Origin: Rhodococcus sp. Leaf278
GTDB lineage: Bacteria; Actinomycetota; Actinomycetes; Mycobacteriales; Mycobacteriaceae
Reading direction: 5' to 3'
NCBI RefSeq assembly: GCF_001426085.1
Contig: NZ_LMRR01000045.1
Span: 170,737 to 234,736 of the forward strand
Length of the DNA stretch: 64,000 nucleotides
Every line of letters starts with the position of its first letter. The stretch's first letter is position 1. This document shows positions 1-64,000 of this stretch, one piece after another. The position numbers were made by a program, and so were the translations under genes. The notes under the pieces are model-generated. The model was given only the letters and a program-made list of their open reading frames with translations. It had not been told where the DNA came from and searched no databases.

Positions 1-1550
1 CGGCCAACAAGGTGGATGCCATTCTGCACACCGGCGTTCCGGTGCGGTACTGGGATCACGATCTGGGTCCGGCGACTCCACATCTGTTCGCTGGATCGGC
101 GGACGGTTCGACGGCACTTCGTGACCTGACCCCCGATGCGCGGACCGGCCTGCACGAGGCGGCGTTCGATGTCAGTGCCGACGGTTCGTTCGTCGTGTCC
201 ACCTGGTCGGTACCAGGTGCCTTGGCGACGGTGCGAACCGTGTTGGTGCGCATCGACACCGAGACGGGGGAGCGAACCACGATCGTCGACGACGCCGCGG
301 CCGATCTCGGTGCCCCGGCCATTTCACCCGATGGATCGTCCGTGGCGTTCGTGCGCGAATCGATGTCCACCCCCGAGGATGCTCCTCGACTGACTGTTCA
401 TCGATACGACTTCGGGGACTCTTCGGTGTCGGATCTGGCACCCGGCTGGGATCGCTGGCCGAGCGACCCGGTGTGGCTCCCGGACGGTTCGGGATTGCTC
501 GTGACTGCGGACGACGACGGCCGGTCGCCGATCTTCGTCGTACGCGACGGCGCGGAACCGCGTCGGCTCACACAGACGGACGATGCCTACACACATGTGC
601 ACGTGTCCTCGGACGGCACCCGGGTGTTGGCGCTGGCCGCCTCGTATCTGGCTGCGCCGCATCCGGTGTCGATCGACCTGTCCGACGGCACCGTCAGTGC
701 ATTCGACATCGGCATCGATCACGGCCCGTTGCCCGGAACTCTCACGGAGATCGACACGATCGTCGCCGACGGCGCCCGAGTGCGCGGCTGGCTGGCGTTG
801 CCGGACGGCGCCTCCGAGGCCGCACCCGCCCCGTTGCTGCTGTGGGTGCACGGCGGCCCGCTCGGTTCCTGGAACACGTGGTCGTGGCGATGGAATCCGT
901 GGCTGATGGTCGCCCGTGGATACGCGGTGCTGCTGCCCGATCCGGCATTGTCCACCGGCTACGGCCAGGAGTTCGTGCAGCGAGGGTGGGGCGCGTGGGG
1001 CAAAGCCCCGTTCACCGATCTGATGGCGTTGACCGACGTTGCCGTCGAGCGGCCCGACATCGACCACACCCGCACCGCTGCCATGGGCGGATCCTTCGGC
1101 GGATACATGGCCAACTGGATCGCGGGTCACACCGACCGGTTCGATGCCGTCGTCACCCACGCGAGTCTGTGGGCACTCGATCAATTCGGGCCGACGACGG
1201 ACGCACCGTGGTACTGGGCGCGGGAGATGTCGCCGGAGATGGCCGTGGAGAATTCTCCGCACCTGTTCGTGGCGGACATCGCGACGCCGATGCTGGTGAT
1301 CCACGGCGACAAGGACTATCGCGTGCCGATCGGTGAGGGGCTCCGGTTGTGGTACGAGCTGCTCAGCGAGTCGGGTCTGCCCGCCGACGACGAGGGCAAC
1401 ACCGAGCACCGATTCCTCTACTTTCCGGCCGAGAACCACTGGATCCTCAGCCCGCCGCATGCGAAGGTCTGGTACGAGGTGGTGCTGGCATTCCTGTCGC
1501 AGCACGTACTGGGTGAGAGCGCGTCGATGCCGCGAATCCTCGGCCACTAG
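1..1550 (+). CDS. S9 family prolyl oligopeptidase-type serine peptidase, 5' end cut by window
   Basis: The frame is open to the left edge (codons before the first GTG at 12 still read A-N-K), so the N-terminus is missing and GTG 12 is unlikely to be the true start. The first half is the beta-propeller part, with repeated SPDG/SDG strands. The C-terminal half is the alpha/beta-hydrolase catalytic domain. Counting from GTG 12, the nucleophile is Ser361 in GGSFGGY, the acid is Asp435 in HGDKDYRVP and the base is His476 in ENHW. Members cleave short peptides in the cytosol or at the envelope; the substrate cannot be told from sequence. The TAG stop forms part of the likely -10 box of valS. Confidence 0.9.
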   Translation, partial: ANKVDAILHTGVPVRYWDHDLGPATPHLFAGSADGSTALRDLTPDARTGLHEAAFDVSADGSFVVSTWSVPGALATVRTVLVRIDTETGERTTIVDDAAADLGAPAISPDGSSVAFVRESMSTPEDAPRLTVHRYDFGDSSVSDLAPGWDRWPSDPVWLPDGSGLLVTADDDGRSPIFVVRDGAEPRRLTQTDDAYTHVHVSSDGTRVLALAASYLAAPHPVSIDLSDGTVSAFDIGIDHGPLPGTLTEIDTIVADGARVRGWLALPDGASEAAPAPLLLWVHGGPLGSWNTWSWRWNPWLMVARGYAVLLPDPALSTGYGQEFVQRGWGAWGKAPFTDLMALTDVAVERPDIDHTRTAAMGGSFGGYMANWIAGHTDRFDAVVTHASLWALDQFGPTTDAPWYWAREMSPEMAVENSPHLFVADIATPMLVIHGDKDYRVPIGEGLRLWYELLSESGLPADDEGNTEHRFLYFPAENHWILSPPHAKVWYEVVLAFLSQHVLGESASMPRILGH

Positions 1551-1553
1551 AAT
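1548..1553 (+). promoter_or_regulatory. Probable -10 box of leaderless valS
   Basis: TAGAAT ends 6 nt before the valS GTG, so transcription would start at or next to the start codon. No Shine-Dalgarno sequence lies in the 9-nt gap after the upstream stop codon, and the TAG of that stop is part of the hexamer. This is inferred from spacing and the TANNNT pattern only. Confidence 0.45.
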
Positions 1554-1559
1554 CGCCCG

Positions 1560-4229
1560 GTGACCAGTTCCGTGCCAGAGACACCCGACAATCCAGCAGA
1601 CCGCTTGCCCAAGAACTGGGACCCGAGTGAAGTAGAGGCCGAGCTGTACCGTTCCTGGGTCGACGCCGGGTACTTCGAGGCCGACGCCAGCAGCGGCAAG
1701 CCGCCGTACTCCATCGTGCTGCCTCCACCGAATGTCACCGGCAGCCTGCACATGGGGCACGCTCTGGATCACACCCTGATGGATGCGCTGAGCCGCCGCA
1801 AGCGGATGCTCGGGTTCGAGGTGCTGTGGCTACCGGGCATGGACCACGCGGGCATCGCCACGCAGACCGTGGTGGAAAAGCAGCTCGCAGCGGACGGAAA
1901 GACCAAGGAAGAGTTCGGCCGCGAGCTGTTCATCGACAAGGTCTGGGACTGGAAGCGCGAATCCGGCGGAACCATCGGCGGCCAGATGCGACGCATCGGC
2001 GACGGTGTCGACTGGAGCCGAGAGCGGTTCACCATGGACGACGGTCTGTCCGAGGCCGTACAGACCATGTTCAAGCGGATGTTCGACGACGGCTTGATCT
2101 ACCGCGCGGAGCGGCTCGTCAATTGGTCGCCGGTGTTGCAGACTGCCATTTCCGACATCGAGGTCAAGTTCGAGGACGTGGAGGGCGAACTCGTGTCGCT
2201 CCGTTACGGCTCCCTCGAGGATGCCGAGCCGCATGTGATCGTCGCGACCACGCGAGTGGAGACGATGCTCGGCGACACCGCGGTAGCGGTGCACCCCGAC
2301 GACGAGAGGTACAAGGCTCTGGTCGGTACCACCCTCGAGCACCCGTTCACCGGTCGGCAGATCCCGATCATCGCCGACGACTATGTCGATCCCGAATTCG
2401 GCACGGGCGCAGTGAAGATCACCCCGGCACACGACCCCAACGACTTCGAGATGGGTGTGCGGCACTCGCTGCCGATGCCGTCGATCATGGACAAGGCCGG
2501 CCGAATCACGGACACCGGAACACAATTCGACGGTATGGACCGCTTCGAGGCGCGCGTCAAGGTTCGTGAAGCTCTCGCCGAACAGGGCCGCGTGGTCGCC
2601 GAGAAGCGTCCGTACTTGCACAGCGTCGGCCATTCCGAGCGCAGCGGCGAGCCGATCGAGCCGCGTCTGTCCTTGCAGTGGTGGGTCAAGGTCGACGGTC
2701 TGGCGAAAGCTGCCGGCGACGCAGTGCGCAACGGCGATACCGTCATTCACCCCAAGAGCCAGGAACCGCGCTGGTTCTCCTGGGTCGACAACATGCACGA
2801 TTGGTGCATCTCGCGCCAGTTGTGGTGGGGGCATCGGATTCCGATTTGGTACGGTCCCGACGGTGAGACCGTCTGCCTCGGACCGGGAGAGAGTGCACCC
2901 GAGGGCTGGGAGCAGGATCCCGACGTCCTCGACACCTGGTTCTCGTCCGGACTCTGGCCTTTCTCGACGATGGGGTGGCCGGAAGCCACTGCTGATCTCG
3001 AGAAGTTCTATCCCACCGGTGTTCTCGTGACCGGTTACGACATCCTCTTCTTCTGGGTCGCCCGCATGATGATGTTCGGCACCTACGTCGGAGCCGACGA
3101 TGCGATCACCGCGGGCAAGCAGGGACCGCAGGTTCCGTTCCGAGATGTGTTCCTGCACGGATTGATTCGCGATCAGTACGGCAAGAAGATGTCCAAGTCG
3201 CGCGGCAACGGAATCGATCCGCTCGATTGGGTCGACCGATTCGGTGCGGATGCGCTGCGCTTCACGCTCGCTCGCGGTGCCAACCCGGGTGCGGACATGT
3301 CGGTCGGCGAGGACCACGCGCAGTCCTCGCGCAACTTCGCGAACAAGCTCTTCAACGCCACCAAGTTCGCCCTGATGAACGGTGCGGCACCGGCAGACCT
3401 ACCTCCGCGTGCCCAGCTGACCGACGCCGACCGGTGGATCCTGGACAGGCTAGAACAGGTTCGCGCAGAAGTGGATTCGGCGTTCGATCGCTACGAGTTC
3501 AGTAAGGCCTGTGAGGCGCTCTACCACTTCGCCTGGGACGAGGTCTGCGATTGGTACCTCGAGATCGCCAAGGTCCAGTTCGCCGACGAGGCCATCGCCG
3601 CCACCACGCGCGGAGTGCTCGGAAACGTGCTCGACGCGTTGCTGCGCCTGCTGCATCCGGTGATCCCGTTCGTCACCGAGACGCTGTGGAAGGTGCTCAC
3701 CGGCGGCGAGTCACTGGTGATTGCGGCGTGGCCGAGCCCTGCCGGCGATTCTCTGGATCCGGTTGCAGCACAACGCATCGAGGATATGCAGCGACTCACC
3801 ACCGAGATTCGCCGATTCCGCAGCGATCAAGGACTCAAGCCGTCCCAGAAGGTCGCGGCCCGCATCGTCGGAGTGTCCGAAGCCGAACTCGACGGACAGA
3901 TCTCGGCGGTCACCGCGCTGGCCCGACTGACCGAACCGGCCGAGGACTTCGCGGCCACGGCGTCGGTGGAGGTGCGACTGTGCAAAGCGACTGTGGTCGT
4001 CGAGCTGGACACCTCGGGCACCGTCGACCTGGTCGCCGAACGCGCTCGACTCGTGAAGGATCTTGCCGCCGCCGAGAAGGAGTTGGCGCAGACCACCGGC
4101 AAGCTCGGTAACGAGGCGTTCCTCGCGAAGGCCCCGGATGCGGTGGTGGACAAGATCAGAACGCGACAGTCCATCGCGCAGGAAGAAATCGTCCGGATCA
4201 CCGCGCGCATCGAATCGATGGGGAACTAA
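1560..4229 (+). CDS. valS: Valyl-tRNA synthetase
   Basis: Charges tRNA-Val with valine in the cytosol and edits mischarged Thr. The 889-residue length is normal for the family. The class I signatures are both present: HMGH (His64-His67) after PPPNVTGSL, and KMSKS at about 543-547. The insert between them contains the editing domain ([17 protein letters not shown]). The C-terminal about 70 residues form the usual ValS coiled coil ([21 protein letters not shown]). The GTG start fits the -10 box immediately upstream. folC begins directly after the stop codon, so the two are co-transcribed. Confidence 0.97.
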
Positions 4230-5660
4230 GTGACCGAGCCCGACGACGCCCTACCGACGCCGCCGCCGAGTCCGGTCGATCTCGCCGAACTGGCGCTGGT
4301 CGAGGCCGAGCTCGACAAGCGCTGGGGGGAAACGAAGATCGAGCCGTCGACGGCTCGGATTTCGGCGCTGATGGACCTTCTCGGTTCGCCGCAGAAGGCG
4401 TATCCGTCGATCCATGTGGCAGGTACCAACGGCAAGACCTCGGTCACGCGCATGATCGATGCCCTGCTCACTGCCTTCCACCGACGCACGGGCCGCACCA
4501 CCAGCCCGCACCTGCAGATGGCCACCGAGCGGATCAGTATCGACGGGCGTCCTGTGTCTCCGCGGCTCTATGTCGACACCTACAACGAGATCGCACCGTT
4601 CGTCGAGATGATCGACGCGCAATCCGAGGCCGCGGGCGGACCACGAATGAGCAAATTCGAGGTGGTCACGGCAATGGCGTTTGCCGCGTTTGCCGAGGCT
4701 CCGGTGGAGGTCGCCGTCATCGAGGTCGGGCTCGGCGGACGCTGGGACGCCACCAACGTCGTCGACGGCGAGGTCGCGGTGATCACCCCGATCGGGCTGG
4801 ATCACGTCGAATTCCTCGGCGACGACCTGGCGACGATCGCAGGGGAGAAGGCGGGGATCATCAAGAAGGCACCGGAGTCGCTCGTGCCACGGGACACCGT
4901 CGCGATCCTGGCGAAGCAGAAGCCCGAAGTATCGGATGTTCTGTTGCGGGCGGCAGTGCAAGCGGACGCTGCGGTAGCGCGAGCGGGATCGGAATTCACC
5001 GTGCTCGGCAGGCAGATCGCAGTGGGCGGTCAGCAACTGGAACTTCAGGGGCTCGGCGGGGTGTATACCGACATCTTTCTTCCGCTGCACGGCGAACATC
5101 AGGCTCACAATGCGTCCCTCGCGCTGGCGGCGGTCGAGGCGTTCTTCGGTGCCGGCCCGGATCGTCAACTCGATCAGGACACCGTTCGCGCCGCATTCGC
5201 GACGATCGTCAATCCCGGGCGACTCGAGCGGGTCCGCAATGCCCCCACCGTGTTCCTCGACGCTGCGCACAACCCGCACGGAGCCGCAGCCCTCGCAGCG
5301 GCCCTCAACGACGAGTTCGACTTTCGCAAACTGGTCGGCGTCGTCAGCGTCATGGCGGACAAAGACGTCGGAGCCATTCTCGACGAACTGGAGCCGGTCT
5401 TCGACGACATCGTCGTCACCCACAACGGGTCGGCACGGGCGATGGATGTGGACGCACTGGCCGACATCGCCGTGGCCAAGTTCGGCGACGAACGCGTCGT
5501 CGTGGCATCGACCCTGCCCGACGCCCTCGAGACAGCCATCGGTTTGGCCGAGGAAGTCGCCGAGCCGGGAGAAGCAGTCTCCGGTGCCGGGGTGGTCGTC
5601 ACCGGATCCGTGGTGACCGTCGGCGCAGCTCGCACTCTGTTCGGAAAGGACCCCGCGTGA
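4230..5660 (+). CDS. folC: Bifunctional dihydrofolate/folylpolyglutamate synthase
   Basis: Mur-ligase family ATP-dependent enzyme that adds glutamate to dihydropteroate and folates. The P-loop is HVAGTNGKTSV (about residues 66-76). GLGGRWDATNVVD and the C-terminal domain motif VFLDAAHNPHGA are typical. It has 476 residues. The GTG start abuts the valS stop codon with no intergenic base, and its own end overlaps the next start (GTGA), so valS-folC-DUF4233 form one operon. Confidence 0.95.
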   Translation: MTEPDDALPTPPPSPVDLAELALVEAELDKRWGETKIEPSTARISALMDLLGSPQKAYPSIHVAGTNGKTSVTRMIDALLTAFHRRTGRTTSPHLQMATERISIDGRPVSPRLYVDTYNEIAPFVEMIDAQSEAAGGPRMSKFEVVTAMAFAAFAEAPVEVAVIEVGLGGRWDATNVVDGEVAVITPIGLDHVEFLGDDLATIAGEKAGIIKKAPESLVPRDTVAILAKQKPEVSDVLLRAAVQADAAVARAGSEFTVLGRQIAVGGQQLELQGLGGVYTDIFLPLHGEHQAHNASLALAAVEAFFGAGPDRQLDQDTVRAAFATIVNPGRLERVRNAPTVFLDAAHNPHGAAALAAALNDEFDFRKLVGVVSVMADKDVGAILDELEPVFDDIVVTHNGSARAMDVDALADIAVAKFGDERVVVASTLPDALETAIGLAEEVAEPGEAVSGAGVVVTGSVVTVGAARTLFGKDPA

Positions 5661-6046
5661 GCGAGCCAGAGTTTCGACCACCCACGAACGACCCGTGGAA
5701 GGGCTTCCGCGGCGTCGTGGCGGGAACCCTCGTCCTCGAAGCCATCGTCACACTGCTGGCGTTGCCGGTGGTGGCGACCCTCGGCGGCGGCGCGACCTGG
5801 TTCTCGACGACGTACATCGTGGCGCTGGCGGTCGTGATGATTCTCGCGGCCGGCAAGCAGGGGGAGCCGTGGGCGATGAAGCTCAATCTGATTCTTCAGC
5901 TGTTCGTGCTGGCCGGGGCCGTGTTCCACCTCTCGATCGGGGCCGTCGGCCTGATCTTCATCGCGGTCTGGCTGTATCTGCTCTACCTCCGCCGCGACAT
6001 CACCGAACGGATCCGGCGCGGAATGCTGCCGGGACAGCGGGACTGA
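5657..6046 (+). CDS. DUF4233 small membrane protein
   Basis: A 129-residue protein with about three to four hydrophobic segments ([68 protein letters not shown]). The GTG start overlaps the folC stop by 4 nt. This gene sits between folC and ndk in Mycobacterium and its relatives (Rv2446c position) and belongs to the DUF4233 family of unknown function. Only the membrane location and its conserved linkage to folate and nucleotide genes can be supported. Confidence 0.85.
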
Positions 6047-6100
6047 CAGGGATCGCACCTGTTTCGGCGATGCGCCGCGTCCGGCTGGGCTCGGGTCCAC

Positions 6101-6106
6101 TACTGT
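6101..6106 (+). promoter_or_regulatory. Probable -10 box of leaderless ndk
   Basis: TACTGT is followed by 7 nt and then the ndk GTG. No ribosome-binding site precedes the GTG, so the mRNA probably starts at the start codon. Inference from hexamer and spacing. Confidence 0.5.
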
Positions 6107-6113
6107 CGTCGAC

Positions 6114-6527
6114 GTGACCGACCGCACCCTTGTACTGATCAAGCCCGACGGAGTTGCCCGGCGTTACGTAGGAGAGATCCTCGGCCGCGTGGAGAAGAAG
6201 GGTCTGAGCATCGTCGCACTCGAGCTCAAGACCGTCTCCCGTGAACTGGCCTCGGCTCACTACGCGGAGCACGAGAGCAAGCCGTTCTTCCCCGATCTGC
6301 TCGAGTTCATCACGTCCGGACCCGTCGTGGCCGCCGTTCTCGAAGGCCCCCGTGCCATCGCCGCCTTCCGACAAATCGCCGGTGGCACCGACCCGGTGGC
6401 CAAGGCCGTACCCGGCACCATCCGCGGTGACCTCGCGCTCGACGGTCAGCAGAACCTGGTGCACGGGTCGGATTCCGTCGAGTCGGCCGAACGCGAGATC
6501 GCCCTCTGGTTCCCAGGCCTGGTCTGA
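6114..6527 (+). CDS. ndk: Nucleoside diphosphate kinase
   Basis: Balances NTP and dNTP pools by ping-pong phosphotransfer. The 137-residue length is typical. It opens with [19 protein letters not shown], and the phosphohistidine is His117 in [16 protein letters not shown]. The last residues (IALWFPGLV) match the usual short bacterial C-terminus. The gene lies downstream of DUF4233 as in mycobacteria. The GTG start lies 7 nt after a TANNNT -10 box, consistent with a leaderless transcript. Confidence 0.97.
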
Positions 6528-6566
6528 CGGTCCCATCCTCGGCAGTACAGCAACGCATCCGCGCAG

Positions 6567-6606
6567 CCACGCCGCAACCGCTCGGTACCCGATCGGTGCG
6601 GCGTGG
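6567..6606 (+). terminator. Hairpin terminator of ndk
   Basis: The arms at 6567-6580 and 6594-6606 pair (CCACGCCGC with GCGGCGTGG, then ACCG with CGGT) with one bulged A. There is no T-run, as is common for actinobacterial terminators. It lies 40 nt after the ndk stop codon. Confidence 0.55.
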
Positions 6607-7029
6607 CGAGTACGCATCATCGCGTATGGGATACTCGACGGAGATCGACTCCACAGCACGAGTACGTACAGGTTTCACGCTCCACCGAAGTCACGGCTTC
6701 ACCGAAGTTCGCTAGACCCGTGTCGTGGATTCGATCGGATGACTGTCGTCTATCCGCTGCCCGTCATCGCAGATGCTCGAACGAGAGACAGGCTCGTTCG
6801 CGTTCTTGCTTGATGATCAGGCGCTCGGATCGCCGGGACACCACCATCCAGCCAGGCACTGCACACGTTGTCGTCGACCACCGAGAACTCCGACGTGGTC
6901 ACCGGCTCGAGTGCGGAGCGAGACAGAACAGCTGACGTCCAACCCGACGTGAGTACACAAGGATTGCCCTCGCGTGGCCGCGTCACACCCGTCATCGGAT
7001 GAACGCGCCCGGGGGCCCGAGGAGACTAC
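6607..7029 (+). promoter_or_regulatory. Long non-coding leader of rne
   Basis: About 420 nt without a credible gene precede the RNase E start. The only clear structure is a perfect 8-bp stem CGAACGAG/CTCGTTCG (6778-6785 with 6793-6800, 7-nt loop). A ribosome-binding site (GAGGAG) sits just before the GTG at 7030. E. coli RNase E autoregulates through its own structured 5' UTR, and this leader could serve the same purpose; that is inference only. Confidence 0.35.
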
Positions 7030-10000
7030 GTGGCCGATCAAAGCCCGCCCGAAGATGTACAGAACGAGAACGTGGGAGGTCCGGAGCGCGACGATGCGGT
7101 GCCCCCTGTGGAAACAGGCGCGGCGTCCCAGGCGCAACCCGACACCATCGAGCTCCCCACCAGGCTGCGTGTACATGCACTGGCCAAGATTCTCGGGGTC
7201 ACCAGCAAGCAGTTGCTCGTCACCCTGGGTGAACTCGGCATCGAAGCGCGCAGCGCCCAGTCGAGCTTGAGCCGCGACGTCGCCGAGTCCGTCCGCGACT
7301 CGGTGAACGCTCCCGCTGCGCCGGTGGTCGATTCGCCCGCCGAACGGCCCGAGCCGAGCGCTCCGTCCGAGGTCCCTCCTGTCGACGTGCCGTCGCCCGA
7401 GACATCGTGGTCCGAGCCCCAGCTGTTCACCAGCGCAGCCGCGGCCGAACCCGAGGCTGCCCAGCCTGCGGCGACGACCGACCAGCCCACGGCAACCACG
7501 TTTGCCACCCCGCTCTTTCTGCAGCCCGCCGCCGTGGATGCTGCGGCACCGGAGTCCGATGAGTCACCGGCAGAGCCCCCGGCACGTCGTCGGCGCAGTC
7601 GCAAGGCAGCGCCCAAGGACGAGGCGGCCAACGCCGACGCCACCGAGACCGCCGACACGACCGAGACGACCGCCGCGACCGAGACGACCGCCGGGGTCCA
7701 GGCGGCCGAACTTCGGACCGACGGGACCGAGACCGACGAGTCGACTGCGTCCGACAGCTCCACGGACGACGACGGCGACGATGACCAGTCGCAGCCACGG
7801 CGCCGCCGGCGGGGGCGTCGCGGCCGGGGGCGTGGTCGTGGAGAACAGTTCTCGGACGAGAACTCGACCGACGAGAATGCGGACGACGACTCCAGCAGCG
7901 ACACCGGCACCGACAGCACCGATTCTGCCGACGCAGAGTCGTCCGATGGACTCGACGCGGACTCGGACGAGTCCTCTGCCGGTGACGAGCAGCAGTCGGG
8001 ATCGGGCCGACGTTCGCGTCGGTCGCGCTCCCGAAACCGATCCTCGGATCGCCAGAACTCCGACTCGAACGATTCCGCGGACGACACCCGCTCAGCGGAT
8101 GCCTCGGCCGAGGACAAGGACGACGAGTCGGATTCGGATGCGCAGGACAACTACGACGACGCCGACAACGGTGGTTCGGAAGGAGACGGTTCCAGCCGCC
8201 GTCGCCGTCGCCGCCGTCGTCGTAAGACCGGAGCCGAGGTAGCGGCCGAGGCCGCGGCGTCCGAGGACGACCCGCCGAACACCGTCGTGCACGAGCGGGA
8301 GCCACGGAACAAGAGCCGCGCGCCCAGGGACGAGGTCCAGGGGATCACCGGCTCGACCCGACTCGAGGCCAAGCGTCAGCGGCGACGCGACGGTCGCGAT
8401 GCCGGTCGTCGTCGACCGCCGATTCTGACCGAATCCGAGTTCCTGGCGCGGCGTGAGTCCGTCGACCGGGTCATGGTCGTGCGCGAGAAGGCCACCCCGG
8501 AGCACCCGTTGACCACACAGGTTGCTGTGCTGGAGGACGGCGTGCTCGTGGAGCACTTCGTCACCAGCAGCGCCACCGCGTCCATGGTCGGAAACGTCTA
8601 TCTCGGACGCGTCCAGAACGTGTTGCCGAGCATGGAAGCAGCCTTCATAGACATCGGCCGTGGCCGCAACGGTGTGCTGTACGCCGGCGAGGTCAACTGG
8701 GACGCCGCCGGCCTGGGTGGCAACTCGCGAAAGATCGAACAGGCTCTCAAGCCGGGCGATCAGGTTCTCGTCCAGGTGAGCAAGGATCCCGTAGGGCACA
8801 AGGGCGCTCGTCTGACGACGCAACTCTCCCTCGCAGGACGCTTCCTCGTCTACGTGCCCGGGGGTAGCTCCACCGGCATCAGCCGCAAGCTGCCCGACAC
8901 CGAGCGCAAGCGTCTGAAGGACATTCTCCGGGACATCGTTCCTCCCGAGGCGGGCGTGATCATCAGGACCGCGGCCGAAGGCGTCAGCGAGGAAGAACTT
9001 GCCCGCGATGTGACGCGACTGCAGGCACAGTGGGCGAGCATCGAGGAGCGCTCGGCCAATGCCGAGACCGGCAAGGGTGTGCAGCCGCAGACCCTCTACG
9101 AAGAGCCCGACATGCTCGTCAAGGTCATTCGTGACCTGTTCAACGAGGACTTCTCGAAGCTCGTCATAGAGGGCGACAAGGCGTGGACGACCACGTCGAA
9201 CTATGTCGAGACCGTCGCTCCCGACATGATGGAGCGGCTGCATCGGTACGAGGCCGACGGCAGTTCCGTCGACGTCTTCGGCGCGCACCGCATTGACGAG
9301 CAGCTGGCCAAGGCCCTCGATCGCAAGGTATGGCTGCCTTCGGGCGGCACCCTGGTGATCGATCGCACCGAGGCGATGACCGTCGTCGACGTCAATACCG
9401 GCAAGTTCACCGGTTCGGGCGGCAACCTCGAAGAGACGGTCACCCGCAACAACATCGAGGCGGCCGAGGAAGTCGTCCGTCAGATGCGCTTGCGCGACAT
9501 CGGCGGAATGATCGTGGTCGACTTCATCGACATGGTGCTCGAATCCAACCGTGATCTGGTGCTGCGTCGACTGACCGAGGCGTTGGGTCGTGACCGCACG
9601 CGTCACCAGGTCTCCGAGGTGACCTCGCTCGGGTTGGTGCAGATGACTCGAAAGAAGCTCGGCACCGGGCTCGTAGAGGCGTTCTCCACCAACTGCGAGC
9701 ACTGCCAGGGACGCGGCATCATCGTGCATCCGTTCCCGATCGACGCCAAGCCGGACAACGACGGCCGCTCGAATTCTTCGCGCTCGGAGTCGAGCAGCTC
9801 GGGCACGAGCAGCAGGCGACGACGCGGCAAGGACAACAAGGCCGACGGAAACGACGGCAGCGAGCGCACCACCCCGAACTCCCAGTCGGGAGCCGCGGAC
9901 GGAGCCGAGCATCCCGTTGTCGACCCGTCGATCAAGCGGGCTCACCCTGTCGCTCTTGCGATGGCGGCGCACCACGACGACGTGGTGGCCGACGTCAGCC

Positions 10001-10467
10001 CCGCCGATGTCGAGACACCGCCTGCACGTGAGACTCCGGAGGCAGCTGCTGAGGTGACGGTTGTCTCTGCCGAGGATGTCGACGTTGCTGCCGCATCGGT
10101 CGCCGATGCGGAGTCGAACGGCGCTCTCGTTGCCGAGACCACCGAGTCGGCAGCCGACCGGACTGCTGCCGAGCCGCCCGCCGAGGTCGAACCGGTGGCA
10201 CCGAAGGCTCGGCGGGGACGCCGGGTCGCGCGGAAGGCGGCTGCTCCGACCAGTGCGGCACCGGACGCCGGTGTGGTTCTCGTGGTGCCGGTTTCGGGCG
10301 ACGCCGCCTCTGTCGGTGGGGCAGAGGCCACCGAAGCCGAGGTGTCGGAACCGCTGACGTCGGCGGCCGAGCAACCCGTCGAGCCGGTGGAGGTGCCGAC
10401 AGCACGACCTCGCAGGCGGCGCGCCGCGGCACGGCCCGCTGGTCCCCCGGTGGACATCGACGTCTAG
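7030..10467 (+). CDS. rne: Ribonuclease E/G family endoribonuclease with IF2_N-like N-terminus
   Basis: Endoribonuclease for mRNA decay and rRNA processing. The 1145 residues are built as follows. Residues 44-90 form an IF2_N-like module (LRVHALAKILGVTSKQLLV). Residues about 95-470 are a very long Asp/Ser/Glu- and Arg-rich low-complexity region with RRRRRGRRGRGRGRG patches. The S1 domain (SMVGNVYLGRVQNVLPSMEAA) lies at about 515-575. The DNase I-like catalytic domain has Asp787 (VVDVNTGK) and Asp831 (VVDFID). The Zn-link Cys889 and Cys892 are in CEHCQGRG. A second acidic Ala/Val/Arg-rich tail follows and probably binds partners or RNA. The GTG start has GAGGAG upstream. It sits between ndk and rplU-rpmA as in other actinobacteria. 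Confidence 0.95.
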   Translation: MADQSPPEDVQNENVGGPERDDAVPPVETGAASQAQPDTIELPTRLRVHALAKILGVTSKQLLVTLGELGIEARSAQSSLSRDVAESVRDSVNAPAAPVVDSPAERPEPSAPSEVPPVDVPSPETSWSEPQLFTSAAAAEPEAAQPAATTDQPTATTFATPLFLQPAAVDAAAPESDESPAEPPARRRRSRKAAPKDEAANADATETADTTETTAATETTAGVQAAELRTDGTETDESTASDSSTDDDGDDDQSQPRRRRRGRRGRGRGRGEQFSDENSTDENADDDSSSDTGTDSTDSADAESSDGLDADSDESSAGDEQQSGSGRRSRRSRSRNRSSDRQNSDSNDSADDTRSADASAEDKDDESDSDAQDNYDDADNGGSEGDGSSRRRRRRRRRKTGAEVAAEAAASEDDPPNTVVHEREPRNKSRAPRDEVQGITGSTRLEAKRQRRRDGRDAGRRRPPILTESEFLARRESVDRVMVVREKATPEHPLTTQVAVLEDGVLVEHFVTSSATASMVGNVYLGRVQNVLPSMEAAFIDIGRGRNGVLYAGEVNWDAAGLGGNSRKIEQALKPGDQVLVQVSKDPVGHKGARLTTQLSLAGRFLVYVPGGSSTGISRKLPDTERKRLKDILRDIVPPEAGVIIRTAAEGVSEEELARDVTRLQAQWASIEERSANAETGKGVQPQTLYEEPDMLVKVIRDLFNEDFSKLVIEGDKAWTTTSNYVETVAPDMMERLHRYEADGSSVDVFGAHRIDEQLAKALDRKVWLPSGGTLVIDRTEAMTVVDVNTGKFTGSGGNLEETVTRNNIEAAEEVVRQMRLRDIGGMIVVDFIDMVLESNRDLVLRRLTEALGRDRTRHQVSEVTSLGLVQMTRKKLGTGLVEAFSTNCEHCQGRGIIVHPFPIDAKPDNDGRSNSSRSESSSSGTSSRRRRGKDNKADGNDGSERTTPNSQSGAADGAEHPVVDPSIKRAHPVALAMAAHHDDVVADVSPADVETPPARETPEAAAEVTVVSAEDVDVAAASVADAESNGALVAETTESAADRTAAEPPAEVEPVAPKARRGRRVARKAAAPTSAAPDAGVVLVVPVSGDAASVGGAEATEAEVSEPLTSAAEQPVEPVEVPTARPRRRRAAARPAGPPVDIDV

Positions 10468-10702
10468 CGGGAGAGGGCGGTTTGACCCTGGCCGTCTCTC
10501 TGCCGTAACCTTGATAAGTCGCTCCCGGTGACACCGTTCTGCTGTGCCGTAGTGGTCCTGCAGGTGACGACGGTTCTCGGGTCGGTCGTGATGGTGAACA
10601 TCGCTGCCGACCGTGTGGGAGCAAGCAAACACGTAATACCAGACCAGTCGTGTTGCCATGCGCAGCGCGAGCAAGTTCGAAGAAGCAAGGGGTAGCCCTC
10701 CG
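10468..10702 (+). promoter_or_regulatory. Leader and promoter region of rplU-rpmA
   Basis: A 235-nt gap between rne and rplU has no coding frame of its own. It must hold the rplU promoter (a TTGATAAG-like stretch at about 10513 is a possible -10) and a long 5' UTR. Long leaders before ribosomal protein L21 operons often bind the protein for autoregulation. I did not find the published L21 leader structure by eye. Confidence 0.3.
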
Positions 10703-11014
10703 ATGGCAACGTACGCGATCGTCAAGACCGGCGGAAAGCAGTACAAGGTCGCTGTTGGTGACCTCGTCAAGGTCGAGAAGATCGAGGGAGCGCCCGGCAC
10801 TGCTGTCTCGCTTGCTCCGGTCCTCGTCGTAGACGGATCCGACCTGACCACAGATGCAGACAAGCTGGCGAAGATCTCGGTCGCCAGTGAGATCGTCGAG
10901 CACACCAAGGGCCCGAAGATCCGCATCCACAAGTTCAAGAACAAGACCGGATACCACAAGCGTCAGGGACACAGGCAGAAGCTGACTGTCCTCAAGGTCA
11001 CCGGCATCAAGTAA
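10703..11014 (+). CDS. rplU: 50S ribosomal protein L21
   Basis: A 103-residue protein starting [20 protein letters not shown] and ending [17 protein letters not shown], the exact length and ends of bacterial L21, which binds 23S rRNA. The frame stays open upstream to 10658, but the ATG at 10703 matches family N-termini. It is followed after 59 nt by rpmA, the universal L21-L27 pair. Confidence 0.98.
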
Positions 11015-11073
11015 CCAGGTCTCACCGGGCCCGAGTTCTTTTCAGCTGATTCACCCCGAGGAGGGTATGCAAC

Positions 11074-11337
11074 ATGGCACATAAGAAGGGTGCATCAAGC
11101 TCCCGTAACGGTCGCGACTCGAACGCACAGCGCCTCGGCGTCAAGCGCTTCGGCGGCCAGACCGTCGGCGCAGGCGAGATCCTGGTCCGTCAGCGCGGCA
11201 CGCACTTCCACCCCGGCGTCAACGTCGGCCGTGGCGGCGACGACACCCTGTTCGCACTCGCTCCCGGCGCAGTCGAATTCGGTGCCAAGCGCGGACGCAA
11301 GACCGTGAACATCGTTCCGGTTGCTGTAGAGGCCTAG
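11074..11337 (+). CDS. rpmA: 50S ribosomal protein L27
   Basis: An 87-residue protein beginning [20 protein letters not shown], the classic L27 N-terminus that reaches into the peptidyl-transferase centre. It lacks the cleavable N-terminal extension seen in Firmicutes. A strong ribosome-binding site (GAGGAGGG) lies 8 nt before the ATG. A Rho-independent terminator follows at 11423. Confidence 0.98.
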
Positions 11338-11422
11338 TCCTTCTGCAGCGCTCGCGCTGGTAGGTGATCGATCCGAGTTGCAACTGCTCGGTCGGACACT
11401 CACGGCGTTCGTTCACAGCTCC

Positions 11423-11473
11423 CGATAGGGGCGGACCAGGGTCACGAGACCGGTCCGCCCCTATCGCTTTTTT
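11423..11473 (+). terminator. Rho-independent terminator after rpmA
   Basis: A perfect 15-bp stem (CGATAGGGGCGGACC at 11423-11437 with its complement at 11452-11466) is followed by a run of six T at 11468-11473. It ends the rplU-rpmA transcript and separates it from obgE, whose own promoter must lie further downstream before 11509. Confidence 0.9.
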
Positions 11474-11508
11474 CTCCTGCTTTTTCTCAGAAAGGATCGA
11501 AGACAGCT

Positions 11509-12960
11509 ATGTCACGATTCATCGACCGCGTGGTGCTGCACGTCAGCGCCGGCAAAGGTGGCAACGGCTGCTCTTCGGTTCACCGCGAAAAGTTCAAGCC
11601 TCTCGGTGGTCCGGACGGTGGAAACGGCGGACAGGGTGGCGGTGTCATCTTCGTCGTCGACAGCAACGTCCACACTTTGCTCGACTTCCACTTCTCCAGC
11701 CATGCCAAGGCGGGCAACGGAACTCAGGGCATGGGCGGTAACCGTGAGGGTGCCAACGGCGAGGACCTGATTCTCAAGGTTCCCGACGGCACTGTGGTTC
11801 TCGACAAGAAGGGCAACGTCCTCGCCGACATGATCGGTGAGGGAACACGTTTCGACGCGGCCCCGGGCGGACGTGGTGGCCTCGGCAACGCTGCACTCGC
11901 ATCCAAAGCTCGTCGGGCACCCGGTTTCGCGCTGCTCGGCGAAGAGGGCATCGAGCGCGAGCTCGTCCTCGAGCTGAAGTCCGTCGCCGATGTCGGTCTC
12001 GTCGGTTTCCCGTCGGCCGGCAAGTCGTCGCTGGTCTCGGTGCTCTCCGCAGCGAAGCCCAAGATCGCCGACTACCCCTTCACCACACTGGTACCGAATC
12101 TCGGCGTAGTTTCCAGCGGCGACACCACGTTCACCGTTGCGGACGTACCCGGATTGATTCCCGGTGCGAGTCAGGGGCGCGGTCTCGGGCTGGACTTTCT
12201 GCGACACCTCGAGCGTTGCGCCGTGCTCGCACACGTAGTCGATTGCGCAACACTGGATCCGGGTCGTGATCCGATCTCCGACGTCGACGCTCTCGAAGCC
12301 GAGTTGGCCGCATACAAGCCGGCCCTGTCCGGCGATGCCAGCCTCGGCGACCTCGCCGATCGACCCCGCATCGTCGTACTGAACAAGGCCGACATCCCAG
12401 AGGGTGCAGAACTCGCCGAGATGGTGACCGCCGAGTTCGAGTCCCGCGGCTGGCCGGTGTTCACCATCTCCGCAGTGACGCGCGCCGGCCTCAAGCCACT
12501 GACGTTCGCGTTGGCGAAGCTCGTCGAGGACTACCGCACGGCCCACCCGGCACCGGAGCCGCGTCGTCAGGTGCTGCGTCCGGTCGCTCGAAACGACGAC
12601 AGCTTCAAGGTCGTCAAGGACCCGGACATCCCGGACGGCTTCATCGTTCGGGGAACGCGCCCCGAGCGGTGGGTTCGCCAGACGCAGTTCACCAACGACG
12701 AGGCCGTCGGCTACCTCGCAGACCGTCTCGCACGCCTCGGCGTCGAGGACGCGTTGATCAAGGCAGGTGCCCAACCGGGTGCCTCGGTCACCATCGGCGA
12801 AGTCTCGTTCGACTGGGAGCCGCAGACTCCGGCCGGTGTCGAGATCACCATGACCGGCCGCGGCACCGATGCTCGACTCGATCAGGTCGAGCGCATCGGC
12901 GCATCCGAACGCAAGCATGCCCGCCAGGTACGTCGCGGGCTCGATACCGAACAGGAGTAG
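11509..12960 (+). CDS. obgE: Obg/CgtA GTPase
   Basis: Ribosome-associated GTPase involved in 50S assembly and stress control. The 483 residues contain the Gly-rich Obg fold (1-160; [14 protein letters not shown]), a G domain with P-loop [10 protein letters not shown] (about 166-175), DVPGLIPGA switch II and NKAD (NKxD), then the actinobacterial C-terminal OCT domain ([20 protein letters not shown] onward). AGAAAGGA precedes the ATG. proB begins 2 nt after the stop codon. Confidence 0.97.
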
Positions 12961-12962
12961 AC

Positions 12963-14102
12963 GTGGTGTCGGTGCGTGAATCCGATTCGCCCGTAACGGC
13001 TCTCACCGATACTCGTCGCACGATTGCCGACGCCAAGCGCATCGTGGTCAAGATCGGATCCTCGGCGCTCACCAGTCTCGACACCGGTCTCGATCTGGGC
13101 AGGCTCGATCAGCTCGCCGATGCCATCGAGTCGAGGATGCGGAGCGGCACCGACGTGGTGGTCGTCTCGTCGGGTGCGATCGGTGCAGGAATGGCACCGC
13201 TGGGCCTCACCCGGCGCCCGCGTGATCTCGCAACGAAGCAGGCCGCGGCGAGCGTAGGACAGCTTGCTCTGGTCAACGCCTGGAGTTCGTCGTTCCATCG
13301 GTACGGACGCACGGTGGGGCAGGTGCTGCTGACCGCCGAGGACATCGCGCGTCGAACCAATCACCGCAATGCGCAGCGCACGTTGGATCGACTGCGCTCG
13401 CTCGGTGCGGTCGCCATCGTCAACGAGAACGACACCGTCGCCACCGCAGAGATTCGCTTCGGCGATAACGATCGCCTCGCAGCCCTGGTGGCACATCTCG
13501 TCGGTGCGGACGCACTGTTCCTGCTCTCGGACGTCGACGGGTTGTACGACGGCGATCCCCGCAAGGGTTCCGCCACGCTGATCCCGGACGTCTCGAGCCC
13601 GGAGGATCTCGACGGAGTCGTCGCCGGATCCGGGGGAGCGCTCGGCACCGGCGGAATGGCGTCCAAGCTGTCCGCTGCCCGCCTGGCGGCCGACGCAGGT
13701 GTACCGGTGCTGCTGGCTGCGGCGTCCGACGCTGCGCACGCGCTGACGTCGTCCGCGGTGGGTACCGCATTCGCAGCTCGGCCGACGCGGTTGTCCGCTC
13801 GCAAGTTCTGGGTACGACATGCCGCCGATGCGGCAGGCGAACTGCACCTGGACGCAGGTGCCGTGAGTGCGGTCGTGGAGCGTCGGAGGTCTTTGCTGTC
13901 CGCCGGTGTCACGTCGGTGACGGGAGTGTTTCACGGTGGAGATGTGGTCTCGCTGGTGGACCCCAACGGCACATTGGTGGCCCGCGGGGTCGTCGCATAC
14001 GACTCGGGCGAGCTGGCCGGAATGCTCGGCCGATCGACCGGTGAGTTGGCCGCGGAGCTACAGCGACCGGTGGTTCACGCCGACGATCTCGTTCCGGCCT
14101 GA
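12963..14102 (+). CDS. proB: Glutamate 5-kinase
   Basis: First step of proline synthesis (glutamate to gamma-glutamyl phosphate). An amino-acid-kinase domain ([44 protein letters not shown]) is followed by a C-terminal PUA domain (about residues 285-379). Three GTG codons (12963, 12966, 12972) could start it; AGGAG within the end of obgE favours 12963 or 12966. The reading frame is open further upstream inside obgE, but that stretch is not ProB-like. The partner proA lies 21 kb away at 35606. The last 28 nt overlap the convergent Sir2 gene. Confidence 0.95.
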
Positions 14103-14941
14103 CCGAGCGTGTCGGCCAGAACCATCGCGGTCTCGGAGCAACCCTCGTGCATTGTGAGAGAGGCGAATTCGTCGCCGCGAGTGGTCCCGCGATTGACGAT
14201 GACGATCGGTTTTCCGGTCTTGGACGCGTGCCTGACGAAACGTAGGCCGGACATCACGGTCAGCGAGGAGCCGAGCACCAACAGTGCGTCACTTCGGTCC
14301 ACCAGATCGTAGGCCTCGGCAACGCGCGGCTTGGGCACGCTTTCGCCGAAGTAGACGATGTCGGGTTTGAGTATGCCGGAACATGTTTCGCAATCGACCA
14401 TCCGGAAGTGTGCGGTCGAGGAGATGATGGCATCGGCGTCGGGAGCGATCTCGACACCGTCGGCGGGTGCGACGGATTCGAGAAAGCCGGGATTGGCGCG
14501 ATCGAGCCTTCGGGCCAGCTCGAACCGTGAGATCAACCGGTTGCAGTTCAAGCAGCGCACCCGGGCATAGACGCCGTGCAGGTCGATGACGTTCCGGCTG
14601 CCGGCCTTGGTGTGCAGCATGTCGACATTCTGGGTGATGATTCCGGTGACCACGCCTGCGTGTTCGAGCCGCGCGAGCGCTCGGTGTCCATCGTTGGGTA
14701 CTGCGGCATCCATGTGCCGCCATCCGACGTGGTTGCGGGCCCAGTAGTGGCGACGAAACTCGGCGTCCCCGATGAACTGCTGGAACGTCATCGGGTTGCG
14801 GGGTGGCGACTGCGGGCCACGATAGTCGGGAATACCCGAATCGGTGGACATGCCTGCACCGCTGACCACGGTGATCGTCCTACCGTCGAGCAGCGAGGTC
14901 AGTTGCCCGTACGGGGTCGCGGACGCTGTGGGTGCATTCAC
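14075..14941 (-). CDS. Sir2-family NAD-dependent protein deacylase
   Basis: Removes acyl groups from lysines using NAD+. Visible features are the NAD-binding [37 protein letters not shown] with the catalytic His (HGVYARVRC), and two zinc Cys pairs (CLNC and CETC). GTG 14941 gives 288 residues and lies 7 nt after TACCCT, a leaderless arrangement. An upstream GTG at 14977 would add 12 residues. It converges with proB (28-nt overlap). The Arg/Tyr pair typical of desuccinylases is not apparent, so the acyl preference is unknown. Confidence 0.9.
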
Positions 14942-14948
14942 TATCTCC

Positions 14949-14954
14949 AGGGTA
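14949..14954 (-). promoter_or_regulatory. Probable -10 box of leaderless Sir2 gene
   Basis: On the minus strand TACCCT is followed by 7 nt (GGAGATA) and GTG at 14941. The GGAG is only 3 nt from the GTG, too close for a good ribosome-binding site, which makes a leaderless start more likely. Confidence 0.4.
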
Positions 14955-14991
14955 GCGACCGATTGCACTATGAGCACTTACCTACGCAGAC

Positions 14992-15025
14992 GGCCCGCAT
15001 CGACGCGTAGGCGTCGATGCGGGCC
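14992..15025 (-). terminator. Hairpin terminator of the ectoine synthesis genes
   Basis: A perfect 15-bp stem (GGCCCGCATCGACGC at 14992-15006 with 15011-15025) has a 4-nt loop, 17 nt beyond the ectC stop codon. There is no T-run. It separates ectC from the Sir2 gene on the same strand. Confidence 0.7.
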
Positions 15026-15041
15026 GATATACGAAACAGTG

Positions 15042-15440
15042 CTACGCGGGTACCTCGACGAGGGGGTACACGCCGTTCTCGTCGTGGGTCTCGTTCCCCA
15101 CGACGGGAGGATTGAACACGCACAGCATGCGCATCTGGGTACGCGGCTCGACCGTGTGGCGCTCGTGTCCGTTGAGCAGGTACATCGACCCCGCACCGAG
15201 TTCGTAGGTCTCTCCGGTCTCGCGGTCGGTGAGAGTTCCCTCGCCTTCGATCAGCCAGACGGCCTCGACGTGGTTGGCGTAGTGGAAGTTGTTCACTGTG
15301 CCGGCTTGGATCGTGGTCTCGTGGAACGAGAATCCGACCTTGTCGCCGCCGAGAATGATTCTCTTGCTGCGCCAGTTGCCGTCTTCACTCGAGATGTCGC
15401 GGTCGGTACCGGTGATTTCCTCTGTGGTGCGAACGATCAT
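15042..15440 (-). CDS. ectC: L-ectoine synthase
   Basis: Cyclises N-gamma-acetyl-diaminobutyrate to ectoine, the last synthesis step. The 132 residues begin MIVRTTEEITGTDRDI and contain the cupin core (NFHYANHVEAVWLIEGEG, SMYLLNGHERH) expected of EctC. The ATG at 15440 has a near-perfect ribosome-binding site (AAGGAGGA). It lies 40 nt after ectB on the same strand. No ectD (ectoine hydroxylase) follows, so this locus itself makes ectoine but not 5-hydroxyectoine. Confidence 0.96.
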   Translation of the reverse strand: MIVRTTEEITGTDRDISSEDGNWRSKRIILGGDKVGFSFHETTIQAGTVNNFHYANHVEAVWLIEGEGTLTDRETGETYELGAGSMYLLNGHERHTVEPRTQMRMLCVFNPPVVGNETHDENGVYPLVEVPA

Positions 15441-15480
15441 GCGATGTCCTCCTTCGATATCGGTGCGTGCGAACGGGTCT

Positions 15481-16758
15481 CTAGGAGAGGACCTTTGCCA
15501 CAGCACTTTCGATGATGTCCAGGCCGCGATCGAGTTCGTCGATCGTCGTGGTCAACGGGGGAAGAAGCTTGACGACCTCGTCCTTGGGGCCTGCGGTCTC
15601 GACGAGCAGACGCTCGTCGTAGCAGAGCTGTGACACCTTGCCGGCCAGCTCGGCGTCATCGAACGCCAGGGCTTGGACCATGCCGCGACCGCGGGTCGAG
15701 ATGCCGTCGAACTTGGCGCACAGCTTGATGAATCGGTCCTGGATGTGCTCGCCCTTGGCGAGGGTTTCCTTCTCGAACTTGTCGTCGGACCAGTAGTGGT
15801 CGATGGCCGCCTTCGCCGTGACGAACGACGGGTTGAAACCACGGAAGGTGCCGTTGTGCTCACCCGGTGACCAGACGTCCAGTTCGGGCTTGAACAGCGT
15901 CAGCGCCAGAGGCATTCCGTAGCCGCCGATGGACTTGGACAGGGTGACGATGTCCGGGGTGATGCCGGCTTCCTCGAACGAGAAGAACTGGCCGGTGCGG
16001 CCGCAGCCCATCTGCACGTCGTCGACGATCAGGAGGATCTCACGTCGCGAGCACAGTTCTGCCAACGCGCGCAACCACTCCGGACGCGCGACGTTGATGC
16101 CACCCTCGCCCTGGATGGTCTCCACGATCACCGCGGCCGGGCGGTTGAATCCGCTGCCCGAGTCGTCGAGTACACGCTCGAACCACTGGAAGTCCTCGGT
16201 GACGCCGCCGAAGTAGTTGTCGTACGGCATCGGAGTGGTGTGCACCAGCGGGATTCCTGCGCCAGCTCGCTTCATCGAGTTGCCGGTGACCGACAACGCG
16301 CCGAGTGTCATGCCGTGGAATGCGTTGGTGAAGTTGATGATTGCTTCGCGGCCGGTCACCTTGCGGGCGAGCTTGAGTGCCGCTTCGACTGTGTTGGCAC
16401 CCGTCGGTCCGGGGAACTGGACCTTGTAGTCCAAACCGCGGGGATCGAGGATGTTCTTCTTGAACGACTCGAGGAACTCCCGCTTCGCCACGGTCGACAT
16501 GTCGAGCCCATGGGTGATGCCGTCGCTGGTGATGTAGTCGACCAACGCGCTCTTGATCATGTCGTTGTTGTGGCCGTAGTTGAGTGCTCCTGCGCCACCG
16601 AAGAAGTCGAGGTAGTCGTTGCCGTTCTCGTCGGTGATCACCGAGTTCTTCGCGGTGGTGAACACGGCGGGCCACTGGCGGCTGTAGCTACGTACGCCGG
16701 ACTCGACGGTCTCGAAGACATCGGGCTTCTCTGTTGTCACGGTGTTCTTTTCGGTCAT
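15481..16758 (-). CDS. ectB: Diaminobutyrate-2-oxoglutarate transaminase (EctB), in frame with EctA
   Basis: PLP class III aminotransferase converting aspartate semialdehyde to 2,4-diaminobutyrate, the first ectoine step. The 425 residues from ATG 16758 are the normal EctB length (DVFETVESGVRSYSRQWP; LIVDDVQMGCGRTG; PLP lysine in TLSKSIGGYG). There is no stop codon between this start and the upstream EctA frame, so EctB can be made as the C-terminal half of an EctA-EctB protein or separately from ATG 16758. The nearest Shine-Dalgarno (GAAAGG) lies 12 nt before that ATG, a rather long spacing. Confidence 0.93.
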   Translation of the reverse strand: MTEKNTVTTEKPDVFETVESGVRSYSRQWPAVFTTAKNSVITDENGNDYLDFFGGAGALNYGHNNDMIKSALVDYITSDGITHGLDMSTVAKREFLESFKKNILDPRGLDYKVQFPGPTGANTVEAALKLARKVTGREAIINFTNAFHGMTLGALSVTGNSMKRAGAGIPLVHTTPMPYDNYFGGVTEDFQWFERVLDDSGSGFNRPAAVIVETIQGEGGINVARPEWLRALAELCSRREILLIVDDVQMGCGRTGQFFSFEEAGITPDIVTLSKSIGGYGMPLALTLFKPELDVWSPGEHNGTFRGFNPSFVTAKAAIDHYWSDDKFEKETLAKGEHIQDRFIKLCAKFDGISTRGRGMVQALAFDDAELAGKVSQLCYDERLLVETAGPKDEVVKLLPPLTTTIDELDRGLDIIESAVAKVLS

Positions 16759-17307
16759 GTTCTGCTTGTTCCTTTCGTAATTCCGCGATGCGTCGGGGCC
16801 TACTGTGTAGAGCTCTTCGGCTTCGTGGCTATCAGGGAAATCGTTGGGCGCGAACAAATCCGACTTGACGATGTCGGTGCCTCGCTTACGTGCGAGGCCG
16901 GTGAAGGTTGCGATGGACGCTTCGTTGTCCGGGCTGATCGTCGTTTCCAGATGCGTGATGCCCTGTGGTTCGAGGCGGTCGAGCAGCTCCATCAGCATGC
17001 GACCGGCAAGTCCCTTGCCACGCTGGTCCGCATCCACGGCGACCTGCCACACGAACAGTGTGCGCGGGGCGTCTTGGCGGATGTATCCGGTGACGAAACC
17101 GACTGCGCGGCCGTCGATGTCGGATACGACAGTGGTGGCCGCGAAATCACGGCACCACAACACGTACGAGTAACTGGAATTGAGATCCAGAACTCGCGAA
17201 TCTCTTGCGATCTCCCAGAGCCGGACTCCGTCGGAAATCTGTGGCTTACGAAACTTCACTGCGTCCGGCGCAGTGAGCGGGGTACCTCTCAGCAATGCGG
17301 GCTTCAT
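16759..17307 (-). CDS. ectA: Diaminobutyrate acetyltransferase (EctA), without stop codon, running into EctB
   Basis: GNAT acetyltransferase that N-gamma-acetylates diaminobutyrate. From ATG 17307 it reads MKPALLRGTPL, then the EctA core (FRKPQISDGVRLWEIARDS, LDLNSSYSYVLWCRDFAATT) and the acetyl-CoA loop (QRGKGLAGRML). The domain ends near HEAEELYTV. About 14 further codons (GPDASRNYERNKQN) then lead in frame into the EctB methionine with no stop. I checked these codons individually. An ATG at 17379 and a start at 17421 are possible but would add a non-family N-terminus. No clear ribosome-binding site precedes 17307. Confidence 0.88.
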
Positions 17308-17482
17308 AGGAAATACGAACGTAACAAGGTCGCCGTGGCATATCGACTGCCCCGGGAAATCGACCCCGAAATCGGACATGCTTTCCCAGGTTAACCGCCG
17401 AATGTGATGATGCTCACACAATCGGTGCCCGGTAGGCGGTACCCAGAAAAGCGCGGTACAAACCTCGACTCGCCGAGTATCT

Positions 17483-19600
17483 CTATTTCGGCGTTGCGAG
17501 GGCGAACGGCAACACGTTCGATGCGCCCGCTGATGTCAGAGCAGCCGAGGCGCAGGTGAACGTCCACCCGGTGTCGGTCAGCAGATCGATCAACAGAATC
17601 GGCCCTGGCACGGACGATACGTCCGGAACCTCCCACGAGTCCACCAGCCCGGCGACTCGAAACGCCGAATTCGCGGCCGATACCGGTGGGTGACCGGGCC
17701 TGACCTGCATCACCCCGAGATCCTGTAATTTTCCGACGGTTGCCAATCGCGCGGCGATCGACCGGACCAGGAGTGGGTGGGTGGGGGAGTCGAGGGCGAG
17801 AACGGCAGCGGGCCGCTGCTTCCAGTCCCAGTTGGCCAGCACTGTGATGCAGGCCTTCTCGAGAGCTTCGGTGGCGGGGGCGTCGGGCGCGTCGAGCAGA
17901 GCCCGTAGGCGGCTACCCCAGCCCAGGTCGGTCAGTCGACCCAAGACGCGTCCCGGCTGATGCGGATCGGCGATCTTGCCCGAGAGAGACACCCCTAGCT
18001 TCTTCATGCCGCTCGGCCACTGCTTTCTCGGCTGCAGGTCGATGCCCGGCCGATCCAGCCGTGCTCTCGCCGAATCGACCGAGGCCGCGTCGACGGAAGC
18101 AGACAGATGATCACCCGTGCAGTTGTCGCACCGTCCACAACGATCGGACTCGCTGCCCGGTGCGCCGAGGTCGGGATCGTCGAGCTGCCGACGCAGGAAC
18201 TCCATCCGGCACCCGTCGGTGCTCTGGTAGTCGATCATGGCTTGTTGTTCGCGGTCTCTCGCTTGTTCGAGGCGCTCGTAGCGGGCCGCGTCGTACGTCC
18301 ACTGCTCACCGGTGGCCATCCATCCGCCACGAACGCGTCTGACCGCTCCGTCGACGTCGAGGACCTTGAGGACCATCTCGAGCCTGCTCCGGTTGAGCTC
18401 GACCAGGGGCTCCAACGCCTGCGTCGATTGAGCCTTCTCGGTGTTCAAGGCATCGATGACCTGCCGCACCAGATGCTCGCGAGGGAACGCGACCGAGGCG
18501 AAGTAGCTCCAGATCTGTCGATCCTCGTGGCCGGGGAGTAGGACCACGTCGGCTCGATCCGTGGCGCGTCCGGCACGGCCGACCTGCTGGTAGTAGGAGA
18601 TCGGAGACGATGGAGCCCCCATGTGCACCACGAAACCGAGATCGGGCTTGTCGAACCCCATGCCGAGCGCGGACGTGGCGACGAGTGCCTTGACTCGGTT
18701 GGCGAGCAGATCACCCTCGAGCGATTCGCGCTCCGTGGGGTCCGTTTGACCGGTGTACGACGCGACGACGTGGCCCTGATCGGTCAGCAGCGCCGCGAGG
18801 TCCTTGGCCGCCGACACCGTGAGGGTGTAGATGATTCCGGACCCGGGCAGAGTCTTCAGGTGATCGCCGAGCCATGCGGCCCGTTCGGTGGCGTTGTCGA
18901 TCTTCACCACCGCCATGCGCAGCGAATCCCGGGCGAGCCCGCCGCGCAGCACCAGGGTGTCGCCGCCGCCGACGCCCAACTGCGCAGCGACGTCGTCGAC
19001 CACACGGTCATTGGCCGTGGCAGTGGTCGCAAGTACTGGGATGCCGTCGCGGAGCTCGGCGATCAGGGTGCGGATACGCCGGTAGTCCGGCCTGAAATCG
19101 TGGCCCCAGTCGGAGACACAGTGCGCCTCGTCGACCACGACGAGACCGGCGTCCCCGGCCAGGGACGGTAGGACCTGATCGCGGAAATCGGGGTTGTTCA
19201 GACGCTCGGGACTGACCAGCAACACATCGAGCTCACCGGAATTGACCTGCTGGTGGATGTCGTCCCACTCGGTCATGTTCCCCGAATTGATCGTGGCTGC
19301 TTTCACGCCCGCGCGCTCGGCAGCGGCCACCTGGTTGCGCATCAGCGCCAGCAAGGGAGACACGATGACCGTCGGACCCAGGCCCTGAGCGCGCAGCAGC
19401 TTCGCGGCGATGAAGTACACGGCAGACTTTCCCCAGCCTGTTCGCTGCACCACCAGAGCGCGTCGACGATGCACCACCAGAGCCTCGATCGCCGTCCACT
19501 GGTCGTCTCGCAGCACAGCGTCGGGGCCGGCGAGCTCGCGCAGCAACCTCTCGGCGTCATCGCGCAAGTTGCCCACGGTCGCGTGCGTCGCTGTCGTCAT
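17483..19600 (-). CDS. RecQ-family ATP-dependent DNA helicase with PRTase-like tail
   Basis: A 3'-5' DNA helicase of about 705 residues. Motif I is TGWGKSAV, motif II is VVVDEAHCVSDWGHDFRPDY, the RecQ loop follows, and motif VI is QVGRAGRA. The RecQ zinc Cys set is present (YQSTDGCRMEF ... CGRCDNC). There is no HRDC domain. Instead the last 150 residues end in GPILLIDLLTDTGWTFT, resembling the PRPP loop of phosphoribosyltransferases. ATG 19600 (MTTATHA) or 19609 (MDGMTTA) can start it. Its end lies 175 nt before the ectA start on the same strand; that gap holds no gene and presumably the ect promoter. Confidence 0.92.
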   Translation of the reverse strand: MTTATHATVGNLRDDAERLLRELAGPDAVLRDDQWTAIEALVVHRRRALVVQRTGWGKSAVYFIAAKLLRAQGLGPTVIVSPLLALMRNQVAAAERAGVKAATINSGNMTEWDDIHQQVNSGELDVLLVSPERLNNPDFRDQVLPSLAGDAGLVVVDEAHCVSDWGHDFRPDYRRIRTLIAELRDGIPVLATTATANDRVVDDVAAQLGVGGGDTLVLRGGLARDSLRMAVVKIDNATERAAWLGDHLKTLPGSGIIYTLTVSAAKDLAALLTDQGHVVASYTGQTDPTERESLEGDLLANRVKALVATSALGMGFDKPDLGFVVHMGAPSSPISYYQQVGRAGRATDRADVVLLPGHEDRQIWSYFASVAFPREHLVRQVIDALNTEKAQSTQALEPLVELNRSRLEMVLKVLDVDGAVRRVRGGWMATGEQWTYDAARYERLEQARDREQQAMIDYQSTDGCRMEFLRRQLDDPDLGAPGSESDRCGRCDNCTGDHLSASVDAASVDSARARLDRPGIDLQPRKQWPSGMKKLGVSLSGKIADPHQPGRVLGRLTDLGWGSRLRALLDAPDAPATEALEKACITVLANWDWKQRPAAVLALDSPTHPLLVRSIAARLATVGKLQDLGVMQVRPGHPPVSAANSAFRVAGLVDSWEVPDVSSVPGPILLIDLLTDTGWTFTCASAALTSAGASNVLPFALATPK

Positions 19601-19650
19601 ACCGTCCATCGTGCAGCATCGGTACGACAGGGAACCGTGCTGCGTGCTCC

Positions 19651-19676
19651 TCGTTCGTTCCGCAGGCTCCAGTCAG
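19651..19676 (+). repeat. Dispersed repeat, single copy (core TTCCGCAGGCTCCA)
   Basis: It shares CGTTCCGCAGGCTCCA with copies at 29302, 29335, 31573, 31606 and 34724. The copy covers the gap before recQ and reaches the stop codon of the VOC gene (TCA at 19673-19675). Here it ends CAGTCAG rather than CACTCCTG. Confidence 0.6.
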
Positions 19677-20077
19677 GCTTGGCTGACACGCACCATGTTT
19701 CCGGCGGGATCGCGGAAGGCCGCGTCGCGCGCACCCCACGGCTGACTCGTCGGTTCCTGCAGAATCTCGGCGGTACCCGCAGCTCGGATCTTCTCGAACG
19801 CTGCGTCGAGGTCATCGGCACGAAAGAGCAAGCCCGGCATCTCGCCCTTGGCGAGCAGGGCCGCGATCTGGTCGCCGAGCTCCTGCGAGCGGCCCGCGTG
19901 CGGCTGTGACAACACGATCTCTATCTCGGGTTGATCGTTGGGAGACAACGTGATCCAGCGATAACCGTCGTTGGCGACCTCGCTCTTCACCTCGAGTCCG
20001 AGGGCGTCGCGATAGAAGGCCAAGGAGGCGTCGGGGTCATCGGTGTAGATGTGTACGTGACTCAGTGAGAGTGTCAT
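19673..20077 (-). CDS. VOC (glyoxalase/bleomycin-resistance) family protein
   Basis: A 134-residue single-subunit VOC fold: LSHVHIYTDDPDASLAFYRDALGLEV at the start and the second beta-alpha-beta half (FRADDLDAAFEKIRAAG ... GARDAAFRDPAGNMVRV). Such proteins are metal-dependent lyases, dioxygenases or binding proteins; the substrate is unknown. It is the last gene of an rbsK-AraC-VOC operon, 10 nt after the regulator, and AraC/VOC pairs of this type are common in actinobacteria. Its 3' end lies in a dispersed repeat. Confidence 0.88.
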   Translation of the reverse strand: MTLSLSHVHIYTDDPDASLAFYRDALGLEVKSEVANDGYRWITLSPNDQPEIEIVLSQPHAGRSQELGDQIAALLAKGEMPGLLFRADDLDAAFEKIRAAGTAEILQEPTSQPWGARDAAFRDPAGNMVRVSQA

Positions 20078-20087
20078 GAAGCACAGG

Positions 20088-20555
20088 CTAGAACGCCCCA
20101 GCCGTCGTTGCTTCTCCGATTCTGCTCGGTTCGGTGTCGGTGTCGGTTGCAGCCGCGGTACGCATCGGCCGGCCCAGAATCATGGCTCGGCAACTCGGTA
20201 CCGCTCGACTGTCGCGGTGATCACGGGCGCGGTATGCACTGGGCGTCTCGCCGACGATCTCGGTGAACCGTGAACTGAACGAACCGAGGCTGGTGCATCC
20301 CACCGCGAAGCACGCTTCGGTGACGGTCACATCTCCGCGGCGCAGCAGGGCCTTTGCGCGCTCGATTCTTCGGGTCATCAGATGGGCGTACGGCGTCTCG
20401 CCGTACGCCTCGCGGAAGCGGCGGCTGAAGTGCGCGGTGGACATCAGTGCGGTCCGGGCGAGGGTCGGCACGTCGAGAGCTTCGGCGAAGTCGCGGTCCA
20501 TCCGATCACGTGCGCGGCGCAACAGTCGGAGTTCGTTCACGTCCGGAGCGTTCAT
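20088..20555 (-). CDS. Small AraC-family transcriptional regulator
   Basis: A 155-residue protein with two AraC helix-turn-helix motifs (LDVPTLARTALMSTAHFSRRFREAYGETP; VTVTEACFAVGCTSLGSFSSRF) and no N-terminal ligand-binding domain. The C-terminal 50 residues are disordered. The ATG at 20555 overlaps the rbsK stop codon (ATGA), so it is translationally coupled. It most likely controls the neighbouring VOC gene. Confidence 0.88.
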   Translation of the reverse strand: MNAPDVNELRLLRRARDRMDRDFAEALDVPTLARTALMSTAHFSRRFREAYGETPYAHLMTRRIERAKALLRRGDVTVTEACFAVGCTSLGSFSSRFTEIVGETPSAYRARDHRDSRAVPSCRAMILGRPMRTAAATDTDTEPSRIGEATTAGAF

Positions 20556-21445
20556 CGAGACGCCGCATCGCGGAGTGCGTCTATCTCCGCCCGGGTGCCC
20601 GAGGATGCGCTCGCCCCGGGTCGCGTGGCCGCGAAAGAGCCTGCAGTGGTTGCCCATTCGACTGCCGCACGTGGTCCGGCGGACCACGATGCAGCGAGCG
20701 CCCCGGCGAACGCATCTCCGGCACCGGTGGTGTCGACTGCCTCGATCCGTGGTGCCGACACCTCGAACGATTCGGATCCGCGGTACCGAGCACCCTTGGC
20801 TCCCAGCGTGGTGACCACGTGTTCCACCTCGTCCGCTCGGTGTCCGATTCGGGCTTCCTCGGCCTCGTTGACCACGAGGATGTCGGTGGCTGCCACCAGG
20901 GCATCGGGTAAGACCTGTACCGGTGAGGGATTGAGCATCGTGATCACACCGCGAGAGTGCGCGTACTCGAATGCGGCGACCACGGTATCGATGGGAATCT
21001 CCAACTGGCACAGTAGGATATCCGCGCCGGCGATGGCGGCGCGGTCGTCGTCGGTGAGGTCGCGCACGGTGCTGTTGGCGCCACCGACGACGACGATGTT
21101 GTTCTCGGCGTGGTCGTCGACGGTGATGGCGGCGATGCCACTCGAACCTGCAGCCGTACGCACTGCAGTGTCGTCGATCCCTGCGGCCGTGAGCGTGTGG
21201 CGCAGCGTCACTCCGAATTCGTCGTCGCCGACGGCTCCGAGGAAGATGACCGACGATCCGGCTTTCGCGGCAGCTATGGCCTGATTGGCCCCTTTACCGC
21301 CCGGGGTGGTGGTGAAGGACGTCCCCATCACGGTCTCGCCCGGATCGGGCAGGGACGGAGTGCGCGTGATCAGATCCATGTTGATGCTGCCGAGAACGAC
21401 GATGCGCGGGTTCGAGGCGGACACGAACGAACTGTATCGCTCCAC
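20552..21445 (-). CDS. rbsK: Ribokinase-like PfkB-family sugar kinase
   Basis: Phosphorylates ribose or a related sugar at O5 with ATP. Signatures are VVLGSINMDLITR, PGGKGANQAIAAAKAG and the C-terminal DTTGAGDAFAGAL with the catalytic Asp. It has 297 residues from GTG 21445. GTG 21424 (FVSASNPRIVV region), preceded by GGAG, is an alternative. It is divergent from the aminotransferase gene, so its promoter lies in the same 21446-21500 segment as the GntR operator. Confidence 0.88.
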   Translation of the reverse strand: MERYSSFVSASNPRIVVLGSINMDLITRTPSLPDPGETVMGTSFTTTPGGKGANQAIAAAKAGSSVIFLGAVGDDEFGVTLRHTLTAAGIDDTAVRTAAGSSGIAAITVDDHAENNIVVVGGANSTVRDLTDDDRAAIAGADILLCQLEIPIDTVVAAFEYAHSRGVITMLNPSPVQVLPDALVAATDILVVNEAEEARIGHRADEVEHVVTTLGAKGARYRGSESFEVSAPRIEAVDTTGAGDAFAGALAASWSAGPRAAVEWATTAGSFAATRPGASASSGTRAEIDALRDAASR

Positions 21446-21464
21446 GAGCCCGGGTCGATGGAAA

Positions 21465-21489
21465 TACTAATTGCAGATTGTTGACAATC
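21465..21489 (+). promoter_or_regulatory. GntR operator and promoter of the first catabolic operon
   Basis: GATTGTTGACAATC at 21476-21489 has perfect 6-nt inverted arms (GATTGT/ACAATC) with a 2-nt centre, the form bound by FadR-type GntR regulators. A -10-like TACTAAT begins at 21465, so the palindrome covers the expected transcription start. The same palindrome occurs at 27947-27960 before the ectoine hydrolase gene. Confidence 0.7.
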
Positions 21490-21507
21490 GGAAACGCGTG
21501 CGTGACG

Positions 21508-22782
21508 ATGGCTGACATGACAGCGTCGACTCGTACCCACCTCAGCCCGGCACTCAAGCAGGCGACCCCGATCGTCGTCGATCACGGAAAGGGCAGCTGG
21601 ATCATCGGTACGGACGGGCGCAAGTACCTCGACTTCACCACGGGAATCGGTGTCACCAGCACCGGACACTGCCATCCGCGCGTGGTGGAGGCCGCGCGCG
21701 AGCAGGTGGGCAAGATCATCCATGCGCAGTACACGACCGTCATGCACCAACCGCTACTGGAGTTGACCGACAAGCTCGGCGAGGTATTGCCGGCCGGGCT
21801 CGACAGCGTGTTCTACGCCAACTCCGGCTCCGAGGCCGTCGAGGCGTCGATTAGATTGGCGCGCATGGCAACCGGGCGGCCCAACATCATCGCCTTCCAT
21901 GGGGGATTTCACGGACGCACGGTGGCGGCCGCATCGTTGACCACCGCTGGAACTAAATTCCGCTCCGGTTTCTCGCCGATCATGGGCGGAGTGCACATCG
22001 CGCCGTTCCCGTACGCGTTTCGGTACGGCTGGGACATCGAGACCGCAGTGGCCTTCGCGCTCAAGGAACTCGACTACCTGTTGATGACGATGTCGAGCCC
22101 CGCCGACACCGCCGCGTTCATCATCGAACCGGTTCTCGGTGACGGTGGTTACCTGCCCACGCCGCCGGAATTCCTCGAGGGACTGCGCGAACGCGCCGAC
22201 ACCCACGGCATCGTCCTCATCGTCGACGAGGTGCAAGCAGGTGTGGGGCGTACCGGAAAGTTCTGGGGGCACCAGCACTCGTCGATCACGCCGGACATCG
22301 TCATCACCGCAAAAGGGCTCGCCAGCGGATTTCCGATCTCTGCGATCGCGGCATCGACCGAGCTGATGAGCAAGGCGTGGCCGGGTTCTCAGGGCGGAAC
22401 CTACGGTGGCAATGCCGTCGCCGCCGCGGCCGGCGTCGCCACCCTCGACGTCGTGCGCGACGAGGGTCTCGTCGCCAATGCAGCCGTGCAGGGCAAGGTT
22501 CTGCTCGACGGCCTGCTCGCACTGAAGGCAGAGCACTCGGCCATCGGTGACGCACGTGGACTCGGCCTGATGCAGGCGCTCGAATTCGTCGACAGTGCGG
22601 GCAATCCCGATGCTGCGGCCGCCCTCCGTGTGCAGCAGGGCGCGATCGACGAGGGGCTGTTGCTGCTCACCTGCGGTGCGCTCGGCAACGTGGTCCGGAT
22701 CATTCCCGCGCTGATCGTGAACGACGACGAGATGCGGCAGGGTATCGACGCGCTGTCGCGAACGCTGAAGAACGTGCTGTGA
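21508..22782 (+). CDS. Class III PLP aminotransferase, candidate diaminobutyrate/4-aminobutyrate aminotransferase (DoeD role)
   Basis: Fold-type I class III enzyme of about 425 residues: DFTTGIGVTSTGHCHPRV, YANSGSEAVEASIRLAR, FHGGFHGRT, LIVDEVQAGVGRTGKFW and the PLP lysine (Lys269) in VITAKGLASGFP. The family transfers omega-amino groups. In this operon it is the best candidate to turn 2,4-diaminobutyrate into aspartate semialdehyde, the substrate of the aldehyde dehydrogenase two genes on. Starts at GTG 21502, ATG 21508 or ATG 21517 are possible. Its stop overlaps the next start (GTGA). The substrate is inferred from context; GABA is the main alternative. Confidence 0.85.
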   Translation: MADMTASTRTHLSPALKQATPIVVDHGKGSWIIGTDGRKYLDFTTGIGVTSTGHCHPRVVEAAREQVGKIIHAQYTTVMHQPLLELTDKLGEVLPAGLDSVFYANSGSEAVEASIRLARMATGRPNIIAFHGGFHGRTVAAASLTTAGTKFRSGFSPIMGGVHIAPFPYAFRYGWDIETAVAFALKELDYLLMTMSSPADTAAFIIEPVLGDGGYLPTPPEFLEGLRERADTHGIVLIVDEVQAGVGRTGKFWGHQHSSITPDIVITAKGLASGFPISAIAASTELMSKAWPGSQGGTYGGNAVAAAAGVATLDVVRDEGLVANAAVQGKVLLDGLLALKAEHSAIGDARGLGLMQALEFVDSAGNPDAAAALRVQQGAIDEGLLLLTCGALGNVVRIIPALIVNDDEMRQGIDALSRTLKNVL

Positions 22783-25691
22783 CGTCTGCGCCCATCCGAT
22801 CCGATGTCCCCGCACTCGTGCATCGAGTGCGGGAGACGGGGATCGATATCGACGACTCGTCTCGGCGCGTGGCCGAGTATTCCTACGACGCCTCCAACTA
22901 CCGAATTCCGCCTGCAGCGGTCGTGTTCCCTCGCAACGCCGACGAGGTGTCCACCGTGGTGTCCCTGTGCTCCGAGGCCGGAGTCGCTGTGATCGGCCGC
23001 GGCGGCGGAACGTCGATGGCGGGCAACGCCATCGGCCGCGGAATCGTGCTCGACTTCTCCCGTCACATGAATCGGGTGATCTCGGTCGACACGGATTCAC
23101 GGACCGCCGTCGTGGAACCGGGCATCGTGATATCGGAGTTGCAGCGTGAGCTCGTGGCACGCACGTCGGGGGCCTTCACATTTGCCCCCGACCCGTCCAG
23201 TAAGACACGCGCCACGGTCGGCGGGGCTGTCGGCAACGACGCATGCGGTAACCACTCGGTTCGCTACGGTCGTACCTCGGACCACACGGTGGCTATGGAC
23301 GTGGTGACAGCCGAGGGGCATCTATTGCGGATCACCCGCAGTGGCGTGTCGGCCGTCCATGCCGACGACGCGGCCGCAGGCATTGCGGCCGAACGTATTT
23401 CGCGCGAGCTACAGTCTCTGGCGTCCGACAATCTCGCTCTCTTCAGAGTAGAGCTGGGGCGCATTCCGCGGCAGGTCTCCGGGTTTCATCTGTCGCATCT
23501 ACTGCCCGAGAACGGGTTCGACGTCGCGCGTGCACTCGTCGGCAGCGAAGGCACCTGTGCGGTGATCGTCTCGGTCACCGTCACAGTCGTGCCCGTACCG
23601 CCCGCCGCGTTGCTGCTCTGCCTCGGCTACCAGGACGTGGTCGCAGCTGCCGCCGACGTCATGGCGATTCTGGAATTTTCGCCGGCCGCGGTGGAGGGGA
23701 TCGACGACAACATCGCGCGGACGATGGAGTACCGGCGCGGGCCGGACTCCGTGCGCGGCTTGCCGGCAGGAAATGCCTGGCTGTACGTCGATCTCGACGG
23801 GGCCGACGCGGCCGAGGTGGAGGACAAGGCAGCCCGATTGCTCGAGGAGCTCGGCAGGCTCGGACGATTGAAGGAAGGTCGCGTCGTCACCGACCCGGCC
23901 GATCGAACAGCGCTGTGGCGGGTACGCGAGGACGGAGCCGGCCTGGCCACTCGCCTGGCGAGCGGAGTCGAGTCCTGGGGCGGGTGGGAGGACGCCGCCG
24001 TGGCACCGGAAAACTTGTCGGCGTATCTCGCCGACCTGAATTCGCTTCTGGCCGAGCACGAATTGACCGGAGTGATGTACGGACACTTCGGTGCCGGTTG
24101 CATGCACGTACGCATCACATTCGATCAACGCACCGACGCCGGGCGCCGGGTGATGTACGACTTCCTGCGTGCCGCAGCGCGGGTCGTCGTCAAGCACGGC
24201 GGCAGCCTCTCGGGCGAACATGGCGACGGTCGGGCACGCTCGGAACTTCTGCCGGTGATGTACTCGCCGCGCATGCTCGACGCGTTCGCGCGGTTCAAGC
24301 GCATCTGGGACCCCACCGGCATTCTCAACCCGGGATCGATCACCGAGCCCGAGCCGATGATGGACAACCTGATGCTGCAGGGTATTCCGCAGCGCGAATG
24401 GAAGACGACGTTCGATCTGCACCAGATCGGAACGCGGGAGGATCTGGATCCTTTCGTTCACGCCACCCAATCGTGTGTCGGTGTCGGCAAGTGCCGCACC
24501 ACCTCCGGAGGCGTCATGTGCCCGAGCTTCCGCGCGACAGGTGACGAGAAGGATTCCACTCGTGGCCGCGCCCGGGTACTGCAGGAGATGGTGCGCAGCT
24601 CGCCGACCGTCGCCGATGGATGGGCCTCGAAGGACGTCGCAGAATCACTGGACCTGTGCCTGTCGTGCAAGGCCTGCTCGTCGGACTGCCCGGTCGGAGT
24701 GGACATGGCAACGTACAAGTCCGAGTTCCTCGATCATCACTACGCGGGGCGACTGCGGCCGCTGTCGCACTATTCGCTCGGTTGGTTGCCCCGCTGGCTG
24801 AAGGTGACGCAGCGAACGGCACCGCTGCTCAACCGTCTGCTCACCCCGCGCATCGCGGCTCTGGCGGCTCGACTCGGTGGGCTGACCACCGAGCGGCCTT
24901 TGCCGCGCTTCGCGTCGGCAAAGGAACTGGCTCACGAAATACGGATCGGCGGAAGCCGCGCCGCTGACGTGGTGTTGGTCGTCGACACGTTCACACAGGG
25001 ATTTCGCCCTGAGGTCGCAGGTGCGGCGCAGCGCGTGCTCGAGGATTCCGGCCGCAGCACCGAATGTCGTACCGACGTGTGTTGTGGTCTGACCTGGATT
25101 TCGACGGGTCAGTTGAAGGCCGCCCGCAAGCACCTCACGAAAGCCGTTGCTGCGCTCGACGACGGTACCGATCGGCCGATCGTCGTCACCGAACCGAGTT
25201 GCGCGGCGGCATTCCGTAAGGACATGCCCGAGTTGGTACCGACGGCTGCCGCGAAAAGGGTTGCGGCGCGGGTACAGAGCTTCGCGGGAGCGGTGATCGA
25301 TCAGGCCGCGGCGGGGTGGGTGCCCTCGGCCGAAGTTCCTGCGTCGGTGACGGTCCAGACCCACTGCCACGAATACGCCGTGTTCGGCAACGCGACCCAA
25401 CGCAACGCTCTGGCCTCCGTCGGTGTCGAGGCAGTGCGGGAAGCCACCGGATGCTGCGGAGTGGCAGGCAATTTCGGCTTCGAGAGAAGTCACTACGAGC
25501 TCAGTATGAAGGTCGCCGAACAGGCTCTCGCACCGGCTGTTCGTGCCACCGAGCCCGACGATCCGATTCTGACTGACGGATTCAGCTGCCACATGCAGGT
25601 GCGACAACTCACCGGTGAGCTGACCGGTGATGCGTCCGTGCACCTGGCTCAGATACTCGATCCACGTTCAACGAAAGGACCGCGGCAATGA
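22779..25691 (+). CDS. FAD-binding and (Fe-S)-binding D-2-hydroxyacid dehydrogenase-like protein
   Basis: A 970-residue fusion. An N-terminal PCMH FAD domain (IPPAAVVFPRNADEVSTVVS; GRGGGTSMAGNAIG; DPSSKTRATVGGAVGNDACGNHS) is followed by a FAD-oxidase C domain ending GSLSGEHGDGRARSELLP. Two 4Fe-4S cysteine clusters begin at Cys566 (CVGVGKC) and Cys627 (CLSCKACSSDCPVG), and two CCG motifs close the protein (DVCCGLTWIS; GCCGVAGNFGFE). This is the layout of YdiJ-type D-2-hydroxyglutarate or D-lactate dehydrogenases, which pass electrons to quinone. It is translationally coupled on both sides (GTGA before, ATGA after). Known ectoine pathways do not need such an enzyme, so its substrate here is open. 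Confidence 0.88.
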   Translation: MTSAPIRSDVPALVHRVRETGIDIDDSSRRVAEYSYDASNYRIPPAAVVFPRNADEVSTVVSLCSEAGVAVIGRGGGTSMAGNAIGRGIVLDFSRHMNRVISVDTDSRTAVVEPGIVISELQRELVARTSGAFTFAPDPSSKTRATVGGAVGNDACGNHSVRYGRTSDHTVAMDVVTAEGHLLRITRSGVSAVHADDAAAGIAAERISRELQSLASDNLALFRVELGRIPRQVSGFHLSHLLPENGFDVARALVGSEGTCAVIVSVTVTVVPVPPAALLLCLGYQDVVAAAADVMAILEFSPAAVEGIDDNIARTMEYRRGPDSVRGLPAGNAWLYVDLDGADAAEVEDKAARLLEELGRLGRLKEGRVVTDPADRTALWRVREDGAGLATRLASGVESWGGWEDAAVAPENLSAYLADLNSLLAEHELTGVMYGHFGAGCMHVRITFDQRTDAGRRVMYDFLRAAARVVVKHGGSLSGEHGDGRARSELLPVMYSPRMLDAFARFKRIWDPTGILNPGSITEPEPMMDNLMLQGIPQREWKTTFDLHQIGTREDLDPFVHATQSCVGVGKCRTTSGGVMCPSFRATGDEKDSTRGRARVLQEMVRSSPTVADGWASKDVAESLDLCLSCKACSSDCPVGVDMATYKSEFLDHHYAGRLRPLSHYSLGWLPRWLKVTQRTAPLLNRLLTPRIAALAARLGGLTTERPLPRFASAKELAHEIRIGGSRAADVVLVVDTFTQGFRPEVAGAAQRVLEDSGRSTECRTDVCCGLTWISTGQLKAARKHLTKAVAALDDGTDRPIVVTEPSCAAAFRKDMPELVPTAAAKRVAARVQSFAGAVIDQAAAGWVPSAEVPASVTVQTHCHEYAVFGNATQRNALASVGVEAVREATGCCGVAGNFGFERSHYELSMKVAEQALAPAVRATEPDDPILTDGFSCHMQVRQLTGELTGDASVHLAQILDPRSTKGPRQ

Positions 25692-27151
25692 CGACCAGCC
25701 TCACTCGACCTTCCATCACGGCCCCCACCGACCTGTTCATCGGAGGTGCCTGGACAGCCGCAGCCTCGGCTGCCCGGTTCGATGTGATCGACCCCGCCAC
25801 CGGTGACGTGATCGCCACGGTGGCCGACGGTGGCATCGCCGAAGCCGAGGATGCGATGGCTGCGGCGGTCGATGCCGCTGCGGAGTGGGCCGCCACTGCG
25901 CCCCGTGCACGCAGTGAAATCTTGCGTAAGGCCTACGAATTGATCATGGCGCGGTCGGAGGAACTCGCCGCGATCATCACCGCGGAAATGGGGAAACCGC
26001 TGGCCGATGCACGTGGTGAGGTGGCGTACGGCGCGGAGTTCTTCCGGTGGTTCTCCGAGGAGGCCGTGCGTATCTCGGGTGATCACACCCTCACCGGAGA
26101 CGGCAAGAACCGCATCGTGGTCACTCGTGCACCGGTGGGACCGTGCATCCTCGTCACCCCGTGGAACTTCCCGCTGGCCATGGGGACTCGGAAGATCGGC
26201 CCGGCGTTGGCGGCAGGCTGCACCGTGGTGTTCAAGCCGGCCGAGCAGACGCCGCTGACAGCGCTGGCGCTGGCGGGGATCCTGCACGACGCGGGTGTCC
26301 CGGCGGGCGTCGTCAACGTCGTGACCACCACCGATGCGGCGGGTGTCGTGGGCACCTGGATGAGCAGCGGTGCGGCCCGCAAGATCAGCTTCACCGGATC
26401 GACTGCGGTGGGCAAAATTCTGCTCGAGCAAGCTGCATCGACGGTGATGCGCACCTCGATGGAGCTCGGCGGCAACGCACCCTTCATCGTCATGGACGAC
26501 GCAGATCTCTCACGCGCCGTGGACGGAGCAATGGTTGCGAAGATGCGCAACATGGGCGAGGCCTGCACCGCAGCCAATCGATTCTTCGTACACCGCAGTG
26601 TCGCAGCACAGTTCGCGGACACGCTCGCCGAGCGCATGGGTGCGTTGACAGTGGGGGCAGGCAGTGCACACGGCACGCAGGTGGGGCCGCTGATCGACGA
26701 CGCGGGTCGCTCGAAGGTGCAGAGACTCGTCGACGACGCCCTCGGTCGTGGCGCGCGTGCGATCGTCGGGGGAGCGGCACCGGACGGGCCCGGCTATTTC
26801 TACCCGCCGACAGTGCTCACGGACGTCGACTCGAACTCGGATCTGATGTCGCAGGAAATCTTCGGGCCGGTGGCGGCGATCGTGCCGTTCGACACCGAGG
26901 ACGAGGTGATCGCCCTCGCGAACGACACCGAATGGGGACTTGTCGGATACATCTTCACTCAGGACATCGATCGGGCGCTACGGATGGGGGAGAGGCTCGA
27001 GGTGGGCATGGCCGGTCTCAACACCGGTCTGGTCTCCAACCCGGCGGCACCGTTCGGTGGCGTCAAACAGTCCGGACTCGGCCGCGAGGGCGGAAGAGTC
27101 GGAATAGACGAATTCCTGGAGTACAAATACTTTGCCATTCCCCGAGGCTGA
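25688..27151 (+). CDS. NAD(P)-dependent aldehyde dehydrogenase (succinate/aspartate semialdehyde type, DoeC role)
   Basis: A 487-residue aldehyde dehydrogenase with the cofactor motif PWNFPLAMGTRKIGPALAAG, FTGSTAVGK, general base in MELGGNAPFIV and catalytic Cys293 in GEACTAANRF. The C-terminal GGVKQSGLGREGG is typical of succinate-semialdehyde dehydrogenases, the subgroup that also includes ectoine-pathway DoeC. In context it would oxidise aspartate semialdehyde to aspartate. The ATG overlaps the upstream stop codon (ATGA). The GntR gene follows 13 nt after its stop. Confidence 0.88.
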   Translation: MTTSLTRPSITAPTDLFIGGAWTAAASAARFDVIDPATGDVIATVADGGIAEAEDAMAAAVDAAAEWAATAPRARSEILRKAYELIMARSEELAAIITAEMGKPLADARGEVAYGAEFFRWFSEEAVRISGDHTLTGDGKNRIVVTRAPVGPCILVTPWNFPLAMGTRKIGPALAAGCTVVFKPAEQTPLTALALAGILHDAGVPAGVVNVVTTTDAAGVVGTWMSSGAARKISFTGSTAVGKILLEQAASTVMRTSMELGGNAPFIVMDDADLSRAVDGAMVAKMRNMGEACTAANRFFVHRSVAAQFADTLAERMGALTVGAGSAHGTQVGPLIDDAGRSKVQRLVDDALGRGARAIVGGAAPDGPGYFYPPTVLTDVDSNSDLMSQEIFGPVAAIVPFDTEDEVIALANDTEWGLVGYIFTQDIDRALRMGERLEVGMAGLNTGLVSNPAAPFGGVKQSGLGREGGRVGIDEFLEYKYFAIPRG

Positions 27152-27164
27152 GAGGCTTTCGATC

Positions 27165-27878
27165 ATGCCCAGTTCGAGAAGACTGACGCCCATCGACGCA
27201 CGCAACACGTCGATGGTGATTGCCGACCAGATTCGCGATCGCATCATCGATGGCTCCTATGCCCCGGGGGAGCAGATCAACGAAGCCAACGTTGCGGCCG
27301 AACTCGAAATTTCTCGGGGGCCGGTGCGTGAGGCACTGCAGCGTCTCAATCAAGAGGGTTTGCTGGTCAGCTACCGCAACCGGGGCGTGTTCGTCGTCGA
27401 ACTGAGCAGTGACGACGTCACCGAGATCTACGAGTCCCGTGCGGCGATCGAGGTCGGTGCTGCGTGGACGTTGGTCCACGGTGATCGCGACCGGCTGATC
27501 ACCGCCGCCGACGAGCTCTCGGCCATCGTGATGCAGATGCAACCGTTCATCGATCGGGCGGACTGGCGAGGTCTGGCCGAACGAGACCTCGCATTTCATA
27601 CCGCCCTGGTCGCAGCGACGCGCAACAGCCGCATGTCACGGATGTACGCCACCCTCGCCGCGGAGGCGCGTATCTGTATGGCCAACCTCGAAACCGCGTA
27701 CTACCGGCCCGAGGCGTTGGTGGAGGAACATCAACTGATCGTCGATCTTCTTCTCGGATCCGATTGGGACGCACTGGAAAAGGGCGTACACGAGCACATG
27801 GACACCGCCATCCACGACTTGACCCGGGCGATGGTGGAGGAGCATGCCGAACACTCGGCTCTGGCCACTCCGGGATAG
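27165..27878 (+). CDS. GntR-family (FadR/FCD subgroup) transcriptional regulator
   Basis: A 237-residue regulator with an N-terminal winged helix (IADQIRDRIIDGSYAPGEQINEANVAAELEISRGPVREALQRL) and an all-helical FCD effector domain with likely metal ligands (DLAFHTALV, EEHQLIV, HMDTAIHDL). It starts at ATG 27165 with GAGAGG 9 nt upstream; the frame is open to 27132 but without a better start. It is the last gene of the first catabolic operon, so it would autoregulate through the operator at 21476 and also control the second operon at 27947. This differs from the MocR-type EnuR regulator described for proteobacterial ectoine catabolism. Confidence 0.9.
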   Translation: MPSSRRLTPIDARNTSMVIADQIRDRIIDGSYAPGEQINEANVAAELEISRGPVREALQRLNQEGLLVSYRNRGVFVVELSSDDVTEIYESRAAIEVGAAWTLVHGDRDRLITAADELSAIVMQMQPFIDRADWRGLAERDLAFHTALVAATRNSRMSRMYATLAAEARICMANLETAYYRPEALVEEHQLIVDLLLGSDWDALEKGVHEHMDTAIHDLTRAMVEEHAEHSALATPG

Positions 27879-27916
27879 ACCGCTCGGCGCGCAACACAGC
27901 ATTTACATCTGAAGTC

Positions 27917-27960
27917 TTGCGTACCTCTGGCGTCAGCGCCTAGCCTGATTGTCAACAATC
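27917..27960 (+). promoter_or_regulatory. Promoter and GntR operator of the ectoine-hydrolase operon
   Basis: TTGCGT (27917-27922) and TAGCCT (27941-27946) are spaced 18 nt apart as -35 and -10. The operator GATTGTCAACAATC (27947-27960) follows directly and overlaps the expected start site. It has the same 6-nt arms as the site at 21476, with the centre reversed (CA instead of TG). The placement fits repression by the GntR protein. Confidence 0.72.
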
Positions 27961-27985
27961 TACTAAATCTCCATCATCGAAGGGG

Positions 27986-29281
27986 GTGCCCGTGAACGAC
28001 TCATCAGACTCCGCCTACGTCACCGCAATCGGACCCGAAGACACCGATGGACCGGCCGCTCCCGGTCTGGCGCGGTACCCCGATGTACCGAACAGCACGC
28101 CGATCACGTTCACCGACGAGGAGTACGCCGCTCGGCTCGCTGCAGTCCGAGAGCGGATGGCAGCGCAGAACCTCACGGCGCTCATAGTCACCGATCCCGC
28201 GAACCTCTATTACCTGCTCGGCTACAACGCGCTCTCGTTCTACACCCCGCAAATGCTGTACGTCCCGCTTGAGGGCGACATGTATTTCTTCGCCCGCGAA
28301 ATGGACGCCAACGGCGCGTTTCGCACGTCGTGGCTGCCGCAGGATCGGACGTTCGGCTACCCCGAAACGTTCGTGCAGCGCAGGGACACTCACCCGTTCG
28401 TATGGGTTGCTGCGAAGCTGCGCGAACTGGGACTGGTGAACAACTTCGAGCACGGCCAGGTGGGTCTGGAAATGGACTCGTACTATTTCAGTCCCAAGGC
28501 ATTCGAGGCTCTGGTGAAGTCGCTGCCCGAATACCGATTCACCGACTCTTACGAGCTCATCAACTGGGTGCGAGTGGTCAAGTCACCCGCGGAGATTGCC
28601 CTGATGCGCGGTGCTGCACAGGTGTGTGAATCGGCGATGTCGGCTGCCTACCAGGCTATCTCGGTGGGTGAGCGGCAGTGCGACGCGGCCGCGGCCATCA
28701 TGAACGCACAGGTACGGGGCACTGCGGACTTCGGCGGCGATCATCCTGCCATCGTGCCGATGCTGCCCACCGGTGCCGGCGCAGACACCCCGCACCTGAC
28801 GTGGTCGCATCAACCCTTCGTGCGGGGCGAGACCACCGTTGTCGAACTGGCCGGAGTGTTTCGGCGCTACCACATTCCGATGGCACGCACGATTGTGCTC
28901 GGAAAGCCAAGTCCACGTTTGGATTACCTTGCCAAGTCCACCGGGGAAGCATTGAACGACGTGCTCGCAACCGTGCAGGCAGGCGTCACTGCCACGGAGC
29001 TGGCGCAGGTGTGGAACACCAGCCTGGCCAAGCACGGACTGCACAAACCGTCACGCATCGGTTACTCGATCGGCATCGCCTACGCACCCGACTGGGGTGA
29101 GCGCACCGTGAGCCTGCGAACCGACGACGAGACGGTGCTCGCCGCGAACATGACGTTCCACATCATCGGCGGAATGTGGATGGACGACTACGGATACGAG
29201 GTATCCGAGGCCGTTCGCGTCACCGAGACCGGCCTCGAAACCTTCACCGCGTACCCCCGAGAACTACTGACGAAGGAGTGA
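27986..29281 (+). CDS. doeA: Ectoine hydrolase-like M24-family protein (DoeA/EutD)
   Basis: Opens the ectoine ring to acetyl-diaminobutyrate. The 431 residues match, from memory, DoeA throughout: FTDEEYAARLAAVRERM, LYYLLGYNALSFYT, MDANGAFRTSWL, GYPETFVQRRDTHPF, GLEMDSYYFSPKAFEAL, GTADFGGDHPAIVPMLPTG, APDWGERTVSLR, MTFHIIGGMWMDDYGYEVSE. The metal-binding Asp pair of M24 aminopeptidases is absent (VVELAGVFRRYHIPMART), as in creatinase-type, metal-free members. GTG 27986 or 27992 follows AGGGGG. A generic Xaa-Pro peptidase or DddP-type lyase is less likely given these motifs. Confidence 0.85.
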   Translation: MPVNDSSDSAYVTAIGPEDTDGPAAPGLARYPDVPNSTPITFTDEEYAARLAAVRERMAAQNLTALIVTDPANLYYLLGYNALSFYTPQMLYVPLEGDMYFFAREMDANGAFRTSWLPQDRTFGYPETFVQRRDTHPFVWVAAKLRELGLVNNFEHGQVGLEMDSYYFSPKAFEALVKSLPEYRFTDSYELINWVRVVKSPAEIALMRGAAQVCESAMSAAYQAISVGERQCDAAAAIMNAQVRGTADFGGDHPAIVPMLPTGAGADTPHLTWSHQPFVRGETTVVELAGVFRRYHIPMARTIVLGKPSPRLDYLAKSTGEALNDVLATVQAGVTATELAQVWNTSLAKHGLHKPSRIGYSIGIAYAPDWGERTVSLRTDDETVLAANMTFHIIGGMWMDDYGYEVSEAVRVTETGLETFTAYPRELLTKE

Positions 29282-29283
29282 GC

Positions 29284-30579
29284 ATGACCGCATCTACTCG
29301 AGGTCGTTCCGCAGGCTCCACTCCTGCCACCCAAGGTCGTTCCGCAGGCTCCACTCCTGCCAGCATTCCCTGGGCCCTGCGAACCGACAAGCTGGTGGGA
29401 TCGGTGATCGATTCGTCGACATCGCTCCTCGCTGCGCAGAAACACGACATCGTGCGCTTCGCGATGGGATCTCCTGCCGCCGAGACGGTTCCGGCTGCTG
29501 CGTTCACCGAGATCGCCGGCAGCGTGCTCACCGCGGACGCATTCGATTACGGTGCCACCGAGGGTGACCCGGGCCTGCTCGACGCGTTGCTCGCGTACCT
29601 GGAGTCGGTGGGCGAGCCCACGTCCGAAGAGCGAGTGGTGATCACGTCGGGCGGGATGCAAGGCCTCGACATCGCGTGCAAGTTGTTCGTCGATCCGGGC
29701 GACCTGGTGATCGTCGAAAGCCCCACGTACACCAACGGAACCGCCACCGTACTCAGTTACGGGGGCGACATCCTCGAGGCCCCGATGGACAGTAACGGTC
29801 TCATCGTCGAGGCATTGCCCGAGCTCGTCGAGCGCGCCGGGCGGTTGCCGAAGATGATCTACGTGATCCCCAACTTCCAGAACCCGTCCGGGGTGACCCT
29901 GTCGCTCGAGCGTCGTCAGCTGCTCATCGAGCTGGCGCACAAGTGGGGATCGGTGATCCTCGACGACGATCCCTACGGTCTGCTCCGATTCTCGGGTGAG
30001 TCGATCCCCAGTTTCGGCACACTCAGTCCCGACGATCCGTTGATCTTCTCCGTACGCACGTTCTCGAAGATGATCGCGCCCGGCCTACGGGTGGGTTGGG
30101 TGGACGCCGCCCCCGAGGCGCGGCAGCTGATCGTCAACGCCAAGCAGGCCATGGACACGTGCACGAACCTGCCGGCCCAGCGGATGGTGGCCGAGTACAT
30201 CCGGCGCGGACTGCTCGACGAGCATCTTCGGTCGTTGGCCTCGGTGTATCTGCCACGCAAGATCGCGATGCAGAACAGCATCGACAAACACTTCGGCGAT
30301 TCGATGTCGACGACCGACCCCGAGGGTGGGTTCTTTCTCTGGGCGACGCTGCGTGGCAACGATGTCGATTTCTCTACTCAGGACTTGTTCGAGACGGCGC
30401 TGGCAGAAGGAGTGGCCTACATTCCGGGACCGGCATTGTCTGTGGGCGGAAAATTTCACGATTCGTTGCGGCTGTGCTTCGCCTCGTCGACTCCCGAACG
30501 TATCGACGAGGGAATCAGGAGACTTGCGGTGGCAGTGGAGAAGTCCAAGCACCTGCTCGCCTCCGACCCGACTCGATGA
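29284..30579 (+). CDS. PLP-dependent class I/II aminotransferase with repeat-derived N-terminus
   Basis: A 431-residue fold-type I enzyme related to 2-aminoadipate and MocR-domain aminotransferases: FAMGSPAAETVP, SGGMQGLDIACKLF, IPNFQNPSGVT, DDDPYGLLRFSG and the PLP lysine Lys262 in TFSKMIAPGLRVGW. It has no DNA-binding domain. It starts at ATG 29284, 2 nt after doeA, with GGAG 6 nt upstream. Residues 7-26 consist of two 11-residue repeats (GRSAGSTPA-x2) made by a tandem DNA repeat and look like a foreign insert before SIPWALRTDKL. It could transaminate diaminobutyrate, aspartate or a hydroxylated derivative; the substrate is unknown. Confidence 0.85.
   Translation: MTASTRGRSAGSTPATQGRSAGSTPASIPWALRTDKLVGSVIDSSTSLLAAQKHDIVRFAMGSPAAETVPAAAFTEIAGSVLTADAFDYGATEGDPGLLDALLAYLESVGEPTSEERVVITSGGMQGLDIACKLFVDPGDLVIVESPTYTNGTATVLSYGGDILEAPMDSNGLIVEALPELVERAGRLPKMIYVIPNFQNPSGVTLSLERRQLLIELAHKWGSVILDDDPYGLLRFSGESIPSFGTLSPDDPLIFSVRTFSKMIAPGLRVGWVDAAPEARQLIVNAKQAMDTCTNLPAQRMVAEYIRRGLLDEHLRSLASVYLPRKIAMQNSIDKHFGDSMSTTDPEGGFFLWATLRGNDVDFSTQDLFETALAEGVAYIPGPALSVGGKFHDSLRLCFASSTPERIDEGIRRLAVAVEKSKHLLASDPTR
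29302..29361 (+). repeat. Tandem pair of the dispersed repeat inside the aminotransferase gene
   Basis: Two identical 27-nt copies (GGTCGTTCCGCAGGCT, then CCACTCCTGCC) start at 29302 and 29335, a period of 33 nt. They keep the reading frame and encode GRSAGSTPA twice. Other copies lie at 19651, 31573, 31606 and 34724. Confidence 0.85.
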
Positions 30580-31838
30580 CGGTCACGAGTTCCGAACGTG
30601 CCCTTCTGGATTCGATCGATGAGTCGGACATCATCGGTTTGACAACCGCTTTGATCGATGCGGGCGGTGAGAATCCCGGGAATACCGAGGAGAAGACCGC
30701 AAAAGTCCTTGCCGAACACTGTCGCGCACTGGGTTTCGATGTTCGGACGGTCGAGGTCGCTCCTGGTCGGCCCAATGTTTTCGTGTCCATCGGATCCGAC
30801 GAGCGGCCCGGGGCGCTGTTCGTGGGCCATTCCGACGTGGTCCCCGCTGGTACGGGCTGGACCGCCGATCCCTTTTCCGCCGTGGTTCGGGACGGCCGCA
30901 TCGTCGGCCGCGGGTCCTGCGACATGAAGGGCGGCCTGGCCGCGGTGGTGGCGGCCATGACCGCTGTGCTGCGTTCCGGTCTCGCGGACGAGTACCCCAT
31001 GACGTTGGCGTGCCTGGTCGACGAGGAGGACACCGGACTCGGTATCCGAGCGTTCGTCGCCGAACCGCAGCACCGCACGTACAGCTGTTGCGTGGTGGCG
31101 GAGCCAACGGATCTGGTCACCATCTACGGATGCCGAGGAGCAGCGAACCTGGAGATCGAGGTTCGGGGCCGATCCGCGCACGCGGGGCAACCGCGCAACG
31201 GCGCAAACGCCATCTCGGCCGCAGCACGCATCATCGACATTATCGAGGGCTCCCAGGCCGAGCTCGACGCGAACCCCGACCCCGAACTGGGGCCGGCCAC
31301 CTGGAATGTGGGGACGATAGCGGGAGGTACGGGCACGTCGATGGTCGCCGACCGGTGTGTCGTCACGGTCGACCGCCGTCTCCTACCGGGCGAGAGCGCC
31401 GCGGGCGTCGTCGGCGATCTACGATCACGCATCGAATCAGCGGGACTCATCGGGTCCGGTATCGATGTCGAGATCGGTATCTCGATGGAGATGCCGGGCT
31501 TTCTGACCAGCATCGACGACGGATTGGTCACTACCGCAGTGCAATCGGTCATCGACAACGGATCCATAACGAATGGTCATTCCGCAGGCTGCAATCCTGT
31601 GCTCGATGGTCATTCCGCAGGCTCCAATCCTGTGCGTTTCACTGACATCTGGACCGCATCGTGCGATGGTGGTTTTGTGGCACAGCAGATGGGAATACCC
31701 ACCGTCGTGCTCGGTCCGGGGGAGATCGAAAAACAGGCGCATCGACCGGACGAGTCCGTGGCCGTGCGGCAATTGACCGACAGCGCAAGGGCGTACGCGT
31801 TGATCGCCACCAGAATTGCTGCACTACCAGGACTTTAG
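30576..31838 (+). CDS. M20-family (ArgE/DapE) deacetylase, candidate N-acetyl-diaminobutyrate deacetylase
   Basis: A 420-residue zinc amidohydrolase. Metal ligands are His85 (GHSDVVPAG), Asp in GRGSCDMKGG and the Glu pair in LVDEEDTG; the dimerisation domain begins near GRSAHAGQPRNGANA. The family deacylates N-acetyl-ornithine and similar amino acids, so acetyl-diaminobutyrate released by DoeA is a natural substrate here. Known DoeB/EutE belong to the unrelated AstE/AspA family, so this would be a replacement. The ATG overlaps the preceding stop codon (ATGA). Residues about 333-353 (two GHSAGxNPV units) come from a DNA repeat inserted just before the active-site segment RFTDIWTASCDGGF. Confidence 0.84.
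   Translation: MTVTSSERALLDSIDESDIIGLTTALIDAGGENPGNTEEKTAKVLAEHCRALGFDVRTVEVAPGRPNVFVSIGSDERPGALFVGHSDVVPAGTGWTADPFSAVVRDGRIVGRGSCDMKGGLAAVVAAMTAVLRSGLADEYPMTLACLVDEEDTGLGIRAFVAEPQHRTYSCCVVAEPTDLVTIYGCRGAANLEIEVRGRSAHAGQPRNGANAISAAARIIDIIEGSQAELDANPDPELGPATWNVGTIAGGTGTSMVADRCVVTVDRRLLPGESAAGVVGDLRSRIESAGLIGSGIDVEIGISMEMPGFLTSIDDGLVTTAVQSVIDNGSITNGHSAGCNPVLDGHSAGSNPVRFTDIWTASCDGGFVAQQMGIPTVVLGPGEIEKQAHRPDESVAVRQLTDSARAYALIATRIAALPGL
31573..31635 (+). repeat. Tandem pair of the dispersed repeat inside the M20 gene
   Basis: Two copies start at 31573 and 31606 (period 33 nt), each ATGGTCATTCCGCAGGCT followed by (G/C)CAATCCTGTGC. They differ from each other at one base and from the 29302 pair at a few positions. 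The insertion is in frame and encodes GHSAGCNPVLD and GHSAGSNPVRF. Confidence 0.85.
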
Positions 31839-31952
31839 CGCTGCACGAGGGGGTTGGCCGAACCGTACGTTCTGCATCGCCGTAATGTCGAATGCTGCGA
31901 AGTACCACACCGACGCTCCACTTTGTCCACAAAAGCGAGAGGTATTTCGACC

Positions 31953-33380
31953 GTGACCGAAAATTCAGGGTCGGCAGCATCGCCGACCGGATATCCCCCC
32001 AGTACCGACACCCTGAGCCCGGACGAGACCAAAATTCTCCACCGCGCCATCGGCGGATCGGCACTCGGCAACGCAGTCGAGTGGTTCGATTACGCGGTGT
32101 ACGGCTATCTCGCCGTCTACATTGCCGCCAATTTCTTCCCGTCCGAGGACGGGGGAGCGAGCCTGCTCTCCACCTTCGCCGTGCTGGCCGCGTCGTTCAT
32201 CATTCGTCCCATCGGCGGTATCGTGCTCGGCCCACTCGGCGACCGCATCGGTCGCCAGAAGGTCCTCGTACTGACCGTCTCGATGATGACGTTGGCCACG
32301 GCGGCGATCGGTGTGCTGCCGACATTCGACACCATCGGCATCGCCGCACCGTTGCTGCTGCTCGTCTGCCGTTTGGTGCAGGGCTTCTCCACCGGTGGTG
32401 AATACGGCGGCGCAGCAGTGTTCATGGCCGAGTACGCACCCGACAAGCGCCGCGGATTCTTCGGATCGTTCCTCGAATTCGGTACCCTCGCAGGCACCGT
32501 GGGCGGTGCCACCCTGTGCACCCTGCTCAACGTCGGTCTCGGCGACGAGACCATGGAGGCCTGGGGCTGGCGAATTCCATTCCTGGTGACACTGCCGTTG
32601 GGCATCGTTGCGCTGTGGCTGCGGACCCGGCTGGAAGATTCTCCGGTGTTCGCCGAAGCGAAGGAAGAGGGAGGCACGGTCGACGAGGGGGCAGGCGGAG
32701 CCGTCACCTCACTCAAGGCCACCATGACGTACTGGCAGCGGATCCTGATCCTGATGGGATTCGTGCTACTGCTCAACATCGCTTACTACACGGTGCTGAC
32801 GTTCTTGCCCTCGTACCTGAGCGACACGTTGGGGCACAGCACTACTCAGTCCAACTTCACCCTCGTGGCCATCATGATCATCATGATGTTGATCATCAAC
32901 CCCATCGGCGCTCTGTCCGACCGGGTGGGTCGAAAGCCGTTGCTTCTGGTCGCCTGCGTGGGGTACTTCGTCTTCAGCGTTCCGCTGTTCCTGTTGATCA
33001 TCAACACCGGTCTGATCGGCCAGAGCATCGGCTTGCTCGGTCTCGGAGTGTTGCTGGTCATCATGTGCTCCTGCGTGTCGTCGACACTGCCCGCACTGTT
33101 CCCCACTCAGGTGCGCTACGGGGCGTTCGCAATCGGATACAACGTGTCGACAGCGCTCTTCGGTGGCACGGCGCCGCTGATCCTGACGTTCCTGATCGAC
33201 CGAACCGGTTCCAACCTGGTCCCGGGTTGGTACATGATGATCGCCGCCGCCATCGCGTTCGTTCCGATCCTGTTGATGCCCGAGACGGCAGGACGATCAC
33301 TACGCGGAACCCAGTGCCCAGGTGACAACGACGACGAGGTTGCCGCATCCGGCGTCGAACTCGTCGGCTACAAGAAGTAG
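31953..33380 (+). CDS. ProP-like MFS transporter of the metabolite:H+ symporter family
   Basis: A 475-residue protein with twelve hydrophobic segments. It shows strong ProP/MHS signatures: GGSALGNAVEWFDYAVYGYLAVYI, IRPIGGIVLGPLGDRIGRQK, CRLVQGFSTGGEYGGAAVFMAEYAP, KRRGFFGSFLEFG and GWRIPFLVTLPLGIVALWLR. ProP proteins import proline, betaine and ectoine with protons. The C-terminus lacks the osmosensing coiled coil of E. coli ProP, which suits a nutrient-uptake role. GTG 31953 is chosen because GAGAGG lies 10 nt upstream and the frame before it is not family-like. It follows the M20 gene after 114 nt. Confidence 0.9.
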   Translation: MTENSGSAASPTGYPPSTDTLSPDETKILHRAIGGSALGNAVEWFDYAVYGYLAVYIAANFFPSEDGGASLLSTFAVLAASFIIRPIGGIVLGPLGDRIGRQKVLVLTVSMMTLATAAIGVLPTFDTIGIAAPLLLLVCRLVQGFSTGGEYGGAAVFMAEYAPDKRRGFFGSFLEFGTLAGTVGGATLCTLLNVGLGDETMEAWGWRIPFLVTLPLGIVALWLRTRLEDSPVFAEAKEEGGTVDEGAGGAVTSLKATMTYWQRILILMGFVLLLNIAYYTVLTFLPSYLSDTLGHSTTQSNFTLVAIMIIMMLIINPIGALSDRVGRKPLLLVACVGYFVFSVPLFLLIINTGLIGQSIGLLGLGVLLVIMCSCVSSTLPALFPTQVRYGAFAIGYNVSTALFGGTAPLILTFLIDRTGSNLVPGWYMMIAAAIAFVPILLMPETAGRSLRGTQCPGDNDDEVAASGVELVGYKK

Positions 33381-33382
33381 TA

Positions 33383-34339
33383 GTGGCACCGACTCTCGTC
33401 GTTCTGCATGCCGGCGACCTTCCCGACGGACTCGAGTCCGTCGAGGAGGTCGCCGTTGTCAGATATGCCACGGCGGACACGCTTGCGGATGCAGTCGACG
33501 GTGCCGACGCGTTGCTGCTCTGGGATTTCTTCTCACCTGCAGTCCGATCCGCCTGGCCGCGGTGCGGTTCGTTGAAGTGGATCCACATCGCCGCTGCCGG
33601 CGTGGACTCGTTGATGTTCGACGAGTTGGTGGAATCCGATGTGGTCGTGACCAATTCGCGGGGCGTATTCGATCGCCCGATCGCAGAATTCGTACTGGCT
33701 CAGATCCTCGCGTTCGCCAAGGATTCCGAACGCTCACGTGCACTGCAGCATTCGAAGATTTGGCAACACCGCGAGACCGAACGCATCGACGGCGCGCACG
33801 CGATGATCGTGGGCACCGGAGCGATCGGTCGTGCCATTGCAACTCTGCTGAGTGCGGTGGGGATGTCGGTCTCGGGCGTGGGTCGAACTGCACGAGAAGG
33901 CGACCGAGATTTCGGCACCGTGTACGCCAGTGATGATCTGGCGGACCAGGTAGCGCGGGTCGACTATCTGGTTCTGGTTGCCCCGTTGACCGAACAGACG
34001 AGGGGTCTGGTCGACGATTCGGTGTTGGCCGCGATGAAGCCCGGCGCGCGGGTGATCAACGTGGGCCGCGGTGAGCTGCTCGATACCGAGGCACTGCTGA
34101 AGCATCTCGGCACCGGCCACATTGCCGGTGCCGCGCTGGACGTGTTCGAGACCGAGCCGCTCTCGGCCGACCATCCGTTGTGGACGACCGAGAACGTGAT
34201 TCTCACGCCGCACATGAGCGGCGACGCGTCGGGGTGGAAGCAGCAACTCGCAAAGGTGTTCGCCGACAACGCGCGTCGATACTTTCGGGGCGAACCCTTG
34301 ATCAACGTCGTGGACAAGAAGTTGGGATTCGTGGCGTGA
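33383..34339 (+). CDS. NAD-dependent D-2-hydroxyacid dehydrogenase
   Basis: A 318-residue protein with the Rossmann motif GTGAIGRAIATLL (about residues 143-155) and the catalytic triad of the family: Arg in NVGRGELLD, Glu in DVFETEPLS and His in LTPHMSGDASG. It reduces 2-oxoacids to D-2-hydroxyacids or the reverse. It begins 2 nt after the transporter stop codon (GTG start), so it belongs to the same transcript. Together with the FAD/Fe-S dehydrogenase it suggests a 2-hydroxyacid in the pathway, though the identity is unknown. It converges with the flavin oxidoreductase 4 nt downstream. Confidence 0.88.
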   Translation: MAPTLVVLHAGDLPDGLESVEEVAVVRYATADTLADAVDGADALLLWDFFSPAVRSAWPRCGSLKWIHIAAAGVDSLMFDELVESDVVVTNSRGVFDRPIAEFVLAQILAFAKDSERSRALQHSKIWQHRETERIDGAHAMIVGTGAIGRAIATLLSAVGMSVSGVGRTAREGDRDFGTVYASDDLADQVARVDYLVLVAPLTEQTRGLVDDSVLAAMKPGARVINVGRGELLDTEALLKHLGTGHIAGAALDVFETEPLSADHPLWTTENVILTPHMSGDASGWKQQLAKVFADNARRYFRGEPLINVVDKKLGFVA

Positions 34340-34343
34340 GACC

Positions 34344-35492
34344 TCAGTAGGCGCGCTCGTATTGCGGTGCCACGGTCGGACTCATCTCCACACCGAGTTC
34401 GCGGGCAGCGCGCCGCGGCCAGTACGGATCACGCAGCAGCTCGCGCGCCAGCAGCACGGCTGTCGCCTCGCCCAGCGAGACGATGTCCTCTGCCTGCTTT
34501 GGTTCGGTGATCATGCCGACCGCAGCGGCGGGCATCGTGGTCTCGTTCTGGATACGCCGTGCGAACGGAACCTGGTAGCCGGGACCGACCGGGATCTTGG
34601 CGTGCACGTTTCCTCCGGTGGAGGTATCGACCAGATCCACCCCGTGTTCGGTGAGGATCTGCGACAGGGCGACCGTCTGGTCTGCCGTCCAGCTCGGAGC
34701 TTCCAATTCGGCTGTGGCATGTAATGGTCGTTCCGCAGGCTCCACTCCTGCCTCGTTCTCGGGCTCGTCCAGCCAGTCCGTCGCGGACAGACGGACGAAC
34801 ACCGGAAGCTCGGCCGGCCACACCTCACGGACTGCGTCGACCACCTCGATCAGCAGCCGCGTGCGGCCCGCGAAGTCACCGCCATACGCGTCGGTACGAG
34901 TGTTGCTGGCGGGCGAGAGAAATTGGTGCAACAGGTAACCGTGCGCACCGTGAATCTCGGCCACCTTGAATCCGGCCTTCAGTGCGCGCTGCGCCGCAGA
35001 GCGAAAGTCGTCGACGATCTTCGCGATGTCGTCGCCGGTTGCCTCGCGGGGCGTCGCATAATCGCCGAAGGCGATCGCGCTCGGACCGATGGTCTCCCAG
35101 CTGCGGGGATCGTCGGCGGGCAGCGACTTGCCGCCGAGCCAGGGAGCAGCTGTGGAAGCCTTCCGGCCCGCGTGTGCCAGCTGGATGCCCGGAACGCTCC
35201 CGAAGGACGCGATCTCGGCGACGATCTCGGCCAGTGCGTCTGCCTGTGTGTCGTTCCAGATGCCGAGGTCCGATGGACTGATGCGACCCTCAGGGCTGAC
35301 TGCAGTGGCTTCGGTGATGATCAGGCCGGCACCGCCGATCGCACGGCTCACCAGATGAGTGCGATGCCAGTCGCCGGCGGCACCGACGTGCTCGCCCGCG
35401 TCGTCGGCCGAGTACTGGCACATCGGTGCCATCCATACCCGGTTGGGGAAGGTGACCTCGCGCAGGGTCAGAGGCTCGAACAAGGCACTCAC
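34344..35492 (-). CDS. NADH:flavin oxidoreductase, old yellow enzyme (YqjM type)
   Basis: A TIM-barrel FMN ene-reductase of 382 residues: PLTLREVTFPNRVWMAPMCQYSA with the YqjM-type Cys, QLAHAGRKAS, AEIHGAHGYLLHQFLSP with SNTRTDAYGG, and the FMN phosphate site near the C-terminus. GTG 35492 is chosen because GGAGGA lies 8 nt upstream; the frame upstream is Arg-rich and not family-like. A stretch near EPENEAGVEPAERPLHA is encoded by a copy of the dispersed repeat and is absent from relatives as I recall them. It is divergent from proA. The physiological substrate is unknown. Confidence 0.9.
   Translation of the reverse strand: MSALFEPLTLREVTFPNRVWMAPMCQYSADDAGEHVGAAGDWHRTHLVSRAIGGAGLIITEATAVSPEGRISPSDLGIWNDTQADALAEIVAEIASFGSVPGIQLAHAGRKASTAAPWLGGKSLPADDPRSWETIGPSAIAFGDYATPREATGDDIAKIVDDFRSAAQRALKAGFKVAEIHGAHGYLLHQFLSPASNTRTDAYGGDFAGRTRLLIEVVDAVREVWPAELPVFVRLSATDWLDEPENEAGVEPAERPLHATAELEAPSWTADQTVALSQILTEHGVDLVDTSTGGNVHAKIPVGPGYQVPFARRIQNETTMPAAAVGMITEPKQAEDIVSLGEATAVLLARELLRDPYWPRRAARELGVEMSPTVAPQYERAY
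34724..34752 (+). repeat. Dispersed repeat, single copy inside the flavin oxidoreductase gene
   Basis: ATGGTCGTTCCGCAGGCT followed by CCACTCCTGCC matches the 29302 copies nearly base for base. The host gene is on the opposite strand, and the frame is still kept, encoding part of EAGVEPAERP. Confidence 0.85.
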
Positions 35493-35592
35493 AGGTGTTC
35501 CTCCGGTCTGTCGGTATCGACGCCGTCGACGTCGGTGATCTCCACGTCGTGCTGCAACGACGCGGCGATGCAGGTTCATTCCCGGGCCCTAT

Positions 35593-35598
35593 TAGTGT
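35593..35598 (+). promoter_or_regulatory. Probable -10 box of leaderless proA
   Basis: TAGTGT is followed by 7 nt and the proA ATG at 35606. There is no ribosome-binding site, so the transcript probably begins at the A of ATG. Confidence 0.5.
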
Positions 35599-35605
35599 GT
35601 AGATC

Positions 35606-36886
35606 ATGACTGCTTCCGTCTCGGCCGAATCGGTGCCCACGACGCTCGACGAGCGTGAGAACGTGCACGCGGCCGCTCGTCGGGCACGGATTGCTTCGCG
35701 TGCGCTGGCACTGCTGACGACCGCCGAGAAGGACTCGTTGCTGCATACCGCCGCCGATGCCGTGGTTTCTGCTGCGGATTCGGTCCTGGCTGCGAACGCG
35801 GCCGACATCGAGATCGCGCGAGCAGCGGGTACGGACGAGGGTCTGTTGGATCGACTGCGGTTGACCGCGTCGCGCATCGACGGCATCGCGGCAGGACTGC
35901 GACAGGTCGCCGCACTGCCGGATCCGATCGGCGGGGTCATCCGCGGTTCGACCCTTCCCAACGGTCTCGAGATCAGGCAGGTGAGGGTTCCTCTCGGCGT
36001 GGTGGGCATGGTCTACGAGGCGCGGCCCAACGTCACCGTCGACGCGTTCGGTCTCGCGTTCAAGTCCGGCAACGCGGTGCTGCTGCGAGGTTCGTCCTCG
36101 GCGGCACAGTCCAACGCAGCATTGGTCGACGCGCTGCAAGGGGCGTTGCGCGAACACGGTCTGCCCGAGGCCGCCGTTCAACTGCTGGGCAGTGCCGACC
36201 GCGCCACGGTCACCCATCTCATTCAGGCGCGCGGTCTGGTGGACGTGGTCATCCCACGCGGGGGCGCGGGGCTGATCGCTGCCGTCGTTCGCGATGCCAC
36301 GGTGCCGACCATCGAGACCGGAGTCGGTAACTGCCACGTGTACATCCATTCCTCGGCCGATCCGGAGATCGCCGAGAAGATCGTGCTGAATGCCAAGACC
36401 CGTCGAGTCAGTGTCTGCAACGCTGCCGAGACCGTGCTGGTCGACGCTGCGATCGCCGACACCGTGGTGCCGCGGCTGCTGCAGGCGTTCCAGATGCACA
36501 GCGTCACGGTGCACGGCGACCTGCCCGGGCTGGTGCCCGCGAACGACGAGGACTGGTCGCAGGAGTACCTCTCGCTCGACATCGCGCTGAAGGTCGTGGG
36601 CGGCATCGACGAGGCGATCGAGCACATCGATCGATACGGAACCGGACATACCGAGGCGATCGTCGCGGCCGATATCGGAGCCGCGCGCGAATTCACCCAG
36701 CGTGTCGACGCGGCTGCGGTGATGGTCAATGCCTCCACCGCCTTCACCGACGGTGAGCAATTCGGCTTCGGTGCCGAGATAGGTATCTCCACTCAGAAGC
36801 TGCACGCCCGAGGGCCCATGGGATTACCCGAGCTGACCTCGACCAAATGGACAGTGTGGGGCGACGGGCACGTCCGAGATGTCTGA
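35606..36886 (+). CDS. proA: Gamma-glutamyl phosphate reductase
   Basis: Second step of proline synthesis: NADPH reduction of gamma-glutamyl phosphate to the semialdehyde. The 426 residues belong to the aldehyde dehydrogenase superfamily, with [21 protein letters not shown], the catalytic Cys271 in [13 protein letters not shown] and the C-terminal [13 protein letters not shown] signature. It is separated from proB by 21 kb of mostly accessory genes. The probable leaderless promoter lies in the 113-nt divergent gap with the flavin oxidoreductase. Confidence 0.96.
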
Positions 36887-36930
36887 CGCCTCAGCCGTAC
36901 CGGCCAGACCCGATCATCAGGAGTTGTGAC

Positions 36931-37812
36931 GTGGATCGTGCCCTACCGACGACACCGCCGCTGTTCGCGAGTGTGAACGACGTCCTCGAGCGTCTGGCCG
37001 AAACGGGATACCTGGCCGACAAAGCCACGGCCACCTCTGTCTTTCTCGCCGACCGCCTCGGCAAACCGCTGCTGATCGAGGGACCGGCGGGTGTGGGAAA
37101 GACCGAATTGGCTCGTGCCGTGGCCCAGACGACGGGTGCCGAGCTGGTGCGGTTGCAGTGCTACGAAGGCGTCGACGAGGCCCGCGCCCTGTACGAGTGG
37201 AACCACGCGAAGCAGATTCTGCGAATTCAGTCGGGGACCAGTGCCGACTGGGATTCGACGAAGCTCGATGTCTTCTCCGAGGAGTTCCTGCTCGCGCGGC
37301 CGCTGCTGCAAGCCATTCGGCGTACCGACCCCACCGTGCTGCTCATCGACGAGACCGACAAGGCCGACGTCGAGATCGAAGGACTGCTGCTCGAAGTGCT
37401 CAGCGACTTCGCGATCACCATCCCCGAACTCGGCACCATCACCGCCGAGCGCACTCCGTTCGTGGTGCTGACCTCCAACGCCACTCGCGAACTGTCGGAG
37501 GCCCTCAAGCGCCGCTGCCTGTTCCTGCACCTCGATTTCCCCGACGCGGACCTCGAGCGTCGAATCCTGGCCAGCCGGGTTCCCGAACTGCCCGAGGCGA
37601 TCGCGGAGCAGTTGATCAAGACCGTCCGTGTGCTGCGCGGGATGCAGCTCAAGAAGTTGCCGTCGGTCGCCGAGACCATCGACTGGGGTCGCACGCTGCT
37701 GGCTCTCGGGATGGACACCCTCGACGAGGATGCCGTGCGCTCGACTCTCGGCGTGGTGCTCAAACATCAGTCGGACCAGGTGCGCGCAGCAGCCGAACTG
37801 CGGTTGAACTGA
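36931..37812 (+). CDS. MoxR-like AAA+ ATPase
   Basis: A 293-residue AAA+ ATPase with Walker A GPAGVGKTE, Walker B VLLIDETDKAD and sensor 1 VVLTSNATRELSEALKRRC. GTG 36931 follows AGGAG by 7 nt. The VWA protein starts 1 nt after its stop codon. Such pairs act as chaperones that insert cofactors or remodel complexes through the MIDAS site of the partner (CoxD/CoxE type). It corresponds in position to Rv2426c. The client is unknown. Confidence 0.92.
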   Translation: MDRALPTTPPLFASVNDVLERLAETGYLADKATATSVFLADRLGKPLLIEGPAGVGKTELARAVAQTTGAELVRLQCYEGVDEARALYEWNHAKQILRIQSGTSADWDSTKLDVFSEEFLLARPLLQAIRRTDPTVLLIDETDKADVEIEGLLLEVLSDFAITIPELGTITAERTPFVVLTSNATRELSEALKRRCLFLHLDFPDADLERRILASRVPELPEAIAEQLIKTVRVLRGMQLKKLPSVAETIDWGRTLLALGMDTLDEDAVRSTLGVVLKHQSDQVRAAAELRLN

Positions 37813-37813
37813 C

Positions 37814-39229
37814 ATGTTGGCCCCGCACGGAATTCCCGGGCATCTGGTCGGCTTCGTCGAGGCGTTACGCAAGCGTGGGATCTCGGTGGGGCCATCGGAG
37901 ACCGTCGATGCCGGACGCGTCCTGTCCGTGCTGGATCTGTTGGACCGGGAAGCGGTCCGTGAGGGGTTGGCCTGCGCGCTGCTGAGACGACCGACGCACC
38001 GCGGAGTATTCGACGCGTTGTTCGACCTGTGGTTTCCGGTGGCATCGGGTACCAGGGATTCGGGACAGATCGACACCGCGCTTCCCCGCACCGACACGGG
38101 CGAGGTCGATATCGATGCATTGCGCGAACTGATAGTCGAACTGCTCTCGGACGACTCGGCCGAGGCGGCCGAACTGACCCAGATGCTGGCAGCCCAGATG
38201 GTCGAGGAGCTCGGCCAGTACAAGTCCTCCAACGGCCCGTCGTTCTCGGCCTATCAAGCCCTGCGTGACGTTGCCCCCGATACGTTGTTGCGCAAGATCC
38301 TCGATGGGCTGCTCGGCCGCGCCGACGACGCACCGGATCGGCCCACCGACGACTACGAATCGGAAGTGGCCAAACGTACTGCAGCGCAACGCATCGCCGA
38401 CCTTCGCAAGATGGTCGAGAACGAGACGAGGCGGAGGTCGGCCGAGAAGCTGGGCCGCGAGCGAGTGGCGAGTTACGGTGTGCCCAAGCTGGCCGAGGAG
38501 GTCGACTTCCTGCGGGCCTCGGATGCGGAGATGGTGGCGCTGCGACGCAACGTCACCCCGCTGGCTCGGCTGCTCGCCTCACGACTTGCAGTGCGGCGCA
38601 GTAGAAGCAGACACGGTTCGATCGATCTGCGACGCACCCTGCGCAAGTCGATGTCCACCGGCGGCATTCCGATCGACTTGGTGGAGCGCAAGCCGCGTCG
38701 AGCTCGCCCCGAATTGGTTGTGCTGTGCGATGTCTCGGGCTCGGTGGCGGGCTTCAGTAACTTCACCCTGCTGTTGGTGCACGCTCTGCGAGAGCAGTTC
38801 TCGCGCGTTCGAATCTTCGCGTTCATCGATTCCACCGACGAGGTGACGCGATTCTTCGACTCCGGCTCCGACCTCGGGGCTGCGATGAGCCGCATCGTCC
38901 GGGAGTCCGATCTGGTGACGTACGACGGCCACTCGGATTACGGTCATGCGCTGACGACATTCGACGAGAAGTACGCGCATGCGGTCACCAGTCGCAGTTC
39001 GGTGTTGATTCTCGGTGACGCCCGCACCAACTACCGCGAACCCAAGCTGCCCGCGTTGGCGCATATCGTCTCGGTGGCCAAGCACGCGTACTGGCTCAAC
39101 CCCGAACCGAAATCGCAGTGGGGATCCGGCGATTCGGCAGCCAAGGTGTACGCCGACGTGATCGCCATGCACGAGTGCCGATCCGCCCAGCAGCTCGCCA
39201 CCGTGGTCTCACGTCTGCTACCGGTGTGA
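37814..39229 (+). CDS. VWA-containing CoxE-like protein
   Basis: A 471-residue partner of the MoxR ATPase. The C-terminal von Willebrand A domain carries the metal-ion-dependent adhesion site [11 protein letters not shown] (DxSxS) and later [14 protein letters not shown]. The N-terminal half is helical, as in CoxE-type proteins. It starts directly after the ATPase gene (ATG 37814). It corresponds in position to Rv2425c. Function beyond acting with the ATPase is unknown. Confidence 0.9.
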
Positions 39230-39259
39230 GGCATGTGACGCCCGGCAGCGGCCCGGACG

Positions 39260-39265
39260 TAGAAT
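39260..39265 (+). promoter_or_regulatory. Probable -10 box of leaderless nadD
   Basis: TAGAAT is followed by 8 nt and GTG 39274. No ribosome-binding site is present, which supports this GTG over the in-frame GTG at 39235. Confidence 0.45.
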
Positions 39266-39273
39266 CGACGGTT

Positions 39274-40050
39274 GTGCAGCACGAATACGACCTCGGTGAC
39301 GACACAGGGAAGCAGTCCGTTCGCCGTTTGGGCGTGATGGGTGGCACCTTCGACCCGATACACCACGGGCACCTCGTCGCTGCCAGCGAAGTGGCGAACA
39401 AGTTCGGTCTGGACGAAGTCATCTTCGTCCCCACTGGAAACCCCTGGCAGAAGGAAGGCACAACGGTCAGCCCGGCGGAAGACCGGTATCTGATGACCGT
39501 GATCGCGACGGCGTCCAATCCCCGGTTCTCCGTCAGTCGCGTGGACGTCGACCGAGAGAAGTCGACCTACACCGTCGACACTCTGCGCGATCTGCGGGCG
39601 CAGCACCCCAATGCCGAGCTGTTCTTCATCACCGGCGCGGACGCCCTCGAGTCGATCCTGACGTGGCAGAACTGGGAGGAGTTGTTCGAGCTCGCCAAGT
39701 TCGTCGGAGTCTCGCGTCCTGGGTTCGAGCTGGGCGTCGAACATCTGGCCAACCACCTCCGGTCGTTGCCTGCCGGCACCCTCACATTGATGGAAATCCC
39801 GGCACTCGCGATATCGTCGACGGACTGTCGACTTCGAGCCGGTGAGAATCGGCCTGTGTGGTACCTCGTACCGGACGGCGTCGTGCAATACATCTCGAAG
39901 AGAAATCTCTACAGACCACGAGGCGCTCTGCGCCTCGACGGATCCGTCACCATGTCGGAGCCGGCACCCCAGAAGAAGCAACCGGAAGGGCCGGTCACCA
40001 GAGCAATGACCGCGAACCCGAACCATACGAGTGGGAGTACACCCAAGTGA
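39274..40050 (+). CDS. nadD: Nicotinate-nucleotide adenylyltransferase
   Basis: Adenylates nicotinic acid mononucleotide in NAD synthesis. Signatures are [15 protein letters not shown] (nucleotidyltransferase HxGH) and [11 protein letters not shown] (ISSTxxR). There are 258 residues from GTG 39274, including a 21-residue N-terminal extension before RRLGVMGG and about 40 extra residues at the C-terminus. The stop codon overlaps the rsfS GTG by 4 nt. nadD-rsfS-phosphatase is a conserved actinobacterial cluster. Confidence 0.94.
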
Positions 40051-40436
40051 CTGCAACAGCCGAAGCCGCCGAGATGGCGCGTATCGCCGCGCTCGCAGCC
40101 GACGACAAACTGGCCAGCGACGTGGTGATCCTCGACGTCTCCGACCAGCTCTACATCACCGATTGCTTCGTGATCGCCTCTGCGCCCAACGAGCGTCAGG
40201 TCAACTCGATCGTGGACAACATCGAGGATCAGCTTCGTGAAGCCGGACACAAGCCGGTCCGCCGCGAGGGCACCAAGGAAGGTCGCTGGGCACTGTTGGA
40301 CTACTCCGACATCGTCGTGCACGTCCAGCACAACGAAGAGCGCAACTTTTACGCCCTCGAGCGGTTGTGGAAGGACTGCCCGACCATCGAGGTCCCCGGT
40401 CTCGGACAGCACCCGGCTGCGGAATCGGAGCAATGA
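40047..40436 (+). CDS. rsfS: Ribosome silencing factor
   Basis: A 129-residue RsfS/Iojap protein that binds L14 and blocks subunit joining in starvation. It shows [39 protein letters not shown] and the C-terminal [28 protein letters not shown]. The GTG start overlaps the nadD stop codon, and its own stop overlaps the next ATG. Confidence 0.95.
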
Positions 40437-41086
40437 TCCGACGGCTCATCCTGCTTCGGCACGGTCAGACGGAATACAACGCCACCGACCGCATGCAGGG
40501 TCAGCTCGATACCGATCTGTCCGAGCTCGGTCGCACCCAAGCCAAGACGGCCGCCGCCGAACTGGCGACGCGTGAGCCGATTCGGATCGTCTCGTCCGAC
40601 CTGCGGCGGGCTCTCGACACTGCCGTCGCCCTGGGCGACGCTGCCGGTGTTTCGGTCACGCAGGACGAGCGCCTGCGTGAAACGCATCTCGGCGAGTGGC
40701 AGGGTCTGACCCACACCGAGGTCGACGGCATCGCACCCGGCGCTCGGCCGGCATGGCGAGCCGATGCCACCATCGCTCCACCGGGCGGGGAGAGCCGTAT
40801 CGACGTCGCCCGTCGCAGTGTTCCCGTGGTTCGCGAGCTTCTGAGCGGTGTCGCCGAGTGGGGTGCCGATGGCGATCAGCGTCCACTGGTACTCGTGGCG
40901 CACGGGGGCCTGATCGCGGCACTGACGGCGGCGTTGCTCGATCTGCCGACAGACCGTTGGCCGGTGCTCGGTGGGCTGGCCAACACCAGCTGGGTTCAGC
41001 TCGGCGCGCACGGGGACGGCGCTGACCCCGCGTGGCGCCTGGACGTGTGGAACGCCTCGGCGCGAGTGGCCAGTGACGTCCTCTGA
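40433..41086 (+). CDS. gpgP: Histidine phosphatase, probable glucosyl-3-phosphoglycerate phosphatase
   Basis: A 217-residue phosphoglycerate-mutase-like enzyme: the RHGQTEYN motif with the phospho-accepting His near residue 11, the [10 protein letters not shown] motif and the second catalytic His in [11 protein letters not shown]. The position between rsfS and an octanoyltransferase-like gene equals Rv2419c, the GpgP of methylglucose lipopolysaccharide synthesis. The assignment rests on that synteny; a general phosphatase cannot be excluded. Confidence 0.82.
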
Positions 41087-41843
41087 CGGGACGGCGGTGC
41101 GCCCCGCGCTGCTCGTGCTCGCGGACTCGCTGAGTTACTACGGACCCGAGGGCGGGCTGCCGGTCGACGACCCGCGGCTGTGGCCCAATCTTGTTGCCGC
41201 TGAACTCGGTTGGACAGTGGAATTGGTGGCGCGCATCGGCTGGACGAGTCGTGACGCATGGTGGGCTCTGACCCAGGATCCGCGAGTGTGGGCCGCGATT
41301 CCCCGAGCCGGTGCCGTGGTGTTCGCCATCGGCGGCATGGATTCGCTACCTTCGCCCTTGCCCACCGCGCTGCGGGAGCAGATCCGATACATCAGACCAC
41401 CGGCGCTGCGACGCGTGGTTCGCATGGGGTACCAGGCGGTACAACCCGCTCTGTCTCATCTGGGTTGGCCCGTTGCACTGCCGCCGCGGCTGAGCGTGGA
41501 CTATCTGGAGCAGGCCCGCGCCGCATTGGCCTACGTACGTCCCGAGCTTCCCGTCGTCGGCACCTATCCGTCGGTGCATCGCTGCGACGCTTACGGGCGG
41601 GTGCACTCGGGCCGTGAGCCCGCAGTGCGCGCGTTGCGGGCGTGGAGTACGGACAAGAACGTTCCGATGGTCGACCTCGCCGACGCGGTGCGCCCGAACA
41701 TCGAATCGGAGAACGCGAACCCCGACGGCATCCACTGGGGGTGGGACGCGCATCGTGAGGTGGCGAAGGCGATGCTCGACGCGTTGCGACCGGTGGCGGT
41801 CTCGGCGTCGACCGAGAACCCCGCCGCGACCCCGAAGCCATGA
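41073..41843 (+). CDS. octT: SGNH-hydrolase-like protein, probable diglucosylglycerate octanoyltransferase
   Basis: A 256-residue protein with a GDSL-like block I ([12 protein letters not shown]), a Gly block ([14 protein letters not shown]) and the catalytic D-x-x-H ([12 protein letters not shown]), as in SGNH esterases and acyltransferases. The position equals Rv2418c, reported as OctT, which octanoylates early methylglucose lipopolysaccharide intermediates made with GpgP. The GTG start overlaps the gpgP end by 14 nt, and its end overlaps degV (ATGA). Function by synteny. Confidence 0.75.
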
Positions 41844-42688
41844 CCGTCGCCGTCGTCACCGACTCCTCGTCCTGCCTGCCTGCTTCGCTTGCGGCCGAGC
41901 GGGGAATCTCCCTGGTTCCTCTGCACGTGCTGGTGAACGGAGTCGACCACCGCGAGGGTGTGGACGAGATCCCCGAGCACGCCACCTCGGGGAATCACGT
42001 GACCACCGCCGGCGCGTCACCGGGCGAGCTGACCGACGTGTACGCAGCGGCTCTCGAACGTAGTCGAGGAGACGGTGTGGTGGCGCTGCACATCTCCCGG
42101 GGGCTCTCGAGCACGTGGGAAGCAGCGCGTCAGGCCGCAGACGAGGTCGGCCCTGCCGTTCGAGTGGTCGATTCAGGTTCTGCAGGAATGGGATTGGGCT
42201 TTGCCGTGCTGGCTGCTGCTCGCGCGGCGGCCGGGGGAGCGGACCTGGACACGGTCTACCACTGCGCCGTCGCTGCGTCGACCACATCGAGATGCTTCAT
42301 CGTCGTCGATCGCCTCGACCATCTGCGGCGCGGAGGTCGAATCGGCACTGCCGCAGCCCTCCTCGGCACCGCACTGGCCATGAAACCGGTGTTGCACATC
42401 AGCGGCGGCGCACTCGTGCTGAGGGAAAAGACACGGACCTCGTCCAAGGCGCTGAACAAGTTGGTCGACGCAGCCGTCGCTGCCGCAGCCGAGGTCGGTG
42501 ACGATTCGGGGGTTGCGCTGGCCGTACACCACATGTCGTGCGCAGAGCGTGCCGACGACGTCGCTGCGATGCTGGTCTCTCGAATTCCAGGCCTCACCAG
42601 CGTCGACGTGTATCCCTTCGGTGCCGTGCTGGGAGCGCATGTCGGCCCCGGTGCTGTCGGCGTCGTGGTGGCACCGGCGAACCGGTAG
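41840..42688 (+). CDS. DegV family fatty-acid-binding protein
   Basis: A 282-residue DegV protein: [21 protein letters not shown] at the N-terminus, [16 protein letters not shown], a lipid-headgroup-binding region ([26 protein letters not shown]) and the C-terminal [17 protein letters not shown]. Family members bind fatty acids and in Firmicutes serve FakAB fatty-acid kinases; the partner here is unknown. The ATG overlaps the stop codon of the upstream acyltransferase gene, an attractive link to lipid metabolism. Confidence 0.92.
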
Positions 42689-42774
42689 TCGCGCCGATCA
42701 TCCACAGGTATCGGGTTGTGCACAGGGCAATTCGCGACCAGCGTCTCGTTGCGGGTGAGCCCGACCGCCGGAAC

Positions 42775-42780
42775 TAGCGT
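42775..42780 (+). promoter_or_regulatory. Probable -10 box of leaderless comEA
   Basis: TAGCGT lies 8 nt before ATG 42789 (and 4 nt before an out-of-frame ATG at 42785). No ribosome-binding site is seen. Confidence 0.4.
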
Positions 42781-42788
42781 TCTGATGC

Positions 42789-43682
42789 ATGGGCGGTGAC
42801 GACGATCGGGCGCACACGGTGGCGCGACTCAATGCCGTGCGCAGACAACCTGATTCCGCACGCACGGACGGGATACCCGCGCGCGTCGAGATGGAGGAAG
42901 CCGGCCCGGACGTGACGACCCCGGAACCGGATTGGCTGGTCTCGAGTTCGCCGCGGCTCGGTTCCCCGTGGTCGTCCGTACTTCCGCAGCGATGGCGTTC
43001 CGCGCGGGTGGACCCGGGAAGGCAGGGTGCCATCGCCCTGGCTGCAGCCGGGATTTTTGTCGTGCTCGTCGCAGCGTTCGCGGTGTTTCGAGATGCGCCG
43101 ACGCCTGCACCCGCTCCGCCACTGGCCGTGGTTGCTCCCGATACGGGGGATCCGGACGTCCCGGCCGAACAGGTACCGGCAGCGGAGGCCGAGCTGGTCG
43201 TGAGCGTCGTAGGCCTGGTGGTACAGCCCGGACTGGTTCGACTGCAACCGGGTTCGCGAATCGCCGACGCGATCGCCGCGGCGGGAGGACCCGTCGAGGG
43301 TGCCGATCTCTTGGCACTCAACATGGCCGCGCAAGTGGCCGACGGCGATCAGATCGTCGTCGGTGTCGTGCCACCGCAGGCACCCCCGCCGGTGAGCGGT
43401 ACGTCCTCGACGCAGGGCGTGGCGTCGGGCGGTGGAATGGTGGCCGGTGGGGTCGCGGCCGATCCGCCTGAGGGTTCGCCGATCGGCGGGACGGTGGACC
43501 TCAATGCCGCCACCGTGGCCGAGTTGGACGCCTTACCCGGGGTCGGACCGGTGACCGCGACGTCGATCGTGAGTTGGCGAGAGACCAACGGCCGCTTCGT
43601 CTCTGTCGATCAGCTCGCCGAAGTGGACGGGATCGGGCCCGGAAGGCTGACGAAGATCCGCGATCTCGTGCACATCGGATGA
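42789..43682 (+). CDS. comEA: ComEA-like DNA-binding membrane protein
   Basis: A 297-residue protein. A cytoplasmic N-terminus of about 75 residues leads into one transmembrane helix (GAIALAAAGIFVVLVAAFAVF), a Pro/Ala linker, an SLBB domain (VSVVGLVVQPGLVRLQPGSRIADAI), a Gly-rich linker, and a C-terminal helix-hairpin-helix pair (VDLNAATVAELDALPGVGPVTATSIV). This is the ComEA layout for binding external DNA. The stop codon overlaps the comEC start (ATGA). Confidence 0.92.
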   Translation: MGGDDDRAHTVARLNAVRRQPDSARTDGIPARVEMEEAGPDVTTPEPDWLVSSSPRLGSPWSSVLPQRWRSARVDPGRQGAIALAAAGIFVVLVAAFAVFRDAPTPAPAPPLAVVAPDTGDPDVPAEQVPAAEAELVVSVVGLVVQPGLVRLQPGSRIADAIAAAGGPVEGADLLALNMAAQVADGDQIVVGVVPPQAPPPVSGTSSTQGVASGGGMVAGGVAADPPEGSPIGGTVDLNAATVAELDALPGVGPVTATSIVSWRETNGRFVSVDQLAEVDGIGPGRLTKIRDLVHIG

Positions 43683-45271
43683 GCACCGCCGCCGTACTGA
43701 CCGCCACTGCGCAGACCGACGAGTTTCTGCCTTTCGATATTCGGCTGGTTCCGGCTGTGGTGGTGTGCTGGTCGATCACCGCGGTCGGAATTCTCGGCGG
43801 CCCCGGCGCGGCGGTGGCGGCCACGGTGTCCACCTCGGCGGTGGTGTTGCTCGGTTCGCTGCTGCTGCGGCGGTTGGCGCGGCGATGCGCCGCATCCGGT
43901 CCCAGTGGTGCGGGAGTGGCCACGGTGATCGCGCTCGCACTGTGCTTCGGGGGAGCGATCTGGCTTCAGATGTGCGCAGTAGCAGATCATCCCGTGGCAG
44001 CAGCCGCGGACAAACGTGCGTGGATCACAGCGTCGGTGCGGTTGGAAGAGGACCCCCGCCGACTGACGTCCGCAGGACCCTCGATGGTGATGACGAAGGC
44101 TGAGCTGATTCGCGTGGACGTCGGGGGCGAAGCGCTGTACGTCGGCGGACGCGTGTCGATCATCGCTCCGGAGTCGAGCTGGTCGGCACTGCTGCCGGGT
44201 CAACAGATCACCGTCCGGGGCAGGCTCGGCACACCGATTCGGCCGGACATGACCGTGGCGGTGATCCGCCTGTCGGGACCACCGGTCACCGTCGATGAGC
44301 CCGGCACGATCTCTGCTACGGCCGGCACCTTTCGGTCGAATTTGGCTGCGGTGGCGCAGAATTCGATGCCGGCGGATCGCGCAGGTCTGCTACCCGGTCT
44401 CGTTGTCGGGGACGTGTCCCGATTGGACGAAACTGTGGCCGAGAACTTCCGGGCAGCGGGCCTGACGCACCTGACGGCGGTGTCCGGTGCCAATTTCTCC
44501 ATTGTGATCGGTGCGGTCCTGTTGGTGTTGCGCAGTATCGGGATCGGCCCCCGAGCGACTGTCGCAGTCGCGTTCATTGTGCTCGTTGCGTTCGTGATCG
44601 TGGCCCGCCCGTCGCCGAGTGTGCTTCGCGCGGCGGTGATGGGCTCGATCGGGTTGTTGGCCCTCGTCACCGGCAGGCGGCGGCAGGCCGTTCCGGCTCT
44701 CTGCGGCGCGGTGCTGGGGTTGCTCGCATGGTGGCCGAGGCTGGCGGTCGACGTCGGATTCGTGCTGTCGGTGTTCGCCACCGCCGGACTCGTCCTGGTC
44801 GGACCGATCTGGGTCGACTGGCTCCGAGCCCGCGGCTGGCCCAGGGGAGCCGCGGAGGTGGTGGCCGTCGCTGCAGCGGCGCACGCGGTGACGGCACCTG
44901 TTGTCGCGGCAATGACGGGAACGATCAGTGTGGTGGGCATCGTTGCGAACGTGCTGGTCGCACCGGTCGTCGCTCCGATCACGGTGGTGGGCATCGTGAC
45001 GGCCGTGATCGCCACCGTCAGCACGTCACTGGCGGAGTTGACGGCGCAGCTTGCGTCGGCGCCGCTGTGGTGGTTGATCACGGTGGCAGAGCGGGCCGCG
45101 TCGGTGCCGGTTGCGGGCCTCGTCGTCCCTGACGGTCTCGTGGGTGCAGCACTGGCGGTTTTCGGAACAGCCACACTGCTGGTGGCGTTGCGGTGTCGAG
45201 TGCTGCGGTGGTTCGGTGCGGTGATGGCGATTGCGGCATTGGCCATGTGGACTGCGCACGTGCTGTGGTGA
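43679..45271 (+). CDS. comEC: ComEC/Rec2 family membrane protein, short form
   Basis: A 530-residue polytopic protein: three N-terminal hydrophobic segments, an OB-like region ([27 protein letters not shown]) and the competence domain with [30 protein letters not shown] plus repeated hydrophobic helices. It ends after the last membrane helices, so it lacks the C-terminal metallo-beta-lactamase-like nuclease domain of Firmicutes ComEC. In full systems ComEC forms the inner-membrane DNA channel. The ATG overlaps the comEA stop codon. Confidence 0.92.
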
Positions 45272-45327
45272 GTGTTCGGTCGAAGCGGATGCTCGCCGTG
45301 TCTGCCCCACATGGCACGATCACAGGT

Positions 45328-46296
45328 GTGACTTCGACTGTGGCGCCTCTGCATCTGGTTCTCGGCGACGAGGAACTCCTGATGGATCGCGCGGTGGCGT
45401 CGATCGTGGCCCAGGTGCGTGCCAATGCGGCGATTCCGGGGGAGGACCTGCCGGTCACGCGATTGCGTACCGGCGACGCCAGTGCCCCGGAACTCGCCGA
45501 ACTGCTCAGCCCGTCGCTGTTCGCGGAGGATCGCGTGGTTGTGCTCGAGGCAGCGGCCGAGGCAGGCAAGGACGCTGCCGCTCTCGTACTCGACGCCGCA
45601 ACCGATCCGCCCGAGGGCGCGGTCGTGGTGGTCATGCACTCCGGCGGCGGTCGGGCCAAGGCCATGGTCGGTGCTCTGCAGAAGTGCGGCGCTCAGGTGC
45701 ACGAGTGCGCAAAGCTCACCAAGCCTGCCGAACGCATCGACTTCGTGCGCGGTGAATTCCGCGCTGCCGACGTGCGCGTGAGCGGCGAGGTGATCGAGGC
45801 TGTCGTCGAATCGGTCGGCAACGAGCTCCGCGAATTGGCCTCGGCCTGTTCACAGTTGGTCTCCGATACCGGCGGCAAGGTCGATCTGGCCGCAGTGCGC
45901 CGCTACTACTCGGGCAAGGCGGAAGTATCCGGATTCGACGTCGCCGACAAAGCGGTGATCGGAGACAGGGCCGGCGCGCTCGAGGCTGTTCGCTGGGCGA
46001 TGCATCGGGGAGTCGCGCACGTGCTGCTGGCCGACGCATTGGCCGACGCCGTACGCACCATCGCGCTGGTGGGTTCGGCCGGTCGCGGCGACCCGTTCCG
46101 TATGGCCGGCGAACTGGGCATGCCGCCGTGGAAGATCAAGAAGGCGCAGGGGCAGGCCCGAGGCTGGGACGGTCGATCCATCGCGCAGGCACTACGGGTT
46201 GTGGCGCAACTGAACGCCGACGTCAAAGGACAGGCAGCGGACGCGGACTACGCCGTCGAAAAAGCGGTGTCGGAGGTCGCGGGACTCGGCCGTTAG
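45328..46296 (+). CDS. holA: DNA polymerase III delta subunit
   Basis: Clamp-loader subunit that opens the beta clamp. There are 322 residues from GTG 45328: [20 protein letters not shown] at the start, [12 protein letters not shown], and the C-terminal collar domain ([26 protein letters not shown]). The frame is open upstream to 45193, but only the GTG gives the family N-terminus. It is convergent with rpsT, the same order as in mycobacteria. Confidence 0.93.
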
Positions 46297-46338
46297 CAGT
46301 CGCGGCTCCAGCATCGTGACCTGTGCAGCGCACGAGAA

Positions 46339-46371
46339 AGCCCGCTGCCTCCGTGTTGGATGCAGCGGGCT
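46339..46371. terminator. Bidirectional hairpin between holA and rpsT
   Basis: AGCCCGCTGC (46339-46348) pairs with GCAGCGGGCT (46362-46371). On the minus strand the stem is followed by CTTTCTC, giving rpsT a weak T-run. It lies between two convergent genes and can serve both. Confidence 0.65.
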
Positions 46372-46391
46372 CGGTCGAGCTCAGCGGTGAA

Positions 46392-46652
46392 TCAGAGCTT
46401 GTTGACTGCGAGAGCCAGGGCCGACTTCTTGTTGGCAGCCTGGTTCTTGTGGATGACGCCCTTGCTGGCGGCCTTGTCGAGCTTCCGGCCGGCGTCGAGG
46501 AGAATCTCGGAAGCCTTGTCCTTGTCGCCCGCAGCCTGTGCCTCGCGGAACGAGCGGATGACGGTGCGAAGGGAGGACTTCACCGACTGGTTGCGCAGGC
46601 GTGCACGCTCGTTGGTGAGGATCCGCTTCTTCTGGGACTTGATATTGGCCAC
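46392..46652 (-). CDS. rpsT: 30S ribosomal protein S20
   Basis: An 86-residue basic protein starting (GTG) [21 protein letters not shown] and ending [12 protein letters not shown], the size and ends of actinobacterial S20. AAGGA precedes the GTG at 46652. The gene lies alone on the minus strand and its promoter must be within 46653-46858, shared with the divergent ATP-grasp gene. Confidence 0.97.
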
Positions 46653-46858
46653 GCGTAAAATCCTTCTTGTCTTCGTCGGTATTCCGGTCAGGGCGATCCA
46701 TGCTGGAATGCCCGAAGTCTGCTGCAGAGCGTTGGAGCCCTGCGCCGAAGATCGAGAATACCAGCACGGCGGGGCGAAACCCAATTGGGTGCACGCGTGA
46801 CGATGCTTTTCAAGAATTTAACGCTTCTACCGCGCCTAACTCCAGTCTCTGTAGCAAC

Positions 46859-48562
46859 ATGACCATAATGAGTCCGCGATCGGCAACGCATGCCGCCACC
46901 AAGGCCAAAGCGACCAAACCCAAGTCAGCGGATCGCGTCGAACCCGAGGTCGACGGGGTGTTCGGGGGCTACTCCGATGTCGGAAAGTACAGTCTCGCCT
47001 TCGACGAGATGTTCGACTCGGACGGGCGAACCCGGACTCCCTACAAGGGCATTCACACAGCCCTTGCCCCGGCCAACGCGTCCGACCTGGACGCGAGATC
47101 CGACGCACTGGGACGCGCATTCGTCGACCAGGGCATCACGTTCTCCCTGTCCGGCCAGGAGCGCCCGTTCCCCCTCGACCAGGTTCCCCGCGTCATCGCC
47201 GCAGGGGAGTGGTCGCGGCTCGAGCGCGGCATCAAGCAGCGCGTCAAAGCGCTCGAGATGTTTCTCGCCGACATTTACGGTGATCAGGAAATTCTTCGCG
47301 ACGGCGTGGTGCCGAAGCGTCTGATCACCTCCTGCGAGCACTTCCACCGCGAGGCCGTCGGCATCACACCGCCGAACGGCGTGCGCATCCATGTCGCCGG
47401 AATCGACCTGGTCCGCGATGCTCAGGGCACGTTCCGCGTCCTCGAGGACAATCTCCGTTCGCCATCCGGTGTGTCGTATGTCATGGAGAACCGGCGCACC
47501 ATGGCCCGGGTGTTCCCGGATCTGTTCGCCAGTCACCGCGTGCGTGCCGTCGGCGATTACGCCTCGCACCTGTTGCGCGCATTGCGTTCCGCCGCAGCTC
47601 TGAACGAGGCCGACCCCACTGTGGTGGTGCTGACCCCCGGTGTGGCCAACTCCGCGTACTTCGAGCATTCGCTGCTTGCTCGGCTGATGGGCGTCGAACT
47701 CGTCGAGGGACGCGATCTGTTCTGCCGAGACAACATCGTCTACATGCGCACCACTGAGGGTGAGCGCCAGGTCGACGTCATCTACCGCCGCATCGACGAC
47801 GATTACCTCGATCCCATGCAGTTCCGGCCGGATTCGGTCTTGGGCGTGGCCGGCCTCGTCAACGCCGCCCGCGCAGGCAACGTCGTGATCTCCAGCGCCG
47901 TCGGAAACGGCGTCGGCGACGACAAGCTGGTCTACACGTACGTGCCCACCATCATCGACTACTACATGGGTGAGAAGCCGCTACTCGCCAACGTCGACAC
48001 GTTCCGGTGCTGGCTGGACGACGAGTGCGAGGAAGTGCTCGACCGCATCGACGAACTGGTGATCAAGCCGGTCGAGGGGTCCGGTGGTTACGGCATCGTG
48101 TTCGGCCCCGACGCCTCGCCGAAGGAATTGGCGACCATCAGCAAGAAGGTTCGCGCTGATCCGCGCGGCTGGATCGCGCAGCCCGTCGTGCAGCTCTCGA
48201 CGGTGCCCACCAAGATCGGTGACCGGTTGGTTCCCCGGCACGTGGACCTGCGGCCGTTCGCAGTCAACGACGGCGACGACGTCTGGGTGTTGCCCGGAGG
48301 CCTGACCCGAGTCGCGCTGCCGGAGGGTTCGTTGGTGGTCAACTCGAGCCAGGGTGGCGGCAGTAAGGACACCTGGGTGCTCGCCACCCGAACCTCGCAG
48401 GAGGAGCAGGAACTGGCGGGCGAGGAGATCGTGAGCGTTCCCCCGGAGTCGCCGATGGTCGAACAGGGCCCGGAGCTGACGATGGACCAGCAGATGAATC
48501 AGCAACAGCAGCAACAACAGCAGCAGGCAACGAACTCGGACTCGAACGGCGGTGAACAGTAA
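46859..48562 (+). CDS. Circularly permuted ATP-grasp protein with polyglutamine tail
   Basis: A 567-residue circularly permuted ATP-grasp type 2 protein: FDEMFDSDGRTRTPYKGIH, DIYGDQEILRDGVVPKRLI, VLEDNLRSPSGVSYVMENR, LVIKPVEGSGGYGIVFGP, RHVDLRPFAVNDG and SSQGGGSKDTWVL. It is the first gene of a three-gene operon with alpha-E and transglutaminase proteins, predicted elsewhere to make or cleave peptide-like amide bonds. ATG 46859 or 46868 can start it. The last 26 codons carry a run of about nine Gln, a likely disordered tail. It equals the Rv2411c position. Confidence 0.92.
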   Translation: MTIMSPRSATHAATKAKATKPKSADRVEPEVDGVFGGYSDVGKYSLAFDEMFDSDGRTRTPYKGIHTALAPANASDLDARSDALGRAFVDQGITFSLSGQERPFPLDQVPRVIAAGEWSRLERGIKQRVKALEMFLADIYGDQEILRDGVVPKRLITSCEHFHREAVGITPPNGVRIHVAGIDLVRDAQGTFRVLEDNLRSPSGVSYVMENRRTMARVFPDLFASHRVRAVGDYASHLLRALRSAAALNEADPTVVVLTPGVANSAYFEHSLLARLMGVELVEGRDLFCRDNIVYMRTTEGERQVDVIYRRIDDDYLDPMQFRPDSVLGVAGLVNAARAGNVVISSAVGNGVGDDKLVYTYVPTIIDYYMGEKPLLANVDTFRCWLDDECEEVLDRIDELVIKPVEGSGGYGIVFGPDASPKELATISKKVRADPRGWIAQPVVQLSTVPTKIGDRLVPRHVDLRPFAVNDGDDVWVLPGGLTRVALPEGSLVVNSSQGGGSKDTWVLATRTSQEEQELAGEEIVSVPPESPMVEQGPELTMDQQMNQQQQQQQQQATNSDSNGGEQ

Positions 48563-49537
48563 ATGCTCGCGCGCAACGCAGAGTCGCTCTACTGGATCGG
48601 ACGGTACGTCGAGAGAGCGGACGACACGGCCCGCATTCTCGACGTCACCGTCCACCAGCTTCTCGAAGACGCCACGGTCGATCCCGACCACATTTCGCGA
48701 GTGCTGTTGCGAGTGCTCGGTTTCAAGCACGAGCCGGACGTCTCGCTCGATGTGTGGTCGCTCACCGAGTTGGTGGCCTTCAGCCGTGACGGCCTCGGCT
48801 CCATCGTGGATTCGCTGTCGAGCGCACGCGAGAATGCCCGGGGCGCTCGCGAAGTCACGTCCAGTGAGATGTGGGAGTGCCTGAACACCACCTACAACGG
48901 ACTGAACGAACGGATCCGAGCATCCAAGCGCACCGGTCCGGCCGAGTTCTTCAGCTACATCGAGGAACGAGCCGCGATGTTCGCCGGCCTCGCGGATTCG
49001 ACTCTCAGTCACGACGACGGCTATCGATTCCTGTTGCTCGGCCGCTCGGTGGAGCGCATCGACATGATCGTTCGGCTGCTGCTCTCGCGCGCGGGCGATC
49101 GACCGTCGTCGCCGGCCTGGGTCACCGTTCTGCGATCCGCCGGTGCTCACGACACCTACCTGCGTACCTACCGCGGTGCGCTCGATGCCCAGCGAGTTCT
49201 TGAATTCATGTTGTTGGACAGGCTGTTTCCGCGTTCGGTGTTCTATGCACTGAACGAGGCGGAACGCTCGCTCGATCAGCTCGATCATCAGCCGAACAGT
49301 CGTGTCGGTGCTCGTGCCGAAGCGCAGCGGCTACTCGGTCGCGCTCGCAGCGAACTCGAATTCCTTCGGCCCGGTGAGATTCTCGACGACCTCCAGGACC
49401 GTTTGCTGGCGCTGCAGGAAACCTGCCGCGAACTGGGCGAGGCCATCTCGAAGCAGTACTTCCATGCCGCGCCCTGGGTGGCGTGGACGGACGCCGGATC
49501 CGGCACATACGAAGATCAATTGGAAGGTGAACTGTGA
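48563..49537 (+). CDS. Alpha-E domain protein
   Basis: A 324-residue all-helical protein beginning MLARNAESLYWIGRYVERADDTARILDV, the alpha-E signature, with repeated RxxERxDM-type helices (LLGRSVERIDMIVRLL). Alpha-E proteins occur only with ATP-grasp and transglutaminase partners as seen here. It starts immediately after the ATP-grasp stop codon, and its end overlaps the next GTG by 4 nt. The biochemical role is unknown. Confidence 0.92.
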   Translation: MLARNAESLYWIGRYVERADDTARILDVTVHQLLEDATVDPDHISRVLLRVLGFKHEPDVSLDVWSLTELVAFSRDGLGSIVDSLSSARENARGAREVTSSEMWECLNTTYNGLNERIRASKRTGPAEFFSYIEERAAMFAGLADSTLSHDDGYRFLLLGRSVERIDMIVRLLLSRAGDRPSSPAWVTVLRSAGAHDTYLRTYRGALDAQRVLEFMLLDRLFPRSVFYALNEAERSLDQLDHQPNSRVGARAEAQRLLGRARSELEFLRPGEILDDLQDRLLALQETCRELGEAISKQYFHAAPWVAWTDAGSGTYEDQLEGEL

Positions 49538-50376
49538 GCTGGCGTATGCGTGTGGTGCACACCACCGGCTATCAGTACGACGCACCGGTGACGTCGTCGT
49601 ACAACGAAGCTCGGTTGACGCCGCGAAGTGACAACCGGCAGAACGTCATTCTGAATCGGGTGGAGACCAACCCGGTGACGCGTTCCTACCGCTACACCGA
49701 TTACTGGGGTACGGCGGTGACGGCATTCGACTTGCACGCACCGCACACCGAGCTCGAGGTCACCGGTTCGTCGGTGGTCGAGACCGATCCGTTCGTCTAC
49801 CCCGACGAGAACGCTTCGTGGGAGGAACTGGCCGGCGATCAGGTCACCGACCGTTTCAACGAGGTGCTCGACAACACGGTCTACGTTCCGAAGAATCGTC
49901 AGCTCGCCTCGGTGGCGAAGAAGCTGGCGAAGGGACTGCCGCCGCAGGAATCGGTGGTCGAGATCTCGAACTGGGTCAACCAGGAGATGTCGTACGTGCC
50001 GGGAACCACCGGGGTGCACACCTCGGCGGTCGAGGCGTGGTCGGAGAAGAAGGGCGTCTGCCAGGACTACGCCCACCTGACCTTGTTGATGCTGCGCAGC
50101 ATCGGTATCCCGAGCCGATACGTGTCGGGATACCTGCACCCGAAGAAGCAGGCTGCGATCGGCGCGACCGTCGAGGGGCAGAGTCACGCGTGGATCGAGG
50201 CGTGGACCGGAGCCTGGTGGGGCTACGACCCGACCAACGCGATCGCCGTCAACGAGCAGCACGTGTCGGTGGGACTGGGCCGTGACTACGCCGACGTGCC
50301 CCCGCTCAAGGGCATCTTCTCCGGTGGCGGTTCGACGGCTCTCGACGTGGTCGTTGAGATCACCCGACTCGCCTGA
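49534..50376 (+). CDS. Transglutaminase-like cysteine protease family protein
   Basis: A 280-residue protein with an N-terminal beta domain (MRVVHTTGYQYDAPVTSSYNEAR) and a papain-like transglutaminase core holding the triad Cys in KGVCQDYAHL, His in QSHAWIEAW and Asp in WWGYDPTNA. The GTG start overlaps the alpha-E stop codon. It is the third member of the ATP-grasp/alpha-E/transglutaminase module and likely forms or hydrolyses amide bonds. Its stop codon lies inside a 24-bp hairpin. Confidence 0.93.
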   Translation: MSWRMRVVHTTGYQYDAPVTSSYNEARLTPRSDNRQNVILNRVETNPVTRSYRYTDYWGTAVTAFDLHAPHTELEVTGSSVVETDPFVYPDENASWEELAGDQVTDRFNEVLDNTVYVPKNRQLASVAKKLAKGLPPQESVVEISNWVNQEMSYVPGTTGVHTSAVEAWSEKKGVCQDYAHLTLLMLRSIGIPSRYVSGYLHPKKQAAIGATVEGQSHAWIEAWTGAWWGYDPTNAIAVNEQHVSVGLGRDYADVPPLKGIFSGGGSTALDVVVEITRLA

Positions 50377-50428
50377 CGTCGTGCGCGCTTTGCGTAGCCG
50401 TAGGTACGCAAAGCGCGCACGACGTCAG
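50373..50428. terminator. Perfect 24-bp hairpin, bidirectional terminator carrying both stop codons
   Basis: Arms at 50373-50396 and 50405-50428 are exact reverse complements over 24 bp with an 8-nt loop. The transglutaminase TGA (50374-50376) is in the left arm and the TGA of the convergent PemK-like gene (50425-50427) in the right arm, each in the sequence CTGACGTCGTGCGCGC. No T-run. Confidence 0.85.
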
Positions 50429-50994
50429 TTCCAGCCGAAGTCTCGACGCAATCGTGCTGCGACGGAATCGAATTGGGACTTGCCCAGGATCGCGCCCTCG
50501 CGGCGGATACCGTCTTCGGGCACGTCGAGAACGCGGTCCAGACGAATCCAGCTCGGTCGGCCCTCGGCATCCCAGGAACCGGATCCGATCGATTGCCAGT
50601 CGCGGTCGCCGTCCCGGCTGCTCTGGCTCGACAGCATCAGACCGAGTAGGTCGTTGCCCTCACGCCCGATGACCAACACCGGGCGATCCTTGCCCTGACT
50701 TGCGTCTTCTTCGTAGGTCACCCAGGTCCAGACGATTTCACCCGGATCGGCCTTGCCGTCCAGGTCGGGGGAGTACTCGATGGTGCGGGCGCGCTGGGCC
50801 GTCGGCCTCGTCTGTGACGCCACCGGGCGGCCGGGTCGCGGAGCCGGAGCGGACGTGTTCGTCGTCGTGCCAGTGATCGCGTCCTTGCCCTTCTGCAGGG
50901 CACCGGACTTCTGCAGTTGACGCAGCAGTCGCGGGCCTTCACGCATCGCGATCTTGCCCAGTTCCTTGCCGAATCTGCTCCAGTTGCCAGCCAT
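50425..50994 (-). CDS. PemK/MazF-like protein without antitoxin
   Basis: A 189-residue protein. The C-terminal 120 residues form a PemK-like barrel ([41 protein letters not shown]). The N-terminal 60 residues are basic and disordered. PemK/MazF enzymes are mRNA-cleaving toxins, but no antitoxin gene adjoins it, and the same gene stands next to lepA in mycobacteria (Rv2405 position), so a housekeeping role is more likely. ATG 50994 is the first Met of the conserved frame; the frame continues upstream into lepA antisense without similarity. Confidence 0.85.
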
Positions 50995-51150
50995 GCGGCG
51001 AGTGTAGCCACCCTCACGTTGCTGCTCACAGCCCAGACTGTGGCGACCTCGCAGCCGAACTCGGACAGCCGGGGACGGCGCATCGTTCTCGGCGTGGGAC
51101 GATGGACATACCCGTTCGCTCATTTCGAACACGCCAGCCGAAGGATACGA

Positions 51151-52992
51151 GTGCCCAGCTTCGCCGACACGACGTTCACCGATCCGTCCAGGATCAGGAA
51201 CTTCTGCATCATTGCCCACATCGACCACGGTAAGTCGACGCTGGCAGACCGGATGTTGCAGCTCACGGGCGTCGTCGACGACCGGTCGATGCGCGCACAG
51301 TACTTGGACCGGATGGATATCGAGCGCGAGCGCGGAATCACCATCAAGGCGCAGAACGTGCGGCTGCCGTGGGTTGTCGACGGCGAAGAGTTCGTGCTGC
51401 ACCTCATCGACACTCCCGGTCACGTCGACTTCACCTACGAGGTCTCTCGCGCACTCGAAGCATGCGAAGGTGCGGTGCTGCTCGTCGACGCCGCCCAGGG
51501 TATCGAGGCGCAGACGCTGGCCAACCTGTACCTGGCTCTCGACAAAGAGCTCACCATCATTCCGGTGCTCAACAAGATCGATCTCCCCGCTGCCGATCCG
51601 GATCGCTATGCGGCCGAGATCGCCCACATCATCGGGTGCGAGGCCGACGACGTTCTGCGCGTATCCGGTAAGACCGGTGTCGGCGTGGAAGAACTGCTCA
51701 ACGAGGTCGTCAAACTGGTCCCGGCTCCGGTCGGAAACCCGGACGGCCCGGCCCGCGCAATGATCTTCGACTCGGTTTACGACACCTACCGCGGCGTCGT
51801 CACCTACGTGCGAGTGGTCGACGGTGCGCTCAACCCGCGCGAGAAGGTCACGATGATGTCGACCGGCTCGACGCACGAGTTGCTCGAGGTCGGCATCGTC
51901 TCGCCCGATCCCAAGGCCACCAAGGGCTTGGGCGTCGGCGAGGTCGGTTACCTCATCACCGGAGTCAAGGACGTCCGTCAGTCGAAGGTGGGCGACACCG
52001 TCACGACCTTCCGCAAGGGTGCAACCGAGCCGCTGACCGGCTACCGCGAGCCTCGGCCGATGGTGTATTCCGGTCTCTACCCACTCGACGGCTCGGACTA
52101 CCCGGACCTGCGTGATGCTCTCGAGAAGCTGCAACTCAACGATGCGGCCCTGACCTACGAGCCGGAGACCTCGGTTGCTCTCGGCTTCGGATTCCGCTGT
52201 GGCTTCCTCGGTCTGCTGCACATGGAGATCACCCGCGAACGACTCGAGCGGGAGTTCAACCTCGACTTGATCTCGACCTCGCCGAACGTGGTCTACCGCG
52301 TCGAGATGGAAGACGGTGCCGAGCACATCGTCACCAATCCGTCGTACTGGCCCGAGGGCAAGGCACGCGAGGTGTTCGAGCCGATGGTGAAGTGCACGAT
52401 CATCTCACCCAGTGAGTTCATCGGCTCCATCATGGAGCTGTGCCAGGGACGACGTGGCGAGCTCGGGGGCATGGACTACCTGTCCGAGACCCGCGTGGAG
52501 TTGCGCTACACGATTCCGATGGCCGAGATCATCTTCGACTTCTTCGACATCCTCAAATCCCGCACCCGCGGGTACGCCAGCCTCGATTACGAGGAGATCG
52601 GCGAGCAGGCCGGTGCGCTGGTCAAGGTCGACATCTTGCTGCAGGGTGAGGCCGTGGACGCGTTCTCGGCAATCGTGCACAAGGACAATGCCGCGGCCTA
52701 CGGCAACAAGATGACGACCAAACTCAAGGAACTGATTCCGCGTCAGCAGTTCGAGGTGCCGATCCAGGCCGCCATCGGATCGCGCATCATCGCCCGCGAG
52801 AACATCCGCGCGATCCGTAAGGATGTGTTGGCCAAGTGCTACGGCGGCGACATAAGCCGTAAGCGCAAGCTGCTCGAGAAGCAGAAGGAAGGCAAGAAGC
52901 GGATGAAGACGATCGGTCGCGTCGAGGTGCCGCAGGAAGCCTTCGTCGCCGCACTGTCCTCGGAGTCTTCGTCGGACAAGCCCAAGAAGTAA
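51151..52992 (+). CDS. lepA: Elongation factor 4 (LepA) GTPase
   Basis: Translational GTPase acting on stalled or assembling ribosomes. The 613 residues contain P-loop [13 protein letters not shown], switch [32 protein letters not shown], and the LepA-specific C-terminal domain ending [32 protein letters not shown] 51151 has AAGGA 6 nt upstream; the open frame before it is not LepA. It is divergent from the PemK-like gene. Confidence 0.97.
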
Positions 52993-53014
52993 CCTCACAC
53001 CCTTTCTGCCGACC

Positions 53015-53048
53015 GCGCGCCCCCGCTCACTTCAGAGCAGGGGCGCGC
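53015..53048 (+). terminator. Hairpin terminator of lepA
   Basis: GCGCGCCCCCGCTC (53015-53028) pairs with GAGCAGGGGCGCGC (53035-53048) with one mismatch and a 6-nt loop, 22 nt after the lepA stop codon. There is no T-run. AGGGGCGCGC is repeated once more just downstream. Confidence 0.65.
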
Positions 53049-53104
53049 AGTCGTCAACAGGGGCGCGCGGTCCCCACCGACCCCTCTCTCGAATGGCCGG
53101 CGAG

Positions 53105-53110
53105 TACATT
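53105..53110 (+). promoter_or_regulatory. Probable -10 box of leaderless nitronate monooxygenase gene
   Basis: TACATT is followed by 8 nt and GTG 53119, with no ribosome-binding site between. Confidence 0.4.
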
Positions 53111-53118
53111 TCGAACCT

Positions 53119-54126
53119 GTGACTACGCCGATCTTGAAGCAGCTCCGTGTGCCCGTTGTCGGTGCCCCGATGGCGGGTGGCCCGAGTACTCCAGAGCTCG
53201 CTCGCGCGGTCTCGGAGGCGGGCGGGATAGGCATGATCGCGGGCGCCTTGCTGACACCCGAAGCATTTGCCGCACAAATCGATTCGGTGCGGGTCCTGCC
53301 GTTCGGTGTGAACCTCTTTCTGCCGGAGGAGCCGTCCGGTGCCGACGTGGACAGCTACGCCGCGCACCTGGCACCGTGGTTCGAGCGGTTCGACGCCGAA
53401 CCAGGGGAGCTGCTGCGACGAGACGACTTCTACGCCGAGAAGTTCGCATGGCTGCTCGAGCACCCGGTACCGCTGGTCTCGAGCACGTTCGCGACGTTCG
53501 ATGCGGACGAGGTAGCCCAACTGCACGCCGTCGGGACCGAGGTGTGGGCCACCGTCGCCACCGCGTCCGACGCGTCGGTGGCCACCGCCAACGGCGTCGA
53601 CGCCCTCGTTGTGCAGGGGCCCGAAGCCGGTGGACATCGGGGTACGTTCGACGGGTCGTCCCCGGACGAACCGTTGGCCGAACTGCTGTTGGCGATCCGC
53701 GAGATCTCGGAACTTCCTCGCATTGCAGCGGGTGGGTTGATGGACGGCAACGACATTGCGCCACTGCTGGATTCGGGTGCCGCCCATGCCGCGCAGCTCG
53801 GGACAGCGTTCCTGAACACGCCTGAGGCCGGCACCAAACCGGTGCACCGCGAACAGCTCACACTGGCTCCGGGCACCGCAGTGACGAGGGCGTTCTCGGG
53901 CCGTCCCGCGCGGGGTCTGGTGAACGAATTCATGCAGGCGAACTCGGACGTCGCTCCCTTGGCGTATCCCGATCTGCACTACCTGACTGCGCCGATGCGC
54001 GCGAAGGCCGCAGCAGTGGGCGACCCGTCGGGACTGTCGATGTGGGCCGGTACCGGCCATCGCCGCGCTCAGGCAAAGCCCGCGGCCGAGCTGATCGCCG
54101 ACTGGGCGAAGCAGCTAGGCCGCTGA
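53119..54126 (+). CDS. Nitronate monooxygenase-like FMN protein
   Basis: A 335-residue 2-nitropropane dioxygenase-like TIM barrel: LRVPVVGAPMAGGPSTPELARAVSEAGGIGMIAG at the FMN site, GVDALVVQGPEAGGHRG with the catalytic-region His, LPRIAAGGLMDG, and AQLGTAFLNTPEAG for the FMN phosphate. The family detoxifies propionate 3-nitronate or acts as a flavin-dependent oxidoreductase. It is convergent with the GH15 gene 13 nt downstream. Confidence 0.9.
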   Translation: MTTPILKQLRVPVVGAPMAGGPSTPELARAVSEAGGIGMIAGALLTPEAFAAQIDSVRVLPFGVNLFLPEEPSGADVDSYAAHLAPWFERFDAEPGELLRRDDFYAEKFAWLLEHPVPLVSSTFATFDADEVAQLHAVGTEVWATVATASDASVATANGVDALVVQGPEAGGHRGTFDGSSPDEPLAELLLAIREISELPRIAAGGLMDGNDIAPLLDSGAAHAAQLGTAFLNTPEAGTKPVHREQLTLAPGTAVTRAFSGRPARGLVNEFMQANSDVAPLAYPDLHYLTAPMRAKAAAVGDPSGLSMWAGTGHRRAQAKPAAELIADWAKQLGR

Positions 54127-54139
54127 AACCTCGACTCGA

Positions 54140-56185
54140 TCAAGGGTTGGAGTGAGCGGGCTGAAAGTGGCCCGATGCCTGTGCCTCCTCGGCTCGGATG
54201 ACGTGGACCACTGCGTTGATCAGAGCGAGGTGCGTGAATGCCTGCGGGAAATTACCGAGGTGACGGCCGGTGCGATGATCGATCTCTTCTGCATAGAGCT
54301 TGAGCGGGCTCGCGTAACCGAGCAGCCGTTCGCAGAGGTGCTTCGCACGGGGGAGTTCACCGATTTCCACCAAGGCGGAGACCAGCCAGAACGAGCAGAT
54401 CGTGAACGTTCCTTCCTCACCGGCCAAGCCGTCGTCGGTGGTGTCGGTACGGTAGCGCAGAACCAATCCGTCCTCGGTCAACTCGTCGGCGATGGCGAGC
54501 ACCGTGGCACGGATTCGCTCGTCGTCGGCCGGTAGGAACCGGAGCAGCGGTGCCAGTAGCAACGACGCGTCCAGCGACGGGTCGCCGTAGCGCTGGGTCA
54601 GCACTCCGCGTGAGTCGATGCCGTGCTCGAGAATGTCCGCCTTGATCTCGTCCGCGATCTCGTTCCACTGGTCCGAGTAGTCCTTCTCGCCGTGGATGTC
54701 GGCGAGCTTGGCGCCGCGATCGAGCGCGACCCAACACATGAGCTTCGAGGACGTGAAGTGCTGCGGTTCGCCGCGTACCTCCCAAATGCCACGGTCCGGT
54801 TTGCGCCAATTGGCGATCGCTTCCTCGACCTGACGTTTGAGCAGCGGCCACAGAAATTCCGGGACGTGCTCACGTGACTTGACGTGCAGGTACACCGAGT
54901 CGAGCATGGTGCCCCAGATATCGTGCTGCTCTTGGTCGTAGGCACCGTTGCCGATGCGTACCGGCCGCGCTCCGTCGTATCCGGACAAGTGCGTCAGCTC
55001 GCTCTCGTCGAGAGTCTTCTCGCCGCCGATGCCGTACATCACCTGTAGCGGATTGACCTCGCCGTTCGCCGTCGTCGCCACGTCGGACATGAACGCGAAG
55101 AAGTCGTTGGCCTCACGGTCCAGTCCGAGGGTGTAGAGGCCCCACAGTGCGAACGTCGAATCGCGGACCCAGGTGTAGCGGTAGTCCCAGTTACGTTCTC
55201 CACCCGGCGTTTCCGGGAGCGACGTGGTCGATGCCGCCAGCAGGGCACCGGTGGGCGCGTAGGTCAGGCCCTTCAATGTCAACGCGCTGCGCTGGAGGTA
55301 GCCGCGCCACGGGTGGTCGGGGAACCGCCCGATCGTGATCCACTGTCGCCAGCATTCCGACGTCCGCCACATCTTGCTCGCAGCTTCCTCGAAGGTCTGC
55401 GGCGCAGGGAGGTCGGACCACGACAGCGCGACGAACACGTTGTCGCCCTCGGTCATTCGGGTTCGAGCTCGAGCCTCACGGCCCTCGATCCCGATCCGAA
55501 GATTGGTGGTCAGCTTCAGTGTGGGCTGGTCACCGTCCGCGCTCGCCTCACAGGTTGCGGTGGTCTCCTCGTACACCTTGCCGGTGTACTCCCAGTTCGC
55601 GGGCGCCCGGTGGTAGTCGAAGGCGGGCTCGCAGCTCATCTCCAATTCGACAGTGCCGCTGACACATTTGATGGTGCGCAGCAGTATGTGTTCGGCATCC
55701 CAGTCGCTCGGTGCGCGCTTGTGGGTGCGAGAGCGCTGATCGGTGTTGTGCCACGGGCCCATCACCAATGCATCACGCACGATCAACCAACCGGTCTCGG
55801 TCTGCCACGTGGTCTCGACGATCAGACCGCCGGGCAGATAGCGGCGCGCCGCAGGGACCGACTGACCGTAGGGGCCGACGCGAAAGTGACCGGCACTGCG
55901 GTCGAGAATTGCGCCGAAGATACTGGGGGAGTCCGGCCGGGGCACGCACATCCACTCGACGGATCCGTTGCGCGCGATCAGACACGTGGTCTCGCAGTCC
56001 GAGAGGAACGCGTAGTCGTCGATCGGCGGAAAGGCGCTGCGGTAGGACGTCAGGGTGGACACCGGTGCATCGGTACTGCCCAATGCGCCCTGAACTTCGA
56101 TCCCGCCCAACCCCGGATGGCCCGATCCCATCGCGGGCTCGTCGGCCACCGGAGGCACGGGCGAAACGTCTTCGAATGCCGTCAT
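54140..56185 (-). CDS. Glycoside hydrolase family 15 protein, probable trehalase
   Basis: A 681-residue protein. A beta-sandwich N-domain (IDDYAFLSDCETTCLIARNGSVEWMCVPRPDSPSIFGAILD) is followed by an (alpha/alpha)6 barrel with the GH15 segments NWDYRYTWVRDSTFALWGLYTLG and ICSFWLVSALVEIGELPRA. GH15 includes glucoamylases and the actinobacterial trehalases. The position near subI and lepA matches Rv2402, described as a trehalase, so hydrolysis of trehalose to glucose is the best guess. There is no signal peptide, so it is cytosolic. The first about 45 residues are disordered. Confidence 0.88.
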   Translation of the reverse strand: MTAFEDVSPVPPVADEPAMGSGHPGLGGIEVQGALGSTDAPVSTLTSYRSAFPPIDDYAFLSDCETTCLIARNGSVEWMCVPRPDSPSIFGAILDRSAGHFRVGPYGQSVPAARRYLPGGLIVETTWQTETGWLIVRDALVMGPWHNTDQRSRTHKRAPSDWDAEHILLRTIKCVSGTVELEMSCEPAFDYHRAPANWEYTGKVYEETTATCEASADGDQPTLKLTTNLRIGIEGREARARTRMTEGDNVFVALSWSDLPAPQTFEEAASKMWRTSECWRQWITIGRFPDHPWRGYLQRSALTLKGLTYAPTGALLAASTTSLPETPGGERNWDYRYTWVRDSTFALWGLYTLGLDREANDFFAFMSDVATTANGEVNPLQVMYGIGGEKTLDESELTHLSGYDGARPVRIGNGAYDQEQHDIWGTMLDSVYLHVKSREHVPEFLWPLLKRQVEEAIANWRKPDRGIWEVRGEPQHFTSSKLMCWVALDRGAKLADIHGEKDYSDQWNEIADEIKADILEHGIDSRGVLTQRYGDPSLDASLLLAPLLRFLPADDERIRATVLAIADELTEDGLVLRYRTDTTDDGLAGEEGTFTICSFWLVSALVEIGELPRAKHLCERLLGYASPLKLYAEEIDHRTGRHLGNFPQAFTHLALINAVVHVIRAEEAQASGHFQPAHSNP

Positions 56186-56266
56186 GGCGTAATCATCGAC
56201 TTATCGAAGGCAGTCGTCCACTGCTGGTCGTCGATCGGCGTGGCGTGAGCACCGGACGTGCTGGTT

Positions 56267-56272
56267 TAAGCT
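56267..56272 (+). promoter_or_regulatory. Possible -10 box of the small membrane protein gene
   Basis: TAAGCT lies 6 nt before GTG 56279, consistent with a leaderless start. GAGGG directly before the GTG is too close to be an efficient ribosome-binding site. Confidence 0.35.
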
Positions 56273-56278
56273 GCGAGG

Positions 56279-56512
56279 GTGGAACCGGTTGCGCGATGGT
56301 GGGACGGCGTCGAACTGTGGGTGACGGGCCTGCCGTTCGTACCGCAGGCCACTGTCGTGCTGCTGGTCATCGTGCCGACGGCGTTCCTGCTGGCGCGAGT
56401 ATTCGATCGAGTGCTCGCGGTGGTCCTACGCCTGCTCGGCCGCGACGCTCGCGCTGCTCGCGAGGCGGATTCGACGGGTACCGCCTCCACCACGACGAAG
56501 GATGGACAGTAA
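56279..56512 (+). CDS. Small single-pass membrane protein
   Basis: A 77-residue protein with one central membrane helix (ATVVLLVIVPTAFLLARVF) and a charged, Thr-rich cytoplasmic tail. It lies between the GH15 gene and the sulfate-transport leader, a position that in M. tuberculosis also holds a small membrane protein (Rv2401A). Its TAA stop codon overlaps the ATG of a 25-codon gene (TAATG), so the two are translated together. Function unknown. Confidence 0.7.
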   Translation: MEPVARWWDGVELWVTGLPFVPQATVVLLVIVPTAFLLARVFDRVLAVVLRLLGRDARAAREADSTGTASTTTKDGQ

Positions 56513-56589
56513 TGCCACGGTCTCGGGTAACGCTGGCGCTCATCGCGCTGCTGGTGCTGGTTGTCATCGCCTGGCTGCTCACGAGGTAG
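56512..56589 (+). CDS. 25-residue hydrophobic membrane peptide
   Basis: The ATG at 56512 shares a base with the preceding stop codon (TAATG). The peptide is a positively charged start (MPRSRVT), a single hydrophobic helix (LALIALLVLVVIAWLL) and a final Thr-Arg, then TAG. This N-in single-helix form and the tight coupling argue for a real gene, perhaps a partner of the 77-residue membrane protein. No function can be assigned. Confidence 0.55.
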   Translation: MPRSRVTLALIALLVLVVIAWLLTR

Positions 56590-56675
56590 GGCCCCGTCAC
56601 AACGACTCGGCGGACGGCTGCGCCGTCTAGTCGCCGGGCGCGTCCGCTGAATTAGAGTCCGTCCGAAACCTCTGC

Positions 56676-56681
56676 TAGATT
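56676..56681 (+). promoter_or_regulatory. -10 box for the cysteine uORF and sulfate-transport operon
   Basis: TAGATT is followed by 7 nt and GTG 56689, placing the transcription start on the GTG. This is the spacing seen for ndk, proA and the Sir2 gene in this window. Confidence 0.55.
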
Positions 56682-56688
56682 TCTGACC

Positions 56689-56778
56689 GTGTCTTCTGCC
56701 GCCGAGTACCGCGTCCGCCATCAGTTGGCGTTGATTGCTGTCGGCATGTTGGCAGTCGCCGATATCGACTGTTGTTGA
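56689..56778 (+). CDS. Leaderless upstream ORF ending Cys-Cys, candidate cysteine attenuator
   Basis: GTG 56689 opens a 29-codon frame whose last codons are ATC GAC TGT TGT TGA (Ile-Asp-Cys-Cys-stop). It begins at the predicted transcription start and precedes subI by about 190 nt. Leaderless short ORFs rich in Cys codons are known in mycobacteria as cysteine-responsive attenuators of sulfur genes: scarce Cys-tRNA stalls the ribosome and exposes the downstream ribosome-binding site. The rest of the peptide has no recognisable function. Only two Cys codons are present, at the low end for such elements. Confidence 0.6.
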   Translation: MSSAAEYRVRHQLALIAVGMLAVADIDCC

Positions 56779-56964
56779 TTCTTTCCTCCGTCGAATCGGT
56801 TTTCTCGATCCGTGTGTCCGCCTCGCGTGACGTGGGTCGTCCATGTTTCCCGCTGCAGCCATGGTGATGTCGCGCTGCCGATGTGGTGTCCGGTTCGACT
56901 CGGGGAGTGACGACTTCGACCACTTCGTTCTCCGTACACACCATTCATGAAAGGCCATCTTTCG
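56779..56964 (+). promoter_or_regulatory. Leader between the Cys uORF and subI with occluded ribosome-binding site
   Basis: The subI ribosome-binding site (AAAGG, 56950-56954) is part of a small stem GAAAG/CTTTC (56949-56953 with 56959-56963). A second CTTTC at 56781-56785, directly after the uORF stop codon, could pair with the same GAAAG. A ribosome stalled on the Cys codons would cover that upstream copy. This is inference from complementarity only; no longer stem was found by eye. The rest of the leader shows nothing clear. Confidence 0.35.
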
Positions 56965-57987
56965 ATGAGTCATAGCTCTCGTTACCTGCTGACGACCTTC
57001 GCCGCCGTGGGAGCACTTCTTCTCACCGCGTGCGGCGGTGGATCGAGTGACGTCGTCGGCGGCGGATCGGACACCGCCAGCGGTCCCGCATTGACCCTGG
57101 TGGGATACGCCGTCCCCAAGAACGGTTGGGACGCAATCGGTCCCGCTTTTGCAGCCACCGAGAATGGTGAGGGCACCGCCATCAACGCCGACTACGGTGC
57201 CTCGGGCAACCAGTCCCGCAAGGTGGCCGACGGCGCACCCGCCGACATCGTGAATTTTTCGGTCGAACCGGATATCACTCGACTCGTGAAGGCCGGAAAG
57301 GTCGACGAGGACTGGAACCAGAATGCCTACGGCGGCGTGCCGTTCGGTTCTGTGGTCACCATCGTCGTGCGTGAGGGCAACCCGAAGAACATTCGTACCT
57401 GGGACGACCTGATAAAGCCCGACGTTCAGGTCATCAGCCCCAGTCCACTCAGCTCCGGCTCGGCCAAGTGGAATCTTCTCGCTCCGTACGCGGCGAAGAG
57501 CAACGGCGGCCAGGACAAGCAGGCCGGTCTCGATTTCGTTCGTACCCTCGTCTCCGATCATTTCCCGGTTCAGCCCGAATCCGGCCGCGCGGCAACAGAA
57601 GCCTTCCTGCAGGGGCAGGGCGATGCGCTGCTCAGCTACGAGAACGAGGCACTTCTCATCGAGCAGCAGGGTCAGCAGGTGGAGCACGTGGACGTTCCTG
57701 TCACGTTCCGCATCGACAATCCGGTGGCAGTGATCAACAGCAGTGCCAACCTCGATCGGGCCAATGCGCTGAACGATTTCATCTACACCGACGAGGGACA
57801 GAAAATCTGGGCCGAGGCAGGCTTCCGCCCGACGAACCCGGACATCGCCTCGGAGTACTCCGACAAGTTCTTCACTCCCGAAAAGCTCTACACCATCGAT
57901 GATCTCGGCGGCTGGACTCAGGTCGACACCGATCTGTTCGGCGACAACGGCGCAATCGCGACGATCTATCAGGAAAGTACTCGGTAG
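56965..57987 (+). CDS. subI: Sulfate ABC transporter substrate-binding lipoprotein
   Basis: Binds sulfate outside the membrane for CysTWA. A lipoprotein signal (SRYLLTTFAAVGALLLTAC, lipid Cys in LTAC) is followed by a Gly/Ser linker and a periplasmic-binding fold with the sulfate-family motifs (NADYGASGNQSRKVADGAPADIVNFS; ISPSPLSSGSAKWNLLAPYA). ATG 56965 is preferred because AAAGG lies 10 nt upstream; ATG 56947 has no ribosome-binding site. The product has 340 residues and is the first gene of subI-cysT-cysW-cysA. Confidence 0.94.
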   Translation: MSHSSRYLLTTFAAVGALLLTACGGGSSDVVGGGSDTASGPALTLVGYAVPKNGWDAIGPAFAATENGEGTAINADYGASGNQSRKVADGAPADIVNFSVEPDITRLVKAGKVDEDWNQNAYGGVPFGSVVTIVVREGNPKNIRTWDDLIKPDVQVISPSPLSSGSAKWNLLAPYAAKSNGGQDKQAGLDFVRTLVSDHFPVQPESGRAATEAFLQGQGDALLSYENEALLIEQQGQQVEHVDVPVTFRIDNPVAVINSSANLDRANALNDFIYTDEGQKIWAEAGFRPTNPDIASEYSDKFFTPEKLYTIDDLGGWTQVDTDLFGDNGAIATIYQESTR

Positions 57988-57993
57988 AAATCG

Positions 57994-58887
57994 ATGTCAT
58001 CTTCGACCACCGAAGCCGCAGCTGCGGGTTCGCCCGTCCCTCCCGGCACGAGACCTCGGTATCGTGCCGGGCGGGAAGGCCGAAAGTTCAGGGGCCCCGG
58101 GTCGGTGGGACCACTCGGCCTCGGGGTCGCCGTGCTGTGGCTCAGCGTCATCGTGTTGCTTCCGCTGGCCGCGTTGACGGTTCAGTCTTTCGACGCCGGC
58201 CTTGCCGGATTCTGGGACGCGATCACCGAATCCCGGGCCATTGCCACGTTCAAGGTGACGCTGGTCGTCTCCGTCGCGGCCGCAGTGATCAATCTGTTCC
58301 TGGGCACCCTCATCGCGTGGGTCCTCGTTCGGGACGAGTTCCCGGGTAAACGATTCGTCAACGCCCTGATCGATCTGCCGTTCGCACTGCCGACCATCGT
58401 GGCCAGTTTGGTGTTGTTGTCTCTGTACGGCCCGGCCAGTCCGATCGGGTTGGTGTTCAACGCAACCAAGCCCGCGGTCGTCGTTGCGCTGCTGTTCGTC
58501 ACATTGCCGTTCGTGGTGCGCGCGGTGCAACCGGTGTTGATCGAGTTGGACAAGGACGTCGAGGAGGCGGCCGCGTCGCTCGGAGCCAACAACTGGACGA
58601 TCTTCCGGCGCATCGTTCTGCCCGTGCTGCTCCCCGCGGTGCTGTCGGGCGGGGGCCTTGCCTTCGCGCGCGCGATCGGCGAGTTCGGGTCGGTGGTGCT
58701 CATCGGCGGCAACATCCCCGACGACACCCAGGTTGCCTCGCAGTACATTCGCGAGCTGATCGAATACGACCGGCCGATCGACGCCGCGGCTATCTCGGTG
58801 GTGTTGTTGGCTATTGCATTCGCTGTGCTGTTCGTGCTTCGCATCATCGGTAACCGCCTGGCGAGACGGGAGGAGCAGCTCTCGTGA
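57994..58887 (+). CDS. cysT: Sulfate ABC transporter permease CysT
   Basis: A 297-residue inner-membrane permease with six hydrophobic segments and the EAA loop ([25 protein letters not shown]) that contacts the CysA ATPase. [20 protein letters not shown] is typical of CysT/CysU. It begins 6 nt after subI with an ATG start and overlaps cysW by 4 nt. The N-terminal 30 residues are Pro/Arg-rich and cytoplasmic. Confidence 0.94.
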
Positions 58888-59684
58888 AGATCAGCCTTCC
58901 CGTAAAACTGTCGCTGCGCCTGATTGCGTTGATCTATCTCGCTGTACTCGTGCTCTTTCCGCTCGCTGCCATCCTGTACCGAACGTTCGAAGACGGCGTC
59001 GTGTCGTTCTTCGAGCAGATCACCACTCCCGCGGCACAATCGGCCTTGCAACTGTCGCTGTTGATCGTTGCCATCGTGGTACCGATCAACGTCGTCTTCG
59101 GTGTGGTCACCGCGCTGGCGTTGGTACGAGGGCGGTTCCGCGGCAAAGGCGTGCTCGAGGCGATCGTCGATCTGCCGTTCGCGGTGTCGCCCATCATCAC
59201 CGGTGTCGCGCTGATTCTTCTCTGGGGTGCCAACGGGTGGTTCGGAGGCGTCGAAAGTCTCGGCTTCAAGGTGATTTTCGCGCTTCCCGGCATGGTCATA
59301 GCCACTATTTTCGTGACTCTTCCGTTCGTCGTACGCGAAGTCGAACCGGTGCTGTACGAGATAGGCGAAGAGCAGGAAGAAGCAGCATCGACCTTGGGTG
59401 CAAGCTCCTGGCAGACGTTCTGGCGCATCACCCTTCCGGCGATCCGGTGGGGCCTGACCTACGGCGTCGTGCTCACCGTCGCACGTTCTCTCGGCGAGTT
59501 CGGTGCGGTCATCATGGTCTCGACCAACTTGCCCGGAATCTCGCAAACACTGACTTTGCTGGTCAATTCACGGTACGAGGACTTCAATCAACAGGGCGCG
59601 TACGCCGCGTCCACGCTGCTGATGACGATCGCCGTCATCGTGCTGTTGCTGATGACGGTTCTCGACAAGAAGAGGACGAAGTAA
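58884..59684 (+). CDS. cysW: Sulfate ABC transporter permease CysW
   Basis: A 266-residue second permease with [27 protein letters not shown] and the EAA loop ([27 protein letters not shown]). It pairs with CysT to form the sulfate channel. The GTG start overlaps the cysT stop codon, and its TAA overlaps the cysA ATG (TAATG), giving tight translational coupling. Confidence 0.94.
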
Positions 59685-60733
59685 TGACCGAGAAATCGTC
59701 CGAGATCGAGATCTCCGTCGTCGGTGCCAACAAGCACTACGGCGATTTCGCTGCTCTCGACAACGTCAGCATCGACATCCCCAAGGGCTCGTTGACGGCG
59801 CTGCTCGGCCCCAGCGGCTCGGGTAAGTCCACCTTGCTGCGCTCGATCGCCGGCCTCGAACAGCTCGATTCCGGTCGGGTGGTGCTCGCCGGCCAGGACG
59901 TGACATGGGTCAGCCCGCAGCGCCGCGAGATCGGCTTCGTCTTTCAGCACTATGCGGCGTTCAAGCACCTCACAGTGCGAGACAACGTGGCGTTCGGTCT
60001 GCAGATCCGCAAGCGCCCCAAGGCCGAGATCGCCAAGAAGGTCGACGAGCTGCTCGAGATCGTCGGGCTGGCGGGCTTTCAGAGTCGTTACCCGGCGCAG
60101 CTTTCCGGTGGACAGCGGCAGCGTATGGCGCTGGCTCGCGCTCTCGCGGTGGACCCGCAGGTGCTGCTCCTCGACGAGCCCTTCGGTGCGCTGGACGCGA
60201 AGGTGCGCGCCGATCTACGTACGTGGCTGCGTCGCCTGCACGACGAGGTGCACGTCACCACGGTTCTGGTCACCCACGACCAGGAGGAGGCCCTCGACGT
60301 CGCGGATCGGATCGCGGTGCTCAACAAGGGTCGAATCGAGCAGGTCGGCAGCCCGGAGGATCTGTACGACAGACCGGCCAACAACTTCGTCATGTCGTTC
60401 CTGGGGCAGGTGGCCAAGTTGAACGGACTTCTGGTGCGCCCGCACGACATTCGCGTCGGGCGTGATCCGTCGTTGGCGCAGGCCCAGGCCAGCGGTACTG
60501 CAGAATCGGCCGGCGTGACGCGTGCCGTGGTCGAGCGCGTGGTGCATCTCGGTTTCGAGGTGAAGGTCGAGCTGAAGAACGCGGCGACCGGTGAACTGTT
60601 CGCCGCGCAGATCACCCGAGGCGACAGTGAAGCACTCGGACTTCGCGAGGGCGAGACCGTCTACGTGCGAGCGACTCGGGTGCCGACGATCGCCGACGCC
60701 ACCGATGTGGATCGGGCAACGGCCGAGTCGTAG
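59684..60733 (+). CDS. cysA: Sulfate ABC transporter ATPase CysA
   Basis: A 349-residue ATPase: Walker [10 protein letters not shown], signature [15 protein letters not shown], Walker [13 protein letters not shown], switch His in [10 protein letters not shown], then a TOBE-like regulatory domain ([14 protein letters not shown]). It energises sulfate import through CysTW. The ATG shares one base with the cysW stop codon. The last 73 nt overlap the 3' end of the convergent chelatase gene. Confidence 0.95.
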
Positions 60734-61434
60734 CGACGCGATACCAGCTCGGCCAGAGCTGGGTGAGCTCCGATCACGTCGGCGTGCACCACGTCCGGTC
60801 GATCCGACAGTGATGCTTCGATCCGGTCGGTGAGCAGTCCCGGGGCCAGGAACCACGGTGCCACGACGATGCGAGTGGCACCCATCGTGCGCAACTGCGC
60901 GACGGCGTCGTCAGGAGACGGCTCGACTGACGTTGCGAAACAGGTGATGGCCCCGGCCCAGCTTGTCCCGGCGAGCAATTTCTGGGCTACCACTCGGGTT
61001 CGCTGATTCGCCGCTGCCACCGAGGATCCGACCGCAGCCAATGCGATACCCACGGTCGGATCCTCAAGTGCCACATCGGTATCGAGGATGCGGTCGCGGA
61101 CCGCCTCGATCAGCAGGTTGTCGTCGCCGAGCACGTCGGCCTGCACGATCGACGCATGTGCATGTCTGGTGCGTGCGTCGGCCAGTAGCTCCGGGAGGTC
61201 GACCTTTGCATGAAAAGCCTTGCCCAGCAACAACGGGACGCACACGATGCGCGTGTGTCCGTCGTCGACCACCGAGTCGACGACGTGCCCGACGCCGGGC
61301 TCGGTGAGGTCCAGGAACGCGACGCGGACGTCCAGATCGGGTCGCCGTCGACGCAGGACGTCGACGGCGCGCAGGACCGTTGTGCTCGAGCGCGGGTCAC
61401 GACTGCCGTGGGCAACCGCGATCAGTGCGGTCAC
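60661..61434 (-). CDS. CbiX/SirB-like sirohydrochlorin chelatase
   Basis: A 257-residue protein built of two chelatase halves: [24 protein letters not shown] with the metal-binding His, VVCVPLLLG-type segment ([22 protein letters not shown]), then a second half with [18 protein letters not shown] and [16 protein letters not shown]. It inserts Fe2+ (or Co2+) into sirohydrochlorin. Next to cysN/D/H it most likely makes siroheme for sulfite reductase. The GTG start overlaps the cysN stop codon (GTGA). Its 3' end overlaps cysA by 73 nt, an unusually long convergent overlap. Confidence 0.88.
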
Positions 61435-62735
61435 GCCGGAACTGCCGACCCCAGCTCGACTGCAGCCAGAGCGTTGCCGACGAGCCCGGCGGCCAGTGTG
61501 TTGCCGCCTGCGGGATCGATGAGCAAGAAGCTGCCCGTGTGCCGGTTGACGGCGTAGTCGTCCGCCACGATCGGTTCGGCCACCCGCACCGAGATGCGGC
61601 CGATCTCGTTGAGCTCCAACGATTCCGGGCTTTCCTGTGCGGTGAGCTGCTGTTCGTCGAACCGCTCGATCAGAGTCCCGACGATGGCCTGGGTGGTGCG
61701 GGTTCCGTGCTTGAGCAACAGGCGAGCGCCTGGGCGAAGCGGCTTCTCCGCGAGCCAGCACACGGTGGCCTCGAAATCGCCGATCGGCTCGGGTGCGTCC
61801 TGCGGGGAGGCGATGGTGTCGCCGCGCGAGACGTCGACGTCGTCGGCGAGGACGAGTGTGACACTGCGTCCAGCGTGAGCCGTGCGCAATTCGCCGTCCG
61901 CAGTATCGATGCGCTCGACCGTGGTTCTGGTACCGGAGGGCAGAATGACGACCTCGTCGCCGACGTCCACGGTGCCTGCAGCGACTTGCCCGGCGTACCC
62001 GCGATAGTCGGGGAAGTCGGCTGTGCGAGGCCGGATCACGTACTGCACAGGGAAACGAAGACCGACCCGGTGCGGTTCGGCGTCGACCGGTACCGACTCG
62101 AGGTGTTCGATGAGGGTGGGTCCGTCGTAGTACGGGGTCTTGTCGGACTTCACCGCGACGTTGTCACCGTGCAGTGCGGACACCGGAATTTCGATGACGT
62201 CCTCGGTGGACCAGCCGAGCGAGGAGGTCAGCGAATTGAACTCTGCCGAGATCTCGGCGAAGACGGTCGCAGGGTCCTCGACCAGATCGATCTTGTTGAC
62301 GGCGAGCACCAGGCGCGGAACGCCGAGGAGGGCCAGAACCGCTGCATGCCTTCGGGTCTGAGTGATCACGCCTTTGCGGGCGTCGACGAGCAGGATGACC
62401 AACTGTGCCGTCGACGCGCCCGAGACGGTGTTGCGGGTGTACTGCACATGGCCGGGGGTGTCGGCCAGAACGAAGGAGCGATTGGGCGTCGCGAAGTAGC
62501 GGTAGGCAACGTCGATCGTGATGCCCTGTTCGCGCTCGGCACGCAGGCCGTCGACGAGCAGCGACAGATCGGGAGTGGACAATCCTTTGTCCACCGAGGC
62601 CCGAGTGACGGCATCGATCTGGTCTGCCAGAACGGATTTGGTGTCGTACAACAGCCGTCCGACCAGGGTCGACTTGCCGTCGTCAACGCTGCCTGCGGTG
62701 GCGAGGCGAAGAAGCTGCGTTCCTGTGCTGCTCAT
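61431..62735 (-). CDS. cysN: Sulfate adenylyltransferase subunit 1 (GTPase)
   Basis: GTPase that drives APS formation with CysD. The 434 residues contain the P-loop TAGSVDDGKSTLVGRLLYD, EREQGITIDVAYRYF, ADTPGHVQYTRN, NKIDLVED, and two EF-Tu-like beta-barrel domains. It ends after the barrels, so the APS kinase (CysC) domain fused in M. tuberculosis CysNC is absent. ATG 62735 shares one base with the cysD stop codon (TGATG). Confidence 0.95.
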   Translation of the reverse strand: MSSTGTQLLRLATAGSVDDGKSTLVGRLLYDTKSVLADQIDAVTRASVDKGLSTPDLSLLVDGLRAEREQGITIDVAYRYFATPNRSFVLADTPGHVQYTRNTVSGASTAQLVILLVDARKGVITQTRRHAAVLALLGVPRLVLAVNKIDLVEDPATVFAEISAEFNSLTSSLGWSTEDVIEIPVSALHGDNVAVKSDKTPYYDGPTLIEHLESVPVDAEPHRVGLRFPVQYVIRPRTADFPDYRGYAGQVAAGTVDVGDEVVILPSGTRTTVERIDTADGELRTAHAGRSVTLVLADDVDVSRGDTIASPQDAPEPIGDFEATVCWLAEKPLRPGARLLLKHGTRTTQAIVGTLIERFDEQQLTAQESPESLELNEIGRISVRVAEPIVADDYAVNRHTGSFLLIDPAGGNTLAAGLVGNALAAVELGSAVPA

Positions 62736-63679
62736 CAGAAGTATCCTTCTCGTTTGCGATCTTCCATGGCAGCCTCGGACACGCGGTCGTCGCCGCGAGT
62801 GGCTCCGCGTTCGGTCAGCCTGGACGCGGCGACCTCGGCGAGAATCGCTTGGTTGTCGGCGGCCTCGGACAGCACGGCACCGGTGGTGGATCCGTCGCCG
62901 ACGGTGCGGTAGCGCACCGACAGGGTCTGCAGCTCTTCGCCCTCGGCCGGTCCGCCCCACACTCCCGGGGTCATCCACATGCCGTCGCGCTGGTACACGG
63001 GGCGCTGGTGGGCGTAGTAGATGCTCGCCAATTCCACATCGTCGCGGGCGATGTAGCGCCAGATGTCGAGTTCGGTGAAGTTGCTGAGCGGGAACACGCG
63101 TACCTGCTCACCCGGTGAATGCCTGCCGTTGTACAGGTTCCACAATTCGGGACGCTGCTTCTTGGGCTCCCACTGGCCGAATGCGTTGCGCAACGAAAAG
63201 ATTCGCTCCTTCGCGCGGGCTCGCTCCTCGTCGCGTCGGGCACCGCCGAAGACGGCGTCGAATCGATTCTCGGAGATCGCGTCGAGAAGCGGCACGGTCT
63301 GCAACGGGTTGCGGATGCCGTCGGGGCGCTCGGTGAGACGCCCGTCGGCGAGGTACTCCTCGACGCTGGCCACGTGCAGGCGCAGGTTGTACTTCGCGAC
63401 GACGTGATCGCGGAAGTCCAGCACCTCCTGCAGGTTGTGACCGGTGTCGACGTGAAGCAGCGCGAACGGCAGTGGAGCGGGCCAGAACGCCTTGATCGCC
63501 AAATGCAGCAGAACGGTCGAGTCCTTGCCACCGGAGAACAGGATGACGGGGCGCTCGAACTCGCCCGCCACCTCGCGGAAGATATGGATGGCCTCGGATT
63601 CGAGTGCGTCGAGGGTGTCGAACCGATCTGCATCGAGATGAGTTCGACCGACGGTGGCCGAGGTGAGATCGAGTGTCAT
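62735..63679 (-). CDS. cysD: Sulfate adenylyltransferase subunit 2
   Basis: Catalytic ATP sulfurylase subunit: sulfate + ATP to APS. The 314 residues carry the PP-loop VILFSGGKDSTVLLHLA and the CysD segments HVDTGHNL, FGGARRDEERARAKERIFSLR and the C-terminal MEDRKREGYF. ATG 63679 overlaps the cysH stop codon (ATGA). It is in operon with cysH upstream and cysN downstream. Confidence 0.96.
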   Translation of the reverse strand: MTLDLTSATVGRTHLDADRFDTLDALESEAIHIFREVAGEFERPVILFSGGKDSTVLLHLAIKAFWPAPLPFALLHVDTGHNLQEVLDFRDHVVAKYNLRLHVASVEEYLADGRLTERPDGIRNPLQTVPLLDAISENRFDAVFGGARRDEERARAKERIFSLRNAFGQWEPKKQRPELWNLYNGRHSPGEQVRVFPLSNFTELDIWRYIARDDVELASIYYAHQRPVYQRDGMWMTPGVWGGPAEGEELQTLSVRYRTVGDGSTTGAVLSEAADNQAILAEVAASRLTERGATRGDDRVSEAAMEDRKREGYF

Positions 63680-64000
63680 GAGGCGTGCAACCCACATTCG
63701 GTCTTGGCCTTGCCGGCCCATCGACCGCTACGTGGGTCGGCGCCGGGGGCTGGTTTGACGGTGCATGGTGCGCACCCGATGGATGGATAGCCTTCGTCGA
63801 CGAGGGGATTGACCAGAATCGAATGTTCGTCGATGTAGGCCTGCATCTGCTCGTCCGACCACGGTGCGATCGGGTTGATCTTCACCAGGCCGAAGGCGTC
63901 GTCGAAGGAGATGAGCGGGGCGTTGGCCCGGGTGGGGGCCTCGACCCGACGGATACCGGTGACCCACGCGCTGTAGTTCGCCAGCTCCTTCTTCAAGGGC
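63676..64000 (-). CDS. cysH: Phosphoadenylyl/adenylyl-sulfate reductase, C-terminal part, 5' end beyond window
   Basis: The last 107 or so codons are present and the frame is open to the right edge. It shows WVTGIRRVEAPTRANAPL, INPIAPWSDEQMQAYI, the CxxC (GCAPC) that with an upstream Cys pair holds a 4Fe-4S cluster in APS reductases, and the catalytic ECGLH near the end. The CxxC and the missing CysC kinase both favour direct reduction of APS to sulfite. It is the first visible gene of the cysH-cysD-cysN-chelatase operon. Confidence 0.92.
   Translation of the reverse strand, partial: PLKKELANYSAWVTGIRRVEAPTRANAPLISFDDAFGLVKINPIAPWSDEQMQAYIDEHSILVNPLVDEGYPSIGCAPCTVKPAPGADPRSGRWAGKAKTECGLHAS

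Follow-up and report, generated by a model that had tools for sequence, protein, structure and literature searches.

A predicted GntR/FCD-controlled ectoine-catabolism regulon of Actinomycetota with an M20 deacetylase in the place of DoeB

Does a gene cluster lying next to ectoine synthesis genes in an actinobacterium serve to degrade ectoine, and if so, by which route and with what separation from synthesis? Ectoine is a common nitrogen-rich osmolyte, a salt-protectant and an industrial product; in the relevant passage of a 2018 review its consumers were held to be limited to Proteobacteria (PMC5924519). The locus analyzed here occupies 21.5–34.3 kb of a 64-kb window (the whole stretch of DNA analyzed) from the Rhodococcus/Rhodococcoides clade. 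We propose, with a probability of roughly 0.8, that it belongs to a GntR/FCD-controlled ectoine-catabolism regulon of Actinomycetota with an M20 enzyme in DoeB's place; this figure covers the regulon and the replacement, not the 2-hydroxy route discussed below. Sequence comparison established the gene content, its conservation, a common palindrome and, in relatives, linkage to Ehu genes.

Like the proteobacterial doeABDC/eutABCDE systems of Halomonas elongata, Ruegeria pomeroyi and Sinorhizobium meliloti, the locus unites a DoeA-type M24 protein, a deacetylase, a class III aminotransferase, a succinate-semialdehyde-dehydrogenase-like (SSADH) enzyme, an importer and a dedicated regulator. It differs in having an M20 protein for the AstE/AspA-type DoeB, a class III aminotransferase (AT3) that is not a DoeD orthologue, three extra enzymes (AT1, D2HDH, FADox), a ProP-like MFS carrier, and a GntR/FCD protein with the ATTGTNNACAAT palindrome instead of EnuR/AsnC.

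Two operons beside the ectoine synthesis genes

All genes named in the preliminary description (AT3, SSADH, GntR/FCD, M24, AT1, M20, MFS and ectABC) were found as open frames, but its list lacked two members, FADox and D2HDH. The first operon comprises, on the + strand, AT3 (21508..22782), a class III, GABA-transaminase-like aminotransferase; FADox (22779..25691, 970 aa), a FAD-linked, 4Fe-4S D-2-hydroxyacid dehydrogenase-like protein of YdiJ/GlcD-GlcF type with a C-terminal FeS/CCG part and motifs kept in 15 aligned rows; SSADH (25688..27151); and the GntR/FCD regulator (27165..27878). The second, on the same strand, consists of the DoeA-like M24 gene (27986..29281); AT1 (29284..30579), a class I, LysN/KAT-II-like alpha-aminotransferase with conserved motifs, directly 3' of DoeA; the ArgE/DapE-type M20 deacetylase (30576..31838); the ProP-like MHS/MFS symporter (31953..33380); and D2HDH (33383..34339), an NAD-type D-2-hydroxyacid dehydrogenase. 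Overlaps of 4 bp join AT3 to FADox (GTGA), FADox to SSADH (ATGA) and AT1 to M20 (ATGA). Several start codons were chosen by us; that of AT3 is probably ATG 21508 (or 21517) rather than TTG 21478, since the latter falls inside the palindrome described below.

On the - strand, ectA and ectB form one open frame (15481..17421; EctA 179 bits against a cut-off of 120.6, EctB 640 against 552), with no stop codon at the junction in 12 of 12 strains, and ectC, the ectoine synthase gene, lies at 15042..15506 (188 bits, cut-off 128; PF06339 match in G000:C45). Synthesis and degradation side by side had been regarded as uncommon; the presence of both in one genome is not rare in this family: among 301 genomes of the family, all 59 that are DoeA-positive carry ectC, versus 193 of 242 non-carriers (kinship not corrected for). 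A search of 16 carriers from outside the family turned up no ectC in 10 of them. The locus was observed close to the ect genes in the Rhodococcoides clade, and three Gordonia have their ectC megabases away from it.

Ring opening, deacetylation and transport

A phmmer search matched the M24 protein to the solved Halomonas DoeA (6twj/6twk) with 355 bits across residues 40–430, the second-best PDB match being a prolidase with 78 bits. Against TIGR02993 (DoeA/EutD) it scored 422.9 bits, and the proteins of three relatives 405–426 bits, all under the curated equivalog cut-off of 613; because the score misses this cut-off, the protein is named DoeA-like rather than DoeA. In a quick 30-row tree, the 18 actinobacterial M24 rows formed one clade (SH-aLRT 97) near a separate clade of nine proteobacterial DoeA-type rows (SH-aLRT 93). 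The strain's prolidase-like homologue, the sole other M24 protein of its own genome included (four others gave no tblastn hit), lay far from both. The expected grouping with DoeA-type proteins is thus seen, but the fork joining the two clades is shared with two divergent proteobacterial M24 rows, which branch at the same point. Glu287 is invariant in 20 aligned sequences and aligns, by hand count, to Glu255 of 6twk, which we take to be the catalytic glutamate of H. elongata DoeA. On the structure match, the tree and this residue, we propose that the M24 protein is an ectoine hydrolase opening the ring to N-acetyl-diaminobutyrate.

A whole-genome search for DoeB/EutE (TIGR02994, AstE/AspA family) gave no match at E ≤ 0.001. 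The M20 protein scored 220.5 bits against TIGR01910 (cut-off 217.6), keeps its motifs across the aligned sequences and is a candidate N-acetyl deacetylase. Nine of 10 loci from other actinobacterial classes have an M20 gene 3' of DoeA, and three Proteobacteria hold M24 and M20 genes in one block together with Ehu or Eut genes. These observations support the earlier suggestion that an M20 enzyme replaces DoeB.

The symporter, a proposed ectoine importer, reached 428 bits with the ProP model NF007927, under the cut-off of 544, and is therefore ProP-like, not ProP. Ehu genes were not called in the window locus. In Homoserinimonas (EhuB 262 bits against a cut-off of 191, EhuC 222 against 197, EhuD 238 against 205, EhuA 358 against 345) and Glaciibacter (EhuB 258 against 191), Ehu genes adjoin the same gene block and are preceded by the palindrome. 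The ProP-like carrier was not called in these two relatives, where the Ehu genes follow the block, which agrees with its assignment as importer in the preliminary description. The palindrome before their Ehu genes ties the regulon to ectoine(s) and, together with the DoeA-like protein, upholds the reading of the locus as one of ectoine degradation. An Arthrobacter locus also has EhuA (376 against 345) and EhuC (262 against 197) beside the regulon, their own upstream region lying outside the examined stretch. Two loci, one of them a 7.7-kb contig, contain Ehu and DoeA without the remaining enzymes.

A shared palindrome and a conserved gene block

The perfect palindrome GATTGTNNACAATC precedes both operons, as proposed operator 1 (GATTGTTGACAATC, 21476..21489) upstream of AT3 and proposed operator 2 (GATTGTCAACAATC, 27947..27960) upstream of DoeA. 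These are the only sites in the 64-kb window at ≤1 mismatch; at ≤2 mismatches there are 3 against 1.2 expected, which is statistically weak in the window alone, and the case therefore rests on conservation. Of 80 related loci (1.56 Mb), 76 contain the palindrome core, with 164 occurrences in total and none inside the homologous genes of these loci; the core stands upstream of AT3 in 63 of the 68 AT3-bearing loci. Six control palindromes had no occurrence in the same 80 loci, and the core did not turn up in 21 M24 loci taken from Proteobacteria and from other classes of actinobacteria. A GntR homologue was called in 66 of the 80 loci, and from this co-conservation we infer that the GntR protein binds the palindrome. 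The regulator consists of GntR and FCD domains alone, lacking the fused aminotransferase domain of EnuR (MocR/GabR type), as expected if, as previously suggested, it replaces EnuR.

In 73 of the 77 loci with >3 kb downstream, DoeA, AT1 and M20 form an unbroken segment, a conservation far beyond chance. D2HDH lies ≤20 kb from DoeA in all 10 genomes checked, including two that first appeared to lack it; FADox had no match in two of these and merely a 47–48% homologue, distant from DoeA, in two more. In nine Arthrobacter-type loci the genes are divided into D2HDH-DoeA-AT1-M20 and AT3-FADox-SSADH-MFS.

In the proposed scheme, the appearance of an ectoine-derived inducer would cause the GntR/FCD regulator on the palindrome to release both operons. 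The ProP-like carrier (Ehu in relatives) would import ectoine, the M24 enzyme would open the ring, M20 would strip acetate, and an aminotransferase and the SSADH-type dehydrogenase would take the remainder to a TCA-cycle acid. Regulation would separate synthesis from degradation, because ectABC lacks the palindrome that the catabolic operons carry.

The middle steps of the pathway

The preliminary description tacitly assumed DoeABDC chemistry. The enzyme classes are indeed alike, but AT3 is only 30.3% and 30.7% identical to two proteobacterial DoeD-type proteins (one from Leisingera) and falls in a separate clade from proteobacterial DoeD in a tree with long branches, and its orthology to DoeD was rejected on these grounds. 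Together with the two conserved D-2-hydroxyacid dehydrogenase-type enzymes that had been omitted, this makes a different downstream route plausible. We tentatively suggest, at somewhat less than even odds, a 2-hydroxy route using all seven enzymes. AT1 would transaminate gamma-N-acetyl-DABA at the alpha-amino group to 4-acetamido-2-oxobutyrate, which D2HDH would reduce to the D-2-hydroxy acid; M20 would deacetylate this to D-4-amino-2-hydroxybutyrate, AT3 would convert the latter to D-malate semialdehyde, SSADH would yield D-malate, and FADox would oxidize D-malate to oxaloacetate. The nine Arthrobacter-type split loci match the two halves of this route. DABA and aspartate semialdehyde, common to synthesis, would then never be formed, and futile cycling would be limited by chemistry as well as regulation; that this is a new actinobacterial route with such a bypass is a still more guarded proposal. 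According to the portion of PMC7192451 that concerns the enzyme, Methylotuvimicrobium DoeA yields the alpha isomer; the same product here would be a misfit with the 2-hydroxy route.

It is quite possible, if rather on the doubtful side, that the chemistry is canonical with swapped enzymes: DoeA giving alpha-ADABA, M20 DABA, AT3 aspartate semialdehyde and SSADH aspartate, with AT1 as an aspartate or broad alpha-transaminase and D2HDH/FADox as accessories. Alpha-N-acyl amino acids are the usual substrates of ArgE-type M20 enzymes, a preference that fits this scheme, as do the correspondence of the enzyme classes to DoeA, DoeB (functionally), DoeD and DoeC and the 46–48% identity of SSADH to two proteobacterial DoeC-type proteins. 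DoeA-M20 also recurs in other actinobacterial classes without AT1, AT3 or D2HDH nearby, so these three are not obligatory DoeA partners. Against it, AT3 is GABA-transaminase-like, and AT1, D2HDH and FADox have no use in a four-enzyme scheme, although AT1 and D2HDH were called in 78 and 70 of the 80 loci and remain with DoeA as the only genes of the most reduced locus, in the Gordonia jinhuaensis lineage.

The extra enzymes (with an amidase and EutA-like proteins in relatives) are unlikely to process hydroxylated intermediates derived from 5-hydroxyectoine, or FADox to clear D-2-hydroxyglutarate made by a promiscuous D2HDH. The palindrome core upstream of EutA-like genes in 17 of the 22 loci bearing them speaks for such roles, as does the nearest NCBIfam model of FADox, the YdiJ D-2-hydroxyglutarate dehydrogenase (446 bits, cut-off 1350). 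However, no EutB homologue was called in the 80 loci, in contrast to eutABCDE, the palindrome and gene couplings link the core block with D2HDH and AT1, and C3 hydroxyl chemistry would have no obvious need for a D-2-hydroxyacid dehydrogenase. That the M24 protein is a DoeA paralogue acting on another compound (a different cyclic amidine, an N-acetyl diamino acid or a peptide-like substrate) is improbable: the four actinobacterial M24 proteins that were tested all score under the DoeA cut-off and many carriers outside the family lack a detected ectC, but Ehu matches exceeding curated cut-offs next to the palindrome-bearing block, the ectC distribution within the family and, in the Rhodococcoides clade, the proximity of ectABC argue against it.

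AT3 and SSADH belong to the superfamilies of GABA transaminase and SSADH, as in GabT-GabD catabolism of GABA. The strain, however, has its own such pair elsewhere, whose GabD-like member is 58% identical to SSADH, and the cluster pair is split by FADox with the palindrome in front. In R. opacus PD630, a FADox-SSADH pair (66% and 72% identical) occurs without DoeA nearby and lies near a class III aminotransferase just 29% identical to AT3.

Boas Lichty et al. 2026 (PMC13188858) describe, in the main text, provisional Gram-positive clusters found via EutD and EutB, with a EutD/DoeA homologue in Actinomycetota and Bacillota, Bacillaceae without EutE, and MFS, BCCT, Ueh or Ehu importers; the Bacillales clusters given there are pucR-eutBCD-atf, abgB-thrA-adh and eutD-msf. 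That main text makes no mention of Rhodococcus, Gordonia, Arthrobacter or GntR; the paper presents the Actinomycetota clusters as a figure, and these may overlap the present set, which differs from the clusters that the text describes. A DoeA-type cluster in an actinobacterium has also been reported from Tsukamurella paurometabola, which shares doeBDAC with Methylotuvimicrobium alcaliphilum (Reshetnikov 2020, PMC7192451). As described there, it is a four-gene set whose DoeA is ~70% identical to that of the methanotroph, and the methanotroph DoeB is just 22% identical to Halomonas DoeB; the present locus is set apart by this description.

Together, our results point to a coherent, apparently co-regulated actinobacterial version of ectoine catabolism in Rhodococcus, Gordonia, Williamsia, Arthrobacter and others, with a concrete candidate operator for testing. 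The suggested chemistry would sidestep the intermediates common to synthesis, and strains with both gene sets would allow a direct test for futile cycling.

Layout of the locus and its ect neighbours

In the 5.7-Mb genome of Rhodococcus sp. Leaf278, the locus is organized as two plus-strand blocks. The first encodes a class III aminotransferase (AT3), an FAD/FeS D-2-hydroxyacid dehydrogenase-like protein (FADox), a succinate-semialdehyde-dehydrogenase-like protein (SSADH) and a GntR/FCD regulator (GntR); the second encodes an M24 protein (DoeA-like), a class I aminotransferase (AT1), an M20 deacetylase, a ProP-like carrier (MFS) and an NAD-type D-2-hydroxyacid dehydrogenase (D2HDH). The AT3/FADox, FADox/SSADH and AT1/M20 pairs are coupled by 4-bp overlaps. 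The preliminary description, which proposed a variant ectoine catabolism locus beside ectABC, listed genes that are indeed present but did not name FADox and D2HDH. DoeA proteins 99% identical to that of the window occur in Rhodococcus sp. IEGM 1381 and in a record labelled R. ruber IEGM 1391, and the close relatives, by named DoeA matches, are Rhodococcus/Rhodococcoides.

The ectAB and ectC genes lie 4 kb upstream on the opposite strand, with EctA and EctB within one open frame (15481–17421, minus strand). Across 12 of 12 Rhodococcus strains, the EctA–EctB junction is 60–69 nt long, stop-free and variable in length by multiples of three only, and it keeps an ATG and a ribosome-site-like purine run; a fusion, or dual translation, is likely. 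The gene directly downstream of ectC (14075–14977, minus strand) was considered as ectD and rejected: NCBIfam identifies it as an NAD-dependent protein deacetylase (sirtuin)-like gene, and therefore no hydroxylase gene is claimed.

The locus also carries a 22-bp dispersed repeat, CNTTCCGCAGGCTCNNNNCCTG, with 65 copies in the genome at up to one mismatch and none of the pattern read backwards. Copies in the window lie at 29305–29359, 31578–31632 and 34729–34750, and the repeat is often tandem at about 30–37 bp. It resembles in-protein mobile palindromic elements, being found in frame at the AT1 N-terminus (0 to about 4 copies) and in an M20 loop (0–2 copies), with copy numbers differing between strains.

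Conservation of the gene set and its link to ectoine

The solved Halomonas DoeA is the nearest PDB entry to the window M24 protein (355 bits over residues 40–430), with prolidases at 78 bits or less. DoeA is also its best NCBIfam model, but its 423 bits, like the scores of its relatives in Gordonia, Arthrobacter and Glaciibacter, fall short of the curated cut-off of 613. A quick tree of 30 rows separates a clade of 18 actinobacterial proteins (SH-aLRT 97) from one of nine DoeA-type proteins of Proteobacteria (SH-aLRT 93). As to the suggested kinship with DoeA rather than prolidases, the strain's own prolidase-like homologue stands far from the window protein, but the two clades meet at a single fork from which two divergent proteobacterial M24 proteins (L178, L179) branch as well, in an order that the tree leaves ambiguous. 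This homologue is the only own-genome M24 included, since the other four gave no tblastn match. A window glutamate aligned by hand count to Glu255 of HeDoeA, which we take to be catalytic, is invariant in 20 sequences. We name the protein DoeA-like.

At a threshold of E ≤ 1e-60, the DoeA-like gene was detected in 59 of 301 genomes of the same family (6 of 31 genera), and in 26 of 30 genomes of the genus itself. A phylum-wide draw gave 13 carriers among 396 genomes, own genome counted. A scan of named genomes, some shared with the family sample, yielded 193 relatives, and comparison was confined to the 80 best loci; their hosts include Rhodococcus, Gordonia, Williamsia, Arthrobacter, Pseudarthrobacter, Mobilicoccus, Glaciibacter, Homoserinimonas, Paeniglutamicibacter, Cryobacterium and others. 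In these 80 loci, some of them shortened by contig ends, tblastn homologues were found for AT1 in 78, M20 in 75, SSADH and D2HDH in 70 each, AT3 in 68, FADox and GntR in 66 each, and MFS in 64. DoeA–AT1–M20 is contiguous in 73 of the 77 with more than 3 kb downstream. The apparent absence of FADox or D2HDH from some loci was followed up in ten whole genomes: each of the ten carries D2HDH no more than 20 kb from DoeA, including Gordonia G294 and G129, where it had seemed missing from the first stretch, while FADox gave no match in two (G036, G006) and only a homologue 47–48% identical and far from DoeA in G128 and G227. The most reduced locus, that of Gordonia jinhuaensis, holds D2HDH, DoeA and AT1 only. 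A record titled Kitasatospora arboriphila (L111) carries a Williamsia-type locus, and genome G106 represents a Williamsia-like genus (g10); the L111 assembly is probably mislabelled.

Neighbouring transporters point to ectoine. Two relatives, Glaciibacter L145 and Homoserinimonas L151, have EhuB and more transporter genes after the same gene block, and the ProP-like MFS was not called in either; EhuB, EhuC, EhuD and EhuA all exceed curated cut-offs in L151, as does EhuB, the one model scanned, in L145. Arthrobacter L127 has EhuA and EhuC above cut-off beside the block, with MFS present too, and L148 (a 7.7-kb contig) and L155 combine EhuB with DoeA, the other enzymes missing. Within the family, ectC accompanies DoeA in 59 of 59 positive genomes versus 193 of 242 negative ones (Fisher p 1.5e-5, kinship ignored; carrier lists matched by eye). 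The two genes are about 11–14 kb apart in the 12 genomes of the genus with both coordinates, and megabases apart in Gordonia G152, G220 and G276. Among 16 DoeA carriers outside the family, 6 gave an ectC match; the set is thus also present where no ectoine synthase was detected, and such organisms are presumably scavengers.

The preliminary description had M20 replacing DoeB, and context supports this. A whole-genome search with the DoeB model TIGR02994 found no match. The DoeA homologues (38–42% identical) of ten loci in other actinobacterial classes (L213–L222; families f16 and f39 of the phylum draw) are followed in nine cases by an M20 (29–32% identical to the window's). EhuB occurs in seven of these loci and EutB and/or EutC in six, AT1, AT3 and D2HDH were not called near DoeA–M20; the group represents a second kind of ectoine locus among actinobacteria. 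M24 and M20 also share a block with EhuABCD in Mesorhizobium AR02, with EutB/EutC in Rhizobium CB3171 and with EutA in Roseateles XES5. The proteobacterial M20s (L176, L177, L180), considered as close relatives of the window M20, gave only short, weak matches, so that they offer functional analogy, not orthology. Because DoeB is unmatched and M24 and M20 co-occur with Ehu/Eut genes, a role of M20 as the acetyl-removing enzyme, on a putative substrate, is well supported by context.

A shared palindrome ahead of both operons

Each operon has a perfect palindrome ahead of it, GATTGTTGACAATC (position 21476) for the first and GATTGTCAACAATC (27947) for the second; it was spotted by eye after a FadR-type operator consensus, TNGTNNNACNA, had given one stray match and was dropped. 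No other site in the 64-kb window matches with one mismatch or fewer, and none lies near ectABC. With two mismatches, the window holds 3 sites versus 1.2 expected, a number reached by 10 of 100 shuffles; the window-alone statistics are thus weak and the case rests on conservation. Of the 80 compared loci (1.56 Mb), 76 contain the exact core ATTGTNNACAAT, with 164 occurrences in total, none of them inside the homologous genes; six control palindromes with a comparable AT-rich composition are each absent. Counting sites up to 260 bp ahead of a gene in these 80 loci, the core lies upstream of AT3 in 63 of 68, D2HDH in 39 of 70, DoeA in 36 of 80, GntR in 10 of 66 and EutA-like genes in 17 of 22. 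The DoeA gene of Gordonia and Williamsia comes after SSADH within the AT3 block. The palindrome also precedes EhuB in L145 and L151. The core is absent from 21 M24 loci of Proteobacteria and other actinobacterial classes (0.30 Mb), and its three occurrences in 66 own-genome stretches, some overlapping the window, are each the 27947 site. We infer that both operons form one regulon, with the GntR/FCD protein as the natural candidate binder.

In relatives, palindrome sites adjoin an amidase and one or two arylmalonate-decarboxylase/EutA-like proteins (L127 14605–19666, L140 16731–19506, L092 16459–18716), with a DUF3830 protein near these genes and, in L127, a RidA-like protein also beside the sites. 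These neighbours have a putative part in ectoine or hydroxyectoine use.

Proposed chemistry and relation to known routes

The known route runs from ectoine through N-acetyl-diaminobutyrate (ADABA), deacetylation to diaminobutyrate and aspartate semialdehyde to aspartate, as outlined in PMC5924519. Compared with it, the window cluster adds three conserved enzymes without a role there, namely AT1, D2HDH and FADox. The nearest PDB entries are LysN/KAT-II-type alpha-aminotransferases for AT1, D-2-hydroxyacid dehydrogenases for D2HDH, D-lactate, glycolate and D-2-hydroxyglutarate dehydrogenases for FADox, and GABA transaminases for AT3, which is no orthologue of proteobacterial DoeD. The motifs that presumably hold catalytic residues are largely kept in 15–18 aligned rows. 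AT1 was also considered as a relict of the EnuR aminotransferase domain and rejected, PdxR/YczR-type models scoring 191 and 171 versus 113 bits for EhuR.

A 2-hydroxy route would use all seven enzymes in order. The DoeA-like protein would convert ectoine to gamma-ADABA, AT1 this to 4-acetamido-2-oxobutyrate, and D2HDH the latter to D-4-acetamido-2-hydroxybutyrate; M20 would then yield D-4-amino-2-hydroxybutyrate, AT3 D-malate semialdehyde, SSADH D-malate and FADox oxaloacetate. Every substrate here is one that we infer. Canonical chemistry carried out by substitute enzymes is a serious rival, and it would leave AT1, D2HDH and FADox without a role. As to the isomer, Halomonas DoeA is described as giving alpha and gamma ADABA at 2:1 (PMC5924519), and Methylotuvimicrobium DoeA the alpha isomer (PMC7192451). 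A hint in favour of the 2-hydroxy route comes from nine Arthrobacter-type loci (L122–L124, L127, L129, L133–L136), where D2HDH–DoeA–AT1–M20 lie together and AT3–FADox–SSADH–MFS apart, matching its two halves. Another is a coupled FADox–SSADH pair in R. opacus PD630 (66% and 72% identical); the class III aminotransferase near it is only 29% identical to AT3.

On the PD630 plasmids (L265, L266; identities from L265), this pair overlaps, with no DoeA nearby; SDR enzymes and the distantly related aminotransferase lie close by. On Agrobacterium fabrum pAt1 (L179), an M24 protein (28% identical) occurs with an M20 (29% identical to the window's), a glyoxylate/hydroxypyruvate reductase, a D-amino-acid transaminase and an ABC importer, possibly a parallel use of 2-oxo acid reduction.

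Ectoine consumption was stated to be confined to Proteobacteria (PMC5924519), and doeBDAC is mentioned for Tsukamurella in a 2020 paper (PMC7192451). A 2026 paper (PMC13188858) presents clusters, termed provisional, from Bacillota, Actinomycetota and Archaea; those of Gram-positives came from a survey via EutD and EutB that is by its own account not comprehensive. The paper shows its Actinomycetota clusters in a figure, and they may overlap with the present set; they were compared here by main text only, where a term search returned no Rhodococcus, Gordonia, Arthrobacter or GntR. Among the matches listed in titles and abstracts, with few subscription journals covered, neither the gene set nor the operator is described. 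We judge the gene set to be a new version of known ectoine catabolism, and it may possibly contain a new route.
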